Positions 1 to 64,000 of a stretch of DNA of 64,000 nucleotides are shown here, one piece after another. This stretch comes from Candidatus Poribacteria bacterium (GTDB lineage: Bacteria; Poribacteria; WGA-4E; WGA-3G), in the NCBI GenBank assembly GCA_003635315.1, contig PYJD01000025.1, forward strand, positions 1 through 64,000, given 5' to 3'. A model generated the notes under the pieces. The model worked only from the letters and a program-made list of their open reading frames with translations. It was not told the origin of the DNA and ran no database searches. Both the position numbers and the translations under genes were made by a program. Positions within the stretch are counted from its first letter, which is position 1. Each line of letters begins with the position of its first letter.

Positions 1-484
1 CTCCCGGTAGTGTCTTTTCAAACTGCTGAACGAACGCTTTACAAAACTCTTGAACAAGCACATTATGACTACGGAACACCATTTTGTCGAAGCTATCTTT
101 ACGATAGATTTGCCAATAGATTGGAATAGCACGCTTGCGAAACGGCGCTGCAATTACTATAACTCTATAATCTTGAAGGATGTCCGTTTCATCAACGAGT
201 AAGATACGCAACTGACGCCCCGCTTTACGAAGCGAACATAAGACAAAGGCACACCAAGCATCCAAAGCAACATCTGTGGGAAAGCAAGAGTTAATAAATC
301 GAAGGAGTCGCTTCTGTTTTGTTTTGTAATGTCTGACAGCAACAGGCAACTTGGCTGCAAGCGTGTTTATCTGAAAAGCGTTGACACGAGTACTCGCAAG
401 CACTGTCAAAAGTAGATTTCTTAGAGCAGGGCGTTTCAACACGGGTTTGAATACTTGTGTCATTTGTGAGATAAGCGAACACAT
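1..484 (-). CDS. IS4-like DDE transposase, N-terminal part (cut by window edge)
   Basis: One reading frame stays open on the minus strand from an ATG at 484 to base 1 (161 codons) and continues beyond the window. Residues 95-101 read LLVDETD, which fits the first catalytic Asp (D98) of an RNase H-fold transposase. About 20 residues on comes RAIPIYWQIY, a stretch typical of IS4/IS701-type transposases that usually follows the first DDE Asp. The N-terminal 90 residues are basic, as expected of a DNA-binding part. The remaining catalytic residues would lie outside. I could not find a terminal inverted repeat upstream of the start, so the element end is undefined. Start choice (484, or the internal ATG at 463) is uncertain. 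The family call is from motif recognition, not a search. Confidence 0.72.
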   Translation of the reverse strand, partial: MCSLISQMTQVFKPVLKRPALRNLLLTVLASTRVNAFQINTLAAKLPVAVRHYKTKQKRLLRFINSCFPTDVALDAWCAFVLCSLRKAGRQLRILLVDETDILQDYRVIVIAAPFRKRAIPIYWQIYRKDSFDKMVFRSHNVLVQEFCKAFVQQFEKTLPG

Positions 485-664
485 AGGAACTTTATGAGGT
501 AGAGTGTATTTCAATGATAAATCTACAAGAACTATTCTAAAGAATATAATAGAAACACAATTTATCATAATAAACACTTTTGCACAAGATCCGAAATGTC
601 ATTGATAAAAACTGGGGGTAAACCAGTTTTTTATATATGATGTTTGTTTTTTCGGTTTTCTTCA

Positions 665-807
665 ATTTATAGTAAGCCTTTGTATTAATAGAACATTTTG
701 AGATGTAGGAGGGAACTCCGATTCCCGAGTATCACTGAGTTAAGTCGCGATTCGGAGATCGCTCCTACAGGGATTTTTTGTTATTATTTTCAATGTTCAC
801 TATAAAT
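665..807. repeat. Miniature inverted-repeat element, family A, copy 1
   Basis: The 143-bp unit begins ATTTATAGTAAG and ends TTCACTATAAAT, which are imperfect inverted repeats of each other. Inside is a long hairpin: a GTAGGAGGGAACTCCGATTC arm near 706, a short loop, then an arm reading back as GCGATTCGGAGATCGCTCC. The same unit occurs in opposite orientation at 45699-45840, and the same ends enclose a different core at 44543-44662. It carries no open frame. It is probably a non-autonomous mobile element or REP/MITE-type sequence. The rest of the gap 485-1324 holds one copy of another element (918-1116) and no gene I can support. Confidence 0.7.
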
Positions 808-917
808 GGTAATATGTGGAAATCGTATAATAGTTTGGTAATCAACACCGAATCCGAATATTCAATTCATCGCGTGTCGGAGATACTTCCTGCCAAGTCA
901 ATTGGTTAAATTGATGC

Positions 918-1116
918 TAATACCATATCTAAATGAATAGTTGTCATAAAAATCCTCATGTTATGTTATATTCGGTGAATCAACGGTATGAATGCCATTT
1001 AGGCATTCACCCAAATCAACGCCGAATCCGCATTTGGAATTCGTCGGGTTCCAAACCGCTCCTACCGTGTTGGGTGAATGATTTTATATATCATAATATA
1101 TCTTAGAAATGGTATA
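918..1116. repeat. Miniature inverted-repeat element, family B, copy 1
   Basis: The unit starts TAATACCATATCTAAATG and ends TTAGAAATGGTATA, giving terminal inverted repeats of about 14 bp. The interior holds a GAATGCCATTTAGGCATTC hairpin, an AATCAACGCCGAATCCGC block and a TTCCAAACCGCTCCTACC block. All of these recur elsewhere in the window in other combinations. Copies with the same ends lie at 32242-32370 and 63466-63584, and single ends occur near 18600, 45932 and 50269. There is no coding potential. Confidence 0.65.
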
Positions 1117-1324
1117 TAATGGTGTAAGTTTATATTGCTACTACAACTGAAATCAGGTATTATAATAGTGTTATAGTCTTGACACTATACACTACTTTAG
1201 TAATATTCCCTACCAATTAATATTTTAACTTATTTAAACGATTACCCTTTAATCTAACATTTTTAACATTGTTTAATCGGATATGACCTAACTGAATACA
1301 TCTACTAAACATAAGGAGATCAGC

Positions 1325-2017
1325 ATGAAGTATGTTAACTATTTATCGCTACTCATTATCTGTATTTTCGTAATTATGTTTGTTATGTCTATTGATCTTG
1401 TATTTGCTCGTGCTTTTAACAATGATTTTGAGACAGGTGATCTTACAGATTGGGAGAAGACGGGAAGTGCATTTGACTTTCAACCGACATGGGGAGATAA
1501 TCCAACAGCACGCAACCGTGGTCAACCTTCTAAACATCAAGGAGATTGGTGGCTTGGATTATTCGAAAAATATCAAGGACCGGATAAGGGTAAGCAGCTT
1601 GGACAGAAGGCTGGAGATGTTCAACATGATGCTCCACAAGGAACTCTTACTTCAATTGAATTCAAGATAATTGGCGTATCAATGAATTTCCTGATCGGTG
1701 GTGGAAATCATGCATGGGGTACTGCAGCACCTTGCTGTGTTAACCTTGTGATTAATGGAAAGGTTGAACGGACCTCAACTGGGAATGCCACTGAAACTAT
1801 GAGTCGTAAGGAATGGGATGTTGCTGAGTTGAAAGGTAAAACTGCAAAGCTTGTTGTCGTTGATCAAAACAGTGGTGGTTGGGGACATCCAAACTTTGAT
1901 GATGTTCATCAAGCGAATGCTGCTGGTGATAATATACCTTGGGATAGAGTGCTTGCTGTCCAAGCCAAGGGTAAGTTAGCTGTCAGTTGGGCACAGATGA
2001 AAAAGTATTACAGATAA
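1325..2017 (+). CDS. Secreted carbohydrate-binding-like protein with C-terminal KL..W tail (paralog 1)
   Basis: This 230-aa protein has a clear signal peptide (hydrophobic residues 7-27, cut near FARA). The mature part begins FNNDFETGDLTDW and contains a GGGNH...CCVNLVINGK segment and later GGWGHPNFDD. These resemble the beta-sandwich modules found beside secreted glycoside hydrolases such as levanase/GH32 proteins in environmental bacteria, so a role at the cell surface in glycan binding is possible, but the activity is unknown. The C-terminus reads GKLAVSWAQMKKYYR and shares a tail pattern with four other secreted proteins in this window. An AAGGAG ribosome site precedes the ATG. The next gene is a tandem duplicate. 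The paralogs differ by a 7-residue size difference, mainly an in-frame insertion in copy 2. Confidence 0.7.
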   Translation: MKYVNYLSLLIICIFVIMFVMSIDLVFARAFNNDFETGDLTDWEKTGSAFDFQPTWGDNPTARNRGQPSKHQGDWWLGLFEKYQGPDKGKQLGQKAGDVQHDAPQGTLTSIEFKIIGVSMNFLIGGGNHAWGTAAPCCVNLVINGKVERTSTGNATETMSRKEWDVAELKGKTAKLVVVDQNSGGWGHPNFDDVHQANAAGDNIPWDRVLAVQAKGKLAVSWAQMKKYYR

Positions 2018-2024
2018 GAATTAG

Positions 2025-2063
2025 GGATTGAAAGGGGAATTTCAATATTCAATCTTTCAATCC
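2025..2063. terminator. Inverted repeat after paralog 1
   Basis: GGATTGAAAG at 2025-2034 pairs perfectly with CTTTCAATCC at 2054-2063 across a 19-bp loop, eight bases after the stop codon. No T-run follows, so it may be a processing or attenuation hairpin rather than a true terminator. Confidence 0.35.
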
Positions 2064-2124
2064 GAATTCTATTATTGAACATCATAACAGATTATTGTAT
2101 CTATGACACATGGAGATGAGTTAG

Positions 2125-2838
2125 ATGAAGAAATATATGTTTTTAATAATTACTTGTTTTCTGGTTATGCTGACTTTTGTACTGATTAATTTCGTTTCTG
2201 CGCGTTCTTTCAATAACGACTTTGAAACTGGTGACTTGACGGATTGGGAAGAGAAAACTGGGGAAGCGTTTGATTTTCAACCGACATGGGGAGATAACCC
2301 AACAGCACGCAACCGTGGACAACCTTCTAACCATCAAGGGGATTGGTGGCTTGGTTTGGCAGAGAAGTATCAAGGTCCTGATAAAGGGGCAAAACTTGGA
2401 CAGAAAGCAGGGGATATGAATAAGAATGCTGCTGGGGCTAACGCACCTGATCTGCCTCAAGGCACTTTAACTTCGATTGAGTTTAAGATAATTGGTGTAT
2501 CCATGAATTTTCTGATGGGTGGTGGTAATCATCCTTGGGGAGTCGATCCTGGACCGTGTTGTGTTAACCTTGTGATAAATGGGAAAGTTGAACGGACAAT
2601 GACCGGCAGTAATACTGAAACAATGACCCGTAGAGAGTGGGATGTATCAGAGTTAAAGGGTAAGACTGCTCAGCTTGTAGTTATTGATAAGAATAGTGGT
2701 GGATGGGGACATCCAAACTTTGATGATATTCACCAAGCCAATGCTGCTGGCGATAACATACCTTGGGATAGAGTGCTTGCTGTCCAAGCAGAAGGTAAGT
2801 TAGCTGTCAGTTGGGCACAGATGAAGAAGTACTACTAA
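2125..2838 (+). CDS. Secreted carbohydrate-binding-like protein with C-terminal KL..W tail (paralog 2)
   Basis: This 237-aa tandem paralog of the preceding gene has a signal peptide at residues 1-26 and the same order of blocks: FETGDLTDW, a Cys-Cys pair in GPCCVNLVINGK, GGWGHPNFDD and a final GKLAVSWAQMKKYY. The last ~100 bp of the two genes are nearly identical in DNA while the middle has diverged. A GAACAPD-rich insertion near residue 95 (NKNAAGANAPD) is absent from paralog 1. A GGAGATGAG ribosome site precedes the ATG. Export and surface retention are inferred. No catalytic motif is visible, so I treat it as a binding or structural protein of unknown ligand. Confidence 0.7.
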   Translation: MKKYMFLIITCFLVMLTFVLINFVSARSFNNDFETGDLTDWEEKTGEAFDFQPTWGDNPTARNRGQPSNHQGDWWLGLAEKYQGPDKGAKLGQKAGDMNKNAAGANAPDLPQGTLTSIEFKIIGVSMNFLMGGGNHPWGVDPGPCCVNLVINGKVERTMTGSNTETMTRREWDVSELKGKTAQLVVIDKNSGGWGHPNFDDIHQANAAGDNIPWDRVLAVQAEGKLAVSWAQMKKYY

Positions 2839-3376
2839 TTTTATTTATTAGACAGACGACTCATTATAGTGAATTATGTAAGTAATACCAGTTTTGAAAA
2901 TAATATCTCATTTTCGATTTTGGTAATATTCATATTTTGTATTACTGGTAATAGCGTTTATTGTGTATTTTCCTAATATATCGGTAAGATAATCCTGCAT
3001 GGCTCATGTATGATTTAAGTGCTATTGCTTTTATGAAGGCAATAACCACGCGTGTTAAATTTCCTTCCGCACTCATTCTTGGCATGAGCCAGGATACAAC
3101 TTGTTTTTCTTGACTAAAATTCATTCTTTTTCTACAATGTGTTGTAGACGATAACAATTCACGAGACGCGTGAGTTACATCTGCATCTACAGATACCTAC
3201 CTATTTATACAGTCGGTTAAAATAAACACTCTTCTTCATAGAGAGGAGGTATCCGATGGGACACGACTACAATCTTTTCCTTCTTCCTCTCACTTTTACC
3301 ATAATCATTGACCCCCTTGCTTGCTGGACGCAGTACAAGAACAAGGTATTACTATTTGTATAAAGAAGCAATTTTC
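2839..3376. other. Intergenic region, no supported gene
   Basis: An AT-rich gap holds a GTAATACCAG / TATTACTGGTAAT inverted pair at about 2881-2952. A 71-codon minus-strand frame (2942-3157) has no recognisable motif, no good ribosome site and no relative in the window. I do not call it. Confidence 0.5.
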
Positions 3377-4318
3377 ATGAGAAATAAAACGATTTTTGGA
3401 TTAGCGGCTCTCATTGTTTTTATGGTTGTTGGTGTTGTGTTTGTTGTCTGGCGTATTCAGATGCGCTCAGGGTATTCGAAAGATGTGCAACCGCATGAGA
3501 AACCTTCCGACTTTATATTTCCCCCTTCACCTACAAGTGCATCAAAAATGCCTCCAGATTCTGAACATAATGAATTGATTTGGACCCCTTCTCCCACAAG
3601 TGTATCAAAAATGCCACCAGGGTCTGAACCGGGTTTCAAGTGGGTGCAGTATGAAGGTGAGGAGGTATGGCACAAAGTGCCTATACGAAAAAAGGAACCT
3701 GTTGTTGATAAACCCAAGCCTCCGCCACAACCTGCAGAAACAGAACCTGTATCGCGCGACTATAAACCGAAACGAGTGGTGATTCCCGAAGGTATCACAG
3801 ATCCTGAAGTCAAAAAGGCATGGGAGCGTGTGGAGTATATCGCAAAGAATATCTGGGAATGGGGTGGTGAACCGTCCCACCGAGTCGTTGAACTTATAGA
3901 TGAACTGATGCCAGCACCTGACGGTTTTTCGGGTCCCAGTGGACACAGAGACCTTGAAGAAACAATCGACCTGCTTGGAGAACTTGCATGGAGCGGGGAT
4001 CCTCGTGCAGCGCAGGTTATAGCAACTTATCTATGTGAAGGACGCGTCGGAGGTAATGATCCGGTAAATGCGATGGTAGAGATAGGACCTCCTGCCGTAC
4101 CATACTTCGTTCCTTATATGCTTGACATGGAGTGGGATCCGTTATTACGCAGTAGAGCCCTTGAGGTTTTAGGTCGAATAGCCGAAAGGCATCGTGAGGA
4201 GTTAGAGGGTATTGTGGACTACATTATCATTCCGCGCATGGAAGCGATCTTGTCGGAAGAAAGACCTGATTACCATGAAAAAGAAGACGCACTTGAGTAC
4301 CTGCCAAGTTTGAAATAA
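3377..4318 (+). CDS. Membrane-anchored HEAT-like protein with Pro-rich linker
   Basis: The 313-aa protein starts at the ATG at 3377, preceded by AAAGAAG. An earlier in-frame start at 3308 would put 23 unlikely residues before the membrane segment. Residues 6-26 (from FGLAALIVF) form a single transmembrane or signal-anchor helix. A long Pro/Lys/Glu-rich spacer follows, containing two near-repeats of PSPTSxSKMPP. The C-terminal ~150 residues are alpha-helical, with HEAT-like repeats (ETIDLLGELAWSGDPRA, NAMVEIGPPAVPYFV, SRALEVLGRIAERH). It looks like a periplasmic or surface scaffold protein. Function unknown. The next two small genes run in the same direction. Confidence 0.6.
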   Translation: MRNKTIFGLAALIVFMVVGVVFVVWRIQMRSGYSKDVQPHEKPSDFIFPPSPTSASKMPPDSEHNELIWTPSPTSVSKMPPGSEPGFKWVQYEGEEVWHKVPIRKKEPVVDKPKPPPQPAETEPVSRDYKPKRVVIPEGITDPEVKKAWERVEYIAKNIWEWGGEPSHRVVELIDELMPAPDGFSGPSGHRDLEETIDLLGELAWSGDPRAAQVIATYLCEGRVGGNDPVNAMVEIGPPAVPYFVPYMLDMEWDPLLRSRALEVLGRIAERHREELEGIVDYIIIPRMEAILSEERPDYHEKEDALEYLPSLK

Positions 4319-4347
4319 CAAACTTATATTTATGAGAGGCGTTTATT

Positions 4348-4578
4348 ATGAAATTGAGATATTTTTTCTACCTTTTATTCTTTGTTGTTTGTGCGTCTTT
4401 ACCGTTTCGACAGGGTTCTACAGATATTGAAATTTTTTATACAGCACCGTGTATTCGTTTCGGTGAGTGGACAATATGTCAGAGTAGTAATTCAGGTAAT
4501 CGGATAGATACATCTTTCATAACAAACTCAGAGGAAACCTGTTGCGTCAAAGTGAATGTGGGTTATTGTGAGAGCTAA
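4348..4578 (+). CDS. Small secreted Cys-containing protein
   Basis: This 76-aa product begins MKLRYFFYLLFFVVC, a strong export signal, followed by ~55 residues with six Cys (including a CC pair) that could form disulfides. A GAGAGG ribosome site lies about 9 bases before the ATG, and the gene follows its neighbour after 29 bp in the same direction. I do not recognise the family. The initial VVCAS could serve as a lipobox-like Cys, but the consensus is poor. Confidence 0.5.
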   Translation: MKLRYFFYLLFFVVCASLPFRQGSTDIEIFYTAPCIRFGEWTICQSSNSGNRIDTSFITNSEETCCVKVNVGYCES

Positions 4579-4749
4579 CCTGTGTCTGCTTATGCGATTA
4601 ACAGGTTTGAAGTGAAAGGTTGCTCGTAGTTATATAGGCACGAACATAAAAAATACCATTGACTTTATTCCAACATAAATCCCTTTTACCCGCAAAAGGT
4701 GATGCCGTAAAAGGTAAACTCTATTCATAGTATAAGGAGATATAGAACC

Positions 4750-5376
4750 ATGAGAAAGAAACTGTATTGGGAACTTGGTATCCTCATACTTATGATTGGA
4801 TTGATTAGCACTTTCGTGTTCTTGCCAAGGGAATTGAGCCTTATTGACTATTATGCACAGGTACCTTTTGAAAGGAATAAATTGAGAGAGCAAGTTATCC
4901 AAGACCAACCTTATTCAGAAGCTGCGCTGGCAGCAAGAATGTTTTTGGCAAGATATGACACAAGCGATTCAGAGGAACTTGAAGCGTTGAAAGCTGCGCT
5001 GAAATATCATCCTAATTCCCCCGCATTACTTGTATGGTTAGCCCGTAAAACTATTATGGATTTTCCAAAAGAATCGGTTGCGTATGGGACAAAAGCACTT
5101 CGTTTGTTGCCAAATAGTTCTGAGAACTCTTTATTATATCCAGGCATGTATACACCATTTGAAGATGCTCATAATTCTTTAGGCATTGCGTATCAATACT
5201 TGGGTGATTACGAATCTGCGCTGTTTCATCTGAAAGAAGCACAACGCCTTTTTAAACCTACAAATGATGCTTTTGGAGACAAGGTAAGGTCTCGCAGTTA
5301 TGTTAGTAATATCGCTGGGATAGAATCAGGGAATCCGATACACAAGCCGAGGGAGAGGCAACCGAATAATAAATAA
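4750..5376 (+). CDS. Membrane-anchored TPR-like protein
   Basis: The 208-aa product has an N-terminal transmembrane helix (LGILILMIGLISTFVFL) and then paired helices: AALAARMFLARY, EELEALKAALKYHPNSPALLVWLARK, and AHNSLGIAYQYLGDYESALFHLKEAQRLF. The last is a canonical tetratricopeptide repeat. The start has an AAGGAG ribosome site ten bases upstream. It is probably an envelope-associated protein-interaction module. Partner unknown. The spacing to the preceding small gene is about 170 bp, so co-transcription is possible but not shown. Confidence 0.6.
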   Translation: MRKKLYWELGILILMIGLISTFVFLPRELSLIDYYAQVPFERNKLREQVIQDQPYSEAALAARMFLARYDTSDSEELEALKAALKYHPNSPALLVWLARKTIMDFPKESVAYGTKALRLLPNSSENSLLYPGMYTPFEDAHNSLGIAYQYLGDYESALFHLKEAQRLFKPTNDAFGDKVRSRSYVSNIAGIESGNPIHKPRERQPNNK

Positions 5377-5393
5377 AAATAGTGTGATGTGTG

Positions 5394-5748
5394 ATGTCAG
5401 CATCACCGAATATAGAAAACAACGAATACTACAAGATCATCGCAGAGATAACGGAAGTTTCCAAATACAAGGGTGTATGTGTAAAGAAGATCGGGAATCG
5501 GAGTTCCCTCCTACATATCAGATGTAAAGTTAGATGATTTGACTATTGATGGATTATTATATCTATACAAAATGAGTTCAGATGATATACTTCGAAGTCA
5601 GGTTCTCAAAATCCTATCTCATCAGAATAAAGAACGACTGGGTCTACTGTGGCGAGAAATTCTAAGACACCCATCTACAAGTAGCACAGCAGATAAGAAC
5701 ACTGCTATCTTTGGACTTGAATCAATCGAAATGTCACGAAAAGAATAA
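5394..5748 (+). pseudogene. Probable gene remnant interrupted by a dispersed repeat
   Basis: Two short frames meet here. One runs from ATG 5394 to TGA 5537 (47 aa). The other starts at a TTG at 5539, in a different frame, and ends at 5748 (69 aa, LLYLYKMSSDDILRSQVLKIL...). A copy of the GGGAATCGGAGTTCCCTCCTACAT repeat core lies between and across them at about 5491-5516. The second piece looks like an amphipathic helical repeat, somewhat HEAT-like. The simplest reading is a gene broken by repeat insertion. A genuine 69-aa gene starting at TTG is the alternative, though it has no good ribosome site. Confidence 0.3.
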
Positions 5749-5820
5749 GATTCCATTCCGCTTTACAATATAATTCGATATAGGGAAAATGAAATATTCA
5801 GATTAAGTTGCCTTTATGGA

Positions 5821-6771
5821 TTATCCTATTATATCTAATCCAGCGCGTTCACGGAATTTGTTATAGGTTTTAAGTATCCCTTGCTCCATTGTGTAGGCAG
5901 GTGTGAATCCCATCTCTTCTTTGATAGGTGTCGCGTCATAATCCCAAGAGATCCCGAATACACCCGGTTCAACCGTGATTTCCGCATCTGGAACTAAGGA
6001 TTTCAGGTATGCTACACCTTCTTGTACTGGTCGTATCCCACCCTTTACATTAAAAACGCGTGTATTCGTTGTGGGACAGGTACACGACATTATAATTGAA
6101 CGGGATACATCTTCCACAAACTGCCAATCTACGGCGTCATCACCAAAAGGACATACATGTGATTTGCCTAATGCGACATCCTCAATCATCTTTGTTGTAA
6201 ATGAACTCATACCTCGTGTTCTACCGACCCCATACACTGCAGTAAACCGTAAGCCAATTGAATCCACGCCATATTCATCAAAATAGTGTGTAGCGTATCT
6301 TTCACATAAGGATTTACACGCACCATATATGAACTTTGGATAATGGGGTGCATCGTTGTCTATTTGCTGGTAATTGTAATCTTCTGGTGAACCGAACACT
6401 GCCACACTACTTGCCCAAACAACCCGTTTTAAGTCGAAGATACGGGCAGCTTCAAGTATGTTTATTGTGCCTTCACAGACAACTTTTAGTGCTTGTGGAG
6501 GATTTGCATTGCAGGCTGGCACTTGCCAAGATGCAAGGTGGATAATACGGTCAATTTCATATTCCTGTATTGTACGGAGGATATGAGGTAGGTCAGTTAT
6601 GTCCCCTTGAACAAATGTGATGCCTTCTATTTGTTCATCAGACAAAACCATTTTTGGAATCGTTAGATCGTAAGCAAAATCGTAAACGATGACCATTTCA
6701 CCGGCAGCTAACAGATCCCGGATGACATAACTTCCAATACATCCCATACCACCGGTGAGTAGATATGACAT
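5821..6771 (-). CDS. NAD-dependent epimerase/dehydratase (extended SDR)
   Basis: The 316-aa protein fits the UDP-sugar epimerase branch of extended short-chain dehydrogenases, which oxidise and re-reduce nucleotide-sugar carbons. The N-terminal TGGMGCIG (residues 6-13) is the Rossmann dinucleotide loop. Y149xxxK153 (YGACK) is the catalytic pair and SSVAVFG around residue 121 supplies the Ser. I chose the ATG at 6771 because GAAAGGA lies about 10 bases upstream. A TTG six codons earlier would overlap that site. It follows the Rieske gene after 50 bp and the GGT-like gene on the same strand, so the three may be one transcript. The sugar substrate cannot be read from sequence. Confidence 0.85.
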   Translation of the reverse strand: MSYLLTGGMGCIGSYVIRDLLAAGEMVIVYDFAYDLTIPKMVLSDEQIEGITFVQGDITDLPHILRTIQEYEIDRIIHLASWQVPACNANPPQALKVVCEGTINILEAARIFDLKRVVWASSVAVFGSPEDYNYQQIDNDAPHYPKFIYGACKSLCERYATHYFDEYGVDSIGLRFTAVYGVGRTRGMSSFTTKMIEDVALGKSHVCPFGDDAVDWQFVEDVSRSIIMSCTCPTTNTRVFNVKGGIRPVQEGVAYLKSLVPDAEITVEPGVFGISWDYDATPIKEEMGFTPAYTMEQGILKTYNKFRERAGLDIIG

Positions 6772-6820
6772 ATCAATTTTTCCTTTCAATATACATAGTA
6801 TGTATAGAGTCTATTTTCTT

Positions 6821-7156
6821 TTATTGTGTTTCACCCTTATTAAGTGGTTCATCAACATTTACAAGGATATCCTCTCCTTCAACTTTAACAGCATAGGTAG
6901 GAATACTCTCTTCACCGGGCCAGACACATTCACCCGTTTTTACATCAAATTCCCACATATGCATTGGACAGGTAACACAGTTCTTATCCAAGAAACCGTA
7001 GGTTAGAACGCCACCGAGATGTGGACAAATATTATTCATAGCATAATACTCACCCTCAACATTGTAGATACCGATAAACACACCTTCGACTTTAACACCG
7101 ATACAGGTTCCAGGTTGGATTTGATCCGTTGTCGCGGCTTTAAAATATTCTGCCAT
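6821..7156 (-). CDS. Rieske [2Fe-2S] ferredoxin
   Basis: This 111-aa soluble protein has both Rieske boxes: CPHLGG (C44, H46) and CPMHMW (C63, H66), 17 residues apart. Two Cys and two His therefore ligate the cluster. Size and the acidic MAEYFKAATTDQIQPGT start match ferredoxin components of ring-hydroxylating or nitrite-reductase-like systems (NirD/BphF type), which pass electrons to an oxygenase. No oxygenase large subunit is adjacent. The nearest oxygen-using enzymes in the window are the PhyH dioxygenases, which do not need a ferredoxin. The partner is therefore unknown. Confidence 0.9.
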   Translation of the reverse strand: MAEYFKAATTDQIQPGTCIGVKVEGVFIGIYNVEGEYYAMNNICPHLGGVLTYGFLDKNCVTCPMHMWEFDVKTGECVWPGEESIPTYAVKVEGEDILVNVDEPLNKGETQ

Positions 7157-7243
7157 ATCTGAATTGTAACTCCATAACTATTGATAGATAGATTATTCTT
7201 CGTGTTGTTTATATACCACAAATATACACATTGAAATTACAGA

Positions 7244-8845
7244 TTACTTGCCTACTACCTTACCTTCACCTCGAGTGTCTGTACCACCATCGTGGTATTT
7301 TCCATCTTCAGATACTCGAATTACGTGTCCAGGACCACCAATTCCACCGCTTGGTGATACTTCATGTCCGAATTCTCTTACTTTTTCAATGACTTCATCC
7401 CCTGCCCTTGACTCAATCTGAATGGGTTCAGCGCCATCACTGAAAAACCTTGCGGCATCGAGAGATTCTTGGGCAGAAACTTTTAGATCTATGAGACCAA
7501 CAGTGATATTCAGTTGATTGTTTGGTATTGTACGTCCACCCGGAATACCGTATGTAGCAAATGGATTTCCATCAATTGTAGCCATACAGGGTCCCATATT
7601 ATGTAATGGTCGTTTTCTCGGACCAACAGAGTTAGCAAGTCCTGGTCTGGGATCGAATCTGCCTACCCCGTGACCAAAGAGTAGTCCTGTACCCGGAACT
7701 GTTACCATTGAGCCAAATCCGCCACCGTGTGTTTGTGTTAGGGACACCATATTCCCTTCAACATCGGCTGTAGAGATATGGCTTGTACAACTCATCGGTT
7801 CTTGATAGACGACTTCACCCGGTTGAGGGGATTCAAGACCAGATTTTAATTTTTCCGCAAGGGTTGCTGTGAAACTATCTGAGAGTTCTTCATCAATATC
7901 AATGTCAACGAATTCAGGATCACCGAAACGACTGAGTCTTTCAAACCAACATATCTTCATTGCTTCTGCAAACAGATGGAATCGTTCAGCGGGTGACATA
8001 TTGGCAATATCATAAGGTTCCACTAATCGGAGCATTTGTAGGGTGGTTAATCCACCTGCACCGAGGGGAGATGTATATACAGAATAACCACGGTAGTTGA
8101 TTTCATAAGGATCGGTGATAAATGCGCGATAATTTTTCATATCATCGTAAGTTATACAACCGCCTAATTCCTGTATGTGATCGGCAATTGTCTGTGCGTT
8201 TTTACCTTCATAGAAGGCTTCATGTCCACCTTCTGCGACTGCATCTAAAGTTTTTGCCAGGTCAGGGTTTGTAAGCACTTCACCCTTTTTTGGTGCTTCA
8301 CCATTTTTCAGAAAAACACGCGCAGTTTCAGGAAATTCTCTCTTCCATCTTTCAGCATTTCCAGCAATTCCTCCACGGTTTGCCCCATTTGGTGCATATC
8401 CGTACCGTGCGGAATTTATTGCCGGTCTCAGTGTGTCTTTTAGAGGAAGTGTACCATATTCCTTTAAAGTTAGACATAGTCCGGCAACAACACCTGGAAC
8501 ACCGATAGATAGCGGTCCGTGTACGTTTACACGTCCGGGTACACGGTATCCAGCAGCAGTATCAGGAGCATCTTCGATTGTGAACATATCCTCTGATGCG
8601 GCAGCGGGTGCGGCGGAATTATAGTCAATTGCAACTACATCCTTCGTTTTCTTTCGATATATGAGGACGCAACCTCCGTATCCTGCAATACCGTTGTGTG
8701 AGGGTTCTACGACACCTTCAGCAAATGCAGCAGCCACCGCGGCATCCACAGCGTTTCCACCAGCCAGAAGCATTTCCATACCGGCGTGTGCGGTTCTCGG
8801 ATGTGGACCAACAACTGTTCCATACTCTCTTTTATGTAATTTCAC
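7244..8845 (-). CDS. Gamma-glutamyltransferase family protein
   Basis: The 533-aa protein covers the GGT fold, an N-terminal nucleophile hydrolase that splits autocatalytically and transfers or hydrolyses gamma-glutamyl groups such as that of glutathione. GNAVDAAVAAAFAEGVVEPS near the N-terminus is the family hallmark. CTSHIS around residue 353 supplies the new N-terminal nucleophile, T354, at the expected cleavage point. GGG and PLHNMGP follow. There is no signal peptide, unlike periplasmic Ggt, so it may be a cytoplasmic YwrD-like member. Translation starts at a GTG after AAGGA. The upstream DNA is a 630-bp dispersed repeat whose other copy lies upstream of the LamG gene at 52331. Confidence 0.88.
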   Translation of the reverse strand: MKLHKREYGTVVGPHPRTAHAGMEMLLAGGNAVDAAVAAAFAEGVVEPSHNGIAGYGGCVLIYRKKTKDVVAIDYNSAAPAAASEDMFTIEDAPDTAAGYRVPGRVNVHGPLSIGVPGVVAGLCLTLKEYGTLPLKDTLRPAINSARYGYAPNGANRGGIAGNAERWKREFPETARVFLKNGEAPKKGEVLTNPDLAKTLDAVAEGGHEAFYEGKNAQTIADHIQELGGCITYDDMKNYRAFITDPYEINYRGYSVYTSPLGAGGLTTLQMLRLVEPYDIANMSPAERFHLFAEAMKICWFERLSRFGDPEFVDIDIDEELSDSFTATLAEKLKSGLESPQPGEVVYQEPMSCTSHISTADVEGNMVSLTQTHGGGFGSMVTVPGTGLLFGHGVGRFDPRPGLANSVGPRKRPLHNMGPCMATIDGNPFATYGIPGGRTIPNNQLNITVGLIDLKVSAQESLDAARFFSDGAEPIQIESRAGDEVIEKVREFGHEVSPSGGIGGPGHVIRVSEDGKYHDGGTDTRGEGKVVGK

Positions 8846-8928
8846 AAGTTTTCCTTAAGATGATAGTAATATGTCGCATTTTAAAGACAACGCCAAGAAT
8901 TGTCAAGTTTTTATCAGTTTCTAAGAAA

Positions 8929-9556
8929 TGATGATACATTACAGATTTATGCGGGATGTCATCTTATACTGTACAACCTGAAGGTTATGCCTAAAAAAGA
9001 GACATTTTTATTTAGAAATTGTGTTAAAACTGATAGTCGTAAATTGGACATTTAATCCTAATATCCAGACAACTGAATAGGGTGCAAAAACAAACCTTTA
9101 ATCTTAAATTCCCTGATGAAAAATCGTGTTGATGTTGGATTTTTCCATGTGGTGAAAAAGTGTCGAAAAAGTGAAAAATGTTACACTTTTTGACACATTG
9201 TGTGTCATTGAAATTGGTGTAAATTACCCCTCTAACCACTGTCATAGACTGACTTCACTCGACTTTAAAATAAATTTATAGAATTTTCAAAAAGTGTTAT
9301 TTTGTGTTTTGTTTTCCTTGCGAATTCTGACAATTCCCAGCTGCATAATATAGTTGATTTTTTGACATAAAGTCTTTTTATATTAGGGTTGTATTTAGGA
9401 TCGTTTTTATAGATAGTCATCATTAATTTTCTAATTATATACTTCTGATTTCATTTCCAGTTTGCGTTAAAAGATATACAAATTGGATGTTTGTACTAAA
9501 AAAGTAGCTTTTGGTAATGTTAGTTGTTAGCTATCGATATTTTCTTCATTTAATTT
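8929..9556 (-). repeat. Long dispersed repeat, copy 1 (inverted relative to 51652-52312)
   Basis: About 630 bp match 51652-52312 in the opposite orientation. Shared landmarks, read on the minus strand, are AACTAACATTACCAAAAGC, then GTCATTGAAATTGGTGTAAA read backwards, CCACATGGAAAAATCCAACA, GTCTGGATATTAGGATTAAA, and a final AATGTATCATCATT. Both copies contain an open frame of about 70 codons in the same place, but nearly all differences between them change the amino acid, so it is probably not coding. Both copies end just upstream of a gene (GGT here, LamG there). Confidence 0.75.
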
Positions 9557-9968
9557 CAATTTTTTAGAAAAATGTATGAAATCAGCATTTGGTAGTGTTT
9601 ACATTATAAACAAGTATTTTACTATCTTTGCAAGCTGATACCACTACTGAATGATTATCGCGCATTGCTCATTGTCTATAGAGATGTTAGTTTCTGACGA
9701 CACGCTTTTCACACTTTGGACATGATACTCTTTCCGTCTTTTTGCTGATGCTTGCTGGAACGCATACAGAGTCAACAACTATTGTCCTAATGACCGAGTG
9801 CCTTCTAAAATATGATGCTTTGCTTCATTGAACAACAGACAGTTCTGCTATCCCATCATCATTTTTTATTGTATTCATACGACCAATTTGCTATAATATT
9901 TCTATATGTAGAAATTATAAATGAAAATAGGTTAATATATATTATAAATATAAAAGGATAATTTCCAA
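9557..9968. other. Intergenic region at left edge of the Dnd island
   Basis: This is AT-rich sequence without an open frame I can support. It presumably holds the promoter for the small gene at 9969 and dndCDE. TTGCTATAATATTT at about 9889 resembles a -10 region, but I cannot assign a -35 box with confidence. Confidence 0.35.
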
Positions 9969-10310
9969 ATGTCAATAGACACGGTTACCCTACCCCCAGG
10001 ACATTATGTTATTGCTGACCCTAATTATTTTAAGGATTATGAACCTTATGCGTATTTTTGGACTGGTGGTGATGGTGGATTCTACGACAACTTTGATAAT
10101 TGCTATTATGTCGATTCTGCAAAGATATCAGTATTCCAAGTAGAAGATAAACTGCAAGATATTCCTGAAGGTACACACTACTTCTTCTTCAAAACGCCCT
10201 GGAGAATTGATTTTGATCAACATGCTCTATTAGAACAAATTAGAATTACAACGCTATCATTCAAAGATATTAGTCCTGATTTTTTCGAACCTATGGTTTT
10301 CGATAGTTGA
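9969..10310 (+). CDS. Small acidic protein of unknown function upstream of dndC
   Basis: This 113-aa product is rich in aromatic and acidic residues. It opens MSIDTVTLPPGHYVIADPNYF, which recalls, from memory only, a family of small phage/bacterial proteins beginning with a TLPxGxYxIGDPCY-type segment. No catalytic motif, signal peptide or membrane helix is seen. AAAAGGAT lies 12 bases before the ATG. It is 95 bp upstream of dndC in the same direction and occupies the position where dndB (or dndA) would sit in textbook dnd operons, but it has neither the DGQHR region of DndB nor a PLP-enzyme sequence. It could be an island-specific accessory or regulatory protein. Confidence 0.6.
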   Translation: MSIDTVTLPPGHYVIADPNYFKDYEPYAYFWTGGDGGFYDNFDNCYYVDSAKISVFQVEDKLQDIPEGTHYFFFKTPWRIDFDQHALLEQIRITTLSFKDISPDFFEPMVFDS

Positions 10311-10405
10311 TTTACTTTCGTACTATTTGTATCTGTTTTTTAATGTAAATGAAACTCTAATTTGCTACGAAGCGTTTTCTTTTATTTAAAGGAAGGTACG
10401 GAATT

Positions 10406-11818
10406 ATGGCAGAATCCTCTTACAGTATCTTTGAATCACGTACTCCTGAAGACATACACCAAGAAATTCAGCAAGTTTATCTTGAAAATGCACGTCCTTG
10501 GGTAATTGGATATAGTGGTGGAAAAGATTCCACAACTGCCCTTCAACTTGTCTGGTATGCTCTTGCTGAACTACCAGAAGAAGAACGAAAGTATCCAGTT
10601 TACGTGATCTCGTCAGACACCCTTGTTGAGACCCCAGTGATTGTTAATTATATTACTGGTACCTTGGAGAGACTTGAGGCGATTGCACGCGAACAGAAAA
10701 TGCCGTTTCAGACAGATATCGTCCGTCCGAAAACCGATGATACTTTTTGGGTCAATCTTATTGGTAGGGGGTATCCTGCCCCTTATACTCGCTTCCGATG
10801 GTGTACTGACCGAATGAAAATCCGACCAGCGAATAAATTTGTCTTGGACAAAGTTGCTGAACACGGTGAAGTTATTATGGTTCTCGGGGTTCGCAAGGGT
10901 GAAAGTACAACACGGGATCAGGTTTTAAGTTTACATAGCATTCAGAATTCTTTTCTATTGCGACATAGCTCCTTACCTAATGCCTTTGTATACGCGCCTA
11001 TCGTTGATTTCAGTTTAAACGATGTTTGGTTTTATTTATTGAATGTACCTTCACCATGGAATAACGATAATAAAGAACTTATTACACTTTACCGAAACAC
11101 AAACGCACAAGGTGAGTGTCCGTTGGTGGTTGACGAGACAACTCCATCATGTGGAAACAGCCGCTTTGGTTGCTGGACCTGTACCGTTGTAACAAAAGAC
11201 AAAGCGATGGAAGGTTTGATTGATAACGGTGAAGAATGGATGATGCCACTACTTGAATTCCGAGACTTTCTTGCAGAGACCCAAGATTCTGCAAGAAAAC
11301 CTGAAATCCGTGAATTCAGGCGGAGTAATGGTCAAATTACTATATTAAATAATAAACTTATTCACGGACCCTATACGCTGAAATTCTGCCAAGAACTCTT
11401 AGAAAAACTTCTCAATGTTCAAGAACAGGTACGTAAAGAAGGACCCGACCCTGAAATCAAGCTTATTACTGATGACGAACTTGAGGAAATCCGAAAAATT
11501 TGGAGAACCCAACGCCAAGATTGGGAAGATGCAGTACCACAGATTTACGCAGAGATTGTTGGGGATCGTGCCTGGGTCGTTGATGACACGACCTTCTTTA
11601 CTAAGAAAGATAAAGAAATCTTGGAATCGGTTTGTGCTGAAAAAGGAATTCCTGTTACCCTTGTTGCAAAGTTACTTGACACAGAACGACAAATGGATGG
11701 AATGAGTCGGCGTGCCAAGATACAATCCCGAATTGACGAAATTTTCCACGAAGACTGGCGCTCAGAAGAGGAAGCGCTCAACGAATTGAATAAACTAATG
11801 AACAATGATCCTCCATAA
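10406..11818 (+). CDS. dndC: DNA phosphorothioation protein DndC (PAPS reductase-like)
   Basis: The 470-aa protein belongs to the ATP-pyrophosphatase/PAPS reductase family. In Dnd systems DndC uses ATP to activate the DNA backbone for replacement of a non-bridging oxygen by sulfur. SGGKDST at residues 37-43 is the PP-loop. Conserved Cys at 133 (RWCTDRMKIRP), 238, 249, 256 and 259 (CGNSRFGCWTC) are the expected iron-sulfur ligands. AAGGAAGG precedes the ATG. The 3' end overlaps dndD by 14 bp, pointing to translational coupling. No cysteine desulfurase (DndA) is in the window. A housekeeping IscS could supply sulfur, as known in some dnd hosts. Confidence 0.93.
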   Translation: MAESSYSIFESRTPEDIHQEIQQVYLENARPWVIGYSGGKDSTTALQLVWYALAELPEEERKYPVYVISSDTLVETPVIVNYITGTLERLEAIAREQKMPFQTDIVRPKTDDTFWVNLIGRGYPAPYTRFRWCTDRMKIRPANKFVLDKVAEHGEVIMVLGVRKGESTTRDQVLSLHSIQNSFLLRHSSLPNAFVYAPIVDFSLNDVWFYLLNVPSPWNNDNKELITLYRNTNAQGECPLVVDETTPSCGNSRFGCWTCTVVTKDKAMEGLIDNGEEWMMPLLEFRDFLAETQDSARKPEIREFRRSNGQITILNNKLIHGPYTLKFCQELLEKLLNVQEQVRKEGPDPEIKLITDDELEEIRKIWRTQRQDWEDAVPQIYAEIVGDRAWVVDDTTFFTKKDKEILESVCAEKGIPVTLVAKLLDTERQMDGMSRRAKIQSRIDEIFHEDWRSEEEALNELNKLMNNDPP

Positions 11819-13817
11819 ACTCACCGTCAACAATGTCGGCTTGTTCCGTGGTCGGCAAACTATTACCTTCACTCCAAATACTAACAAACCTATAATCCTC
11901 ATTGGGGGGATGAACGGTGCTGGCAAGACAACCCTATTAGATGCAGTCCGCCTCTGTTTATATGGCAAACGTTCACTCGGTAATCGAATTAGCCATAATA
12001 AATATCACGATTATCTCTCCGAAATAATTCATCGAAGCCCATCTGCGAATTCATCTATCCACCATGCCTCTGTGTCCCTTGAATTTGAATATGCCCGTGA
12101 CGGTGAAAAAAGAAGACACAGGGTTGAACGCTCATGGAAAAAATCACAAAAAGGTGGTGAAACTGTTAAAGAAACCCTTACCATCTATGAAAATGATAGG
12201 TTAAATACTGAGTTTGAAAAAGAGCACTGGCAAGATTACATAAACGAATTGATTCCTATTGACGTTACCCAGTTTTTCTTTTTTGATGGTGAGAACGTTC
12301 GGAAGTTAGTCGATGATTCTGGCCATGATGTTTTTCTTAGAGAGTCGATTAAGGCGTTGTTTGGATTAAATTTAGTAGATCGATTGCAATCTGATCTGAA
12401 TATATACTTAAACCGTTTGGTTAAACGCGATAGTCCGGAATCAGTCCAAGAGAAAATTGCCAAAGTGGAATCTGAAATCGAAAATTTCAAAAGTAAACTT
12501 GTAGATGTTGAAGTTGAATCTGAAGACCTAACAACACAGGTTGACGAATTAGAAAATGAAATTGAGCAACAAGAACACCGACTTGCTGCCGAAGGTGGGA
12601 ATTATGCCCGACAACGCGGAACTTTCGAGCATCAACAGGAACAACTCCAAGCTAAAATTAAAGAATTGGAAAACAAACTTCAGGCTCAGTGTGAAGAACT
12701 GTTTCCCTTCACCTTAGCTCCAGAAAACCTAAAGCGGTTGAAAGCACAGTTACTTAAAGAACTACAATTAGGTGAGTGGGAAGCAAAAAATCATGCACTA
12801 AGAGCACACAGGGATTTATTACTTGCACACCTTCCATCCGAGGAATTTTGGGCAGACACCTCTTTGGAATCTGAACAAATTTCAGAGATTCAGGACAAAG
12901 TCGCCTTCTTGATAACAGAACAACTTGAATATCCAGAGGAATTACGCGGCTTCAAAAAAATCCGAGAACGTACACATGCAGAGTACGATATTTTATTAGA
13001 GTGGATTGATGTTTGTCTAAATAAGGTGTCACAAGAGTTTAGAGAATTAAACGGTGCTTTGGAGATTGCCCAATCAGAACTTCAAAAAGTAGAAAACGCT
13101 CTTCAAAAAGTACCTCCGGAGGATGTGTTAAAACCAATAATTGAGAACCTATCAGATTTAAATAAAAAACTGGGGCAACTACAAATACAAGAACATAATG
13201 TCAATGAAACGATGTGCTCTTTAAAAGATCAGATAGAAAAAGCTGAACAGAGATGGGAAATTTTACATCGCACCCAGCAGCAAAGACAAGCACACATCAA
13301 GCGTCCAAAACAGGTAGAGAATGTGAAGGCAGTCCTTGCAGAATATACAGTGCAACTCACGCAAACCAAGAATATTATACTGAGTGATGCCATCGTAAAA
13401 GGTTTCAATCAACTATCACACAAGCCAGATCGAATCAAACGCGTCGAACTTGATCCACAGACCTTTGCTGTGACACTATATGATACGCACAACCGTTCAA
13501 TTTCAAAGGATGAATTGTCAGCAGGAGAACAGCAAATTTACACGACAGCCCTCTTATGGGGATTAGCGAGAACTTCAGGTAAATCACTGCCAATGATCCT
13601 TGACACACCACTCGGACGTTTAGATACTATTCACCGTCAACTGCTTATTGAACACTATTTCCCTTATGTGAGTCATCAAACTATTTTGCTTTCAACTAAC
13701 ACCGAAATTGTAGGTGACCTATTATCACTGTTGACACCTTATATTTCACACACATTCCACTTGGCGTATCAACAAACTGAGGGACACACGACAATAGAGG
13801 AAGACTATTTTAGGTAG
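11805..13817 (+). CDS. dndD: DNA phosphorothioation protein DndD (SMC/RecF-like ATPase)
   Basis: The 670-aa ABC/SMC-type ATPase begins MILHKLTVNNVGLFRG. It has a Walker A GGMNGAGKTT at residues 34-43, a long central coiled coil (about 210-290 and 410-500), a signature LSAGEQQ near 571 and Walker B PMILDTPLGRLD near 596-607. This layout and the ~660-residue size are those of DndD, which supports DndC in sulfur incorporation, probably by ATP-driven DNA remodelling. Its start lies inside the end of dndC and it is followed 6 bp later by dndE, so the three form one operon. Confidence 0.93.
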   Translation: MILHKLTVNNVGLFRGRQTITFTPNTNKPIILIGGMNGAGKTTLLDAVRLCLYGKRSLGNRISHNKYHDYLSEIIHRSPSANSSIHHASVSLEFEYARDGEKRRHRVERSWKKSQKGGETVKETLTIYENDRLNTEFEKEHWQDYINELIPIDVTQFFFFDGENVRKLVDDSGHDVFLRESIKALFGLNLVDRLQSDLNIYLNRLVKRDSPESVQEKIAKVESEIENFKSKLVDVEVESEDLTTQVDELENEIEQQEHRLAAEGGNYARQRGTFEHQQEQLQAKIKELENKLQAQCEELFPFTLAPENLKRLKAQLLKELQLGEWEAKNHALRAHRDLLLAHLPSEEFWADTSLESEQISEIQDKVAFLITEQLEYPEELRGFKKIRERTHAEYDILLEWIDVCLNKVSQEFRELNGALEIAQSELQKVENALQKVPPEDVLKPIIENLSDLNKKLGQLQIQEHNVNETMCSLKDQIEKAEQRWEILHRTQQQRQAHIKRPKQVENVKAVLAEYTVQLTQTKNIILSDAIVKGFNQLSHKPDRIKRVELDPQTFAVTLYDTHNRSISKDELSAGEQQIYTTALLWGLARTSGKSLPMILDTPLGRLDTIHRQLLIEHYFPYVSHQTILLSTNTEIVGDLLSLLTPYISHTFHLAYQQTEGHTTIEEDYFR

Positions 13818-13823
13818 TGTACC

Positions 13824-14183
13824 ATGCATCTAAATCGGATTCACACTTCTGAAGATTCCCGTAATAAACTGAGTATCTTAAAATCGCGTACAGGATTATT
13901 ACCCAACGTTCTTTGTAGAATTGGGTTGATGTTATCGCTATCAGAACCTAACCAACCGGAAGTTGATATAGATGCGAGTGATGGTTCAGAATTTCATCGC
14001 GATACACTAATGGGAGAGTGGGATCCTTTGATTGTGGCATTGTTGGAAGAATGGTGCATTACCAATGGAAAAGGCACAGATAACGATACTCTTGTCAAAT
14101 ACTTCAAGGCACATCTGAATCGAGGGGTGCGTCTGCTGCATGTTAGAATAAAAGGGTTAAATGATTTAATGAACCTAATCTGA
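13824..14183 (+). CDS. dndE: DNA phosphorothioation protein DndE
   Basis: The 119-aa protein matches the small helical DndE family, thought to bind nicked DNA within the phosphorothioation complex. Recognisable blocks are LKSRTGLLPNVLCRIG near residue 20, FHRDTLMGEWDPLIVALL near 72 and AHLNRGVRLLHVRIKGLNDL at the end, which parallel the TGL.PN.LCR, LxGE and HLNRG segments of DndE. Its stop codon is only 11 bp from the stop of the convergent MBL gene, leaving no room for separate terminators. Confidence 0.9.
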   Translation: MHLNRIHTSEDSRNKLSILKSRTGLLPNVLCRIGLMLSLSEPNQPEVDIDASDGSEFHRDTLMGEWDPLIVALLEEWCITNGKGTDNDTLVKYFKAHLNRGVRLLHVRIKGLNDLMNLI

Positions 14184-14194
14184 TAGTATCAGAT

Positions 14195-15214
14195 CTACTT
14201 TCCCCATTCTCTTGTATATTTGTTCTCTGATGGTTGGGCATCAACACCTAACTCTCGCTTCAATGCTAGTGCCAATTCTACAGCATGTTTACCGCGACTA
14301 TTATCTGTTAATATTCTTCTTGCCTGAGTGGCGTGAACATATGCCAGGGTTTCATTATAATCAGCATGATCGGAAAGAGCAATACAAAATGCTTTTTCTG
14401 AATATTCTACTACCGGATTGTCAAAGCGACTCATATACGCACTCAATTTAATTGAAGTAGCATTACCTGTGTCTGTAGGACGTGGGTCCCCAGTTCCAAA
14501 AAGACGAATATACTTTCCTTTGCTCAGAATTAACTTAGCATTTTGCGTACTCTCATCAAGTATATCGGGAAGACCATACCCATGTTTTTGATATACTTGC
14601 CATTCACTAAATAACCGAGAGCTTGCGATGATTGGTTCATTTATAGCGTCATCTAAATAAGAAATCGCACGCTGTAAAGTTCCACGGTGAGCTAGAATCA
14701 ATATTGGTCCGAAATTCAGACGTTCTATGACTAACTCCACAAACCGATTATTTGCTTCTTCTTGAGAAAATTTACGGACTGAATCGGGAGATCCGTATGT
14801 GCTATCTAAAACTAATTCTTCTACTTCAATTACCTCTTCAAGAGGCCACGTAAAATCCCCAGAATATCCACATCGTAATCCATCAGTAGATATAACTTCT
14901 ACTTGTACAGAACCCAACATATGACCATTATTTAATAAGCGAACCTGAAAGTTATCGTGGGAAATCGACTGATTTAACGGAATTCCCACAAAGTTTGATC
15001 TATTAGGTAACACTGCGTTGAACTCATTAATCAACAAATCCCTAGTGGGATTACTCATAATAATATGCTGTACTCCTATACTTGAATTAAAACCTGACAT
15101 GTGATCTTTATGGACATGAGTTTGGACTCGAATTGGACAATCACTAATAAAGCCATCACAGGACACTACTTTATCAAGTATAACAGCCCCGGAAGCTGAA
15201 ACATCAATTCTCAT
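14195..15214 (-). CDS. Beta-CASP-like metallo-beta-lactamase nuclease
   Basis: The 339-aa protein has the zinc motifs of MBL-fold nucleases: THVHKDH (H33, H35, D37, H38), GHMLGS (H98), GYSGDFT (D120) and a late SDHADY (H283 region), the last typical of beta-CASP enzymes. Members cut DNA (SNM1/Artemis) or RNA (CPSF73, RNase J), and some prokaryotic ones travel with DNA ligases. It is the last gene of an SNF2-ParB-ParB-MBL operon (11 bp after the preceding gene, AAGGATT ribosome site) and faces dndE. In this context a DNA-end or strand-specific nuclease acting with the SNF2 motor is my inference. Confidence 0.85.
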   Translation of the reverse strand: MRIDVSASGAVILDKVVSCDGFISDCPIRVQTHVHKDHMSGFNSSIGVQHIIMSNPTRDLLINEFNAVLPNRSNFVGIPLNQSISHDNFQVRLLNNGHMLGSVQVEVISTDGLRCGYSGDFTWPLEEVIEVEELVLDSTYGSPDSVRKFSQEEANNRFVELVIERLNFGPILILAHRGTLQRAISYLDDAINEPIIASSRLFSEWQVYQKHGYGLPDILDESTQNAKLILSKGKYIRLFGTGDPRPTDTGNATSIKLSAYMSRFDNPVVEYSEKAFCIALSDHADYNETLAYVHATQARRILTDNSRGKHAVELALALKRELGVDAQPSENKYTREWGK

Positions 15215-15225
15215 ATAGTTAATCC

Positions 15226-15930
15226 TTAAAAACGTACCCCTTCAATAAGATATTCAGTTATGGTTTTCTCAAAATCATCGGATAGAGACATTACCTGACT
15301 ATGTAACTGGTCATCTCCAACTATAAGAAAATATCCATCACCGAGCTTAGTTCCAAACGGAGAAACATTAGGAAGATGTCGTTTTAGGACAGTTTGTAGT
15401 AGGTTATCACGTGTCAGTTGTGAAGCCTGATTTAATTTAGTTTTCAGTTCTTCACAACATAACTCTCCTGCAATCAGATGTCTTCTCTCAACTATTGGAC
15501 GTTGCTTCAAGACTGCCTTTATACAATTGTCAATAGATTCATTTGAACGTTGATGGATTTGAACTACTTGTATGATATCAGATTTGTTAAGTTGACTCTC
15601 TAATGCTGCTTTTGCTAAAGTAATTTGATCCTGAGAGACTTCTAGACGAGCAATCTCTGAAGCAGCATAGAAAGAAAGGGAAGTTGGATCAGAACCCCAA
15701 TTGATCAAACGCCGAACTTGGATAGGGAGAGATAGGAGACGGAGAAAGCGTCCAATCATTGAAGTTCCTCTAAGGTGAAGTCTCTCAGCAATCTCCCCTC
15801 TTTTTTCTCCAGCATCCAAAACCTTTTGCAAATATTTAGCCACTTCAACTGGTGAAAGTGCCCGTTCTGTCTTATGTGTACCTATAGATAGGATAAGCTG
15901 ACGAGTTTCAAATGGTGACAAACCCTTCAT
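15226..15930 (-). CDS. ParB/HTH-like protein of the Dnd-linked operon
   Basis: The 234-aa protein lacks the ParB CTPase/nuclease domain but has a central part resembling the ParB helix-turn-helix: LSPVEVAKYLQKVLDAG, then IAERLHLRGTSMIGRFLRLLSLP (about residues 48-70), then LSFYAASEIARL. Its ATG overlaps the stop of the upstream ParB gene by four bases (ATGA), with GGAGAT as ribosome site, so the two are translationally coupled and probably work as a pair. The C-terminal ~100 residues are not recognisable. A DNA-binding specificity subunit is the most natural role, but this is inference. Confidence 0.65.
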   Translation of the reverse strand: MKGLSPFETRQLILSIGTHKTERALSPVEVAKYLQKVLDAGEKRGEIAERLHLRGTSMIGRFLRLLSLPIQVRRLINWGSDPTSLSFYAASEIARLEVSQDQITLAKAALESQLNKSDIIQVVQIHQRSNESIDNCIKAVLKQRPIVERRHLIAGELCCEELKTKLNQASQLTRDNLLQTVLKRHLPNVSPFGTKLGDGYFLIVGDDQLHSQVMSLSDDFEKTITEYLIEGVRF

Positions 15931-16760
15931 ATTATATCTCCATTTTCTTCGTACCCACTACTTGATAATCCATCTTCAATTAATTGTGCAGCTGCCTCGT
16001 CTACGGTAGTATTTTCAGCACTCGCAAAGCGTTTTAATGACGCATGAATTTGATGTCCAAGAGTAACAACAATTTGTGTTACTCTACCACCACTCTTGGC
16101 ATCTTCTACTACTTCATCTACAGATGTATTAGGTTGATCTCTCAGTTTCTTTTGAACGTTTTTTCTCTGTGCTCCACTCATTCCAGTCATTTCCTTCGCA
16201 AGTTTTAAACATTCTTGTGGGTCTAAGTTACCTTCAACGGCAAGTGCGTCCTGGGTGCGTAGGGCAGCATTTAAGTCAACATCTCCTTCGTCAACAACCT
16301 TTTTTAGCTCTGGAATAAGACGATCATATTTAACATAATCGCTAACTTTTTCAGATGAAAGTCCTGTTTCCGTTACTACCGCATTCATTGACCCATAATG
16401 CTTATAGAGGTATGTACATACGTCAATTAGATCCTTGCGGTTTAGATCGCTACGAACAAGGTTTTCAGTTACTGATAAGACTTTTGCCTCAATTTCTTCA
16501 ATATGTTCGTCAAGTATTCCAGCCATAATCGTTTCTTCTTGTAGTAGACGATGAGCTAGATACCGTCTTTGACCCAGTATAATTTCATATTTTCCACTAG
16601 GTCCAAGGGGAGACACTAATATAGGTTCTAATAGCCCTACTTTACGGATACTATCCACAAGGTCATCAATATCTTTATCAATATTACTTAAACGGACCTG
16701 TCCCCTACCAATTTCCAATTCTTTTAAAGGAATATCCTTAAATTCAACTATCTTTGCCAA
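15927..16760 (-). CDS. ParB/Spo0J-like protein
   Basis: The 277-aa product begins with a ParB N-terminal domain: DIDDLVDSIRKVGLLEPILV, then LGQRRYLAH (residues 62-70; ParB normally GERRxxA) and ENLVRSDLNRKDL near 98. A ParB-type HTH region follows (TGLSSEKVSDYVKY). The C-terminus, VTLGHQIHASLKRFASAENTTV, looks like a ribbon-helix-helix. The Gln in place of the usual Glu in the GERR box may alter the CTP or nuclease chemistry. Translation starts at TTG after AAGGAG. There is no ParA nearby, so plasmid partition is unlikely. ParB-like proteins also occur in DNA-modification islands, which fits here. Confidence 0.8.
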   Translation of the reverse strand: MAKIVEFKDIPLKELEIGRGQVRLSNIDKDIDDLVDSIRKVGLLEPILVSPLGPSGKYEIILGQRRYLAHRLLQEETIMAGILDEHIEEIEAKVLSVTENLVRSDLNRKDLIDVCTYLYKHYGSMNAVVTETGLSSEKVSDYVKYDRLIPELKKVVDEGDVDLNAALRTQDALAVEGNLDPQECLKLAKEMTGMSGAQRKNVQKKLRDQPNTSVDEVVEDAKSGGRVTQIVVTLGHQIHASLKRFASAENTTVDEAAAQLIEDGLSSSGYEENGDII

Positions 16761-16817
16761 CTTTAATCTCCTTATAATTTACTAATTTCTAATCATGTGA
16801 TTTAACATAATAATCAC

Positions 16818-18188
16818 TCATAATAATTCAGATATTTCAAGAATTTGTTCCAATAATTCTCTACTGAACCACGACTTATCTGCGTTAGTAGCAGTTTCAA
16901 TGTAATTTTCAAATAACTCCTGTTTTTCGGTCAGAATATCTGAAATTCGTTCTTCGATAGTATCTGAAACAATAAAACGAATTACGTGAAGTGGTCTTTT
17001 CCTTCCAAATCGATGAGCACGCTGGATAGCCTGATTTTCAAGAGCAGGATTCCACCATCTGTCAAATAGCACTACGGTAGAAGCTTCCTGTATATTAAGA
17101 CCTACCCCACCAGCTCTTAACGAAATAAAAAGACAACGTGGTCCCGGATCATTTCGAAATCTATTCAATATCTCTTCCCTTTCTAATTGAGTTAATCCAC
17201 CATGATATATCTCCAGAGGAATACCTTCTATCTGTAATGCTAGCCAATTTAATGTATCAACATATTGAGAAAAAACAATAACCTTATCATCATCAGCAGT
17301 TTGGACATCAAGGAAATCAATGAGAACATTGAGTTTGGCAGATTCTCCCGACTCTTTATCATAATTACAAACCTGTTTCAGTCTTGTAATTATAGAAAAA
17401 AGGTTTGTAGAAGAAAAACCATCGGTACTGATTTCTAAACCTTCTCTTCGACAATCCCATGCCCTTAGATAAGCATCTTGTTGTTTACCTTGCAATTCAA
17501 TTGGGATTTCTTGGTCAATAATCGGTGGGAGATCTTTGAGAACATCACGTTTGCAACGACGGAGAAAATGGGGACGCATTTGAGAGTGAATTTCCCCTCT
17601 TGACAATCCCTGATGAAGGACTCCTATTTTAACAAATCGAAATAATGAAATAAGGTCGTTGAGTTTATTCTCAACTGGGGTTCCGGTAAGTGCCCAAGAT
17701 CGTTTTCTCTTTATGACCCTGCATGAGAGTGAAGACTTTGAATGTGGATTTTTTATTCGTTGCGCTTCATCAAGCACAACAACATCAAAATCTATTTCGT
17801 TTGAAATATTCATCATATCTAATCGAATTTCTTCGTAAGATACAATCAATACATTTATAGGTAGTAAATAATAAGTCCTACGATCAGCTGTACTACCCCG
17901 GATTCTCTGGACTGAGAGACTCGGAGCCCAACGACGTAATTCAGTCTCCCAATTCAACTTTAATGATGCAGGTACAACAACCAAAGATCTATATAATTGT
18001 TGTTTATGCCAAAGGATTTCCAGTGAAACAGCCACTTGGACTGTCTTCCCAAGTCCCATCTCATCTGCAAGTAGTGCCCCTTCACTTTGAACTAGAAATT
18101 GTATTCCTTCCCATTGATATGGTCGTAATTCAAAAGGTAAGTTTAGACTATCTTTCAATTGAGCTTCTAATTCCATATGTTCTCTCAT
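16818..18188 (-). CDS. SNF2-family DNA helicase/translocase
   Basis: The compact 456-aa SNF2 ATPase has ADEMGLGKT (41-49), VVLDEAQRIKN (DEAQ at 140-143), a WALTGTPVENK motif III, then SLRAGGVGLNIQEAS and QAIQRAHRFGRKRPLHV (motifs V and VI). The DEAQ box replaces the common DEAH. It is little more than the two RecA lobes, lacking extra domains of Swi2/Snf2 remodellers or RapA. It is first in a four-gene minus-strand operon (57 bp before the ParB gene). Presumed role: ATP-driven translocation on dsDNA for the nuclease partner. Confidence 0.9.
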   Translation of the reverse strand: MREHMELEAQLKDSLNLPFELRPYQWEGIQFLVQSEGALLADEMGLGKTVQVAVSLEILWHKQQLYRSLVVVPASLKLNWETELRRWAPSLSVQRIRGSTADRRTYYLLPINVLIVSYEEIRLDMMNISNEIDFDVVVLDEAQRIKNPHSKSSLSCRVIKRKRSWALTGTPVENKLNDLISLFRFVKIGVLHQGLSRGEIHSQMRPHFLRRCKRDVLKDLPPIIDQEIPIELQGKQQDAYLRAWDCRREGLEISTDGFSSTNLFSIITRLKQVCNYDKESGESAKLNVLIDFLDVQTADDDKVIVFSQYVDTLNWLALQIEGIPLEIYHGGLTQLEREEILNRFRNDPGPRCLFISLRAGGVGLNIQEASTVVLFDRWWNPALENQAIQRAHRFGRKRPLHVIRFIVSDTIEERISDILTEKQELFENYIETATNADKSWFSRELLEQILEISELL

Positions 18189-18810
18189 AATTGATACTAA
18201 AAACAGAATAAATTAACATAACAGTATATCTAATTAATGTAAAGTCTTAATTCCACTTAAAAATCGTCATGCCACTTGATAAACATGTTAGCAAAAGTAC
18301 TAGACTCTCGCAAGAGTAAATGGTAACGTCATCCATTGAAATCTATTCTCGCTCTTGTGGTGAACGGATTGATGTGAGGCAAAGGAGGTACATCTATGCC
18401 AACTTAGGCGCGTCGACAAACAACACTTGCAAAAGCACTCGGTTTACACATAAGAAAACACTTTGATCTACAACGCTTCACAATCTCTTGAAGATATTTT
18501 ACCATTTGTATCAATTATTATCTTATTACCGGTTGTTAGGTATAAAATAGGGAAAGCACAAACTGACAGTTTATGCTACAGAAGAGAGGTATTATATATC
18601 AGAAATGGTATTAGTTAATGATATTGACCCTAAGTTAATGGAGGATAAATAAGTCAAAACTACATAAATTACATACCGCGTAAGTCCTGTTCGTGAAATT
18701 TGTGCAAAATCGTAATGGAAATATTACAATAGAAAATTGTATAATAATCAACATAGATACCCTGAAAATTAATCTATTTCAAATACCCAACTATATTTAT
18801 AGGATGTATT
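18189..18810. other. Intergenic region at right edge of the Dnd island, with dispersed repeat
   Basis: No gene is seen. The promoter of the SNF2 operon should lie at the left end. From about 18515 to 18620 there is a repeat whose reverse complement matches 49030-49096: a TAGCATAAACTGTCAGTTTG hairpin, GTGCTTTCCC, then CCTAACA and GGTAAT blocks. It is followed by a family B element end (TCAGAAATGGTATTA). A GCGTAAGTCCTGT block near 18679 also recurs at 49004. Confidence 0.6.
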
Positions 18811-20061
18811 ATGACCTCGAATGAAATATATACGCACAATCTTTACAATAATATACAACTGGAACATGAGCGAAAAAATATAGATGATTGTATAGAAAAC
18901 TTGTTGGCTATTGGGAAGGCAATTCAAGCTTATCACCATGACCATGATGATTTTCCTGAGTGGCTCTCCAACCTGCAACCCAATTACTTATCAGATAAAC
19001 AGATATTGGTGTGTCCTGCAGATGAAATGTGTGGAGAGACTGTTGCATTTTTCAATGCGGATCCCAAAAAGCAGATAAGTTACGAATACCAATTCCATCC
19101 AAAATACCGCGAGATTAAAAGTGCTGAACGGCAATTATATGGTGATGCGATTCCTCTTGTCCGATGTAGACATCATGGCTATATAGAAAATGGATGTCTG
19201 AACCTTAGTTTTTCTTTTAAGGTCTATAGATCCTTACAAATTTGGGAATCGCAACCAGAAGACATTTACGGTACAACCGAAGCAGCTGTTGATGCCTTAG
19301 AAAACGGACTTCAGAACTCAGTATTTAATGCAGATTTACAAAATCATATTTATACTGCTCTTAGTCGTCTTTATATGAAACTTGGTCGAGAAAAAGAGGC
19401 AGATAGTATAATTACCCGTTATAAATCAGTTATTCCCAAGGATAGTATTTGGTGTCATTTAGTATTAATATCAATGCTTGAATTGAGACATCGTCATGAC
19501 GAAGTCTTTTCAGTTTTAAAAGAACTGCAGCAACGGTTTCCTGATAATTACCGAGTTCTAAATAGATTTGCAGAAATGCATTGGAATCAAGGTAATTTTG
19601 AATTGGCAAAGGAATATCATTATAAGGTAAACTCAGATCCAGACTTGATAGGTAAACCTGTATCAAATTTTTCAGCAACAGATCTTGATGGGAATGGAAT
19701 TTCACTTCAGGATTATCGTGGTAAAGTTGTTTTACTAAATTTTTGGGAGATCGGATGCGGGTTTTGTCGAGAAGAGATGCCTAATATAAAGAAGGTTTAT
19801 GATACATATCAAGGTAAAGGTTTTGATGTTATTGGTGTCAGTCTCGACATAGATGAAGTGTTATTAAGGAACTATCTTAAAGAGAATGGCATGAGGTGGA
19901 GACAGATTTATAGTGATAAAGGGGATGAGGGTCCGCTTGTTAAGAAATTTAAGATTACAAGTCTTCCAACACCATGGCTCATTGACAGAAATGGAATACT
20001 TATCTCAACAGACGCAAGAGGGATAGCATTAGAGAAATTGGTTGAAGAATTAGTGGCGTAG
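18811..20061 (+). CDS. TPR protein with C-terminal TlpA-like thioredoxin domain
   Basis: The 416-aa protein has three parts. Residues 20-110 (LLAIGKAIQAYHHDHDDFPEWL ... LVCPADE) resemble the periplasmic part of pseudopilin/DUF1559-type proteins but lack the prepilin helix. Residues 140-290 are helical with TPR-like repeats (IYTALSRLYMKLGREKEADSII). The C-terminal 140 residues are a TlpA/ResA-type thioredoxin: GKPVSNFSATDLDGN, VVLLNFWEIGCGFCREEMP with a CGFC redox pair, and the cis-Pro loop ITSLPTPWLID. TlpA proteins usually sit outside the membrane, yet no signal peptide is seen at this start, so either the domain works in the cytosol or the start is misplaced. Confidence 0.75.
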   Translation: MTSNEIYTHNLYNNIQLEHERKNIDDCIENLLAIGKAIQAYHHDHDDFPEWLSNLQPNYLSDKQILVCPADEMCGETVAFFNADPKKQISYEYQFHPKYREIKSAERQLYGDAIPLVRCRHHGYIENGCLNLSFSFKVYRSLQIWESQPEDIYGTTEAAVDALENGLQNSVFNADLQNHIYTALSRLYMKLGREKEADSIITRYKSVIPKDSIWCHLVLISMLELRHRHDEVFSVLKELQQRFPDNYRVLNRFAEMHWNQGNFELAKEYHYKVNSDPDLIGKPVSNFSATDLDGNGISLQDYRGKVVLLNFWEIGCGFCREEMPNIKKVYDTYQGKGFDVIGVSLDIDEVLLRNYLKENGMRWRQIYSDKGDEGPLVKKFKITSLPTPWLIDRNGILISTDARGIALEKLVEELVA

Positions 20062-20183
20062 ACGAATCAACGCCAAATACGCGTGTGGCAACTCTGTATG
20101 TTGTTATACTTTTTCTATAAACATTCCGTCCCTATGGAACTCCCTATGTGTTGTATATGCTTTTGCTATAGACATTCCGTCCC

Positions 20184-21137
20184 TTAGGATATTGGGTTGG
20201 ATTTTGGTTTCAAGACAAATAGGTATGTGAAGAGTAATACGCCTGTTACTGCTCCAAAAGCGATTTTGAATGCATTAGGTAAATTAGACGGGGATATAAA
20301 ACCTTCAATTAAACCTGCGAGGACAAGTAAAATGACACATCCTCCAAGCATCTGTATTGCTATTTTTGCAGCATTGATAAGTGTGCGTTTTCGTGTGAGA
20401 ACAGTTGGCGAAATGAGAGCATATCCTAATCTCATCCCAGCACCACCCGCTATAAATATCATGGTAAGCTCAATATATCCGTGCGGTGAGGCAAAAGACC
20501 ACAATGCTAATGATACGCCATGCACATGACATAAACCGCCAATTGTTCCGATGAATATACCGTTATAGATAAGTATATATACAGATCCTACCATGAATAA
20601 CATTCCCCAAGCAAATGCCAGAAAAGCCACTCTTATATTATTTGTCATGACTTTAGATGCTAATAGATTTCTATATTCTGCTTCAGTGTTATTCCAATCG
20701 GTTGCCCCTAATTCTTTTATGTGTGATACGATCTCCTCAGGGATCAAATCCTCAGTGAATTCTGGTATTTTCACTGCACTCCAATATGCCCCAGCAAAAG
20801 CTAATCCAAACAGAAGAAAAGCAATAGCTACAAACACTATATTCTCTCTGATCACCTTTGGGAATCCATCTCGGAGAAAATGCCAAACTGATCCACGTTT
20901 GAATGGTGAGGATTGGTATACTTTGGAATGTGCACTGGATGCCAATTCATTAAGGTAGGTTACACATCGGTCTTGTGGATAGTCCCGTCGTGCTACGGCT
21001 AAATCTGATGTGATCCGTCGGTATAAATATCCGAGTCTATTTAGATCATCTGCTGATGCTTTTTGATTGTTTTGTAGTAGACTCTCTAATTCGTTCCAGA
21101 GCGGTTGTTTCTTTTCGATAAAATCTGTGACTGACAT
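20184..21137 (-). CDS. SpoIIM/DUF95 family membrane protein
   Basis: The 317-aa multi-pass protein has a ~100-residue cytosolic N-terminus (FIEKKQPLWNELESLLQ; LYRRITSDLAVARRDYP). It then has at least five transmembrane helices and the family loops GGLCHVHGVSLALWSFASPHGYIELTMIFIAGGAG (cut here for length). These match the stage II sporulation M family, widespread in non-sporulating bacteria and often encoded with RDD and MoxR/DUF58 genes. An RDD gene does lie 1.2 kb away, separated by a PhyH gene. I chose ATG 21137, with GGGAA upstream, over a TTG four codons earlier. Confidence 0.85.
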   Translation of the reverse strand: MSVTDFIEKKQPLWNELESLLQNNQKASADDLNRLGYLYRRITSDLAVARRDYPQDRCVTYLNELASSAHSKVYQSSPFKRGSVWHFLRDGFPKVIRENIVFVAIAFLLFGLAFAGAYWSAVKIPEFTEDLIPEEIVSHIKELGATDWNNTEAEYRNLLASKVMTNNIRVAFLAFAWGMLFMVGSVYILIYNGIFIGTIGGLCHVHGVSLALWSFASPHGYIELTMIFIAGGAGMRLGYALISPTVLTRKRTLINAAKIAIQMLGGCVILLVLAGLIEGFISPSNLPNAFKIAFGAVTGVLLFTYLFVLKPKSNPIS

Positions 21138-21440
21138 GTGTATTCCCAATTTTAGATTGTCTCAGTTTAGATCTATTGCAAATACATTATATCATTTCTG
21201 AGAGATATTATGACATATAAACATCATTCACCAAACCCGGGGAATGCCTAAGGATTGTTTTCCCTAAATTGACGACTGGGGAGCGGTTCCAAACCGCTCC
21301 TACCTGTCTTGGGTTCACGATGGATTACCTGGGTAAGATTGTATCGTATGTAGAATTCAGTATAATTGGTATGAATCTACTATAGGATATGGTATTATAT
21401 TCAGTAGGTCAGTGTGAATGAAAGGAGTAGCCACTTTTTG

Positions 21441-22259
21441 ATGAAAAAACCAAATAATTGGGCAGAATCCTATATTAGTGACGGATATCTATTGATTGCG
21501 GATCTGATTACATCCGATGAATGTGATGAGATAAAAGCGGAAATGTTGAAGATCTTCCGTGGTGATTATGGGATTGAAGCGATTCCATCAATGGCTGAAG
21601 ATGCTACAGAAACTGAGATTTTGGATCGTATCATGTGTGTAGGTGAACCGCATACATACAGTCCAATGATAAGTCGTTACGTTGAACATCCCAAAATCTG
21701 TGATGTCCTTAAGGAAATCGTTGGTGCACACATACCTTTCTGGGATGGTGGTGTTAAATGTATGCAGTCTATGATGTTGGGGAAGGTTCCCGGACATACT
21801 GGGAATCCTTGGCATCAGGATGAACATCCAATTCCAACGCGCGACCGGTCATTGGTAGGTGCTTGGATCGCCTTGGATGATGCAACGGTTGATAATGGGT
21901 GTTTGTGGGTATTACCGAATAGTCATCGTTCTGGTATTATCTATGATAGGCATCCTCACAATAAACGTGAGGAGTTTGACAGTTGTCATGAGGCTATGGG
22001 GTTCGATGATTCTTCTGAAATACCTATTGAAATGACTGCAGGAAGTGTCATCTTCTTTAATGGTTATCTGTTACATCGTTCCAAAAAGAATCGGAGTGAT
22101 TCTTATCGTCGTGTTCTGGTGAGTCATTATTGTTCCACTGCTTCGTGGCTTGGTTGGAAGGGACAGCGGAATTATCGTGGTGTAGTTGTGGTTTCTGGTG
22201 ATGATCCATATTCTGATGAGGGTTATACGACCCCAAATGCATGGGCACGGTGGGAGTGA
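21441..22259 (+). CDS. Phytanoyl-CoA dioxygenase (PhyH) family protein
   Basis: The 272-aa Fe(II)/2-oxoglutarate oxygenase has the metal triad in GNPWHQDEHP (H125, D127) and a distal His in LLHRSKKN (H212), with an Arg a few residues later for 2-oxoglutarate. Between them is DNGCLWVLPNSHRSG, the usual PhyH core. The substrate is unknown. PhyH families hydroxylate fatty acyl chains, ectoine or small metabolites. The ATG at 21441 is preferred (AAAGGAG upstream) over a GTG nine codons earlier. This copy is not closely related to the three other PhyH proteins in the window. Confidence 0.85.
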   Translation: MKKPNNWAESYISDGYLLIADLITSDECDEIKAEMLKIFRGDYGIEAIPSMAEDATETEILDRIMCVGEPHTYSPMISRYVEHPKICDVLKEIVGAHIPFWDGGVKCMQSMMLGKVPGHTGNPWHQDEHPIPTRDRSLVGAWIALDDATVDNGCLWVLPNSHRSGIIYDRHPHNKREEFDSCHEAMGFDDSSEIPIEMTAGSVIFFNGYLLHRSKKNRSDSYRRVLVSHYCSTASWLGWKGQRNYRGVVVVSGDDPYSDEGYTTPNAWARWE

Positions 22260-22314
22260 GTGTAGGCATGAATTTTAATAGGTCACTTGAATTTTACATA
22301 AGATTGTGTGTGTA

Positions 22315-23097
22315 ATGTTAGAACAATTATCAGTAGAAACTCCTGAACAGATCTCAATAAATTATCAGAAAGCAGGTATAGGTTCCCGTTTTTATGCTGC
22401 GTTACTTGATACTCTTATATTGTGTCTGATACTATTTTTAGGTTTTTATGTGAATATAGGTATGATTCAATACCTTTCAGAGTTATTTGGCAATTGGTTG
22501 GGTGCGATTGGCGGAATATTGGTATTTGCGATGTTTTGGGGATATTACATGGTCTTTGAAATCGTAACGAATGGTCAATCTCCAGGAAAGTATGCGTTGG
22601 GTTTGCGTGTCATCAAAGATGGAGGTTATCCTATTAATTTTTCAGATTCTGCAATTCGAAACTTAGTACGGCTTGCGGATTTCTTGCCATCTCTTTACGG
22701 TGTAGGTTTGATAGTTATGCTATTTAGTCCGAATTGGCAGCGGTTAGGAGATTTGGCAGCAGGCACTTTGGTGGTTAAAACACCCCGTAAACAATCACTA
22801 TCATCGGACAATACTCTGACACCTGATGTGCCAGAGTATAATGTTCCAATTGAGGAATTCCAATATAAAGATTGGATACAATTGGATCTTGTTACGGATT
22901 CAGAATTAAGTAGGATTCGTGAATTTCTATCTCGTAGTTCTTCCTTAGTAATTGGACGTCGTATGGACCTTGCACGGACGATTGGAGGTCCACTTGTTGA
23001 TAAGATGGGAGGGTATGAGAATGTTCGTTATGATATTTTCTTGAAGGAGTTATATAAATTGAAAACTACAGAGACCGCGCAGAGAGAAGCGGAGTGA
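22315..23097 (+). CDS. RDD family membrane protein
   Basis: The 260-aa protein shows the RDD pattern: AGIGSRFYAALLDTLIL at residues 18-34, with the Arg and Asp that name the family, two or three transmembrane helices, NGQSPGKYALGLRVI, and DLAAGTLVV at the end of the domain. An ~80-residue cytosolic tail follows. Function is unclear. RDD proteins have been linked to ion transport or stress. It is 55 bp downstream of the PhyH gene and near the convergent SpoIIM gene, its common partner. Confidence 0.82.
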   Translation: MLEQLSVETPEQISINYQKAGIGSRFYAALLDTLILCLILFLGFYVNIGMIQYLSELFGNWLGAIGGILVFAMFWGYYMVFEIVTNGQSPGKYALGLRVIKDGGYPINFSDSAIRNLVRLADFLPSLYGVGLIVMLFSPNWQRLGDLAAGTLVVKTPRKQSLSSDNTLTPDVPEYNVPIEEFQYKDWIQLDLVTDSELSRIREFLSRSSSLVIGRRMDLARTIGGPLVDKMGGYENVRYDIFLKELYKLKTTETAQREAE

Positions 23098-23143
23098 GAA
23101 TCCATTGATCCAGTAGGAGTTTGTATAGGTATGGATCTATTAC

Positions 23144-24280
23144 TCAATTGGATATGGATTGTAATGCATCTTTAATTTCAGTGATAACCTCAGGATGATT
23201 TTCATAATTTAATTGATTCTCTAATGCCATTGTTGCATTTTTCCCTCCAATTTGTCCTAATGCCCACGCAGCATGTCCGCGTATCATAGGTTCATCATTA
23301 ATTAATGCTCTTTTTAAGGCAGGAACAGCAGTGGGTGAACCCCAGTTGCCAACAGCTACGATTACATTTCGTAAGAAACCTTTCCACTTCGTCCGTTTTA
23401 TAGGACTTCCTTTGTATTTTCTACTAAAATCAGATTGCGTTATGTCCATGAGGTGTAGCAATTTTGGGGTAAGATTGTCTTTTCGGGGATGAAATGCTGG
23501 TTCCGAGGTTGGAACAGCCTTACTATTCCAAGGGCAGACTTCCTGACAGATATCACATCCAAAGATAAGATTTCCAATTTGTGGTCGTAAATCCTTCGGT
23601 ATACTGTCTTTCAATTCTATAGTTAGGTAGGAGATACAGAGTCGAGAATCGAGTACATTCGGTTCAAGAATAGCATCTGTAGGACATTCCTCAATACATA
23701 TTGTACATGTGCCACAACTTCCTCGAATCGGTTCATGATTGTATTCTAATTCGATACTAATTAGAATTTCAGCAAGAAAATACCAAGAACCGGTTTGCCA
23801 GTTTATTAGGTTTGTATTCTTGCCAATCCAACCGAGACCCGATTTCTGTGCATATTCTCTTTCCAGTATAGGTCCGGAATCGACAAAAACGCGGGTTTGC
23901 AATTCTGATTCAGCCAAGGGTTTAATGTAATCAACAAGTTGCTGAAGTCTAACCCGGATGACATCATGGTAATCATCCCCCCAGGCATAACGCGAGATCT
24001 GTCCACGACTTGGATCTTCAGATAAATCTTTTGAAGGATCAACGGTGTAATAATTCATGGCGAGACTTATCACCGACTTTGCCTTTTTAAGAAGTGTTCT
24101 GGGATCTTCTTTGAGTGGTAAATGTCTTTCAAGATATCCCATTTTACCCGCATAGCCGTTTTCAATCCATTTTCTATACAGTTCTATAGTTTCGCTCTCT
24201 TTAGCAGGTGAAATGCCAACGAGTTCAAATCCGAGTTCTTTTGAATGGGTATGTATTTTCTGGGTGATTGTGCTTTTCAT
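23144..24280 (-). CDS. queG: Epoxyqueuosine reductase QueG
   Basis: The 378-aa protein is the long form of QueG, the cobalamin-dependent enzyme that reduces epoxyqueuosine to queuosine in tRNA. VFVDSGP near 131 carries the catalytic Asp (D134). Two [4Fe-4S] motifs follow: CGTCTICIEECP (C189, C192, C195, C199) and CDICQEVCPW (C242, C245, C249). After these come WKGFLRNVIVAVGNW and HEAT-like repeats ending in AAWALGQIGG. Size and domain order are normal. The gene stands alone, convergent with the RDD gene. Confidence 0.93.
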   Translation of the reverse strand: MKSTITQKIHTHSKELGFELVGISPAKESETIELYRKWIENGYAGKMGYLERHLPLKEDPRTLLKKAKSVISLAMNYYTVDPSKDLSEDPSRGQISRYAWGDDYHDVIRVRLQQLVDYIKPLAESELQTRVFVDSGPILEREYAQKSGLGWIGKNTNLINWQTGSWYFLAEILISIELEYNHEPIRGSCGTCTICIEECPTDAILEPNVLDSRLCISYLTIELKDSIPKDLRPQIGNLIFGCDICQEVCPWNSKAVPTSEPAFHPRKDNLTPKLLHLMDITQSDFSRKYKGSPIKRTKWKGFLRNVIVAVGNWGSPTAVPALKRALINDEPMIRGHAAWALGQIGGKNATMALENQLNYENHPEVITEIKDALQSISN

Positions 24281-24428
24281 TCTTCAATATAGATTATATG
24301 TAGCAATGTATATAAGAGAAATTTAAGAATTGTGTAGAAGTATAAGATTGGATTCTATATGGATAATAAGAAGTCTATTTGAATGGTGTAAATCGTTGGA
24401 AATGAGGAGTTGTTGTGATGTTTAAATA

Positions 24429-25493
24429 CTATTTCGTGCCTCGAGGATAAGACCCGAGAATCTTTACATCATGACATAGTTCCCAAAGTTGATCAAGGGC
24501 ATCGCGAACATGTTTATCGTCCGTATGTCCATCTATATCTGCGAAAAATATATAATCCCACGGTTTTGAACGTGACGGTAGTGATTCTATATAACTTAGA
24601 TTAAGCTGATGTGATTCTAAAACACCTAATATCTGATATAGTGCTCCAATTTTGTCTTTAATTGCAAAGAAAATGGAAGTACAATCAAGACCGCTTTTAC
24701 CAACTATTTGAGAACCAATGATAAGAAACCGTGTTGTATTATTCGATTCATCCATGATTGAATCCGCGATTATGGGTACATCATACATCTCACTTGCGAG
24801 TTGACTTGCAATGGCTGCACTGTTTGGTTCGACGGCAGCCCGTTTTGCTGCATCTGATGTACTAACGACTTCAATTTGTTCGACTGATTTCAGATTCCTG
24901 TTTAACCACATTCTACATTGAGAGAAGGGTTGTCTGTGTGAGTATATTCGTTGTATCTCATTTAGCGGTGCCTTAGATATGAGATGATGTCTAATAGGTA
25001 GGTATATTTCTGCACAGATATTTAATTGTGTATGTAAGAAACGTTCTAATACATCACGAACAGTTCCATAAACAGAGTTTTCAATTGCCACGACACCAAA
25101 GTCTGCGCGTCCTGTTTCAACTTCGGTGAAGATATCAATTTGTGGTGTGATAGGAATCATTTCAACATTATGACCAAAAAAAGATAGACTTGCAGTGTGT
25201 CCAAAACTTCCAGGGGGTCCGAGGAAAGAAACACGAGTCTTAATTTGTGTTGTTCGGGAAGTATAGAATATCTCGTTCCAAATCTTGTCTATAGCGGTGT
25301 GAGGATATATGCCATGATTCTGTTTTTTCAGACGATTCAGAATTTCATTTTCTCGATGTGGTACATAGATTTCTTCCCCCGAATCAGCCTTTAGGTTTCC
25401 TACCCTTTTTGATACTGCGAGACGTTTATGCAGTAGTTCTAATAGCTCATCATCTATGTTATTGATTTGGTCACGTAAATCTTTTAGTTCCAA
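24429..25493 (-). CDS. pheA: Bifunctional chorismate mutase/prephenate dehydratase
   Basis: The 354-aa P-protein of phenylalanine synthesis: residues 1-85 are an AroQ chorismate mutase helix bundle (LRDQINNIDDELLELLHKRL), 90-270 a prephenate dehydratase (VSFLGPPGSFGHTAS; VVAIENSVYGTV; NNTTRFLIIG) and 275-354 an ACT domain for Phe feedback (IKDKIGALYQILGVL, YIESLPSRSKPWDYIFFADID). TTRF retains the catalytic Thr. No neighbouring aromatic pathway genes are seen. Confidence 0.95.
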   Translation of the reverse strand: MELKDLRDQINNIDDELLELLHKRLAVSKRVGNLKADSGEEIYVPHRENEILNRLKKQNHGIYPHTAIDKIWNEIFYTSRTTQIKTRVSFLGPPGSFGHTASLSFFGHNVEMIPITPQIDIFTEVETGRADFGVVAIENSVYGTVRDVLERFLHTQLNICAEIYLPIRHHLISKAPLNEIQRIYSHRQPFSQCRMWLNRNLKSVEQIEVVSTSDAAKRAAVEPNSAAIASQLASEMYDVPIIADSIMDESNNTTRFLIIGSQIVGKSGLDCTSIFFAIKDKIGALYQILGVLESHQLNLSYIESLPSRSKPWDYIFFADIDGHTDDKHVRDALDQLWELCHDVKILGSYPRGTK

Positions 25494-25734
25494 GGAAATG
25501 TTCTCCTAACAATCCTTTCTCGGATAGTATGATTGATTTGGACTTGAAAGTAAAATGTGCTGTGGTTAGTAGGAATTCAGAATTTTACATACAATATGCA
25601 ATATAAGATTTATATGTCTGGTTTATTATAAATCTTAATTGCAATGACACAACCCGAAGGTATATGTTTCAATATGAGTGTAATCTCCGACAGATAAGAA
25701 TCCACCGCAGATTACACAAATTATATTTAAATGA

Positions 25735-25980
25735 TTACTCGTTCAATTGCTTCATGGCAGCAATCATTTCATCGTCTGAGGGATTATTTTTTACCATCTC
25801 AACGAATTCCTCAGCGGAAATTTTATGTTCCTCCAGGAACATTTTGTCCTGCGGTCAGGGGTATATATACTCCCCGATAATACCTTGTAATTTAGCATTC
25901 GCTTTATCTGCAATTCTGGCTAACCAAGGGATACCGCCGATGATCATATCTCTATGGCGTGGTTTCCAATCAAGAGACAT
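25735..25980 (-). CDS. DUF5069-like small protein with in-frame UGA (candidate selenoprotein)
   Basis: ATG at 25980 has an almost perfect ribosome site (AAGGAGGTGA) and lies 34 bp after the UPF0182 gene. The frame gives 41 residues, GGIPWLARIADKANAKLQGI then GEYIYP, a TGA at 25857-25855 (codon 42), and then 39 more residues (PQDKMFLEEHKISAEEFVEM...) to a TAA. The protein resembles DUF5069 proteins, where from memory a GEYIYPCPLD-type segment carries Cys at this point, so UGA stands where Cys is expected. A perfect 7-bp stem with loop UGGA begins 12 nt after the UGA. That is the right distance for a bacterial SECIS, so Sec is inserted in principle if the host has SelABC. The rival reading is a Cys-to-stop point mutation or sequencing error, making this a pseudogene. 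The function of the family is unknown. Confidence 0.6.
25825..25842 (-). promoter_or_regulatory. Candidate bacterial SECIS hairpin
   Basis: On the minus strand ATGTTCC pairs with GGAACAT (7 bp, no mismatch) around a TGGA loop. The loop starts 19 nt after the UGA at 25857-25855, close to the spacing in E. coli fdhF, and has a G in the second loop position, as general bacterial SECIS rules ask. It lies within coding sequence, as expected for bacteria. Not proven: strong hairpins of this size also occur by chance. Confidence 0.4.
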
Positions 25981-26014
25981 ACGCTTCACCTCCTTTATTG
26001 ATTTATCGTAATTG

Positions 26015-29000
26015 TCAATTATTGTCGGCTTTTTCTTGAAGTTGCTTTAATATTATCTCTAACCTTCCAAGTTGTCTGCCATACTCTGTCCAGTTACCAT
26101 TACGTAATGCATTTTGCGCGTTAGTGTAGTTGTTATTCGCTTGTTGAATGAGTGAGCTTATTGAGGCATCCACATTTGCGGGGGTTGAACTTTCAACAGT
26201 ATCGTCAGTTGAACTAACTAACGTAGTCTCTTGTACAGCTGTTGCACCAGCGAACATCTTAATGAGTGCTTCGTTTAAAGTCTCTCCCCAGACCACCTGA
26301 TTTTCATATCCGATAACAACCCGTCGTAATTCGGGGATAGCAGTTTCTTCATCTTCAGACTGAATATAAATAGGTTCGACATAGAGGAGTGAATTGTTCA
26401 TAGGAAGAATCAGTAGATTACCGCGTAAGACCCGTGATCCCTGTGTATTCCAAAGACTTATCTGTTGTGAAATCTCTGGTTCTTGACTTATGAAGTTTTC
26501 AACTTGCATTGGTCCAGCAACCTGTTTTCCTTTTGGGAAACGGTATACTAATAATTGACCATATTGTGGTAGATCACACCGTGCTGCGAGCCATGCGGTA
26601 AGATTGGGTTTGTTTAGCGGTGTATAGGGTAACATCAGCATAAATTCAGCTTTATCCTGACCGGGTAGCTTTATTACCACATAATACGGTTCGACAGGTT
26701 GTCCGTTTGACGGTGCTTTTCTAACAGGTTGTTGTTGCTGTTGGGCAAAAGGTGATCTCTGCTGCTGAGGAACGACTTGCTGTATTTGTGCATCTGTATT
26801 GTCATACAGTTCCCACCCAATTTCCCATTTATCTTCACCAGCATAAAAGGTATCAGGATTCTTCATGTGATAATCTTGATATACTCTGGATTGGATAAGA
26901 AACATAGAAGTGGGGTACCGAATATGTTGCTTAAGATCTTCTGGCATATCTGCAAAGGGTTTGAATAAATCGGGGAAAATCTTTCTATAACATTCAGCAA
27001 TTGGGTCTTGCTCTCTTTCCATAATATAGAAATCTACAGTGCCATCATAAGCATCAACAAGGATTTTAACTGAATTACTTATATAATTACCCCATGGTTC
27101 ACCATCTTGTTGTGTACCTGTTGTGACTTGTTGTCGTCTTCTATCTCTAAGAAATTCATTCATTGAGACAGAATATGGGTATCTGTGTGTGATGGTATAA
27201 GCATCAATCATCCATACGATTCTACCATTATGTAGGACTATATAAGGATCTCCATCGTATCGTAAAAAGGGAGCGATTTTCTGTATACGTTTTTTTATAT
27301 TTCGAACATATAGAATCCGGCTTGTGGAGGATATTTCCCCGGGTAATACGAATTTAATCTCTTTATCAAACTTTAACATATACACCAGTTTACGCCAGAA
27401 AGAGCTTAGCTCAACACCACCTTCTCCTTGATAGGCGTATTCAGCATATTGTTGCCCCTCAATCGGATAATCAAATTCCAAGGGTTCTGTTCTGTCTGGA
27501 TGAATTATCACATATCGGTCCGTTCTTTCACCATAATAGATACGAGGTCCGGGTGTTTCACTGAATCTATATGGCCATTGTTCATTATATTGAATAGGTG
27601 ATAATTCTTGAATATACATATTGGGTTTGCCGTTTTCAATTTCATTCACGGGACTGACGACAGCACCATACCCGTGGGTATAGGTATAGGTCTGTTTGTA
27701 CCAATCGCTTCTGATTTCTTCAGGTAAATCATTAATGTTCAATTCACGTGCGGATAGCATCACTTGCCTGACTTCATCGTTAATTACATACCTATCAATA
27801 TCAACATCAAAGAAATCGTATTGTGAACGTAATTCCTGTAATTGTCTGAATGTCCTACGTAAAGGCCGCCAATCCCAAAGTCGTATACTATTGAATACTG
27901 GGGCGTTTTCCTCACTTGTAATATCTTCGTAACTAAGAACTTCTGTCAGAGGGTATTCCTCCTCTACGACCTTATTCTCTGATAGTCCGTATGCTTGTAA
28001 TGTCGATTTGATATTATAATTAATATAATCTGCTTCTAATACCTGTTTGAGTGGATCGACCCTTAAAGTTTGTACCATAGCGGGATAGAATTGTCCTAAA
28101 ATACCAGCAATAATAAATACAATTAGACTCCCAAAGGCATACTTATTGCTACGTAAGAAGATGCTAATGATGAATATCACAGCGCATATTACAGTGAGAA
28201 CAATCATGATATAGAGAATTGGTAATCGTGCCTTGATTGCGGCATAGCCTCCGCCACCGCGGACGATTTCGTTTGATGTATATAGCAGATCATACATTAC
28301 AAAACGGTAGTTCCAAGCTCGAAATAGCAGTGTTAGTCCTACGAGTGTGAAAAGATGTGCTTTCACTTTGAAGGGGGGACGAAAACGGAGTTGATTCGTA
28401 TCTCCGGTAATTAATCCGTGGAAAAAGTAGATGATTATTGAGAAAACAGTTACGAGGAAAAAGATACCGAACAGAGTGCCACAGATATAACGCCACATCG
28501 GCATTTCAAAAACATAAAAAGAGACATCCTTTTTGAATATTGGGTCGCGGGCAAGGGAGGTAAAGTATGCTTTCTGACCATCATCAACTTGGATGGATGT
28601 GTTTAACTTTAACCCGATGGGTAGGTTAGTTGTTTTATTATTTTGCGTAATAGGTTCAGTGATAACTTGATTAACCGTAGCAGTAATCGGTTCATTTTGG
28701 TCAACATATACTTTTATTTCATCACCAAATTGGATCTTTTTGGCTTGTAATTCTAATGTTGATACAGAAATTGTATCAGAATTGATTCCATCATTTACAG
28801 TAATAGGTGTTGCTGCCTGAAAATCCAATTGTCCTGAATGTGTATAGCGTAGATATATTTCCCACCGATCCGTTGCTGAATACCCCATTAAAATACTAAA
28901 CAGGACTGCCATAATGGTAAGTCCCCCATAGATCATCTTACGGGTGTTTGTTTCTCCACCCGTGAATTCGGTTCCACCTAAGAATGCGGGACTGAGTTGT

Positions 29001-29236
29001 GCAGGGGTGTATTTATAGACAATAAACAGATTTAATAGGAGTATGATTAGATAAACTAAACCCACAATAACCCCAACGAGTATCTTGGTGTATAGTATTT
29101 CTGTATAAACAGAAAGATAATTTACCATTTTAAACCAAAGTATGTCGGGGTATATATTAATCCAAGCTGTGATTATACCTCCCAATACTGCTATGATGCC
29201 AACTGTGAGAATAAGACGTTTTACTCGTGGTTCCAT
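26015..29236 (-). CDS. UPF0182 family membrane protein
   Basis: The 1073-aa protein has about seven N-terminal transmembrane helices (residues 7-365). A large extracytoplasmic part follows, with family blocks LWDWRPLRRTFRQLQELRSQY, GYGAVVSPVNEI, YYGERTDRYVIIHP and RYPTSMFLIQ. A Gln/Pro-rich stretch (about 830-850) and an acidic, low-complexity tail precede the C-terminus. The family is large, conserved in many bacteria and without a known biochemical function. The DUF5069-like gene follows after 34 bp, so they are probably co-transcribed. Confidence 0.92.
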   Translation of the reverse strand: MEPRVKRLILTVGIIAVLGGIITAWINIYPDILWFKMVNYLSVYTEILYTKILVGVIVGLVYLIILLLNLFIVYKYTPAQLSPAFLGGTEFTGGETNTRKMIYGGLTIMAVLFSILMGYSATDRWEIYLRYTHSGQLDFQAATPITVNDGINSDTISVSTLELQAKKIQFGDEIKVYVDQNEPITATVNQVITEPITQNNKTTNLPIGLKLNTSIQVDDGQKAYFTSLARDPIFKKDVSFYVFEMPMWRYICGTLFGIFFLVTVFSIIIYFFHGLITGDTNQLRFRPPFKVKAHLFTLVGLTLLFRAWNYRFVMYDLLYTSNEIVRGGGGYAAIKARLPILYIMIVLTVICAVIFIISIFLRSNKYAFGSLIVFIIAGILGQFYPAMVQTLRVDPLKQVLEADYINYNIKSTLQAYGLSENKVVEEEYPLTEVLSYEDITSEENAPVFNSIRLWDWRPLRRTFRQLQELRSQYDFFDVDIDRYVINDEVRQVMLSARELNINDLPEEIRSDWYKQTYTYTHGYGAVVSPVNEIENGKPNMYIQELSPIQYNEQWPYRFSETPGPRIYYGERTDRYVIIHPDRTEPLEFDYPIEGQQYAEYAYQGEGGVELSSFWRKLVYMLKFDKEIKFVLPGEISSTSRILYVRNIKKRIQKIAPFLRYDGDPYIVLHNGRIVWMIDAYTITHRYPYSVSMNEFLRDRRRQQVTTGTQQDGEPWGNYISNSVKILVDAYDGTVDFYIMEREQDPIAECYRKIFPDLFKPFADMPEDLKQHIRYPTSMFLIQSRVYQDYHMKNPDTFYAGEDKWEIGWELYDNTDAQIQQVVPQQQRSPFAQQQQQPVRKAPSNGQPVEPYYVVIKLPGQDKAEFMLMLPYTPLNKPNLTAWLAARCDLPQYGQLLVYRFPKGKQVAGPMQVENFISQEPEISQQISLWNTQGSRVLRGNLLILPMNNSLLYVEPIYIQSEDEETAIPELRRVVIGYENQVVWGETLNEALIKMFAGATAVQETTLVSSTDDTVESSTPANVDASISSLIQQANNNYTNAQNALRNGNWTEYGRQLGRLEIILKQLQEKADNN

Positions 29237-29302
29237 TATTGCTCCTTATAGATTACTATTCTTAAACCGTAACTCCTAATTATGTGTATGAATTTGAAGA
29301 TG

Positions 29303-32215
29303 TTAAAATGCTTGTCCTAACCCGAAATGGTATTTGAATCCCGGTTCGACACTTGTTAAATCGGTGTGTCGCGCAGCAGCGAAATCTAATGAGAAAACAC
29401 CCAGTCTTAGTCTTAGACCAACCCCCAATGATCCTTTTATGTCAATGAGACGAACCCTAAAACCGTTCCGTTGAGCTAAATTATATGGGTTATCCGGACC
29501 GTATTTCCAATCTGCCCATGTGGTACCAAAATCTGCGAAGACAATTCCTCTGATGCCACCAATAGACCAACGAATGGGCCAAGCGAAATATAGGGCATCA
29601 ATAAATGGTATCCGGAGTTCAACGTTGAATAGACCGAGACGCGAACCGACTAAGTCCTGATAATTGTATCCGCGGAGTGTATCTATACCACCGAGATAAT
29701 AGAGAGATTTATCCTTTCCAAAACTTGCGCCTAACAGTAATCTTGTCGCAATAGTGGTACGTCTTCCTAAACCGATATAATTTCTAAAGTCAAACACGGT
29801 ATTCGTAAGTGCTAACTTACTGCCAAGACTTGGAAAAGAACGTTCTATTTCTAACCTATATCGTGTACCTTTAAAGGGTGCCCATTCCCGCCACATGGTA
29901 TTGTCACCCACAAGTGCAATTGAACCCATGGATAATAATCCACGATCATAATAGTTGAAGGGTTCACTCGTTTGGAAGTTATGAGCAAACGGTATGGTAT
30001 ACATTGCAAATTGAGTGTCTATTCTTAAATACCTATTGAATGGATAACTGACGTATCCACCAGCACCAGTAATACGTTGTAATACACCCCGTTGACTTCT
30101 GAATGAACCGAGAAGATGGTATTGGTGGTAGTTATAGATAATTGCACCGACATCTGCTCGATGTGTCAATAAACCATACTGTGCGATAAAGTCTGGCAGT
30201 AGATAGCCTCTTGATTGATTAATTACACTCACCTCAACGCGGTGGTTTCCTAACATATCACTTGCACTCATCCGAACTTGACTGCGTAGTAATCCGTCTG
30301 CCCCATAACTAAACTCAGGAATAATAGCGTCAAACCGGAAAGATGATCGTGTGCTATACTTTCTTTTCGCGATTCTATAGTTTTTTACGCTGGGTTCAGA
30401 ATCTATGAGTGCCGGAATTGTTTGTGACTCAATTTTAGGCTCTTCAATTTTCTCAGCAAGTAATTTATCCGAATCCATTATACAAACATCATACTTTCCT
30501 CTTTGATATGCACTAAATAGTATTTTCTTCTGATCAGGTGAAAAACTGGGATTGAAAGATCCAGTAATTAAGTTTGTTAGACGAATTCTTTCCAAAGATG
30601 CTATATTTAGTTTGTAAGCATCATATACACCTGTTTGATCAGAACAATATAATACCGATTCACCATCAGGCATCCATATTGGACTGATTGAATTTGATAT
30701 ATTATCAGTTAAGATCTGTTGGGTGCGTTTTTCAAAATCGATAATTACCAGTTTATTCTTTCTTTCTCTCTCTGAAACATAGATAATTTTATTTTCTGTT
30801 GGATGCCATGAAGGATGGGAATCGTGAAATGTGTCCCGTGTTATACGATAGATTTTTTCAACATCCAAATCAACAGTATATAAATCTGTTTGTCCTTCTT
30901 TTAGTGCTGTAAAGGCAATTCTCTTACCAGTATTATCATAGTTGGGTGAATTCGCAGCATCAAAATCCAATTTTATGTATTGTGTTAATTTATGTGTAAG
31001 TATATTCACTTCATAAAGATAATTTGCTGCATGATGTTTGCCTATGAAAGCGATATGATCGCCATCTGGAGACCATGTAATACTTCTATCAAATCCAGTT
31101 GAATCTGAACGTATCTCTTCATATTTCTCTCTAAAAAGACTTTTTGTAATTCGATCGATTAGTTCCCCTGTTTTTGCAGACATAAGGACAATTTCCATAA
31201 AACCCTCATTGCCTGTTATATAGGCGATAATATCACCACTGGGTGACCATACAGGTTTGATATTATGAGAGTATTTTGCTTTCTTTGTAAGTTGTTTTGT
31301 TGCGGAATCCGGTAATTCCTTATCTTGAATGAGGGGCCAGTAACGTTTCCGAATCATCTGTTGCCACTCTTTATCAAAGTCTTCTAAGGAAATACCGAGT
31401 ACATCTTTAAAGACGTTGTCAATGTTTTTTGTTGTGCTTTGTCTGAGACCCTGCATAATCTCAGCAATTTTCTCTTGTCCATAGGTTTGTACAAGGTATC
31501 CAACAGCTAACTGTCCCATCTTGTATCCAATATAAGGGGATGACAGTCTGTTGAAGTTTTGTAATTCTGTTAGGGGTGGTATATTGTTGTTGATACTTGC
31601 ATCTCTAAGTACCATTTCACCGATTGCATCGTTATCCTCTGCGAAGAAATCCGCCATTCCTTCCATGAACCATATTGGTGGAGAATATAGAAACTCACCA
31701 CTGTAAATACTTGCATGGGGTTTCTGATAGAGAATATCGTATTGGAATATGTGAATTAGCTCATGATAAATAACTTCACGAAAAGCCTCTGCTGAACCTG
31801 TGAATGGTATAACAATACGGTGTTTAAATAATTCAGCGAAACCACCGATGCCTTCATGTAATTCTTGTAAGATAATATTGGTTTCTTGAAAATCTTTATG
31901 AGATTTGTATAGAATCAAAGGTGTTCTATTTTCAAGTTCGTGATCAAGGATTTCACTATGTTTTTCATAAGCGTCCTCAGCGATAGCTGCCATTACTGGT
32001 ACCAGTTTAGCTTCGCTGGGGTAATAGTGAATATCAAAGTGTTCTGTACGATGAACATGCCAATTGAATTTTTGTCCAGTAATCTTGTTTTTGCCAAACC
32101 CTTGTGAATAAACAGAAGGTATAACTACAATCAATAGACACAGAAATACCGTCATGGATAACGTTTTATGGAGGTAATTTGTTATCTTTGGGGTGATTCT
32201 AAGTAGTTTTTTCAT
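29303..32215 (-). CDS. Surface fusion: gluzincin-like peptidase + PD40 propeller + Omp85-like barrel
   Basis: The 970-aa exported protein (signal to about residue 38) joins three modules. Residues 50-280 are a peptidase MA-like zinc protease: YHELIHIFQ gives HExxH (H151, E152, H155), and WFMEGMADFF gives the third ligand (E185). Residues 300-590 are TolB/PD40 propeller blades (WSPSGDIIAY, WSPDGDHIAF, PSFSPDQKKILFSAY). Residues 640-970 resemble the C-terminal beta-barrel of BamA/Omp85 proteins (GGIDTLRGYNYQDLVGSRLGLF; a final aromatic HFGLGQAF). It is probably an outer-membrane-anchored protease or receptor. Its own barrel implies a two-membrane envelope. Confidence 0.82.
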   Translation of the reverse strand: MKKLLRITPKITNYLHKTLSMTVFLCLLIVVIPSVYSQGFGKNKITGQKFNWHVHRTEHFDIHYYPSEAKLVPVMAAIAEDAYEKHSEILDHELENRTPLILYKSHKDFQETNIILQELHEGIGGFAELFKHRIVIPFTGSAEAFREVIYHELIHIFQYDILYQKPHASIYSGEFLYSPPIWFMEGMADFFAEDNDAIGEMVLRDASINNNIPPLTELQNFNRLSSPYIGYKMGQLAVGYLVQTYGQEKIAEIMQGLRQSTTKNIDNVFKDVLGISLEDFDKEWQQMIRKRYWPLIQDKELPDSATKQLTKKAKYSHNIKPVWSPSGDIIAYITGNEGFMEIVLMSAKTGELIDRITKSLFREKYEEIRSDSTGFDRSITWSPDGDHIAFIGKHHAANYLYEVNILTHKLTQYIKLDFDAANSPNYDNTGKRIAFTALKEGQTDLYTVDLDVEKIYRITRDTFHDSHPSWHPTENKIIYVSERERKNKLVIIDFEKRTQQILTDNISNSISPIWMPDGESVLYCSDQTGVYDAYKLNIASLERIRLTNLITGSFNPSFSPDQKKILFSAYQRGKYDVCIMDSDKLLAEKIEEPKIESQTIPALIDSEPSVKNYRIAKRKYSTRSSFRFDAIIPEFSYGADGLLRSQVRMSASDMLGNHRVEVSVINQSRGYLLPDFIAQYGLLTHRADVGAIIYNYHQYHLLGSFRSQRGVLQRITGAGGYVSYPFNRYLRIDTQFAMYTIPFAHNFQTSEPFNYYDRGLLSMGSIALVGDNTMWREWAPFKGTRYRLEIERSFPSLGSKLALTNTVFDFRNYIGLGRRTTIATRLLLGASFGKDKSLYYLGGIDTLRGYNYQDLVGSRLGLFNVELRIPFIDALYFAWPIRWSIGGIRGIVFADFGTTWADWKYGPDNPYNLAQRNGFRVRLIDIKGSLGVGLRLRLGVFSLDFAAARHTDLTSVEPGFKYHFGLGQAF

Positions 32216-32241
32216 AGGTCTACCTTAATGTGAGATTGACG

Positions 32242-32370
32242 TAATACCATTTCTAAATGAATAGGTGTCATAAATACACATGCTATTTTATATACGGAGC
32301 GTTTCCAAACCGTTCCTCCCGGATTGGGTGAATGGTGTTGATATGTCATAATATTTCTTAGAAAGTGTAA
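32242..32370. repeat. Miniature inverted-repeat element, family B, copy 2
   Basis: It starts TAATACCATTTCTAAATGA and ends TTTCTTAGAAAGTG, with a GTTTCCAAACCGTTCCTCCC core and a TTGGGTGAATG block shared with 918-1116. It lies between two co-directional minus-strand genes and may separate their transcripts. Confidence 0.6.
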
Positions 32371-32377
32371 TTCTATT

Positions 32378-33163
32378 TTATCTTATTAGAAACCTATCTT
32401 CTTCTTCGTAGTGTGGTGTAATTTCTCGTACAAAATTAGCGATAGCCCGTTTACTAAGTTCCTTTAATGTTCTTTCTTGTGGTGCCATCTGGGAGAAGAC
32501 GAAAGATCCAAGTGTATGTGCTTCAGCTGTCTTTTGGTGATATACTTGGTCCCAGATAATATCTTGTGTATCAATATCTATAATCATGACCCTAAGAGAT
32601 AGAAGGTACGACTTTTGCAAATAATCGTGGTAATCCATGATATATCTTTGATGACGCGTTGAATATCGTTCTCCATAATATCGTCTGGGTTGGGTATCTG
32701 AAATAAAGCGGTAACTTCCAACAATGATACCTTTGACTTCAAAATACTTACCTAATTCACTCAGATGTTCGGTGTCTTCAAGCCATTCTTCATTAATTTC
32801 TTCACCAGTCATGAGCCGCTTTGTCTCTTGTTTATCGACAATTTCAAATTTCTCTTGCCGTGCTAATCGACTCCTTAATATCTCACCAATGTCATCCCCT
32901 ATTTCAACCGGTAATTCTCCAAGTTTCGAAGAGTGTTCTTCACTAACAAATGGTAGAACTGCGAATTTACTATAGGTATCTATATCTATTTCTGATTGGA
33001 CTTTTATTGGAATAGAGACACGGGATACATGAGTACTGCATCCGGTTAGAGATAGAATAAGTAGGAGTATAGAATATGCTGTAAATGCCCTTCTGTTTAG
33101 TCGTAGAAATTGCCAAATGTGAGTTGTGATTAGTTTTTGCATGAGTGTTATTAAGTGATGCAT
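32378..33163 (-). CDS. Outer-membrane lipoprotein, CsgG/LpoB-like
   Basis: The 261-aa protein has a long N-terminal signal ending in the lipobox LSLTGCS (Cys near residue 42). The following region (FAVLPF...; GDDIGEILRSRLARQEKFEIVDKQ; VKGIIVGSYRF; LRVMIIDIDTQDIIW) matches the fold of CsgG-type and LpoB-type lipoproteins. Its first codon overlaps the stop of the upstream TPR lipoprotein by one base (TAATG), so the two are coupled. A later Met (residue 8) could be the true start. Confidence 0.75.
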   Translation of the reverse strand: MHHLITLMQKLITTHIWQFLRLNRRAFTAYSILLLILSLTGCSTHVSRVSIPIKVQSEIDIDTYSKFAVLPFVSEEHSSKLGELPVEIGDDIGEILRSRLARQEKFEIVDKQETKRLMTGEEINEEWLEDTEHLSELGKYFEVKGIIVGSYRFISDTQPRRYYGERYSTRHQRYIMDYHDYLQKSYLLSLRVMIIDIDTQDIIWDQVYHQKTAEAHTLGSFVFSQMAPQERTLKELSKRAIANFVREITPHYEEEDRFLIR

Positions 33164-33549
33164 TATTCACTATTTGGCTCATCTACAGATTCTGTTGTTT
33201 CTGAACCGCTACGGCGAATATGTAAACGACATCTACGGTAGTTTATACGGTAGTACTTACTGTCCGGGTCAAGCTCTGTGGCACGTTCATAAGAAGCTAC
33301 AGCATCGTTAATTTTTCCTTGTGCTTCGTAACCGACACCGAGGTTATTATGGGCAGCGGCATTATTCGGGTCAATAGTAATTACCTGATTCCATCGGTAG
33401 ATTGCCTCATTCCAAAGTCCTGCCTCTGCGGCTTTTATAGCAAACTGATTATAGGCATTTATCCCAGTTGAATCACGTGATGCACATCCTACGATAATAA
33501 ATACAAATATAACAACAGTAAGATGCAAAAATCTATATAAATTGGACAT
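33163..33549 (-). CDS. TPR lipoprotein
   Basis: The 128-aa protein has lipobox FIIVGCAS (Cys at about 22). Two to three TPR repeats follow, the clearest being AAAHNNLGVGYEAQGKINDAVASYERATELDP. Start at ATG 33549 because GAGGCGG lies just upstream. An ATG seven codons earlier has none. It is probably an envelope scaffold working with the CsgG/LpoB-like lipoprotein that overlaps it by one base. Confidence 0.8.
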   Translation of the reverse strand: MSNLYRFLHLTVVIFVFIIVGCASRDSTGINAYNQFAIKAAEAGLWNEAIYRWNQVITIDPNNAAAHNNLGVGYEAQGKINDAVASYERATELDPDSKYYRINYRRCRLHIRRSGSETTESVDEPNSE

Positions 33550-33837
33550 AATAACCGCCTCATAATGCACTCAATTTTATCCTGTATACGGTGGGAATGT
33601 CAAGGAAATTCTATTATATCAAGGGTTAAAGGTATATGTGAATGAGAGGAATTAATGCTCTCGAAATGTAAACGTAGATTATAGAAATCCTGATTACCTA
33701 ATCCCCTTATGAGAATTAAACCTCTCTATCTTATGAATGCTTAAATTCTCTTACTCAGTTTATAGGTATAGTTTTCCATTGGATTCTGTCAGAAATTTTG
33801 ATAACATAAAGAAAACGGAATGTAATGGGAGAACGTA

Positions 33838-34944
33838 ATGACAAATATGACACCGGTTAGGACTGTAATTGTTGGATGTGGGATGATTGCTGCAGGCGGA
33901 TATCAACCAAGATGTCAAGCCTATCCAAAACATATTGAGTTAGTTGGGTTTTATGATCAGGATAAGGCTCGTGCTTCAGCACTTGCGGAAAGAGAAGGTG
34001 GGAAGGTTTATGCATCACTCGAAGAGGTATTAAATGATCCTCATGTAGAGGCTATTGTAAATCTGACACTCCATATATCACATTATCCTGTATCGTTAGC
34101 TGCTCTTAAGGCTGGGAAACATGTTTATTCTGAAAAACCGATTTCTATCAAAACGGATGAGGCGAACGAGTTGGTCGAAACAGCGGAATCTAATGGATTG
34201 AAAATGGCATGTGCCCCGTCAGCTATACTTGGCTATGTGCAACAGAATGTATGGCAGCGGATACGAGAGGGTGAGATCGGAGATGTGATATCCGCATTAG
34301 GTAATTTTGGTGGACCTTTGGAACATTGGCATCCGAGCGCGGAGGCTTTCCTCCAACATGCTGGACCTTTCAGAGATGTTGCTCCTTATCCATTAACTGC
34401 AATGACAACGATGATTGGACCCGTAAAAACTGTCTACGGGTTTGCACGAGTCGCCGTACCCAAACGTGTTATGCAGACCGGACCTCGAGAAGGTCATGAG
34501 TTTACAGTTAAAGAGAAGGATCATGGCTTTGGTGTTCTTGAGTATGATGTCCCACAGAAGGATGGCGCGCACGGTTTTATTTATCATAGCTTTACTGTAA
34601 CATCGCAATTACCTCCGTATGAAATACACGGTACAAAAGGTGGATTTTCACTGCAGGCACATGACGATGGTCGTGGGATAAAGAAATTTACGCCTCAAGG
34701 GGGTTGGCAAGATGAACCGTCTCCTGAAAAATCCTTCGTAGGTTTAGATTGGGGTAAGGGTGTGGCAGATTTTGCCGAGGCAATCAGAATGGACAGAAAT
34801 CCCCGATGCAATGGTGCTCAAGCGAGGCATGTGTTAGAAGTCTGTGAACGTATTCTTGAATCATCTGATTTAGGTAGACCTGTTGATGTCGTTAGTCGTT
34901 TTCCGGATCCACCACCTGTCGGTGATGTTGCACCATGGGAATAG
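33838..34944 (+). CDS. Gfo/Idh/MocA family oxidoreductase
   Basis: The 368-aa NAD(P)-dependent dehydrogenase has a Rossmann start, VIVGCGMIAAGGYQ (residues 10-23), and the EKP motif (99-101) of KHVYSEKPISI, whose Lys is catalytic or cofactor-binding. This family oxidises or isomerises sugars and inositols. The neighbouring convergent gene is a TIM-barrel isomerase/epimerase, a common partner in uncultured carbohydrate-using bacteria. The substrate is unknown. The region upstream is AT-rich and holds the promoter. Confidence 0.92.
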   Translation: MTNMTPVRTVIVGCGMIAAGGYQPRCQAYPKHIELVGFYDQDKARASALAEREGGKVYASLEEVLNDPHVEAIVNLTLHISHYPVSLAALKAGKHVYSEKPISIKTDEANELVETAESNGLKMACAPSAILGYVQQNVWQRIREGEIGDVISALGNFGGPLEHWHPSAEAFLQHAGPFRDVAPYPLTAMTTMIGPVKTVYGFARVAVPKRVMQTGPREGHEFTVKEKDHGFGVLEYDVPQKDGAHGFIYHSFTVTSQLPPYEIHGTKGGFSLQAHDDGRGIKKFTPQGGWQDEPSPEKSFVGLDWGKGVADFAEAIRMDRNPRCNGAQARHVLEVCERILESSDLGRPVDVVSRFPDPPPVGDVAPWE

Positions 34945-35203
34945 TTAGAATTTTCTTAAAGGTTTAACTTTGTAGGAGAGAATTTTACCCCTCTTGTTGG
35001 TTGGGTTGAATCGTAGGTGAAACCCAACAATTCCATTTTGGAAAAGCGTCTCATGTCGGGTTTCGTTCCTCTACCCGACCTACAAGAGGCGTCACAAACG
35101 TCCAATATGATTGGAGAATCCTTAAATTGACGCATATAGTGCGGTTTTCTAACCGTATCTATCAGGTTGGATGAAGATCGCGTGATGTACAAAGTCTTAA
35201 GTA
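34945..35203. repeat. Repeat-bearing spacer
   Basis: It contains GTCGGGTTTCGTTCCTCTAC (about 35055) followed by CCGACCTACAAGAGG, the reverse complement of sequence at 53274-53304. It also has a GTAGGAGAGAATTTTACCCC block and an AACCCAACAATTCC block. The 78-codon minus-strand frame across it is built from these repeats and not a gene. Confidence 0.55.
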
Positions 35204-36028
35204 TTAAAGACTGATTGCAGATCTGAGCATATCCACACTTTGTGGTACTCCTGTGTGTGCATCCGCTTTTCCTTCAAACTCAATTGAAATATATCCTTTA
35301 AACGCGACTTTCCGTAGTATTTCACCAATCCTTGCATAGTCAAGATCAAGTGTGTACCATTCTCCTCCACCGTAATATGTTTTGGCATGAACAAGAACAG
35401 CGTCGGATGCGATCTGTTCCAATTTTTCATACGGATCAGTGAGGAAATTCCCGCAATCCATTGTCACTTTCAACCAATCTGAATCTATTGCATTGACAAT
35501 ACGATTAACACCCTCCGGGGTACATGTCAATCCCCAATGATTCTCAAGACCCATAATAACGCCATATTTTTCTGCATCTGGGAGACATTTCTCAATCGAA
35601 CTGATAACCCAATCAAAAGCCTCATCTTCAGTATGATTAGGTAGGGGTGGCTCTTGTCCTTCTACCTTCATTAACTCATCAAATGAACCCACTGTACCCC
35701 AACGGCCAGAATTTAGTCTAATTGAAGGGATACCGAGTTCATGGGCTATACGAAGACAATGAATCGTGTGGTTTATATTCTTTTGTCGTGTGTTCTCTTC
35801 AGGGGAAACAAATCCTTGATGAACAGAAAGCGCGTATAGATCAAGACCGTGAATAAATGCATATCGTTTTAGTTTCTGTAGATATGGTGTGTCTTCAGAT
35901 GCCATTTGTTGATGTAATATCTCAATACCATCCAGTTCAAGTTTCGCGGCTTCCTCTATAACGTGCTCAATTGGGACTCGTTCAGATTTGAAATGCCAGT
36001 AGGAATAGGTTGATACACCCAGTTTCAA
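35204..36028 (-). CDS. Sugar phosphate isomerase/epimerase (xylose isomerase-like TIM barrel)
   Basis: The ~274-aa AP endonuclease-2/xylose isomerase-like protein begins KLGVSTYSYWHF and continues with ELDGIEILH, GLENHWGLTCTPEGV (Glu metal ligand), MDCGNFLTDPYE and GYISIEFEG. The four acidic/His ligands expected for the divalent metal appear to be present. I favour a TTG start at 36028 since AGAGGTGAT sits right before it. An ATG five codons earlier would use a poorer site. Pairs with the Gfo/Idh/MocA gene across the convergent spacer. Confidence 0.85.
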   Translation of the reverse strand: MKLGVSTYSYWHFKSERVPIEHVIEEAAKLELDGIEILHQQMASEDTPYLQKLKRYAFIHGLDLYALSVHQGFVSPEENTRQKNINHTIHCLRIAHELGIPSIRLNSGRWGTVGSFDELMKVEGQEPPLPNHTEDEAFDWVISSIEKCLPDAEKYGVIMGLENHWGLTCTPEGVNRIVNAIDSDWLKVTMDCGNFLTDPYEKLEQIASDAVLVHAKTYYGGGEWYTLDLDYARIGEILRKVAFKGYISIEFEGKADAHTGVPQSVDMLRSAISL

Positions 36029-36102
36029 TTTATCACCTCTCATAACAAATTTGGTTGTCTATACTATAATACCATAACTTTATACAATTAATGAGTGCAA
36101 AA

Positions 36103-36149
36103 AGTAATCTCCCGATTAATGTCAGAATGACAGATACCGGGAGATTACT
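36103..36149 (-). terminator. Rho-independent-type terminator
   Basis: AGTAATCTCCCG (36103-36114) pairs perfectly with CGGGAGATTACT (36138-36149). On the minus strand a T-run follows the stem, and the loop holds a small TGTCATTCTGACA hairpin. It lies 35 bp after the DUF4159 gene stop. Confidence 0.7.
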
Positions 36150-36183
36150 AATTTAATTTCGCAACTATATGGTTAATAGATAC

Positions 36184-37665
36184 CTATTCAGTTGCGCCAA
36201 TTGTTGCTGCTTGTGGTGCACGAGTAGGAAGATCTTTCTTCGCTAATGTGTCTTCAGGTACATAACCGGAGTAATCGGAAATCTTACCGTGTGTAAGAGC
36301 ATAAACGACTACGTTCGTCATGAAACGATAGACACCAGGCGAATAGTGTACACTCCGTGTTGGGAGACTTACAGCTTCCATAGCACACATATAATCACGT
36401 CTGACAACAATAACAGATAATTTATCACCGACCGAGAATCCTTCAAGATAATTCCGTTTTGGCGGACGTGTACCCCACCAGAAGATGTCGAAACCGACTG
36501 GGGGTCCACCCATTTCATAGAAATTATCATAGACCTCGTGTGTGTTATCAATCCGCTCAATTTGATATTCAGGCATGACATAACGCATTTGTGCGATGAA
36601 CAAACGTACCATTGCTTGTGCAGGAGCATTCACACCGCAGTCATCAAACACGAGGAACCCACCTCTTTCAACAAGGTATTTTCGGAGTCCGGCAGCTTCC
36701 GCTTCATTAAAGCGGCTATCCATTTTACCGCCACCAAACTGTTTTCCGAGGAGGTTTCGTGATCTGGTGAGTGATGGATCGTGACCTGTCATAAACGCAA
36801 GAGGCGTTTTGAATAGGTTTGTATCAGTCAACTTGAGAGCTCCACCTTCAACGTTAATATCGGCTTTGATTTTGGTTTTCTCATTTAGCCATTTTGTAAG
36901 AGCATTGAGTGAGGAGGAGTCTGCCCACCAGTCAGATAGGGTATGTCGAATCCGTGCGAAACGGAGTACACCGCGGATGTCTTTGCCTTTTCCAATAACC
37001 TTTCCGCCGGGTTCACCTTTGGGTAGGGGTGGTACTTCAACGTTACCGAGTGTGATGCTTTCTGCAACATCACCAAGGGCATCACGGGCAACACCGACAT
37101 TCTCAACCATTGTCAGTCCTGGGGGCCGTTGGAATGTCACTTTAACCTGAACTGGACTTCCAGCTATACCGCGGGCAATGTTTGCAGGACCAGCAGATGG
37201 TGCTGATGCAGCGGGACCGGCGAATGCTAAAGCACTCGGTGCGTCTGATACCGGTAAATCTGTATGTGTAACTACCTCAGGAACAGGGGCGTTCGGGTTC
37301 ACTACTTTCGGTACATTTGGATTAATGGGGGCATCAACCTTGACGGCTTGATTAGAAAATTCCAATACCGTTTGTGGTGTTACATTAGGAGTCTTTGGTG
37401 CGAAAGCAGTAGTAAGACGCGGTTGTACCTGAATTTGCTCAACAATAACCGTATTTTCTTGCGGCACAATAGGTTTGATTTCGCGTCGGGGTGTAGGTTT
37501 ACGAACTTTTGGCTTCGGTGGATCCGGTGGATCAAACGTCTCCACTCCAACAAGGTCCTTAAATGTTTGCGTCTTTGTAACTAAGTATAGTCCAGCAATC
37601 GCAATTAAAATGCCGTGGAGTAGGAGCGAAGTCATCAGTGCGCCTGACGTTCTCTTTGCGCTCAT
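36184..37665 (-). CDS. TonB-like N-terminus fused to DUF4159 domain
   Basis: The 493-aa protein starts with a short cytosolic end, one transmembrane helix (MTSLLLHGILIAIAGLYLV), and a long Pro-rich linker (DPPDPPKPKVRKPTPRR), the layout of TonB-type energy transducers. The C-terminal half (about residues 230-460: VLRFARIRHTLSDWW, YLVERGGFLVFDDCG, DIFWWGTRPPKRNYLEG) is a DUF4159 domain, found in envelope proteins of environmental bacteria with unknown function. A periplasmic protein tied to the inner membrane is implied. A strong terminator follows at 36103-36149. Confidence 0.8.
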   Translation of the reverse strand: MSAKRTSGALMTSLLLHGILIAIAGLYLVTKTQTFKDLVGVETFDPPDPPKPKVRKPTPRREIKPIVPQENTVIVEQIQVQPRLTTAFAPKTPNVTPQTVLEFSNQAVKVDAPINPNVPKVVNPNAPVPEVVTHTDLPVSDAPSALAFAGPAASAPSAGPANIARGIAGSPVQVKVTFQRPPGLTMVENVGVARDALGDVAESITLGNVEVPPLPKGEPGGKVIGKGKDIRGVLRFARIRHTLSDWWADSSSLNALTKWLNEKTKIKADINVEGGALKLTDTNLFKTPLAFMTGHDPSLTRSRNLLGKQFGGGKMDSRFNEAEAAGLRKYLVERGGFLVFDDCGVNAPAQAMVRLFIAQMRYVMPEYQIERIDNTHEVYDNFYEMGGPPVGFDIFWWGTRPPKRNYLEGFSVGDKLSVIVVRRDYMCAMEAVSLPTRSVHYSPGVYRFMTNVVVYALTHGKISDYSGYVPEDTLAKKDLPTRAPQAATIGATE

Positions 37666-37860
37666 TATTTCACCTCATTAATTTGTAGGTTTTTTGACTT
37701 CATAACTAACAATTTCATAACTAACAACTAAAATAAAAAGATTTTTGACTTAGCCTTACGCAGTTATATGCAATTTGTATGCCATTAAATAGCATGTGAT
37801 AATCGTTGATTGTTTTACTTAAGGGTTTCAGAAATGCACGTAACTGTACATTTATAATAG

Positions 37861-37888
37861 TTAAGCTGCCCCATTTTGTGCAGCTTAA
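37861..37888 (-). terminator. Hairpin at the end of the lipoprotein gene
   Basis: TTAAGCTGC (37861-37869) pairs with GCAGCTTAA (37880-37888) and includes the stop codon of the upstream gene. Little T-run follows, so a weak terminator at most. Confidence 0.35.
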
Positions 37889-38547
37889 TCAACTTTAGCA
37901 TCTGGATCTGTAAAATAACTACTGATAAGTGGTTCTCCACCGCGTTTAGCAATAGCGGGTTGTGTCATACTGTCGACTTCCTGGATTTTCCATTCATCTT
38001 TTTTCTTTATAAGGTATACTAACGTTAATCCTGGATTTTGTCCTTTATAGCACATTGCGCCTTTAGCACTCGCCTCTAATTCTCTTGCATTGGTCTTTCT
38101 CTTTCTTATCCAGAATTCAGAGAATCGGTCTGTGGGTCCCCATTTTGCTCCTGCTGTACCTATACCTTTCCACAATCCTTCAATATTTGATTTGATTTTT
38201 GGCCAACTTATGACTGGTGGCACCTGTTCATTTTCACCACCGGCTACCCATACAACAGCAAATTCAGCATTCGTGGATGTTTCCCATGTTTTTTCTAAAG
38301 CCTTTATATCGTTGGCATTAAAAGCTTTGTAAAATTCACTGAAGACTTCTTGAATAGCCTCTTTTTCCGCATCAAAATCAATCGGTTTACTTGTTGCAAC
38401 GATCGGTTCTTCGGTTGGTTCTGTTGAAGTTGTTTCAACCGGTTTTTCAGTTTCTGTATCCTCATCACTTCCACACCCACTACAAATAATGCTCGTAATA
38501 CTTATAGTGAAGAGAATCACTAAAAACCATGTAAATTTCTGCTTCAA
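37885..38547 (-). CDS. Lipoprotein with SnoaL/NTF2-like domain
   Basis: The 220-aa protein has a lipobox (IICSGCGS), a Thr/Glu-rich linker to about residue 50, then AEKEAIQEVFSEFYKAFNANDIKALEKTW, the usual opening of NTF2/SnoaL-like folds, ending LVYLIKKKDEWKIQEVDSM. The fold commonly binds small hydrophobic ligands or forms interaction domains. No active-site residues can be assigned. It stands alone on the minus strand. Confidence 0.75.
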   Translation of the reverse strand: MKQKFTWFLVILFTISITSIICSGCGSDEDTETEKPVETTSTEPTEEPIVATSKPIDFDAEKEAIQEVFSEFYKAFNANDIKALEKTWETSTNAEFAVVWVAGGENEQVPPVISWPKIKSNIEGLWKGIGTAGAKWGPTDRFSEFWIRKRKTNARELEASAKGAMCYKGQNPGLTLVYLIKKKDEWKIQEVDSMTQPAIAKRGGEPLISSYFTDPDAKVD

Positions 38548-38689
38548 TTCTATATTTCTCCTTAATAATATTGTCTATATACGACTTTGAAATATTACAT
38601 TTTTAACCTATTATTTTACTCTCTGTGATTAATTATGTCAAGAAAATAGTTAGTTGGCATTATATTCGAGTCGAGACATCCATATCTAA

Positions 38690-39880
38690 TTAGGATTTAA
38701 CTGTTTCTCCATTGTTAATTGTATCAATCACATCTTGTACTGTTATTTTTGCCATACATCCCTCCGAACCCAATTGGCATATATCCCCACTGCACGGTTT
38801 GCAATCCTGTTTCTTCCAAATGTAATGACATCTATCACCGACAGGTGCAAATCGATTTGGATTTCCTGGACCAAAAAGGCCTATAGTCTGAATGCCAACT
38901 GCTGCGGCAAGATGCATTGGTCCACTGTCGTTTCCTATGAACAGTTTGGATCGTTGTAGGATTGATGCTAACTGGGGTATGGTCGTTAACCCCGCAATAT
39001 TGTGTGATTTCCCTTGCATCAGTTCTTGGATCTTCTGGATAATCTCGATTTCATCCTTAACTCCTACGAAGAGAATCTGCGCTCTTTTCTTCTTGATTAG
39101 CCAATCCCCTAATTCAGCGAAATTCTCTGGTTTCCATCTTTTTATGGCTATCGGTGATCCCGGGTGTATAGCAATAATCGGTATTTTATGATTCATCTCA
39201 TGTTCAGTTAGGAATTGAATTGTCCAATCACTATTTTCTTTGGTAATAGAGAACAGAGTATCTGTTATAGGTGTTTGGATACCTGCTTTGTTTAGAACAT
39301 CAAGATTCCGTATTGTTTCGTGTGTGCCACTAAATTTATTAAATCCTAACTTATTCGTAATTTGGAAGTAAGAACGACAAAGTCGTTTCGGGGTAAGTCT
39401 AAATAGTGAAAACAAAACTGTTCGCCAATCTCCTCGTAGGTCTATAAGTAGAACATATTTCTGTTGACGGAGAAATTTGTAGAGACGAAATGCGTCTGAT
39501 ATAGAAGTAGGGTGTCCGGTTCTGGTAAATGTGGGTGAATTATATATAAATACCTGTGTCACATGAGGGTTATTTTCAAGAATTACCTGACTCCATTTCC
39601 CTGTTAACGCATGTATTTCAGAATCGGGGTAAGCCTTCTTCAGATTTGAAAAAACAGGGGTTGATAGTAAGACATCACCTATGTGATCAAGTTTGATCAC
39701 GAGTATACGTTTCGGAGTGAAGTCTTTTGAAAGACTATTACGATAAAGCAGGAATTGGACAGTTGCCGAAGCAATGAGGGTGAGTATTTCTGAAATCTGC
39801 CTAAACATTTCTGGCAGTTTAGCAGGTTCTGTGTGAAGTGTCAATAAAGTAAGAAGAATACATAATCTTGTAGGTGGCAA
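38690..39880 (-). CDS. Glycosyltransferase family 9 (heptosyltransferase-like)
   Basis: The 396-aa protein contains KRILVIKLDHIGDVLLSTPVF (near residue 57) and, in the second half, IAIHPGSPIAIKRWKPENFAELGDWL, LFIGNDSGPMHLAAAVGIQTIGLFGPGNP, the LPS heptosyltransferase II/ADP-heptose family signature. Several Cys at the C-terminus (CKPCSGDICQLGSEGC) are common in this family. It would add a sugar to LPS or another surface glycan. The first ~50 residues (TTG start at 39880) are not conserved by eye. An ATG at 39808 is the alternative start. Confidence 0.88.
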   Translation of the reverse strand: MPPTRLCILLTLLTLHTEPAKLPEMFRQISEILTLIASATVQFLLYRNSLSKDFTPKRILVIKLDHIGDVLLSTPVFSNLKKAYPDSEIHALTGKWSQVILENNPHVTQVFIYNSPTFTRTGHPTSISDAFRLYKFLRQQKYVLLIDLRGDWRTVLFSLFRLTPKRLCRSYFQITNKLGFNKFSGTHETIRNLDVLNKAGIQTPITDTLFSITKENSDWTIQFLTEHEMNHKIPIIAIHPGSPIAIKRWKPENFAELGDWLIKKKRAQILFVGVKDEIEIIQKIQELMQGKSHNIAGLTTIPQLASILQRSKLFIGNDSGPMHLAAAVGIQTIGLFGPGNPNRFAPVGDRCHYIWKKQDCKPCSGDICQLGSEGCMAKITVQDVIDTINNGETVKS

Positions 39881-40162
39881 CTTAGGTTATTAATAGGGTT
39901 ATTCAGATTTAAGATTCTTTAACTGGTGCTTATCGCTTAATGGTATATCGTAGGGCAGGTTCCCTCCCCCGTCATACCTCATACCCTAAGAAGGATTGTT
40001 CATTTTGTGTACTGCTTGTCGTGACTAAATGTCTTCTATCGGACGGGGAGACTCCGTCCCTACGAAAACTATTGTAAAAAATTGATTCCGATATACCGAC
40101 AACAAAATAGTCCTATTATCAAGAGGACTTATCATGGAAATGCGTGACTCTGGGTAGTATCA

Positions 40163-41176
40163 CTAATCACTACGTTTGAGTTGTCCCCATTGTATTGAAA
40201 GTTTACCGTTAGGCATTACGTCTAATGCTACATCGTCTATCCAATCTACATAACTTCCTACTAAACCATCTATGAGTTTAGTAAATTTTTTATCACCAAT
40301 ACGGTACCGAAAAATACATCTTGTGTTGGTCTCACGGTCCCTTACAGAAAAAATAATCTCATGTCCAGGTGATATCCAACACATTTTACTGATTTGATAC
40401 CGTATGGGTATTGGGATAATGAGTTGAATCTCTTTTGTAAATACATTATAAATCACAAGTCGTTCTGCTACTACTATCCGTTTTCTATTGATAAGTTCAT
40501 ATTCAACTTCAGCATATAGAATTGTATCACCATCTGGGGACCATTTTGGACAGTATTTGTAAATACCATCAGCAGGTATAAGATGCTTCTGATTCCTCCC
40601 ATCAGCATCCATTGTATAGATTGTTCTTCCAACTCCTGGAACTGCTTGTTGATAAGTAATTTGTTTTCCATTTGGAGACCAATCTGGGGCAGCAGATAAG
40701 CCCCCTAATAATGCATTGTGAGTTAGTTGTTCTACATCCAAACTTGCAACATCTATTTTGAATATATCAATCTTACCGGATCGAGTGCTGACAAAAGCGA
40801 TGAATCTTCCATCTGGTGACCATGTTAGATCTCCACCATCTTGTTTCGGGTGATCAGTGAGTCTAAGTTCGAAAGTTCCGTTTATAGCTTTAATAAATAG
40901 ATCGGTTTGTCTAACCGTAGTCAGAGCGATATCAAGATCTCTTGCAAAAGCAATAGCTTTTCCATTGGGAGCCCACATTGGACTTGTTTCAGAATAAGGA
41001 GTATCTGTAAGTTTTCGGATATCACTCCCATCATCGTTCATCATAAAGATATTATAGTCCCAATCTTTCCCAGGGGTAAAAGTGGTTCCGAGTGTAGAGT
41101 CAAAAAGTATCTTTGCAGATACAAGCGAGGTAAGTAAGAATAAACACAAACAACTGATAAGATATTTCGCTATCAT
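40163..41176 (-). CDS. Secreted TolB-like (PD40) beta-propeller with C-terminal KL..WG.LK tail
   Basis: The 337-aa protein has a signal peptide (residues 1-21), then about five PD40/TolB propeller blades (MWAPNGKAIAFARD, LTWSPDGRFIAFVSTRSG, DWSPNGKQITYQQ, KWSPDGDTILYAE). The last 15 residues, NGKLSIQWGQLKRSD, match the tail seen on four other secreted proteins here. It is probably exposed at the surface and may bind a partner rather than act as an enzyme. Upstream (41177-41777) is only repeats. Confidence 0.78.
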   Translation of the reverse strand: MIAKYLISCLCLFLLTSLVSAKILFDSTLGTTFTPGKDWDYNIFMMNDDGSDIRKLTDTPYSETSPMWAPNGKAIAFARDLDIALTTVRQTDLFIKAINGTFELRLTDHPKQDGGDLTWSPDGRFIAFVSTRSGKIDIFKIDVASLDVEQLTHNALLGGLSAAPDWSPNGKQITYQQAVPGVGRTIYTMDADGRNQKHLIPADGIYKYCPKWSPDGDTILYAEVEYELINRKRIVVAERLVIYNVFTKEIQLIIPIPIRYQISKMCWISPGHEIIFSVRDRETNTRCIFRYRIGDKKFTKLIDGLVGSYVDWIDDVALDVMPNGKLSIQWGQLKRSD

Positions 41177-41427
41177 CAGATTCTCCTTTCGCTGTCATCA
41201 CATTTCCCTATTTATCATAGGACTTAGGCAAATTCCTTCCTTTCCTGCAGAATTGGAATGCAGGTAGGATGGAAGTGTGGATGGCGTGTTCCATCCTACC
41301 CTGTATTCCATCCTTTCATACGAATACTCTCTTTCTGTGTAAGTCCTGTTGATTATGGTAGATTATACAATTAATTCCACATACTGTCTTGTAGGCAGGG
41401 AATGCCCAATAAGGTATTCATACCCAC

Positions 41428-41555
41428 CGAATTCCATACGCGGATTCGGCGTTGATTTGGACGAATTCCATACGCGGATTCGGCGTTGATTTGGGTGAAT
41501 GCTAAACAGCATTCATACCCACCGAATTCCACACGCGGATTCGGTGTTGATTTTG
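41428..41555 (+). repeat. Three near-identical copies of a 33-34 bp repeat
   Basis: Copies at 41428-41460, 41461-41494 and 41522-41555 read ...GAATTCCAtACGCGGATTCG... and end GTTGATTTgG. Between copies 2 and 3 lies a GAATGCTAAACAGCATTC hairpin, and another (GAATGTCTAAATGACATTC) follows. Related single copies: 838-870, 1014-1040, 45548, 45867, 53303, 58384. The 67-codon minus-strand frame here is formed by the repeats. The rest of 41177-41777 shows no gene. Confidence 0.7.
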
Positions 41556-41777
41556 GGGAATGTCTAAATGACATTCATACCGTTGATTCCTTGATTTGAA
41601 TTCAGATTCCCGATTATGAAAGGGTTTGATCGCGATTCGGAGATCGTTCCCGACGAATACCAAAAGCGTATTCGACGTTGATTCACAAGTAAGGTGTGTA
41701 TTTATGTCAATATTTCACCATATAGGAAATTCGTCATTCACAGTAATTGTATAAATAGTACCGTAAGTTGGTTGTAT

Positions 41778-42140
41778 TTACCATTCAAAAGTTATTGAGT
41801 CCGAATATAGTTCCCATGTATCCGAGCCTTTTCCACTGGTTACTACAAGTCGGGTATACCCGCCAACCTCATACCATTCTCCATCTCTTAGATCGTAATT
41901 AGGAAGGTGATGATTTTGAAAACCTGAATCAGAGGAATGGTAATCAGGCCAATTGTTATCATCTTCATCAATCGGATCTAAGAGACCACTACCCACACCT
42001 TTACTCTCATCAATATTTTCTCCTGCTTTTTTCGCCGCATTATCATATTCTGATAACCATTGTTTATACTCGTATTCGTAATTACAACTTTTAGCTTCAT
42101 CAAAGTTATAGACGTCATAGCTATGATCTGTTATAGACAT
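41778..42140 (-). CDS. Small acidic protein of unknown function
   Basis: The 120-aa product, MSITDHSYDVYNFDEAKSC..., is very rich in Asp, Glu and Tyr, with no signal peptide, no membrane helix and no motif I know. The end (GYTRLVVTSGKGSDTWELYS) could be a beta-strand domain. Low-complexity composition and lack of a clear ribosome site make it a weak call, though the frame is long for chance in AT-rich DNA. Confidence 0.35.
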   Translation of the reverse strand: MSITDHSYDVYNFDEAKSCNYEYEYKQWLSEYDNAAKKAGENIDESKGVGSGLLDPIDEDDNNWPDYHSSDSGFQNHHLPNYDLRDGEWYEVGGYTRLVVTSGKGSDTWELYSDSITFEW

Positions 42141-42439
42141 AGTACGGATTCCATTGAACCAATATAGATATGGGTTAACACTCTATTGGTTTCGTACCTC
42201 AACCCAACCTAAAAGAAGGGCACTTGGCGAAGCATTTGCATTTTGTGGAACATTGATAAACAGGAAGAGAATGATTATGGTAATTAACTCTTATCATCCC
42301 TTTTCAACCGTTGACATACGGCAAAAGGATATGCTATCATTCTCCGATAGGTGGTGTAGATGTATCTAAACTACATCTAATTATGTTATATCTTACAACA
42401 ACGACAGAATACATTTGAAACGTTTCAAGGATATAACCA

Positions 42440-43612
42440 GTGAGTCCGATAGCACAAAAGACACTTTTCGATCTAACCCAAGATGGTTTAGTCATTGGGA
42501 ATAAACTTAAACCTTTATATCCTGAGTTTGATGTTTCTGCTTTTGTATCCGATGTACGTAAAGAGATGCAGAATCAGACAATCTACAACGTAACAAATGC
42601 TATCGGCAAAGTCTTACGCCATCACCTACCTCAGAACTATCCTGAAGCACTCTCCATTCTGATGGAGTATGTTAAAATAGAATCCCCAAAAACTCCCAGT
42701 AAAAACCCAACTCCCGAATTAGAACTAAGTCTACGACCTATATCTCATTTCCTGAGTTTATACGGTCTTGAAGATATTACGACATCTTTGAATGCATTTG
42801 GTGAACTCTCAAAATACCGATGTACCCGTGGTGGTCAAATCCGTGAGTTCATAATACAACATCCTGATGAATGCTTCCGACAATTCGGAGTATGGGCAAA
42901 AAATGAGAATCCCAATCTACGATTGTTCGTTGCAGCTGCGCTCTCTATGCGGGGTACATGGCAAAAATGGTTGCGTCCATATATTTCTGATCCACAACCC
43001 ATATTAAACATATTAGACCAACTCTATACCGATCCTGATGAACGTGTTCGAGAACATGTTGCCAAGGATATGCGGGATATCATCAAGGAATTTCCTGAAA
43101 TAGGATACAATACCTTAAAGCAGTGGAGTCATGGTAGTAGCAGTAAAGAAACCCAAAAACTGCTACGTCAAGCACTCAAGTATCAGTTAAAGATTGGCGA
43201 TGAACGTGCCTATAAATTATTGGATTTAGAAGTTCCATCAAAGTTAGGAAAACCAAATATAAAACCCATTGCTTTAAAGTGTAAACAGAATCCGCATCCG
43301 ATTAACGAACCATTTCAGTTTTACTTTAGTTATACAAACGAATCTGAGGATGACCAATCCATCCTCACGTATTATATAATATGCTATAAACGACTTACCG
43401 GACATATCACCCGCAAACGGTATCGTTTAAGTCAACGGAAGTTGAAACCGAAGCAACAAGTTGACTATGAAAAGTCTCTTTTTCCATTACCATCATTAAA
43501 ACAATACCATGATGGGAAAGCAGGTCTTGGTTGGCACCGTTTGGAACTTGAGATAAATGGTGAAGTGATTGATGGGGTTGATTTTCATGTTGTTGCTCCA
43601 ATAAAAAGATGA
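42440..43612 (+). CDS. AlkC-like DNA alkylation repair protein (HEAT repeats + Ig-like tail)
   Basis: The 390-aa protein has an N-terminal HEAT-like helical array (about residues 10-250: FVSDVRKEMQNQTIYNVTNAIGKVL, LRLFVAAALSMRG, DERVREHVAKDMRDI) and a beta-rich C-terminal part from 265 that looks Ig-like. This is the layout of the AlkC group of AlkC/AlkD glycosylases, which remove alkylated purines from DNA. I cannot point to a catalytic residue. Translation starts at a GTG after AAGGATAT. It is directly upstream of the first of two PhyH genes. Confidence 0.65.
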   Translation: MSPIAQKTLFDLTQDGLVIGNKLKPLYPEFDVSAFVSDVRKEMQNQTIYNVTNAIGKVLRHHLPQNYPEALSILMEYVKIESPKTPSKNPTPELELSLRPISHFLSLYGLEDITTSLNAFGELSKYRCTRGGQIREFIIQHPDECFRQFGVWAKNENPNLRLFVAAALSMRGTWQKWLRPYISDPQPILNILDQLYTDPDERVREHVAKDMRDIIKEFPEIGYNTLKQWSHGSSSKETQKLLRQALKYQLKIGDERAYKLLDLEVPSKLGKPNIKPIALKCKQNPHPINEPFQFYFSYTNESEDDQSILTYYIICYKRLTGHITRKRYRLSQRKLKPKQQVDYEKSLFPLPSLKQYHDGKAGLGWHRLELEINGEVIDGVDFHVVAPIKR

Positions 43613-43664
43613 ACTGTGTAGTATCTATCTAATCCTCAAATAACACTTATAGGAAATAACAGAT

Positions 43665-44393
43665 ATGACAGGTGAAGAAAAGTTTCAAGTAGATCTTGAA
43701 GGTTATCTCATTATAAAAAACGTACTAAATGACGATGAAGTTCAAGAGATGAATGCATTTATCGATAAAGGTGAAACAAATGGTCCACCAAGTCTATGGG
43801 GTGAACCGTTTAAACGACTAATTGATCATCCGATAATACTTCCATACCTGATAGAATTATTGGGACCGCATGTCCGTCTTGACCACGATTATTCACTTTT
43901 TATGAACGAAGGTGAAAAACGTGGTAGATTACACGGCGGTGAAGATGGTGGACGGGCAGGTGGAACTGTTGGTGATCATTGGTATAAATATCGGGATGGT
44001 GTGATGCGAAATGGATTGTGTGTAATGACATACAACCTTACAGACGCACCAGATGGAGCTGGTGGATTTGCTTGTATACCTGCAAGCCATAAGAGCAATT
44101 TCGCCCCAGAGATTCCCACTGATGTACGTCAATTTGAACGTCCTGCACATTATGTCGTCCAACCACCACTCGAAGCAGGGGATGTGCTGTTTTTCACCGA
44201 AGCACTGATCCATGGAACTATGCCGTGGAAAGCAAAACATCAGAGACGTGCATTACTTTACAAGTATAGTCCTGGACATTCAGCATGGTCGGGAAATTAT
44301 TATGACATGAGTAAATATAATAATCTCACAGAACAACAGAAACGATTGATGATGGCACCATCAATTGGCAGAAGACCGAGTGTTTTAGAATAA
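43665..44393 (+). CDS. PhyH family dioxygenase (tandem paralog 1)
   Basis: The 242-aa protein fits the PhyH fold: LEGYLIIKNVLN at the start, LHGGED (H90 with an acidic partner at 93/94), GAGGFACIPASHKSN, GDVLFFTEALIHGTMPW with distal H183, and QRRALLYKYSP for the 2-oxoglutarate Arg. It is very close to the next gene (44740). Both begin MTGEEKFQVDLEGYLIIKNV, and their downstream spacers are also duplicated. Substrate unknown. Spacing to the AlkC-like gene upstream is 52 bp. Confidence 0.85.
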   Translation: MTGEEKFQVDLEGYLIIKNVLNDDEVQEMNAFIDKGETNGPPSLWGEPFKRLIDHPIILPYLIELLGPHVRLDHDYSLFMNEGEKRGRLHGGEDGGRAGGTVGDHWYKYRDGVMRNGLCVMTYNLTDAPDGAGGFACIPASHKSNFAPEIPTDVRQFERPAHYVVQPPLEAGDVLFFTEALIHGTMPWKAKHQRRALLYKYSPGHSAWSGNYYDMSKYNNLTEQQKRLMMAPSIGRRPSVLE

Positions 44394-44542
44394 CCAAGAC
44401 TTACGCACATCCGAGGTAGGAGCGGTTTCATGAAGATTAAGTGATTAATTCAGTAAATTATCAACGTGCGATAAATCACACTACTACGAACCAGCCTGTT
44501 TGTAGTAGGGCAATTCATTGCCCGTCAATTACCCAAAGTATT

Positions 44543-44662
44543 ATTTATAGTAAAGTAAATAATTAATGAGACATTTCAACGTTTACGAAGAACGTCCATC
44601 GTAGGGGCGAGGTCACCTCGCCCGATGTAAAATGTACAATTAATTCAAGAGTTTACTATAAT
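44543..44662. repeat. Miniature inverted-repeat element, family A, copy 2 (different core)
   Basis: The ends ATTTATAGTAAA and TTTACTATAAT match copies at 665-807 and 45699-45840, but the core is GTAGGGGCGAGGTCACCTCG instead of the GGAACTCCGATTC hairpin. Ahead of it lies a TGTAGTAGGGCAATTCATTG block also found at 45656. This shows core exchange between elements with the same ends. Confidence 0.65.
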
Positions 44663-44739
44663 CTTCATTAACCGGTCTGGATGTTCGTACCAAACTTGCA
44701 TAACCCTTAAAACTATAAATAAAAAAGGAATGAATTCTC

Positions 44740-45474
44740 ATGACAGGTGAAGAGAAATTTCAGGTTGACCTTGAAGGTTATCTTATAATTAAGAATGTAT
44801 TGACATCCGATGAATTGGATGAGATGAACGCATTCATTGATAATGGTGGTTTGCAAGGTCCACCAAGCCTCTGGGGTGAACCGTTTAAAAGATTGATAGA
44901 CCATCCAACAATATTGCCTTATCTTATAGATCTTTTAGGACCAAATGTCCGACTTGATCACGATTATCCCATTTTCCTAAACGATGGTGAAGGACGCGGT
45001 GGACTACACGGGGGTGAAGACGGTGGAAGACCCGGCGGGCCTGAAGGTGACCATTGGTACAAATATCGTGATGGTATCATGCGGAATGGCTTATGTGTTA
45101 TGACCTATAACTTAGCCGATGCACCAGAAGGTGCAGGTGGATTTGCATGTATTCCTGGAAGTCATAAAAGTCACTTCTTGCGTGAAATACCTTCAGAAGT
45201 ACGGAGTTTTGAACGTCCTACACACTATGTAATACAACCCGCTCTTGAAGCGGGAGATGTTCTATTCTTCACGGAAGCACTTATCCATGGCACCATGCAG
45301 TGGAAAGCGAATCATCAACGCCGTGCACTGTTGTATAAATATAGTCCTGGACATTCTGCTTGGTCAGGTAATTATTATGATATAAGCAAATACGGAGAAT
45401 TGACCGAACAACAGCAACGCATGCTCTTACCTCCATCTATCGGTGGTAGACCACGTGTCATAGAGAACAATTAA
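44740..45474 (+). CDS. PhyH family dioxygenase (tandem paralog 2)
   Basis: The 244-aa tandem duplicate of 43665-44393 keeps every motif named there (LHGGED, FTEALIHGTM, QRRALLYKYSP) but differs around residues 20-40 and at the C-terminus (GRPRVIENN). Ribosome site: AAAAAAGGAATG ahead of the ATG. The two paralogs may act on different forms of one substrate. No biosynthetic partner lies next to them. Confidence 0.85.
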   Translation: MTGEEKFQVDLEGYLIIKNVLTSDELDEMNAFIDNGGLQGPPSLWGEPFKRLIDHPTILPYLIDLLGPNVRLDHDYPIFLNDGEGRGGLHGGEDGGRPGGPEGDHWYKYRDGIMRNGLCVMTYNLADAPEGAGGFACIPGSHKSHFLREIPSEVRSFERPTHYVIQPALEAGDVLFFTEALIHGTMQWKANHQRRALLYKYSPGHSAWSGNYYDISKYGELTEQQQRMLLPPSIGGRPRVIENN

Positions 45475-45698
45475 GTGAACGAGAATTCGGGTTAAGCAAT
45501 ATTTGGCATGGATGGTTAAATCTGTTAAGTTTACGATTGATTAAGGATTCGGCGTTGATTTGTCCGAATTCCCAGTGAATGTCTTATGAAGATTAATTTA
45601 TTCATTCTGAAATTTCTCAACGGGTGATAAAACGTTTTACTACGAACCAAGCTGTTTGTAGTAGGGCAATTCATTGCCCGTTAATTACCCAAAGTATT

Positions 45699-45840
45699 AT
45701 TTATAGTGAACATAGAAAATAATAACACAAAATCCCTGTAGGAGCGATCTCCGAATCGCGATTTAACTCAGTGATAGTCGCGAATCGGAGTTCCCTCCTA
45801 CATTTCAAAATGTTCCATTAATTCAAAAGGTTACTATAAT
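45699..45840. repeat. Miniature inverted-repeat element, family A, copy 3
   Basis: The 142-bp unit is the reverse orientation of 665-807: left end ATTTATAGTGAACAT, hairpin arms CTGTAGGAGCGATCTCCG and CGGAGTTCCCTCCTAC, right end GTTACTATAAT. A family B end (TTAGAAATGGTATTAG) follows at 45932. The whole 45475-45968 gap is repeats, also CGAATTCCAAAAGCGGATTC at about 45867, with no gene. Confidence 0.7.
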
Positions 45841-45968
45841 CTCCATATGGCATTCATACCCGACGAATTCCAAAAGCGGATTCGGCATTGATTCCTTGAT
45901 TTGGAATTACGGAATAATGTTATTTTATCAATTAGAAATGGTATTAGTAGTGGAACAAAGGAATCTTT

Positions 45969-47135
45969 ATGTCCAAGATAGAATTAACTGGAAAAGAGAG
46001 CGATTTTCTAAAAATAGTTGTTGCTGCAGCAGGACGCGGTGATATTGAAGGTGTCAGTCAGTTATTGAATGATAAACCCGAATGGATTCACACCATCGGT
46101 TCACACGGAAGGACAATGCTCTGGGAAGCAGCCTATCGTGGAAAGTTGGAGATGGTGGAATTTCTGTTATCCCACGGGGCAGACATGAATTTACCGGGGT
46201 GTCATCTCAGCCAACATGATATTGAGATTACACCGTACTGTGTAGCACGGCATGAAGGACGAGATGATGTGGCGGAATACCTGTTGGAAATGGGTGCTAA
46301 AGTTGACATACAAACAGCAGCCTATTTAGGTGATTTTGATACCGCCAAAACATTAATTGAACAAGACCCTGAAATCGTAAATAACGGATATCTACAATCT
46401 GTCTGGTTTCCTTCCGGCAACCCGAATACCGTTGAACATCACTATACAGAATGGGCTACGCCTCTCTGCTATGCCATCGTCGGTGGGAACATTGAGATCG
46501 TGAAATTGCTAATTTCCAAAGGGGCGAAAATTGAACCCTATAGTGAACTTCTACTTGATCATGCTGTCTCGGATAATCGCGTTGATCTTGTAGAATTGTT
46601 AGTTGAAAATGGTGCTGATCCAAGCAAAGCACCAAGGAAAGTCGATGATAACTCTGAAATGAGTCAGTTGCTAAAGTCATACGGAAATACACCAGCTGAC
46701 ATCAATGCTTTAGATAAGATGGGGTGGCCACGAATCGTATATGTCTGTCGTGGAGATAAGGGTGAACATCCAGAAGAGGTCGTAAGGTTATTAGGACTTG
46801 GTGCTAATATTGACGTTCGAAGTAGTAAAGGAAAATCCGCATTACACTGTGCAGCTAAAGCAGGATTCCTCAAAGTTATTGATCTCCTCATTGAGAAAGG
46901 GGCAAAGATTGATGCTATGGATAATAAAGGTGAAACGCCTTTGGTTGAAGCAATTCGATCAACGATAAAAAATCGGGAAAAACTCCATCAAGCAATGGAG
47001 GTATTACTCAAAAAGGGAGCGGATCCAAATATAAAGAATAAGAGTGCCAAGTCCCCGTTACAAATTGCACAACAGAAGAGAAGAGAAGATACCGGTGAAA
47101 TTGTGACTTTGTTAAAACAGCATGGTGCAGTTTAA
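45969..47135 (+). CDS. Ankyrin repeat protein
   Basis: The 388-aa protein has about eight ankyrin repeats (GRTMLWEAAYRGKLEMVEFLLSHGAD, ATPLCYAIVGGNIEIVKLLISKGA, VDLVELLVENGADPS, KSALHCAAKAGFLKVIDLLIEKGA). There is no signal peptide, so a cytosolic binding protein is likely. Ankyrin proteins are abundant in symbionts, where some target host proteins, but nothing here shows secretion. Ribosome site AAAGGAAT lies upstream of the ATG. Confidence 0.9.
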   Translation: MSKIELTGKESDFLKIVVAAAGRGDIEGVSQLLNDKPEWIHTIGSHGRTMLWEAAYRGKLEMVEFLLSHGADMNLPGCHLSQHDIEITPYCVARHEGRDDVAEYLLEMGAKVDIQTAAYLGDFDTAKTLIEQDPEIVNNGYLQSVWFPSGNPNTVEHHYTEWATPLCYAIVGGNIEIVKLLISKGAKIEPYSELLLDHAVSDNRVDLVELLVENGADPSKAPRKVDDNSEMSQLLKSYGNTPADINALDKMGWPRIVYVCRGDKGEHPEEVVRLLGLGANIDVRSSKGKSALHCAAKAGFLKVIDLLIEKGAKIDAMDNKGETPLVEAIRSTIKNREKLHQAMEVLLKKGADPNIKNKSAKSPLQIAQQKRREDTGEIVTLLKQHGAV

Positions 47136-47267
47136 TATTACGACACCGAAATTGGATGTCTATAAGTTTATCATATTTTTTGATGTTTAGGTCTTCATTT
47201 ATAATCATTCTTAACATTTGTTAGATATTCAAGGTATTTTGATCGTGTTTATATTCTCTACGACTAT

Positions 47268-47894
47268 CTATATGTAACCTAATTTAAAATAAGCCTTTCC
47301 TAACTTTGCTAACGCATTGCTCTTTAACTGACTCACCCGTCCTTCTGACATGCCAAGTGTTTCTGCGATCTCAACCCCATTTAACTCCTCAAAGAACTTC
47401 AGTTTTATTACACGACGTTCCAATTCTGAAAGTTCCAACAATAGATGTGGTAGGTTTTTGCAGAGTGTTTCTACTTCGAGTTGTCTGATGACTGTATCCG
47501 CTATATTTTCAATTCCACACGCTTCCTGCATCAAACTAAGAAGTAATGGATTATCATTGTCATCAGTATCAGTATGCCAACACGTGTCATGTGGATAGGG
47601 TATACATTGTAACAATTTTGTTCGTTCCTGCCACAAGCGTGTACAGACACGCGCCTTTATAAACGTTGTGAAACTCGCACCACTTGGATGATTAGGATCA
47701 TACTTCGGTGCTTCTTCTATGATCGCAAAAAACGCGATTTGACGGAAATCCTCCATATAACTCCGCAAGTATGAACTCTGTCCTTGAACACATGAGACAC
47801 AATCATCAACAGATCCCTTCGCTGTCATCAGATCTGCAGGATCAATACTAAACGGACATTTACCCCTGTTATGCGGTCCTCTATTGAACTTCAT
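47268..47894 (-). CDS. Sigma-70-like factor with Cys-containing N-terminus
   Basis: The 208-aa protein ends in a typical sigma region 4 HTH: LSELERRVIKLKFFEELNGVEIAETLGMSEGRVSQLKSNALAKL. The central part (IAFFAIIEEAPKYDPNHPSGASFTTFIKARV) fits region 2. The N-terminus carries Cys in KCPF...DDCVSCV, possibly metal-binding or redox-sensitive, which is unusual for this group. I chose ATG 47894 (AGGGTG upstream). A start at 47954 would add 20 residues with two more Cys. No anti-sigma gene is adjacent. Confidence 0.72.
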   Translation of the reverse strand: MKFNRGPHNRGKCPFSIDPADLMTAKGSVDDCVSCVQGQSSYLRSYMEDFRQIAFFAIIEEAPKYDPNHPSGASFTTFIKARVCTRLWQERTKLLQCIPYPHDTCWHTDTDDNDNPLLLSLMQEACGIENIADTVIRQLEVETLCKNLPHLLLELSELERRVIKLKFFEELNGVEIAETLGMSEGRVSQLKSNALAKLGKAYFKLGYI

Positions 47895-48097
47895 GCATTT
47901 ACACCCTAAATATAATTTGTGGGAATGTGAATGTTTCAAACGAATAAAAAACATAACTGTACATGCTTCTATTAATTATATCACTTTAAAAGAAAATTCT
48001 TTAGTACTTTTTTGCACTCTAAAAAAATGCTAAAGGTTTTCTTCTGAAACCTATGTAACTTAATATAAGCAACTTTACCGAAAAGGTAGGAGATATC

Positions 48098-48829
48098 ATG
48101 ATACACGAATTCTTTACAAATAAATGGATTCTCGGTGCTGTCGGCTTCATAATTCTGTTTGCGGGAGTATGTTACTTATGGTATCAGCACGACACAGCAC
48201 CCTATAGACAAGAGGCAGCCGATACTGCCGAAATTGTGCATCAATGGAAGAAAAACAAACAGGGGCAACCGAAAAGTAGCACAGCAGAACGAACCACCGA
48301 GGAAGAACTTACGGATGGCGATACACCGATGCCCGATGACACGACTACCTCCTCAACGCGTGAGACGGCCGCCAAGACGATTGACAGAACGAAGTCGATT
48401 GAAACAGATGCTGTTTCAGCAGACGCAATGGATCCTTCAAAAATGTCACGCTTCGGACTCGGTCCGTACCCAGAAATACCAAAGGAGTGGAACCTAATAC
48501 CCAATTATTGGGAAACTGCCGAAAGCATAGGAGAGGAATTGCTCTACCGTGTAACCATCAAGATGCATAACGAGGGCACACGTTCCAAATACGGTAGTGT
48601 TGGTATTAATCCTACCACTCTGCTGATTATAGCTGTCGAAAGAGGCAGTGTCCTTATTGAAACCGAAATTGATGAGAATGGCGAGGAAAGGATATATCGG
48701 AACCTTGCTCATCCTGATGATCTATCAGGGATATACACGCGCCGAAGCCAGATTCCTTCGCACCTGAAAATTGTGACACCTGCTGAAATAGCATTTGACC
48801 CCTATGAATACTTAGGAATTTCTAAATAA
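48098..48829 (+). CDS. Membrane-anchored protein of unknown function
   Basis: The 243-aa protein has one N-terminal transmembrane helix (GAVGFIILFAGVCYLWY) and a Ser/Thr/Glu-rich linker. From about residue 115 follows a folded part (GPYPEIPKEWNLIPNYWE...LLYRVTIKMHNEGTRSKYGSVG) with no known motif. AGGAGATATC precedes the ATG. A 34-residue peptide gene follows 14 bp later, likely on the same mRNA. Confidence 0.55.
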   Translation: MIHEFFTNKWILGAVGFIILFAGVCYLWYQHDTAPYRQEAADTAEIVHQWKKNKQGQPKSSTAERTTEEELTDGDTPMPDDTTTSSTRETAAKTIDRTKSIETDAVSADAMDPSKMSRFGLGPYPEIPKEWNLIPNYWETAESIGEELLYRVTIKMHNEGTRSKYGSVGINPTTLLIIAVERGSVLIETEIDENGEERIYRNLAHPDDLSGIYTRRSQIPSHLKIVTPAEIAFDPYEYLGISK

Positions 48830-48843
48830 AGGAGTTTTATTCA

Positions 48844-48948
48844 ATGAAAAGATTGATAGCGTTCTTCACCATTGCTATACTCGTTTGTATCGCAACCTTT
48901 GTTGCTTTTGCGTCTAACCAAAACCGCTATGCGTCCTATTCCCAATAA
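48844..48948 (+). CDS. 34-residue hydrophobic peptide
   Basis: The frame encodes MKRLIAFFTIAILVCIATFV and then 14 polar residues, like a signal peptide with a very short mature end. AAAGGAG lies eight bases before the ATG and the spacing to the upstream gene is 14 bp, so translation is plausible. Function unknown. It could be a leader peptide. Confidence 0.4.
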   Translation: MKRLIAFFTIAILVCIATFVAFASNQNRYASYSQ

Positions 48949-49029
48949 ACAGTCCTTCCGCTTTTTAAGTCCAATTATTCATTTTTCTGCTCAATTTGCG
49001 TAAGTCCTGTATAAAATTTCTGTCATTTG

Positions 49030-49318
49030 TAGCATAAACTGTCAGTTTGTGCTTTCCCGTTTCATTCCTAACAGCAGGTAATGAGAATAATTAACAGAAA
49101 TAGTATAAAATGAGCCACACAGTTTTCAGTTCCCTATGAGTTCAATTAAAACTTCATTTCTCTTTAATTGAACTCATGGTATGATATTATAGTAGATTTT
49201 AGAATTACTTTTACGTTGCTATCGGTCTGGGTGGCAAAACAAATCTCACCTCATATCCTGTAGCACAAACTTTTAGTTTGTGTCGTATTTGCGCAAACTG
49301 AAAGTTTACGCTACAGCA
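49030..49318. repeat. Palindromic repeats (TAGCAnAAACT family)
   Basis: Hairpins of the form GTAGCATAAACTGTCAGTTT (49030) and GCACAAACTTTTAGTTTGTG (49262) are followed by GCGCAAACTGAAAGTTTACG. The stretch 49030-49096 is homologous, inverted, to 18515-18582. The rest of the 49-kb spacer holds no gene. Confidence 0.65.
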
Positions 49319-49351
49319 GTGTAGAGACAATTGCGGATTCCACTATAAGAC

Positions 49352-50083
49352 ATGACGATGCCACATTCCCGTGAATCACTCATACACGATTTTTCAAGAC
49401 TCGGATTAGAAAATGCGGATATGGTATTCATTCACTCATCTTTTAAAAGTTTAGGAGAAGTAGAAGGTGGAGCAGAAACAGTTATTTCCGCATTAGAGCA
49501 TGTTCTCGGTCATGATGGATTGATATTAATGCCATCTTTCAACTTACTTCCAAGTCATGAGGAACGGACAAGTTCATGGGATATTGAAAAGACCTACTCT
49601 ACTGTAGGATGGTTAACGGAGTATTTCCGACGAATGCCGAATACATTCCGTTCTGATCACTATTCACATTCTGTCGCTGCCCGTGGACATAATGCCGAAC
49701 GATTTATAGCAGACCATCTTTCCAATGAAGGATACAAATCTCCTTGGGATCATCCACCGTGGGGGAAGACATACGGTACGAATTCTCCAATGTATCGTGC
49801 ATATATGTCAAATGGAAAACTGTTGATGCTTGGAGTAGATTACAATACCTCTACCTATATCCATCTTGTAGAGGTGATTTACTGGAATAAACGACTTGAA
49901 CAGAATCCAGACACGCATTTCATTGGACTCAACCGTCCAAAACTCGGGGAATTTTGGGATATAGTAGGTAAATTAAATCGAAATTTAGTGGGGAATTCAG
50001 AGTGTCGTCTCTTCAACATTAAATCTTATGTTGATACACTTCTAAAAGAGGTGGAACAAAATCCAAATCCTTATACTTCTTAA
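49352..50083 (+). CDS. AAC(3)-family acetyltransferase
   Basis: The 243-aa protein matches the aminoglycoside 3-N-acetyltransferase family (AAC(3)/YokD): SLGEVEGGAETVISAL, GLILMPSF, STVGWLTEYFRRMPNTFRSDHYSHSVAARG and LMLGVDYNTSTYIHLVE. The family acetylates an amino group from acetyl-CoA. Some members give aminoglycoside resistance, others act in natural product paths. The gene next to it is a nucleotidyltransferase, another fold also used on aminoglycosides, but neither has to be a resistance gene. Confidence 0.82.
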   Translation: MTMPHSRESLIHDFSRLGLENADMVFIHSSFKSLGEVEGGAETVISALEHVLGHDGLILMPSFNLLPSHEERTSSWDIEKTYSTVGWLTEYFRRMPNTFRSDHYSHSVAARGHNAERFIADHLSNEGYKSPWDHPPWGKTYGTNSPMYRAYMSNGKLLMLGVDYNTSTYIHLVEVIYWNKRLEQNPDTHFIGLNRPKLGEFWDIVGKLNRNLVGNSECRLFNIKSYVDTLLKEVEQNPNPYTS

Positions 50084-50093
50084 CTAAAATTAC

Positions 50094-50243
50094 AAAGGAG
50101 GGAACTCCGATTCCCGATTTTTTGTAGGATGGAACTCGGATTCCCGAATCTTTGTAGGAGGGAATTCCGATTCCCGATTTTTTGTAGGATGGAACTCCGA
50201 TTCCCGAATCTTTGTAGGATGGAACTCCGATTCCCGACCTTTT
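50094..50243 (+). repeat. Five tandem 30-bp repeats (two-unit higher-order pattern)
   Basis: Five units of about 30 bp carry GGAaGGAACTCCGATTCCCG with alternating tails: units 1 and 3 have GGAGGG...GATTTTTTG, units 2 and 4 GGATGG...GAATCTTTG, unit 5 a variant. This implies a 60-bp duplication on top of a 30-bp one. The unit is the core of the family B copy at 63466. Ends with TTTACAACGGTTATTGGAAA as that copy does. Not CRISPR: no spacers. Sits between two genes. Confidence 0.75.
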
Positions 50244-50294
50244 ACAACGGTTATTGGAAAACTATTATTAAAAATGGTATAACGTAAATTACAA

Positions 50295-50888
50295 ATGACA
50301 GACAAAGATCTCATCGCACATTCCAATAAATTGCATGAAGAGGCGAGCTACATACTGAAAAAGGAAGGCTTACTTCCTCTGCTTTGCAGCTATGGCACTA
50401 CTCGTGTAATAGGAAGTTATGCTCTCAACACGATGACATGGCACGATATTGACATAAGTATGGAACTACCCAACCCACAAGATACGGATTTATTCTTTGA
50501 GATTGGGAAGACAATTGCATCCAAATTCCAAATCTTAAAGATGTCCTATTCAAATCACTTTATACGGAACTTTCCAGGTTTCGATCACGGACTTTATTGG
50601 GGAATACAACTCCGACACGTAGACAGACAATGGAAAGTTGACCTATGGGGATATGATAAACAATCCTATAAAATGCAAATGTCAGAATTTGATGAATTAC
50701 AGAAAAAACTACTGCAGGTAGACCGATCTACTATTCTAAAAATAAAACACCCCATATCACTTCGTCCTGATTACCGGGGAGATGTATACAATAGCATGGC
50801 AATCTATAATGCAATATTGAAAGATAAGGTTCGTTCCTTAGAAGAATTTGAAACATGGATTGAAAGGAATTCTAATGTTAAGACCTGA
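50295..50888 (+). CDS. Nucleotidyltransferase-fold protein
   Basis: The 197-aa protein has the polymerase-beta-like active site VIGSYALNTMTWHDIDISMEL (GSY...DxD, around residue 36) and a later VDLWGYDKQ with a third Asp, matching small nucleotidyltransferase enzymes. It is not a MNT/HEPN toxin pair. The following PhyH gene begins 14 bp inside its end, so the two are translationally coupled. Substrate unknown. Confidence 0.7.
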   Translation: MTDKDLIAHSNKLHEEASYILKKEGLLPLLCSYGTTRVIGSYALNTMTWHDIDISMELPNPQDTDLFFEIGKTIASKFQILKMSYSNHFIRNFPGFDHGLYWGIQLRHVDRQWKVDLWGYDKQSYKMQMSEFDELQKKLLQVDRSTILKIKHPISLRPDYRGDVYNSMAIYNAILKDKVRSLEEFETWIERNSNVKT

Positions 50889-51660
50889 AGAAAAATGGTT
50901 CTTCGATCATCACGGATTTATTATACTAAGAAATGTCGTTTCCAATGAAGATATTCAGTTGATGATAGATTTTGGCAACCTTTGGCATAGTATGTCTCTT
51001 GAGGAATTACCACCTCCACTTACATCAACTTCCAAACGCGGAAGCTATTCAGAAACTATCGCACACTGGATAAATCACATTCATTACGGAGATGAAGTAT
51101 TCCAACGTTTAGTCCTTAACCCAGAAATTATGAGGGTTATAATTTCTCTAACTCGTGGTGCACCTTGTCTCGTTGATACGGCTCTAACAAAGAATTACAG
51201 AAAGTCAGATGATATTCACTTTCATGCATCCGGACAGGATTACGGTATAGAAGAGGGTGAACCTCATGCAGGGTTTCTGAATGCCGGTATCTCATTGGTT
51301 GATGTACCGGAGGGAACTGGGTTTGTTTGTCTTCCGGGTAGTCATAAACGGAATTTCGATCCACCTGAGGACATATCAATATATGACGGGCCACCAACAG
51401 TGATTAATGTTCCTGTAAATGCTGGGGATTGTGTAATATTTACTGAAGCACTCTACCATGGTGCCAGACGATGGACAGAAGAATATCCACGATTTACAAT
51501 CTTTAACCGTTATATTGACAAGGGTTCACACGGGGCTCTACCAATTGAAGATTATAGACATTTGGTGTCGGATGAAGTCTACGAATTGGAACAACCAGCT
51601 GTTCAAGGTGAACAAAAACGTGCAGTTAAACGTATCATAAATGAAATTATTGAAAATTAA
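50875..51660 (+). CDS. PhyH family dioxygenase
   Basis: The 261-aa PhyH-type protein has FFDHHGFIILRNVVSNED at the N-terminus, HFHASGQDYG near 115-124 (metal His and Asp), GTGFVCLPGSHKRN, DCVIFTEALYHGARRW with distal H195, and PRFTIFNRY. The start at 50875 (AAAGGA six bases upstream) is better than an earlier ATG at 50848. It overlaps the nucleotidyltransferase gene by 14 bp. The stop codon lies at the edge of the long dispersed repeat. Confidence 0.82.
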   Translation: MLRPEEKWFFDHHGFIILRNVVSNEDIQLMIDFGNLWHSMSLEELPPPLTSTSKRGSYSETIAHWINHIHYGDEVFQRLVLNPEIMRVIISLTRGAPCLVDTALTKNYRKSDDIHFHASGQDYGIEEGEPHAGFLNAGISLVDVPEGTGFVCLPGSHKRNFDPPEDISIYDGPPTVINVPVNAGDCVIFTEALYHGARRWTEEYPRFTIFNRYIDKGSHGALPIEDYRHLVSDEVYELEQPAVQGEQKRAVKRIINEIIEN

Positions 51661-52312
51661 ATGAAGAAAATATCTATGTCTAACAACTAACATTACCAAA
51701 AGCAACTTTTTTAGCACAAACTTCCAATTTGTACATCTTTTTAATGCAAACTAAGTGTGAAATCAAGGAATCAACACCATAACCTTAATGAGAAATAAAT
51801 AATTAGAGAATAAATGATGACAATCTACAAAAACGATCCTAAATACAAACCTTTATACAAAAGAGCTTTATGTCAAAAAATCTGCTTTATTATGCAGATA
51901 GGAATTGTCAAAATTCGCAAAGACAAGAAAAACACAAAATCACACTTTTTGGAAATTCTTATAAAGTTAATTTAAAGTGGAGTAAAGTCAGTCTATGACA
52001 GAGGTTAGAGGGGTAATTTACACCAATTTCAATGACACAGAATGTGCCAAAAAGTGTAACTTTTTTCACTTTTTCGCCACTTTTTACCCACATGGAAAAA
52101 TCCAACATTTTCACGATTTTTTCTCAGGGAATTTAGGATTAAAGGGTCTGTTTTGCACCTTATTAGGTTGTCTGGATATTAGGATTAAATGTTCAATTTA
52201 AGACTATGAATTCTAATCTTATTTCTAAATGAAAATGTCTCTTTTTTATCCAAAACCTTTAGTTGTGCAGTATCAATGACATCACACAAAACCTTGGAAT
52301 GTATCATCATTT
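51652..52312 (+). repeat. Long dispersed repeat, copy 2
   Basis: The direct-orientation partner of 8929-9556 (read in reverse there), with an extra ~25-bp piece at about 51770-51795 that resembles other repeats. It ends AATGTATCATCATTTTTTAG just 18 bp ahead of the LamG gene, so it may carry that gene's promoter. The open frame 51995-52201 is not treated as coding. Confidence 0.75.
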
Positions 52313-52330
52313 TTTAGGAGTGGTATAAAT

Positions 52331-53236
52331 ATGAAAACTATCATTTTTGTTCTTGCAACTGTATGGTGTATTTTTAGTATGTCAGGCTATCTATTAGCAA
52401 ACACAATCGTAACAGATGGATTGGTAAGTTATTGGACATTCGATTTGAATAATATTGATGGTAATTTAGTTGAAGATGTATGGGGTGAAAACCACGCTGA
52501 GATTGTCGGTCAGACAAATATCTCTGATGGGTACATAAGACAAGGTTTGGAATTAAAGGGATTAAAAAATTATGTTATTATCCCAAACTTCGGTAATTTT
52601 GGGAGTCAATTAGGTCCATTCACATTCGAAATTATTGTCAAAACCAGTTATAAAATAAGTTGGACTCCAATTTATAGGGTGGTAGAAGCACCACACTGTG
52701 ACAAGGGGAACCGGGGACACGGAATTCTAATAAATGCTACTATAGATTTTCAAAATAGAGGGGCTTTTCCATTACCATTAAATAATATGGTTACCAAAGA
52801 AGATTCAATTTATTTACAACGGAGTTTCAGACGACAAAATGGGTGTAGTTCTCATTCTTCAGGATTTCCATCACAGATTTCTGATGGCAAGTGGCATCAT
52901 ATTGTCTATACCTATGGAGCACCATTTACTGATGACTCAGGTAACGAGTGGAGACAAAGCAGCCTCTATGTAGACGGGGAACAAAAATATGGACGTAGAT
53001 TCAATCCTTCAAATCCGGAAGACGCACTTCCATATACGCAACCAATCTATCTTGGGGCTATTAATAAGAATGGTAATGCAACAAGACCATTTAGAGGAAT
53101 AATAGATGAAGTACGTGTCTATGATCGTGGACTTTCTTATGAAGAAGTAAATCAGAATTATCAATCCAAGATTGGGTTAGGTGTAGAATCAACCCATAAG
53201 TTACCAACTATCTGGGGGACACTCAAGAAAAGATAA
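52331..53236 (+). CDS. Secreted LamG domain protein with C-terminal KL..WG.LK tail (paralog 1)
   Basis: The 301-aa protein has a signal peptide (residues 1-24) and a LamG/concanavalin-like domain: IVTDGLVSYWTFDLNNIDG, WHHIVYTYGAP, PFRGIIDEVRVYDRGLSYEEV. The C-terminus, HKLPTIWGTLKKR, has the tail common to five secreted proteins here. LamG modules bind glycans or proteins at the surface. Tandem paralog of 53610-54452 (DNA differs substantially). TTAGGAGTGG serves as ribosome site. Confidence 0.85.
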   Translation: MKTIIFVLATVWCIFSMSGYLLANTIVTDGLVSYWTFDLNNIDGNLVEDVWGENHAEIVGQTNISDGYIRQGLELKGLKNYVIIPNFGNFGSQLGPFTFEIIVKTSYKISWTPIYRVVEAPHCDKGNRGHGILINATIDFQNRGAFPLPLNNMVTKEDSIYLQRSFRRQNGCSSHSSGFPSQISDGKWHHIVYTYGAPFTDDSGNEWRQSSLYVDGEQKYGRRFNPSNPEDALPYTQPIYLGAINKNGNATRPFRGIIDEVRVYDRGLSYEEVNQNYQSKIGLGVESTHKLPTIWGTLKKR

Positions 53237-53609
53237 CTTGCATTCCTATCATATTTTGGGATTTCTACTCTTCTTGTAGGTCGGGTAGAGGAACGAAACC
53301 CGACGAATTCCATACGCGGATTCGGCGTTGATTTGGACATGAGCCGCTATTATATACTGGTAATGTTGGGTTTCACCTTCGATTAAACCCCGCTGCACAC
53401 TGCGTTGATTCCCTACGAGGACATGTAATCCCTAAATTGACACCAACCCCACTATACCTATACGCTAATAAATAATTTTCCATATACACAACATCATAGA
53501 TTATGCTACAATTCATTCTATATCGTAGATTCTTTATAAATCATCTTAAATCACTCAAAACATACCCAATGATCTATTCACACCCTGATATTGTGCAAGG
53601 AGAATTAGT
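53237..53609. other. Spacer with dispersed repeats between LamG paralogs
   Basis: Contains GTAGGTCGGGTAGAGGAACG (53274), which is the reverse complement of sequence near 35060-35092, then CGAATTCCATACGCGGATTC (53303) and further copies of GTTGATTT. No gene is seen. The promoter of the second LamG gene presumably lies at the right end. Confidence 0.55.
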
Positions 53610-54452
53610 ATGAAAAGGTTTATGTGTATCCTGTTAATCTCTATTGTTAGTTTGATATTATGTAATTTCGCACATTCTGCAAATGTCGTGACTGATGGTC
53701 TGGTGAGTTATTGGACGTTCGATCAAAAGGATATTGACGGTAAGTCTGTTAAAGATGTATGGGGTAAAAACAACGGTACAATCGTTGGAGACCCTAAGGT
53801 AGTAGAAGGAAAAGTTGGGGATGCCTTGGAATTTGACGGCTCAGATGACTATGTCAATCTAACCAATCTTGGAGATTTCGGTGAAAAACTTGGAAAATCT
53901 ACTTTTGAAGCTTGGGTCAAAACAAGCTTTAGGAATGATTGGACATCTCTCTTCAAAGTTCTTGATGATGGATGCAATATGGCGTGGGCAATTGATGTGA
54001 ACCGAAGTGCTAAAGCCGGATTTCCACTGGCAAAAGATATTGTCCATTTCTATATTCGTCAAAATGCTGCTGCAGGATGTAATGATATTGCAGTGGAAAT
54101 TGAATATGCATTATCCGATGGAAAATGGCACCATATTGTTTTTGCAGTTGAGGATGCAGCAGAGGCAAATATCAGCGCATATATTGATGGTGAATCTCGA
54201 GAAATTATCGTTGGTAAAGAGAAAAATTTAGAAGAGTTTATTTCGTTTGTTAGACCTGTTTATATCGGTGCAGCAAACAATCGTGGTAATGTGGAACGAC
54301 ATTTTCCAGGGTTAATTGATGAAGTACGTATCTACGAACGTCCCCTTACTGCAGGTGAAGTTACACAGAACTTTAAGTCTAAAGTTGGTCTTGCTGTTGA
54401 TCCAATTCATAAGTTATCTATTATCTGGGGAACTCTTAAAGCCAAAATATAA
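53610..54452 (+). CDS. Secreted LamG domain protein with C-terminal KL..WG.LK tail (paralog 2)
   Basis: The 280-aa exported protein (signal to about residue 22, ending HSAN) has a LamG domain VVTDGLVSYWTFDQKDIDG, FEAWVKTSFRNDW, WHHIVFAVEDA, HFPGLIDEVRIYERPLTAGEV and the tail HKLSIIWGTLKAKI. AAGGAGAATTAG precedes the ATG. It lies just upstream of the PQQ operon (62 bp) and may be co-expressed with it. Confidence 0.85.
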   Translation: MKRFMCILLISIVSLILCNFAHSANVVTDGLVSYWTFDQKDIDGKSVKDVWGKNNGTIVGDPKVVEGKVGDALEFDGSDDYVNLTNLGDFGEKLGKSTFEAWVKTSFRNDWTSLFKVLDDGCNMAWAIDVNRSAKAGFPLAKDIVHFYIRQNAAAGCNDIAVEIEYALSDGKWHHIVFAVEDAAEANISAYIDGESREIIVGKEKNLEEFISFVRPVYIGAANNRGNVERHFPGLIDEVRIYERPLTAGEVTQNFKSKVGLAVDPIHKLSIIWGTLKAKI

Positions 54453-54513
54453 ACATATCATATTATTTAACGTCTTAATACTATAGTAAATTCAAAGGGT
54501 AGGAGGCTTTAAT

Positions 54514-55830
54514 TTGCATTATCTAAAACCGATTATATATCGGCTAACTATTTTCTTTCTAATATTTTTTGTTCAAATATATGCCAATGCAAGCGATTGG
54601 CCAAGTTGGAGAGGTCCAAATCAGGATGGCACATCAACAGAAACTGGACTCGTCTCAAATTGGTCTATAGACGGAGAAAATCTTCTTTGGAAAGCTAATT
54701 TTATTGGTCGTTCAACACCAGTTGTATTGAATGGCAGGGTCTATGTTTTAGGACGTATTGGAAAAGACATTACACAACAGGAACGGATCACATGCTTCAA
54801 TGCTAAAACAGGTGATGAAATTTGGAACTATCAGTTTAACGTCTTTCATACAACTATCACCTTCAATAGGGTTGGATGGACAAGTCCTGTAGCGGATACA
54901 GAAACAGGTAATATATACATACATGGTGTGCAAGGGCTTTTCTTCTGTTTTGATAAAGATGGGAATATAGTCTGGTCACGCTCACTCACAGAAGAGTATG
55001 GACGCATTTCTGGTTATGGCGGTCGTATTCACACACCGATAATTGCTGGGGATCTTGTCGTTGTTAGTTACCTAAATGTAGGATGGGGGAATCAATCTAT
55101 ACCAAGACACCGTTATTTTGCATTTGATAAAAGATCAGGTGATCTTATCTGGGTGTCAACACCCGGCGGCAGACCCCTTGATACAACTTACTCAACACCT
55201 GTCGTTGTTGATATCAACGGGCAAATGCTTATCATCGGTGGAAATGCTGATGGCAGTATCTATGCAATGAAACAGACAACCGGTGAAATGGTATGGGGTT
55301 TTAAACTCAGTAAACGAGGAATCAATACCTCTGTTATAGTTGCTGGCACAAAGGTGTATGCTACACATAGTGAAGAAAACTTTGATAGCACTGAAATGGG
55401 TCGGGTCGTCTGTATTGATGCTACAGGGACTGGAGATATTACGAAAACCCATGAAGTATGGCGTTATGATGCTGTTAATGTTGGATATGCATCCCCAACC
55501 GTTAAAGATGGGAAGTTATATGTGGTAGATAATTCCGCTAATATGTACTGTTTGAACGCTGATAATGGTGAGCTTATATGGGAACATAGTGTCGGTACAG
55601 TTGGTAAAGGATCACCAGTTTGGGCTGATGGGAAGTTATTCGTTACTGAGGTTAATGGGAAGTTTCATATTCTACAACCCGGTGCAAGTCAGTGTGAATC
55701 GCTCAATGTACAGGAAATCACCCGAGAAGAAGATGATCACTTTGTAGAAATCTTCGGATCACCAGCAATCTCAGATGGTCGTATCTATTTCACCACAGAA
55801 GAGCATATCTACTGTATAGGGAGAGAATAA
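54514..55830 (+). CDS. Secreted PQQ-like beta-propeller protein
   Basis: The 438-aa protein has a signal peptide, then SDWPSWRGPNQDGTS, a typical start of secreted PQQ_2 propellers in environmental bacteria. Blades follow: CFNAKTGDEIWNYQF, CFDKDGNIVWSRSL, AFDKRSGDLIWVS, CLNADNGELIWEHSV. PQQ_2 repeats build a structural eight-blade fold and do not by themselves show cofactor use. Translation starts at TTG, after a very good AGGAGG site. Its stop overlaps the next ATG by one base (TAATG). Confidence 0.88.
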   Translation: MHYLKPIIYRLTIFFLIFFVQIYANASDWPSWRGPNQDGTSTETGLVSNWSIDGENLLWKANFIGRSTPVVLNGRVYVLGRIGKDITQQERITCFNAKTGDEIWNYQFNVFHTTITFNRVGWTSPVADTETGNIYIHGVQGLFFCFDKDGNIVWSRSLTEEYGRISGYGGRIHTPIIAGDLVVVSYLNVGWGNQSIPRHRYFAFDKRSGDLIWVSTPGGRPLDTTYSTPVVVDINGQMLIIGGNADGSIYAMKQTTGEMVWGFKLSKRGINTSVIVAGTKVYATHSEENFDSTEMGRVVCIDATGTGDITKTHEVWRYDAVNVGYASPTVKDGKLYVVDNSANMYCLNADNGELIWEHSVGTVGKGSPVWADGKLFVTEVNGKFHILQPGASQCESLNVQEITREEDDHFVEIFGSPAISDGRIYFTTEEHIYCIGRE

Positions 55831-56783
55831 TGAAAAGTATAAACTATGGAATCAGTAAAAAGTATCTTATAATATTATCCTTTCTGCTGTGCATTATATT
55901 ATCTATCAGTGTTCTTATAAGTGGATGTGCAAGCAAAAAGATGGCAGTACCAAAATTGAGTACAGAACCTGCATCTGAACTTCTTCTTACACCTGCAGAA
56001 ACGACAACTACAGGTGAACCTGTTGAACTCACTGTTATCGGTTATGATGAAAACGGGAAACAGACAAGTGCTATTGGACATCTGGAGTGGAATCTAAATA
56101 CATTAATGGGTAGTCTTGAAGAAAATATATTCACCCCGGATATTAGTAAAGGGGCACAAGCCGGATCTATCTCCATCCAATCTGGTGAAATGAAGGCTGA
56201 AGCACGAATTCGCGTCATTCCACCTTTACCATGGAGTGAAGATTTTGAAAATGTCGAAATTGATAAAGTCCCGACACATTGGATCAGTGCTACTGGGAAG
56301 TATTTCGTAAAAGAAAAAGATGGGAACAAGGTTTTGGTCAAAACACCCGTACAACGCGGATTAGATAAGTCAAATGTATATATCGGACCTCCTACAATGG
56401 ATGACTACCAGATACAAATTGATGTAATGGGAACAAGAGACAAACGCAGAGTGCCAGATATGGGGTTAATTGCTAATCGATATACATTAGATATGCAGGG
56501 TAGACAACAACGCCTGCAAATACGGTCTTGGGCATCTGATCTGCGAATGGCAAAAACCATTCCCTTCTCATGGGAGACCGATGTCTGGTATACAATGAAA
56601 ATGAAGGTCGAAATAAACGACGATAAAGCTTCGATTTATGGAAAAGTTTGGCGGACAGGGGACGATGAACCTGATGAGTGGACGATTAAAACTGAAGACC
56701 CCTTGCCAAATAGAGAAGGAAGTCCCGGCATCTACGCTTACTCCGTTTCCGAAATCTATTACGATAATCTAAAGGTATGGTGA
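55830..56783 (+). CDS. Lipoprotein of the PQQ-propeller operon
   Basis: The 317-aa lipoprotein (lipobox LISGCAS, Cys near residue 33) has a short Ig-like segment (GEPVELTVIGYDENGK, LEWNLNTLMGSLEENIFTP). A C-terminal concanavalin-like/DUF1080-type part follows (LPWSEDFENVEIDKVPTHW ... YQIQIDVMGTRD ... WYTMKMKVEIN). It is squeezed between two PQQ propeller genes, with a 1-bp overlap and a 3-bp gap, so all three should be made together. A surface complex for glycan or metabolite handling is a reasonable guess. Confidence 0.78.
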   Translation: MKSINYGISKKYLIILSFLLCIILSISVLISGCASKKMAVPKLSTEPASELLLTPAETTTTGEPVELTVIGYDENGKQTSAIGHLEWNLNTLMGSLEENIFTPDISKGAQAGSISIQSGEMKAEARIRVIPPLPWSEDFENVEIDKVPTHWISATGKYFVKEKDGNKVLVKTPVQRGLDKSNVYIGPPTMDDYQIQIDVMGTRDKRRVPDMGLIANRYTLDMQGRQQRLQIRSWASDLRMAKTIPFSWETDVWYTMKMKVEINDDKASIYGKVWRTGDDEPDEWTIKTEDPLPNREGSPGIYAYSVSEIYYDNLKVW

Positions 56784-56786
56784 TAA

Positions 56787-58310
56787 ATGATTTTAGAATT
56801 CAGAAGCGGTAAAAGAAATACCGCACAATTTACAAATATTATAAAGTATACGCTTCATTCTATTAAGTACATGATAGTTTTCCTATGTACTCTCATTCTT
56901 AGTATTTCTCCACAAAATAGTCATGCCGATGCACATTCAGCTGAAGAAAAAGAGATAGCATTATGGGGCGGATCACTAAGCCGTAATATGGTGTCAGACG
57001 AGAGGAATATCCTATCAAGTTGGAATTATGAAACTGGGGAAAACATAAAATGGACTGCAGAACTCGGCTCACAAAGTTATGCCGGACCACTCATTATAGG
57101 TGGAAAAGTATTCGTTGGGACGAATAATGAAGCATTACTGAATCCAAAATTGACTGGAGATCGTGGGAATATCGTCGCGTTTAATGTCTCTAATGGTGAA
57201 TTTCTGTGGCAAATCACACACACTAAACTTCCTGCAGGAAGGGTTAATGATTGGCCACTGCAAGGCATCTGTTCTACACCATATATTGAAGGGGATAGAC
57301 TCTATTATATCTCTAATCGATGTGAAGTGGTTTGTATTGATACTGAAGGTTTCCTTGATGGAGAAAATGATGGTCCTTATACTGAGGAATCTGAAAATAC
57401 TGATATAGATGGAGATATCATCTGGATCTACGATATGATGGATGAGTTAGATGTCTTCCCTCATAACTTAGCGACATGTTCACCACTTGCTGTTGGCGAT
57501 CTGTTGTTTTTAGAGACAAGTAATGGCGTTGATGAAACACATCTCCACATACCTGTTCCTGATGCTCCCAGTTTTATCGCATTGAATAAAAATACTGGGG
57601 AACTTGTGTGGGAAGACGCATCACCAGGTGAGAATATCTTGCACGGTCAATGGTCAAATCCTGCATACGGTGTAATAAATGGTGTTCCTCAAGTTATTAT
57701 TCCTGGCGGTGATGGTTGGGTATATTCCTTTGAACCTGAAACTGGGAACATTATCTGGAAGTTTGATTGTAATCCAAAAGATTCTGAATGGGAACTGGGT
57801 GGTCGCGGAACACGCAATAATATCATCTCTACGCCTGTTGTTTTTGATGATAAAGTCTACTTAGCTGTCGGACAAGATCCTGAGCATGGCGAAGGTGTCG
57901 GTCATCTATGGTGTATTGATGCTTCTCAAAAAGGTGATATTACCTCTACTGCAGCAGTATGGCACTTCGGTAATGAACAGTTTAATCGCACAATGTCAAC
58001 TGTAGCCATCCATGAAGGACTCCTATACATTTCTGATCTAAGTGGTTTCATATACTGTTTAGATGTAAAAACTGGAGACTTATACTGGACTCATGATACC
58101 TTCGCAGCTATTTGGGGATCACCTTATGTTGTTGATGGAAAAGTCTACCTGGGAACTGAGGATGGGGATGTAATCATCTTGAAAACAGGTAAGACAAAGG
58201 AAGTAATAAATCAGATTAATATGGGGAGTGCAGTATATACTACACCCGTTGCAAAAGATGGGGTGCTATACATTGTAACCCGGAATCGATTGTTTGCTAT
58301 AGCTGAATAG
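56787..58310 (+). CDS. Secreted PQQ-like beta-propeller protein, third gene of operon
   Basis: The 507-aa protein has an N-terminal hydrophobic signal (about residues 26-47, MIVFLCTLILSIS), then PQQ_2 blades: WTAELGSQSYAGPLIIGG, LNKNTGELVWEDAS, SFEPETGNIIWKFD, LDVKTGDLYWTHDTFAAIWGSP, ILKTGKTKEVI. The first 25 residues precede the signal, so the real start could be the Met at 56871. Propellers of this type serve as binding domains. Whether it binds PQQ cannot be told. Confidence 0.82.
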   Translation: MILEFRSGKRNTAQFTNIIKYTLHSIKYMIVFLCTLILSISPQNSHADAHSAEEKEIALWGGSLSRNMVSDERNILSSWNYETGENIKWTAELGSQSYAGPLIIGGKVFVGTNNEALLNPKLTGDRGNIVAFNVSNGEFLWQITHTKLPAGRVNDWPLQGICSTPYIEGDRLYYISNRCEVVCIDTEGFLDGENDGPYTEESENTDIDGDIIWIYDMMDELDVFPHNLATCSPLAVGDLLFLETSNGVDETHLHIPVPDAPSFIALNKNTGELVWEDASPGENILHGQWSNPAYGVINGVPQVIIPGGDGWVYSFEPETGNIIWKFDCNPKDSEWELGGRGTRNNIISTPVVFDDKVYLAVGQDPEHGEGVGHLWCIDASQKGDITSTAAVWHFGNEQFNRTMSTVAIHEGLLYISDLSGFIYCLDVKTGDLYWTHDTFAAIWGSPYVVDGKVYLGTEDGDVIILKTGKTKEVINQINMGSAVYTTPVAKDGVLYIVTRNRLFAIAE

Positions 58311-58503
58311 CTTAACTAATTTCTAAGTTCAAATTATTGGTAATTTAACTGAATACTCTTGATAGAATTATCCCTGAAATCTGCCGAATGCATTCCATGC
58401 ATTCGGCGTTGATTTGAAACTTACCGATTATTGACGCTATTGGTTATGTAAACACCACATTCATTCTGTTCAGATAAGGATTTACACTACATAAGATTTA
58501 TAG

Positions 58504-59577
58504 ATGAAGATTACAGAAAAAATAAAAAATGCTCGTACCACATTGGACGAACATGTTCGCGAAATTGTAAACTGGCATTTTAGTCCAGAAACTGGTTGTC
58601 CATTCTGGTTAGAATATGCAGAAAAATTAGATTTTGACCCACGTAAAGAAATTGCTGGGTATGACGACTTAAAATGTTTAGGGCATTTTGAGGATGAATG
58701 GCTTCGAGGTGGACCAATCCGCAGGTGGGTGCCTAAAGCCTATGAAAACGAACCCGTATACGTTTTTGAAACAGGTGGGTCAACAGGTATTCCAAAATCA
58801 CGAATTAGTGTCCAAGATTTTCAAATTGACTATGAGATTTTTAGTCAAACACTTTCTGAGGAAAGTTTCCCTAAGGGAAGTGATTGGTTGATGTTAGGTC
58901 CCACAGGTCCAAGACGTCTGCGTTTAGCTGTCGAACATCTTGCGCAACATCGTGGTGGAATCTGTTTCCTCGTTGATCTTGATCCTCGGTGGGTTAACCA
59001 ACTTGTTCGTTATGGTAAGAATGAAGAGTTAGACGCATATAAAAACCACGTTATATCCCAAGCATTAAATGTACTGAAAGCACATGATAATGTGCAATGT
59101 CTTTTTACAACCCCTAAGCTCCTTGAGGCATTGTGTGAAAAAATTTCTTTACAGAAAGTCGGAATAAAAGGGATTTTCTGTGGTGGAACTGAGATGGACG
59201 CACAGTTTCATCGTTTCGCACGTGAAGAACTTGTTCCGGGTATAGACTTCATTCCAACCTATGGTAATACACTTATGGGATTGGCAACATGTAAACCATT
59301 CGATCCTGCAGATAACTACACGATTGTTTATTATCCGCCACAACCACGGGCTGTTATAGAACTTGTCAATCCTGATAATCCAGATCAAAAAGTTGATTAT
59401 GGAGAAACGGGTCGTGTCATGCTGACGACTCTGACAAAAGAATTCTTTGTGCCACGTTTTCTTGAAAGGGATGAGGCAGAACGAGCAAAACCTATCCTTC
59501 AATATCCGTGGGATGGTGTTGAAAACCTACGGCTACTCACCGAACTACAGGAGAGTGTGGTTGTAGGTGTTTATTAA
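58504..59577 (+). CDS. AMP-binding enzyme, LuxE/phenylacetate-CoA ligase-like
   Basis: The 357-aa protein has FETGGSTGIPKSR (residues 89-101), the ATP-binding loop of adenylate-forming enzymes, then GGTEMD and TYGNTLMG (motif near 250). It lacks the C-terminal ~100-residue cap found in full acyl-CoA ligases, so by size it resembles acyl-protein synthetase LuxE. An ALDH/acyl reductase and an alcohol dehydrogenase follow, so the likely first step is activation of a carboxylate to an acyl-AMP. Substrate unknown. Confidence 0.72.
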   Translation: MKITEKIKNARTTLDEHVREIVNWHFSPETGCPFWLEYAEKLDFDPRKEIAGYDDLKCLGHFEDEWLRGGPIRRWVPKAYENEPVYVFETGGSTGIPKSRISVQDFQIDYEIFSQTLSEESFPKGSDWLMLGPTGPRRLRLAVEHLAQHRGGICFLVDLDPRWVNQLVRYGKNEELDAYKNHVISQALNVLKAHDNVQCLFTTPKLLEALCEKISLQKVGIKGIFCGGTEMDAQFHRFAREELVPGIDFIPTYGNTLMGLATCKPFDPADNYTIVYYPPQPRAVIELVNPDNPDQKVDYGETGRVMLTTLTKEFFVPRFLERDEAERAKPILQYPWDGVENLRLLTELQESVVVGVY

Positions 59578-59657
59578 CAAGACAATTTAGGACATAATTA
59601 CCTAATTGCAACTTGCACTTAGCAGGTATTGTGATGATTAATGGAGATACAACTGAT

Positions 59658-60356
59658 ATGTCAATAAAAATCGAGAAAGTTTTTCGCTCACCTTATGCGG
59701 TACCAAACGGTTTACAGGTCACTAATGAAGGTTTATGGTTAGTCGACCAAATCACAGATAGAGTCATGTTAGTAGAAATCACATGTGATCACGAATACCA
59801 TGTCCCAAAACATATACGGGATATTCCAAGCGAATCTTCAAATACAAGCGGCATGGCTTATGGTGATGGGGCACTCTGGTTAGCTGCTAATGGTTCAGGG
59901 GATCGGTGGCGAGAAATCCGTGATACTGATGCTAAACCGGGAGACGGTGAAATCTTTCAAGTAGATCCAAATACTGGTGAAACTTTGGGACGGTTTCCTG
60001 TACCAGATGGGGGTGGTACACACGGGGTCGAATATGACAATTTTGATAATGGACACCTCTGGGTACAAACCCTAAAAAACCAAGTAATCCATAAGGTAAA
60101 AATATCTGACTGGTCAATTCAACATACTTTACCATTACCTTACGGTAGAGCACACGGAACCGTTCGTGTAGAAGATGGACTCTGGGTCGTTCACACATCC
60201 GATCGGGTTATTGTCAAACTTGATCTGAATGACGGGAAAATCCTTGACAAAATTGAGGTCGGAGAAGAGTATCCTGAACCACACGGATTATCTATCTACG
60301 GGGATGATTTCCTTTATTGTGATGCATCCTCAGGATGGGTCGCACAAATTAGTTAA
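59658..60356 (+). CDS. Beta-propeller (SMP-30/NHL-like) protein
   Basis: The 232-aa product has repeats of the form NGLQVTNEGLWLVDQITDRV, GMAYGDGALWLAANG, HLWVQTLKNQVIHKV, GLWVVHTSDRVIVKLD, HGLSIYGDDFLYCDASS, typical of a six-blade propeller such as lactonases or NHL domains. No signal peptide, so cytosolic. I favour ATG 59658 (GGAG upstream) over a start at 59613. It may be a hydrolase or a binding protein for the pathway made by its neighbours. Confidence 0.7.
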   Translation: MSIKIEKVFRSPYAVPNGLQVTNEGLWLVDQITDRVMLVEITCDHEYHVPKHIRDIPSESSNTSGMAYGDGALWLAANGSGDRWREIRDTDAKPGDGEIFQVDPNTGETLGRFPVPDGGGTHGVEYDNFDNGHLWVQTLKNQVIHKVKISDWSIQHTLPLPYGRAHGTVRVEDGLWVVHTSDRVIVKLDLNDGKILDKIEVGEEYPEPHGLSIYGDDFLYCDASSGWVAQIS

Positions 60357-60392
60357 TAAGAAAACACATTGACCATGGAATCATAATAACCA

Positions 60393-61811
60393 ATGCAACA
60401 TATCCCAATTTTACGCGCAGGGCGTACATACAGAAGTCTAAATACCGTAACGGTTCCTCATATCAAAACGGGTGAACCATTAGTTGATGTTAGTCAAGCT
60501 AATCGCGGTCTAATTGCGAAAGATCTAATTGATATACCCCTTCATCAGCAAACCCTAAAACAATTTTCTGTGAAGGGATTGGTGTCTATCTGTAAAGACG
60601 CTGCACGGCATTTTACTTCTTCCGATTTGCCACTTGATGATACTATCCAATCTCCAGAAGTTTATATCAAACAGCTTTCGGGTACAACGGGTATGCCAGA
60701 GGCACTTTGTAGACAGAATATGGAGAAAATTCGGGGTGTCTTAGAAAACATTGATGTCGTTTTAGATGGACTAACTCGAGGATTAGATCTTAAAATACTT
60801 GATGATGGGTGGGGAAAACAGAATGGACGAATCCTTAGTTATGTGTGTGAGACAAACTCCCTCGGAGCAATTTTACCCAGTAATTCTCCGGGTGTCCATT
60901 CACTATGGATTCCTGCTTTTGCATTGAAAGTTCCACTTGTTTTGAAGCCTGGTCGTGAAGAACCATGGACACCATATCGTATTGCACAAGCCTTCATAGC
61001 TGCTGGTGCACCTATGGAAGCATTTAGTTTTTATCCAACAGATTATTCTGGAGCAAATGAAATCCTGGTTCGAACTGGTAGGTCAATGTTATTTGGTGGC
61101 GGTTCTACTGTTGCTCCTTGGGTAAATGATCCACGTGTCGAAATACATGGACCTGGTAGAAGTAAAATCATCATACATCAGGATACAATATCGAATATCG
61201 GAGATTATCTTGATCTCATTGTAGAATCGGTATCAAAAAACGGTGGCAGATCTTGCATTAATGCATCTGGTGTATGGGTAACAGCACAGGGTAGAGATAC
61301 AGCCGAAGCCATTACTGAACGACTATCACAAATACAACCGAAACCACTCGACCATCCTGAAGCTGGTATCGCTGCATGGGCAAATCCAAAAGCTGCACAC
61401 GGTATTTCATCACTTATTGACAGACAGATAAAACAACCCGGCGCGGTAGAATTAACAAAAGGTGATCGAGTTGTTGAATTAGATGGATGTACTTTCCTCA
61501 GACCCACAGTTATATGGTGTGAAGATTCTGAACATCCATTAGCAAATACTGAATTTCCATTCCCTTTTGTTAGTATCAGCGAAGTTCCAGTTTCACAGCT
61601 TGTAGAATCCATTGGTGAAACATTAGTTGCTACAGTTATTACTGATAACACACGACTAATTCAAGAACTGTTGGAAACACCATTAATTGACAGATTGAAC
61701 ATTGGTCCAATTCCAACAAACCAGATTTCATGGGATAGTCCCCATGAAGGAAATCTGTTTGAACATTTATATCGACAACGCGCTTTTCAACAGGACAAAT
61801 TGCTTAAATGA
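60393..61811 (+). CDS. Aldehyde dehydrogenase/acyl reductase family protein
   Basis: The 472-aa protein resembles ALDH-superfamily enzymes, in particular acyl-reducing ones (LuxC-like). It has SNSPGVHSLWIPAFALKVPLVLKPG, SMLFGGGSTVAPW for NAD binding, and NGGRSCINASG with catalytic C288. Between an adenylating enzyme and an alcohol dehydrogenase it most likely reduces an activated acyl group to the aldehyde. Oxidation in the other direction cannot be excluded. The first ~130 residues are not recognisable. Confidence 0.75.
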   Translation: MQHIPILRAGRTYRSLNTVTVPHIKTGEPLVDVSQANRGLIAKDLIDIPLHQQTLKQFSVKGLVSICKDAARHFTSSDLPLDDTIQSPEVYIKQLSGTTGMPEALCRQNMEKIRGVLENIDVVLDGLTRGLDLKILDDGWGKQNGRILSYVCETNSLGAILPSNSPGVHSLWIPAFALKVPLVLKPGREEPWTPYRIAQAFIAAGAPMEAFSFYPTDYSGANEILVRTGRSMLFGGGSTVAPWVNDPRVEIHGPGRSKIIIHQDTISNIGDYLDLIVESVSKNGGRSCINASGVWVTAQGRDTAEAITERLSQIQPKPLDHPEAGIAAWANPKAAHGISSLIDRQIKQPGAVELTKGDRVVELDGCTFLRPTVIWCEDSEHPLANTEFPFPFVSISEVPVSQLVESIGETLVATVITDNTRLIQELLETPLIDRLNIGPIPTNQISWDSPHEGNLFEHLYRQRAFQQDKLLK

Positions 61812-61962
61812 AGCTATTTGTAGAGGAATTAAATGAAAATACTACCTTTATCACAAAAGCTTTGGAGTAAAATACCAGTATTCTAATCTGTTGATCATGA
61901 TAGACCATTCAGATTCTAATGTTTGCCTTTTGTAGATTGTCCTATATTAGGTCCTCTTAGTT

Positions 61963-63468
61963 ATGACTGATAATCCAAATATTATTCTCATCTACGCAGA
62001 CGATCTTGGTCGCGGTATGCTAAGTTGTTATGGACAACGCCACTTTGAGACACCAAATATTGACCGTCTCGCCAATGAAGGTATGCGATTTAACCACGCA
62101 TACGGATGTGCTTTTTGTGCGCCATCCCGAGCAAGTATGCTAACAGGTCTACACGATTGCCATAAAGGTACATGGACATATACAAAAGGCGGAATATATA
62201 AAAATATCAGTTCGGGTAAAATGGAATACAGTGAGATAACAGAACTCATCCATACAACTGGACTTCAGGCGACTGATGGGGATGTGTTTTTGCCACAGAT
62301 GCCTGAAGAAGCAGGTTATTATACGGGTCAAATTGGAAAACTGGAATGGGGGTTTGCTACAACTGGGGATCGTATCCGCAGACATGGATGGAAGTATCAC
62401 TACGGATACTATGACCATCAACGTTGTCACGGGTTTTACCCTCCTTTCCTATTTGATAATGGCGATATCACTGAGATCAAAGGGAATACACATGCAGATT
62501 GTGGGAAACACCAAAATATAGAATCCGATGAGAATTTAGAACACCGTAGAAATCGGAAAGGAAAAGCTGTATATTCTCAGGATATTTTCAATGAAAAGAT
62601 TATACAGTTCATACGAAACCACAAAGATAAACCTTTCTTCTTATATCATCCTTCCCAACTACCACACGGTCCGATTGCAATACCTGAAATTCATCCTGCA
62701 GTAAAACAGTCATCAGAATTGACTACTTATGAAAAAGAATATGCATCAATGATTTTAAAACTGGATGAAACCGTGGGGATTATCCTTGATGAACTTCAAC
62801 GGCTTGGGATAGATGACCGGACTATGATTATTTTTTGTTCAGATAATGGGCATGAGGTTTATGCAAAACAGGTAGGACGAACTACTGGACGAAATAAGAG
62901 TCTGGATAACGAACAATTCGATGATATTACAACTAAATTCTACTCAGAGACCGGCGGGGATGTATTCAATGGAAATGATGGTATGGGTGGACTAAAGTTC
63001 TCAAGTTGGGAAGGGGGTACACGTATCCCATACATTGTCCGATATCCAGAATACATTCCAGAAGATACAGAATCTAATCAGATGATTACAAACTATGATG
63101 TCATGCCAACCATTGCTGATCTACTTGGGATGAATATACCAGATGGAAAAGATGGTGTGTCATTTTTACCAACTCTGTTTCAACAATCAGAACAGCAACA
63201 AAGTAGGGAATGGATTGTCTATGCTTCTCGACTTGGTCCTGCCTTGGTAACATCTGATGGATGGAAATGTCGTTATATCAACAAGAATAATACTTTCCAG
63301 TTATATTATATCAAAGAAGATTATCGGGAGGAACAGGATCTGTCATCAGATTATCCTGATCTTGTAGAAAGGTTGAGTGGTTGGTTACTCAATGCATGTG
63401 ATGGAGATTATCACCATGGGACACCACACGCACATCTTACTGAATATCCAACGAAAAACTTAACGTAA
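61963..63468 (+). CDS. Formylglycine-dependent sulfatase
   Basis: The 501-aa type I sulfatase opens NIILIYADDLGRGMLSCYG with metal ligands D13 and D14, has CAPSRASMLTG with the Cys (C52) that becomes formylglycine, and GTRIPYIVRYPEY and MPTIADLLG later. It hydrolyses sulfate esters of glycans or small molecules. No signal peptide is seen, so action may be cytosolic or periplasmic by another route. No formylglycine-generating enzyme is in the window. Its stop codon TAA is the first three bases of the family B element that follows. Confidence 0.92.
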   Translation: MTDNPNIILIYADDLGRGMLSCYGQRHFETPNIDRLANEGMRFNHAYGCAFCAPSRASMLTGLHDCHKGTWTYTKGGIYKNISSGKMEYSEITELIHTTGLQATDGDVFLPQMPEEAGYYTGQIGKLEWGFATTGDRIRRHGWKYHYGYYDHQRCHGFYPPFLFDNGDITEIKGNTHADCGKHQNIESDENLEHRRNRKGKAVYSQDIFNEKIIQFIRNHKDKPFFLYHPSQLPHGPIAIPEIHPAVKQSSELTTYEKEYASMILKLDETVGIILDELQRLGIDDRTMIIFCSDNGHEVYAKQVGRTTGRNKSLDNEQFDDITTKFYSETGGDVFNGNDGMGGLKFSSWEGGTRIPYIVRYPEYIPEDTESNQMITNYDVMPTIADLLGMNIPDGKDGVSFLPTLFQQSEQQQSREWIVYASRLGPALVTSDGWKCRYINKNNTFQLYYIKEDYREEQDLSSDYPDLVERLSGWLLNACDGDYHHGTPHAHLTEYPTKNLT

Positions 63469-63584
63469 TACCATTTCTATTTGATTATATGCCATTATAT
63501 CACACTCTCCTCTGTAGGAGGGAACTCCGATTCCCGATTTTCTTTACAACGGTTAATGGAAAAACAATTATTAGAAATGATATA
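63466..63584. repeat. Miniature inverted-repeat element, family B, copy 3
   Basis: Begins TAATACCATTTCTATTTG and ends TTAGAAATGATATA, with GTAGGAGGGAACTCCGATTC near 63516 and TTTACAACGGTTAATGGAAA inside. Its first three bases are the sulfatase stop codon. It lies 38 bp upstream of the alcohol dehydrogenase gene and may hold part of the promoter. Confidence 0.7.
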
Positions 63585-63621
63585 ATATTGAAATACTGGA
63601 ATTATTCAACAAAGAGTTTTC

Positions 63622-64000
63622 ATGGTATCCTTCGATTCTAATTTATCACAACGTGTTATATTTGGAGACAACAGCATTGAGAAGCTTGCACAAGCCACTA
63701 AAACATTGGGTGGTAGTTGTGTGCTCATCATTTCTGACAATGGAATCAAGGAAGCAGGTATACTGAACAGAGCATGTTCATCACTAAATAACGAAAAAAT
63801 ACATTGTCATGTTTTCACTGATGTTGAACCCAACCCAACAACAAAACATGTATATAAGGCTGTCCAATTTGCACAAGATAACAACCCAATTGATCTAATT
63901 ATTGGACTCGGTGGTGGAAGTGCAATGGATTGTGCAAAAGCAACGAATTTTATTCTAACAAATGGAGGTGAAATGGAGGACTATTGGGGAACTAACAAAG
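63622..64000 (+). CDS. Iron-type alcohol dehydrogenase (3' end outside window)
   Basis: 126 codons are visible. LSQRVIFGDNSIEKLAQATK at the N-terminus and IIGLGGGSAMDCAKATNFIL (GGGSxxDxAK nucleotide loop) belong to the group III, Fe-dependent alcohol dehydrogenases. Metal ligands would lie beyond the edge. Placed after the ALDH-like and AMP-binding genes, it would take the aldehyde to the alcohol, or the reverse. Confidence 0.85.
   Translation, partial: MVSFDSNLSQRVIFGDNSIEKLAQATKTLGGSCVLIISDNGIKEAGILNRACSSLNNEKIHCHVFTDVEPNPTTKHVYKAVQFAQDNNPIDLIIGLGGGSAMDCAKATNFILTNGGEMEDYWGTNK

Follow-up and report, generated by a model that had tools for sequence, protein, structure and literature searches.

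A ParB/HTH-ParB/β-CASP module beside phosphorothioation genes: a candidate effector partner of Dnd and Ssp systems

The dndCDE locus and its convergent neighbor

Could the compact operon that lies convergent to dndCDE in this poribacterial DNA be the effector half of a phosphorothioate (PT)-based defense? We examined this question in a window of 64 kb (the whole stretch of DNA that was analyzed) and in related genomes. The plus strand carries dndC (10406..11818), encoding a PAPS-reductase-like sulfurtransferase (TIGR03183, 574.4 bits vs. a cut-off of 290.4); dndD (11805..13817), encoding an SMC/Rad50-like ATPase (TIGR03185, 518.8 bits vs. 245.85); and dndE (13824..14183), encoding the DNA-binding subunit (TIGR03184, 91.3 bits vs. 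71.85; also PF08870). All three exceed the NCBIfam equivalog cut-offs, and the modification half of Dnd is thus present, as the first-pass annotation had proposed. A C-terminal stretch of DndC (residues 402-447) matches PF20306 (Sp-DndD).

The neighboring operon occupies the minus strand. Its genes encode MBL, a predicted β-CASP metallo-β-lactamase nuclease (14195..15214; 339 aa); HTH-ParB (15226..15930; 234 aa; PF17762); ParB (15927..16760; 277 aa; PF02195); and an SNF2-type SF2 ATPase core (16818..18188; 456 aa; PF00176 and PF00271). The stop codons of dndE and the MBL gene are 11 bp apart (gap 14184-14194), and the gene arrangement described earlier is confirmed. Below, “trio” denotes ParB, HTH-ParB and MBL, and “module” denotes the trio, often accompanied by SNF2.

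The absence of dndA, dndB and dndFGH, also claimed in the first-pass annotation, held up: none was seen by eye among the listed ORFs of the window (at least 80 aa in 5000-24000, at least 100 aa in 1-5800 and at least 250 aa in 24281-64000), the family-library scans being confined to proteins around the locus. No dndA adjoins dndCDE. The genome contains five matches to the DndA model, all on contigs other than that of the window (C25), and the strongest of them (410.5 bits, contig C41) falls below the DndA cut-off of 480. The PADLOC DndH model, which did match a DndH-like protein in another genome (G077; 41.3 bits), had no match in the whole window genome. TIGR03238 matched in none of the 84 genomes of the Poribacteria phylum, nor did it match in the controls. 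Protein clustering of positions 2001-26000 revealed no PbeA (HKD + SF2) with a second DndD-like ATPase beside the dnd genes.

The predicted nuclease

MBL yields only sub-threshold Pfam matches, and its predicted structure has the β-CASP nuclease fold, resembling that of the repair nucleases SNM1A and Artemis. The fold is shared with CPSF73 and with the ligase-associated DNA exonucleases of TIGR04122, from which MBL differs in its score (61.3 bits vs. a cut-off of 325) and in its motif C. The metal-binding motifs HxHxDH, H and D and the histidine of motif B are intact. The fold model and these motifs support a role for MBL as a β-CASP nuclease and cutter. In β-CASP nucleases, motif C is a histidine, or a valine in the SNM1 branch. 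The corresponding residue is an aspartate in all 12 close members and in a divergent relative (L086); among five remote relatives that were aligned, three have histidine and the other two are ambiguous. Given this invariant aspartate in place of the histidine of those three, the chemistry of MBL may differ.

The ParB-type proteins and the SNF2 ATPase

ParB comprises an N-terminal domain (ParB_N, E = 1.4e-13), an HTH region and a C-terminal tail, and it scores 66 bits against TIGR00180 (cut-off 58.45). Its relatives in the PDB are Noc and ParB proteins, and its GQRR motif stands where Noc has GERR. HTH-ParB (HTH_ParB, E = 2.8e-06) has a ParB/Noc-like HTH without the ParB N-terminal domain, followed by a C-terminal α/β part. 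Its predicted structure (mean pLDDT 88.6) found ParB/Noc chains as the best Foldseek matches (best E = 1.4e-3), with TMt values of 0.81-0.83 against the Noc DNA-binding domain.

The ATPase is a clear SNF2 family member (SNF2-rel_dom, E = 4.2e-49); it adjoins the trio in only 7 of the 12 close loci described below. A genome-wide search for close SNF2 proteins (E ≤ 1e-90) found none in genomes G019, G072, G088 and G089, the absence in G072 being limited by a contig that starts 241 bases before ParB; in G085, there is one (392.7 bits), on a different contig from the trio. SNF2 was thus rejected as a universal member of the module. The operon had been read as a motor, a reader and a cutter: the fold and motifs of MBL bear out the cutter, whereas a necessary SNF2 motor does not stand.

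The module recurs beside unrelated sulfur-modification genes

Homology searches found 16 loci, of which L021-L025 (25-27% identity; no ParB, HTH-ParB or SNF2 match) were left out of a set of 12. Besides the locus in the window, this set holds 11 close loci from Poribacteria, Gemmatimonadaceae, Gemmataceae, Acidimicrobiia, Propionibacteriaceae and Rhodobacteraceae. ParB, HTH-ParB and MBL occur together in all 12. Eight have dndC and dndD, seven of these with dndE; the dndD of the Gemmataceae locus (L015) is cut by a contig end. Two further loci carry SspA, SspB, SspC and SspD instead: those of L014 were identified by PADLOC (E = 8.3e-100 or better), and those of L019 are 57-77% identical to their L014 counterparts, with an SspC score of 1055.6 bits. 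One locus has a PT-associated methyltransferase (TIGR04096, 528.7 bits vs. a cut-off of 150), with SspC on another contig. The last, from Rhodobacteraceae, combines PDC-M33-like genes with genes for a PAPS-reductase-like protein and a cysteine desulfurase; the name “PDC-M33” had no match in the literature searched.

Dnd and Ssp genes each occur both convergent and co-directional with the module. The operon that the first-pass annotation proposed as a partner of PT genes lacking dndFGH is indeed recurrent: rather than lying mostly away from dnd, it adjoins dnd genes in 8 of 12 loci and Ssp genes in two more. Judged by DndH, dndFGH does not lie just outside most of these loci either, since the PADLOC model is unmatched in 11 of the 12 genomes and gives one weak partial match (20.6 bits) in the other, G088, which also has a second SspC. 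The tie to dndCDE is not exclusive, however, and the module is wider than Dnd.

The ParB gene of each Ssp-linked locus is broken across reading frames, through decay or an assembly error; these two loci were therefore omitted from the ParB alignment, which retains 10 of the 12 rows. Only three rows make up the SNF2 alignment. A tree of the joined trio nests the Ssp-type and PDC-M33-type loci within the Dnd-type loci; with 2 of 10 inner branches well supported and a very long outgroup branch, we drew no count of partner switches from it. The distances of the trio proteins correlate (r = 0.90-0.94), which common descent alone may explain. In two groups, few genomes have the family at E ≤ 1e-25: 1 of 298 genomes of the phylum of the Gemmatimonadaceae genome and 3 of 395 of the class of the Acidimicrobiia genome, one of the three being the divergent relative.

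What adjoins dndC across Poribacteria

Of the 84 genomes of the Poribacteria phylum, 27 have dndC and 6 have the module, all 6 among those 27 (hypergeometric 0.0007 over 84 genomes whose loci are related). The search for the module matched 10 genomes at E ≤ 0.001; the weak matches in G054, G056, G058 and G082 (19.8-26.1 bits) were not counted. Beside the 27 dndC genes lie PbeABCD-like genes (9 loci, with the set whole or partial), an HNH gene (10), the module (6) or an untyped neighborhood (2), and no locus has two complete partner sets. The members of the PbeABCD-like set at L076 match PbeA and PbeC. The module thus stands beside dndC where related genomes carry PbeABCD-like or HNH genes. A chance figure computed for three mutually exclusive partner types was set aside, since the 25 loci behind it had been chosen for having a type. 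Kinship among the loci and the short contigs that hold several of them mean that the 27 do not count as independent, complete trials. At another locus (L068), the HNH gene is accompanied by an orphan ParB (71% identical). The exclusivity between module and HNH is not universal: the Gemmataceae locus has the trio together with dndB and a protein of the Poribacteria HNH family, in a genome that also contains SspC.

Comparison with known systems

No description of the module appeared among the literature matches listed, supplementary files being outside that search. Like DndFGH, it places effector genes (a nuclease and a motor) beside Dnd modification genes; unlike DndFGH, it comes without a HerA/FtsK-type DndH, no full copy of which was found in the 12 genomes. 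The PbeABCD genes (CxC ABC-ATPase systems) are a parallel in setting and content, as they lie beside dndCDE in nine other Poribacteria loci and combine an SF2 motor with a nuclease. According to excerpts of their description, PbeA joins an HKD nuclease and a helicase in one protein, PbeC is an ATPase and PbeD is DndE-like (PMC10853773), whereas the module has a separate SNF2 protein and β-CASP nuclease plus two ParB-type proteins.

SspE and DndI share with the module a domain of the ParB-like superfamily with a related motif, located beside PT genes, and those two proteins sense PT. Both are described as single proteins with DUF262 and HNH domains (excerpts of PMC11662687). The module differs in having a classical ParB_N + HTH protein, a separate nuclease and no HNH; Pfam and PADLOC scans found no DUF262 + HNH combination in its four proteins. 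SspFGH likewise consists of several effector genes located next to Ssp genes; SspF contains a Walker A motif and SspH ends in an FtsK/SpoIIIE-like region, with the letters assigned here by gene order (excerpts of PMC8092258); the four module proteins have no FtsK match in Pfam, and SspFGH was compared by description only. Dpd islands also use SNF2-type and ParB-like proteins, from which a shared theme had been suggested. Kinship with Dpd is not supported: ParB matches no Dpd model, and what SNF2 shares with the longer DpdE is the helicase core alone. With neither a DpdB-like ParB nor a full-length DpdE in the PADLOC results, such kinship was rejected.

Proposed function and alternatives

Several phyla have the module next to one or the other of two unrelated machineries for sulfur marking, which gives it the look of a so far undescribed “cutter” half of a sulfur-based antiviral system. 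We consider it probable (about 0.68) that the module is a PT-guided nuclease effector, the partner of the modification genes in a PT-based defense. In this scheme, dndCDE and a cysteine desulfurase encoded elsewhere would form the marking half. ParB, as an NTP-dependent clamp, and HTH-ParB may load onto DNA and sense whether PT marks are present, presumably as part of a complex; SNF2, where it occurs, would move or remodel unmarked incoming DNA, and MBL would cut it, with a putative anti-phage effect. The β-CASP fold covers RNases (CPSF73, RNase J) and DNases alike; for MBL, a DNA substrate is presumed.

As to the direction of control, PT on host DNA might release or block the reader, such that the mark protects self, a logic to which we give slightly less than even odds. 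The effector could conversely be silent without PT and switched on by it, or act as a suicide nuclease upon phage interference. This opposite variant of the PT-guided reading is rather unlikely, though it has precedent: SspE needs PT for activity and DndI does not (excerpts of PMC11662687), so either logic exists, and the GQRR of ParB is close to the DGQQR of DndI (same source). DndI and SspFGH are each reported to be toxic alone in a PT-free strain (excerpts of PMC11662687 and PMC8092258, respectively). The present data separate neither logic from the other.

Two explanations dispense with a PT-guided effector. ParB and HTH-ParB could regulate or position the dnd operon while MBL and SNF2 repair PT-related damage; the ParB_N + HTH architecture does resemble Noc/Spo0J/KorB regulators and partition proteins, the MBL fold is like that of repair nucleases, and no dndB was noticed among the window's listed ORFs. 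Yet in Poribacteria the module takes the place of PbeABCD-like or HNH genes, the Gemmataceae locus carries dndB alongside the trio, and recurrence with Ssp tells against a dnd regulator, which is unlikely to swap to an unrelated machinery; we regard this role as improbable. The module might instead be an independent mobile or defense unit that merely shares defense islands with dnd. Its patchy distribution would fit, as would L086, a divergent SNF2-ParB-HTHParB-MBL operon in a 1.0-Mb genome with neither dndC nor SspC. On the other hand, a sulfur-modification or PT-associated gene adjoins all 12 close loci. MBL relatives had no matches in plasmids or phages, and 41 pattern matches in viral contigs yielded none that was confirmed, such that carriage by mobile elements was dropped. 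We regard a merely coincidental neighborhood as highly improbable. The repeats on both sides, once taken as marks of transfer, did not materialize: positions 8800-19000 hold only short imperfect matches of up to 33 nt, and in 1-30000 the only repeats of at least 45 nt are a local duplication at 1454-2835, with no tandem arrays. Overall, the interpretation in the first-pass annotation is partly supported.

Within the preferred reading of a PT-guided effector, a bolder version is tentative: a portable cassette, indifferent to the maker of the mark, whose core serves Dnd, Ssp and possibly a third, unrecognized sulfur-transfer machinery. The candidate for the third would be the PDC-M33-like genes with the PAPS-reductase-like protein and cysteine desulfurase of Rhodobacteraceae. 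If this holds, restriction would rely on a ParB clamp to read the mark in the backbone and on a β-CASP nuclease for cutting, and β-CASP MBL nucleases would join the effector classes proposed for PT-based defense. Dnd marks double-stranded DNA and Ssp single-stranded DNA; the same effector beside both would let one ask what the reader recognizes. In ParB/CTP systems, the ParB clamp can spread along DNA. Such spreading would be a natural answer to a puzzle of PT systems, namely how PT can be read as “self” when many of the sites open to it are left unmarked (excerpts of PMC11662687).

A conserved ORF upstream of dndC

The span first annotated (9969-18188) includes a conserved 113-aa ORF, orf113 (9969..10310, plus strand), unnamed there. 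Its cluster (c10) occurs in 7 of the 27 Poribacteria dnd loci: three with the module, three of the PbeABCD type and one untyped. Because PbeABCD-type loci, too, have it ahead of dndC, orf113 was ruled out as a module gene; it goes with dnd. A scan for promoters and terminators yielded no usable signal, with 47 promoter-like sites vs. a shuffle mean of 33.6, and 7 terminator-like sites vs. 5.5.

Gene arrangement in the window

ORF calling reproduced the layout of the seven genes described earlier, and the coordinates bear out the first-pass annotation's claim that dndCDE is convergent with an SNF2/ParB/ParB/MBL operon 11 bp away: the stop codons of dndE and of the MBL gene (a predicted β-CASP nuclease) are separated by that distance. 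The operon, on the opposite strand, is transcribed in the order SNF2, ParB, HTH-ParB, MBL, with a 57-bp gap, a 4-bp overlap and an 11-bp gap at the successive junctions. DndC, DndD and DndE each scored over the curated equivalog cut-off. Repeats said to flank the locus on both sides were not found in repeat searches.

A whole-genome search for DndH gave no match. The best cysteine desulfurase of the genome is on a different contig and falls below the DndA cut-off; DndC would thus need to be supplied by an IscS-type enzyme, for which a precedent, IscS-DndBCDE, has been reported (PMC11662687). The C-terminal stretch of DndC (10406-11818) matches PF20306, which Pfam describes as a small protein occurring in certain Dnd systems, and there is also a weak PbeB match. 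Of the 27 Poribacteria dnd loci, seven encode, 5' of dndC, a conserved 113-aa protein that belongs to no known family (9969-10310 in the window); module-type and PbeABCD-type loci are both among the seven. At 1325-2838, two neighboring copies of a gene for a secreted-looking protein (79-84% identical in DNA) represent a local duplication.

Relatives of the module

We scanned one genome per species with an MBL profile (two short peptide patterns). Sixteen loci were recovered, of which 11 counted as close, with 45-68% identity across 334 residues or more; these and the window make up a 12-locus set. ParB and HTH-ParB adjoin MBL in all 12, and SNF2 adjoins ParB in seven (the window, L011, L012, L014, L016, L017 and L018). 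SNF2 is non-adjacent in L010, L015, L019 and L020; the L013 contig, which begins 241 bases before ParB, is too short on that side to show a neighbor. One module-bearing genome (G088) has a partial DndH match (20.6 bits).

The module proved rare when searched for at E <= 1e-25. Among 298 genomes from the phylum to which the Gemmatimonadaceae genome belongs, the single hit was a genome already known. Among 395 from the class that includes the Acidimicrobiia genome there were three hits: two already known and one carrying a divergent operon (L086:1260-5284; SNF2-ParB-HTHParB-MBL). The SNF2, ParB and MBL of this operon are 43, 29 and 26% identical to those of the window; for HTH-ParB, identity reaches 32%, with a best E of 1e-26. 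Genome-wide searches of this 1.0-Mb genome (G463) for dndC and SspC found no match; the wider module family may therefore have partners other than Dnd and Ssp. By eye, the operon's neighbors include one schlafen/AlbA-looking ORF and one RNase J-looking ORF.

Sulfur-modification partners

Eight loci are linked to Dnd: six from Poribacteria (the window, L010, L011, L012, L013 and L018), L017 (Gemmatimonadaceae) and L015 (Gemmataceae), the last with dndB and an HNH protein at the locus and SspC elsewhere in the genome. Two are linked to Ssp. In L014 (Acidimicrobiia), SspA, SspB, SspC and SspD match PADLOC models (E 8.3e-100 or better); the four L019 proteins are 70, 57, 62 and 77% identical to these, in the same gene order. 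In both, ParB is encoded in pieces that lie in different frames, owing either to decay or to assembly error. L016 (Propionibacteriaceae; 10-kb contig) has a phosphorothioate (PT)-associated methyltransferase (TIGR04096, 528.7 bits), with SspC on a separate contig.

L020 (Rhodobacteraceae) carries PDC-M33A/B/C-like genes (E 5e-32, 7.4e-10 and 1.9e-05) and a PAPS-reductase-like gene (SspD model, E 3.7e-08; Pfam 17.2 bits, below the cut-off of 22.5) beside a cysteine desulfurase gene; DndC and SspC had no match genome-wide. This set is possibly a third sulfur-modification machinery. Its genes, among them that for the 444-aa PAPS-reductase-like protein, follow the trio (ParB, HTH-ParB and MBL) co-directionally at L020:11797-18075.

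The layouts are convergent (the window, L010, L013 and L018 with Dnd, 3.2 kb intervening in L013; L019 with Ssp), co-directional (L011, L012 and L017 with Dnd; L014 with Ssp) or divergent (L015). The strongest sign that the link is a working one is its recurrence, in varied layouts, with two unrelated machineries.

Proposed working of the module

DndFGH, DndI and SspFGH are PT effectors that spare self by reading the mark, and SspE is switched on by it (PMC11662687, PMC8092258); the sensor of SspE and DndI is a ParB-like superfamily domain (PMC11662687). By analogy, ParB together with HTH-ParB would be the reader, MBL the cutter and SNF2 an optional motor. We infer that the module would sense PT, form a complex, cleave DNA and protect the host. 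We favor a logic in which PT protects self over one in which PT activates, although the data are compatible with both.

What would be new is an effector module for PT-based systems. Among the papers listed in literature searches, none describes an effector of MBL, ParB and SNF2 proteins next to Dnd or Ssp. Section 17 of the main survey (PMC10853773) gives the nucleases as HKD, HNH, REase, URI, HEPN and PIN, and a word-start search of its main text found no MBL, beta-lactamase or CASP. At E up to 1, neither MBL nor HTH-ParB of the window is matched by any model in PADLOC-DB 2.0.0.

The dnd loci of Poribacteria

DndC exceeded the cut-off in 27 of the 84 genomes of the phylum. The module was present in six, all among those 27 (p 0.0007; four further weak matches excluded). 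Clustering of the ORFs around all 27 dndC genes yielded nine PbeABCD-type loci, ten with an HNH_2 protein, six with the module and two untyped. The PbeABCD-type genes were scanned in L076 (PbeA 821.5 bits, PbeC 420.8 bits); L072, counted with this type, has only a PbeC fragment and a DndE-like gene on its contig. The HNH_2 protein scanned was that of L068. Untyped L047 is a 3.2-kb contig, and L085 represents another type of dnd locus, encoding one Orf5/HEC-06-like and one DndH-like protein.

No two complete sets share a locus among these 27. There is one exception to this exclusivity outside Poribacteria, L015, where the trio occurs together with a member of the HNH family seen in Poribacteria (37% identity to the L068 protein). 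A lone ParB next to the HNH gene in L068, a locus of the window's genus, shares 71% identity with the window's ParB and looks like the remnant of a swap. Flanking genes (clusters c2, c4 and c5) common to several loci of all three types suggest a single chromosomal place for them; the window and L007 are without these flanks.

In three HNH-type loci (L059, L074 and L075), the best dndD match spans just 20-30 residues. A tblastn search found no full dndE in any of the ten, some of them on short contigs, with a fragment in L079. CBASS-like genes lie within HNH-type loci (L079:12754-14449, L074:7110-8574 and L068:5363-6259): a SMODS nucleotidyltransferase, identified by scanning L079, and a SLATT_4 effector, identified by scanning L068, with the genes of the other loci assigned as their cluster mates. 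A HATPase_c_3 protein (~530 aa) and a ~370-aa partner recur in L005 (5989-8716), L072, L078 and L081, in module-type and PbeABCD-type loci.
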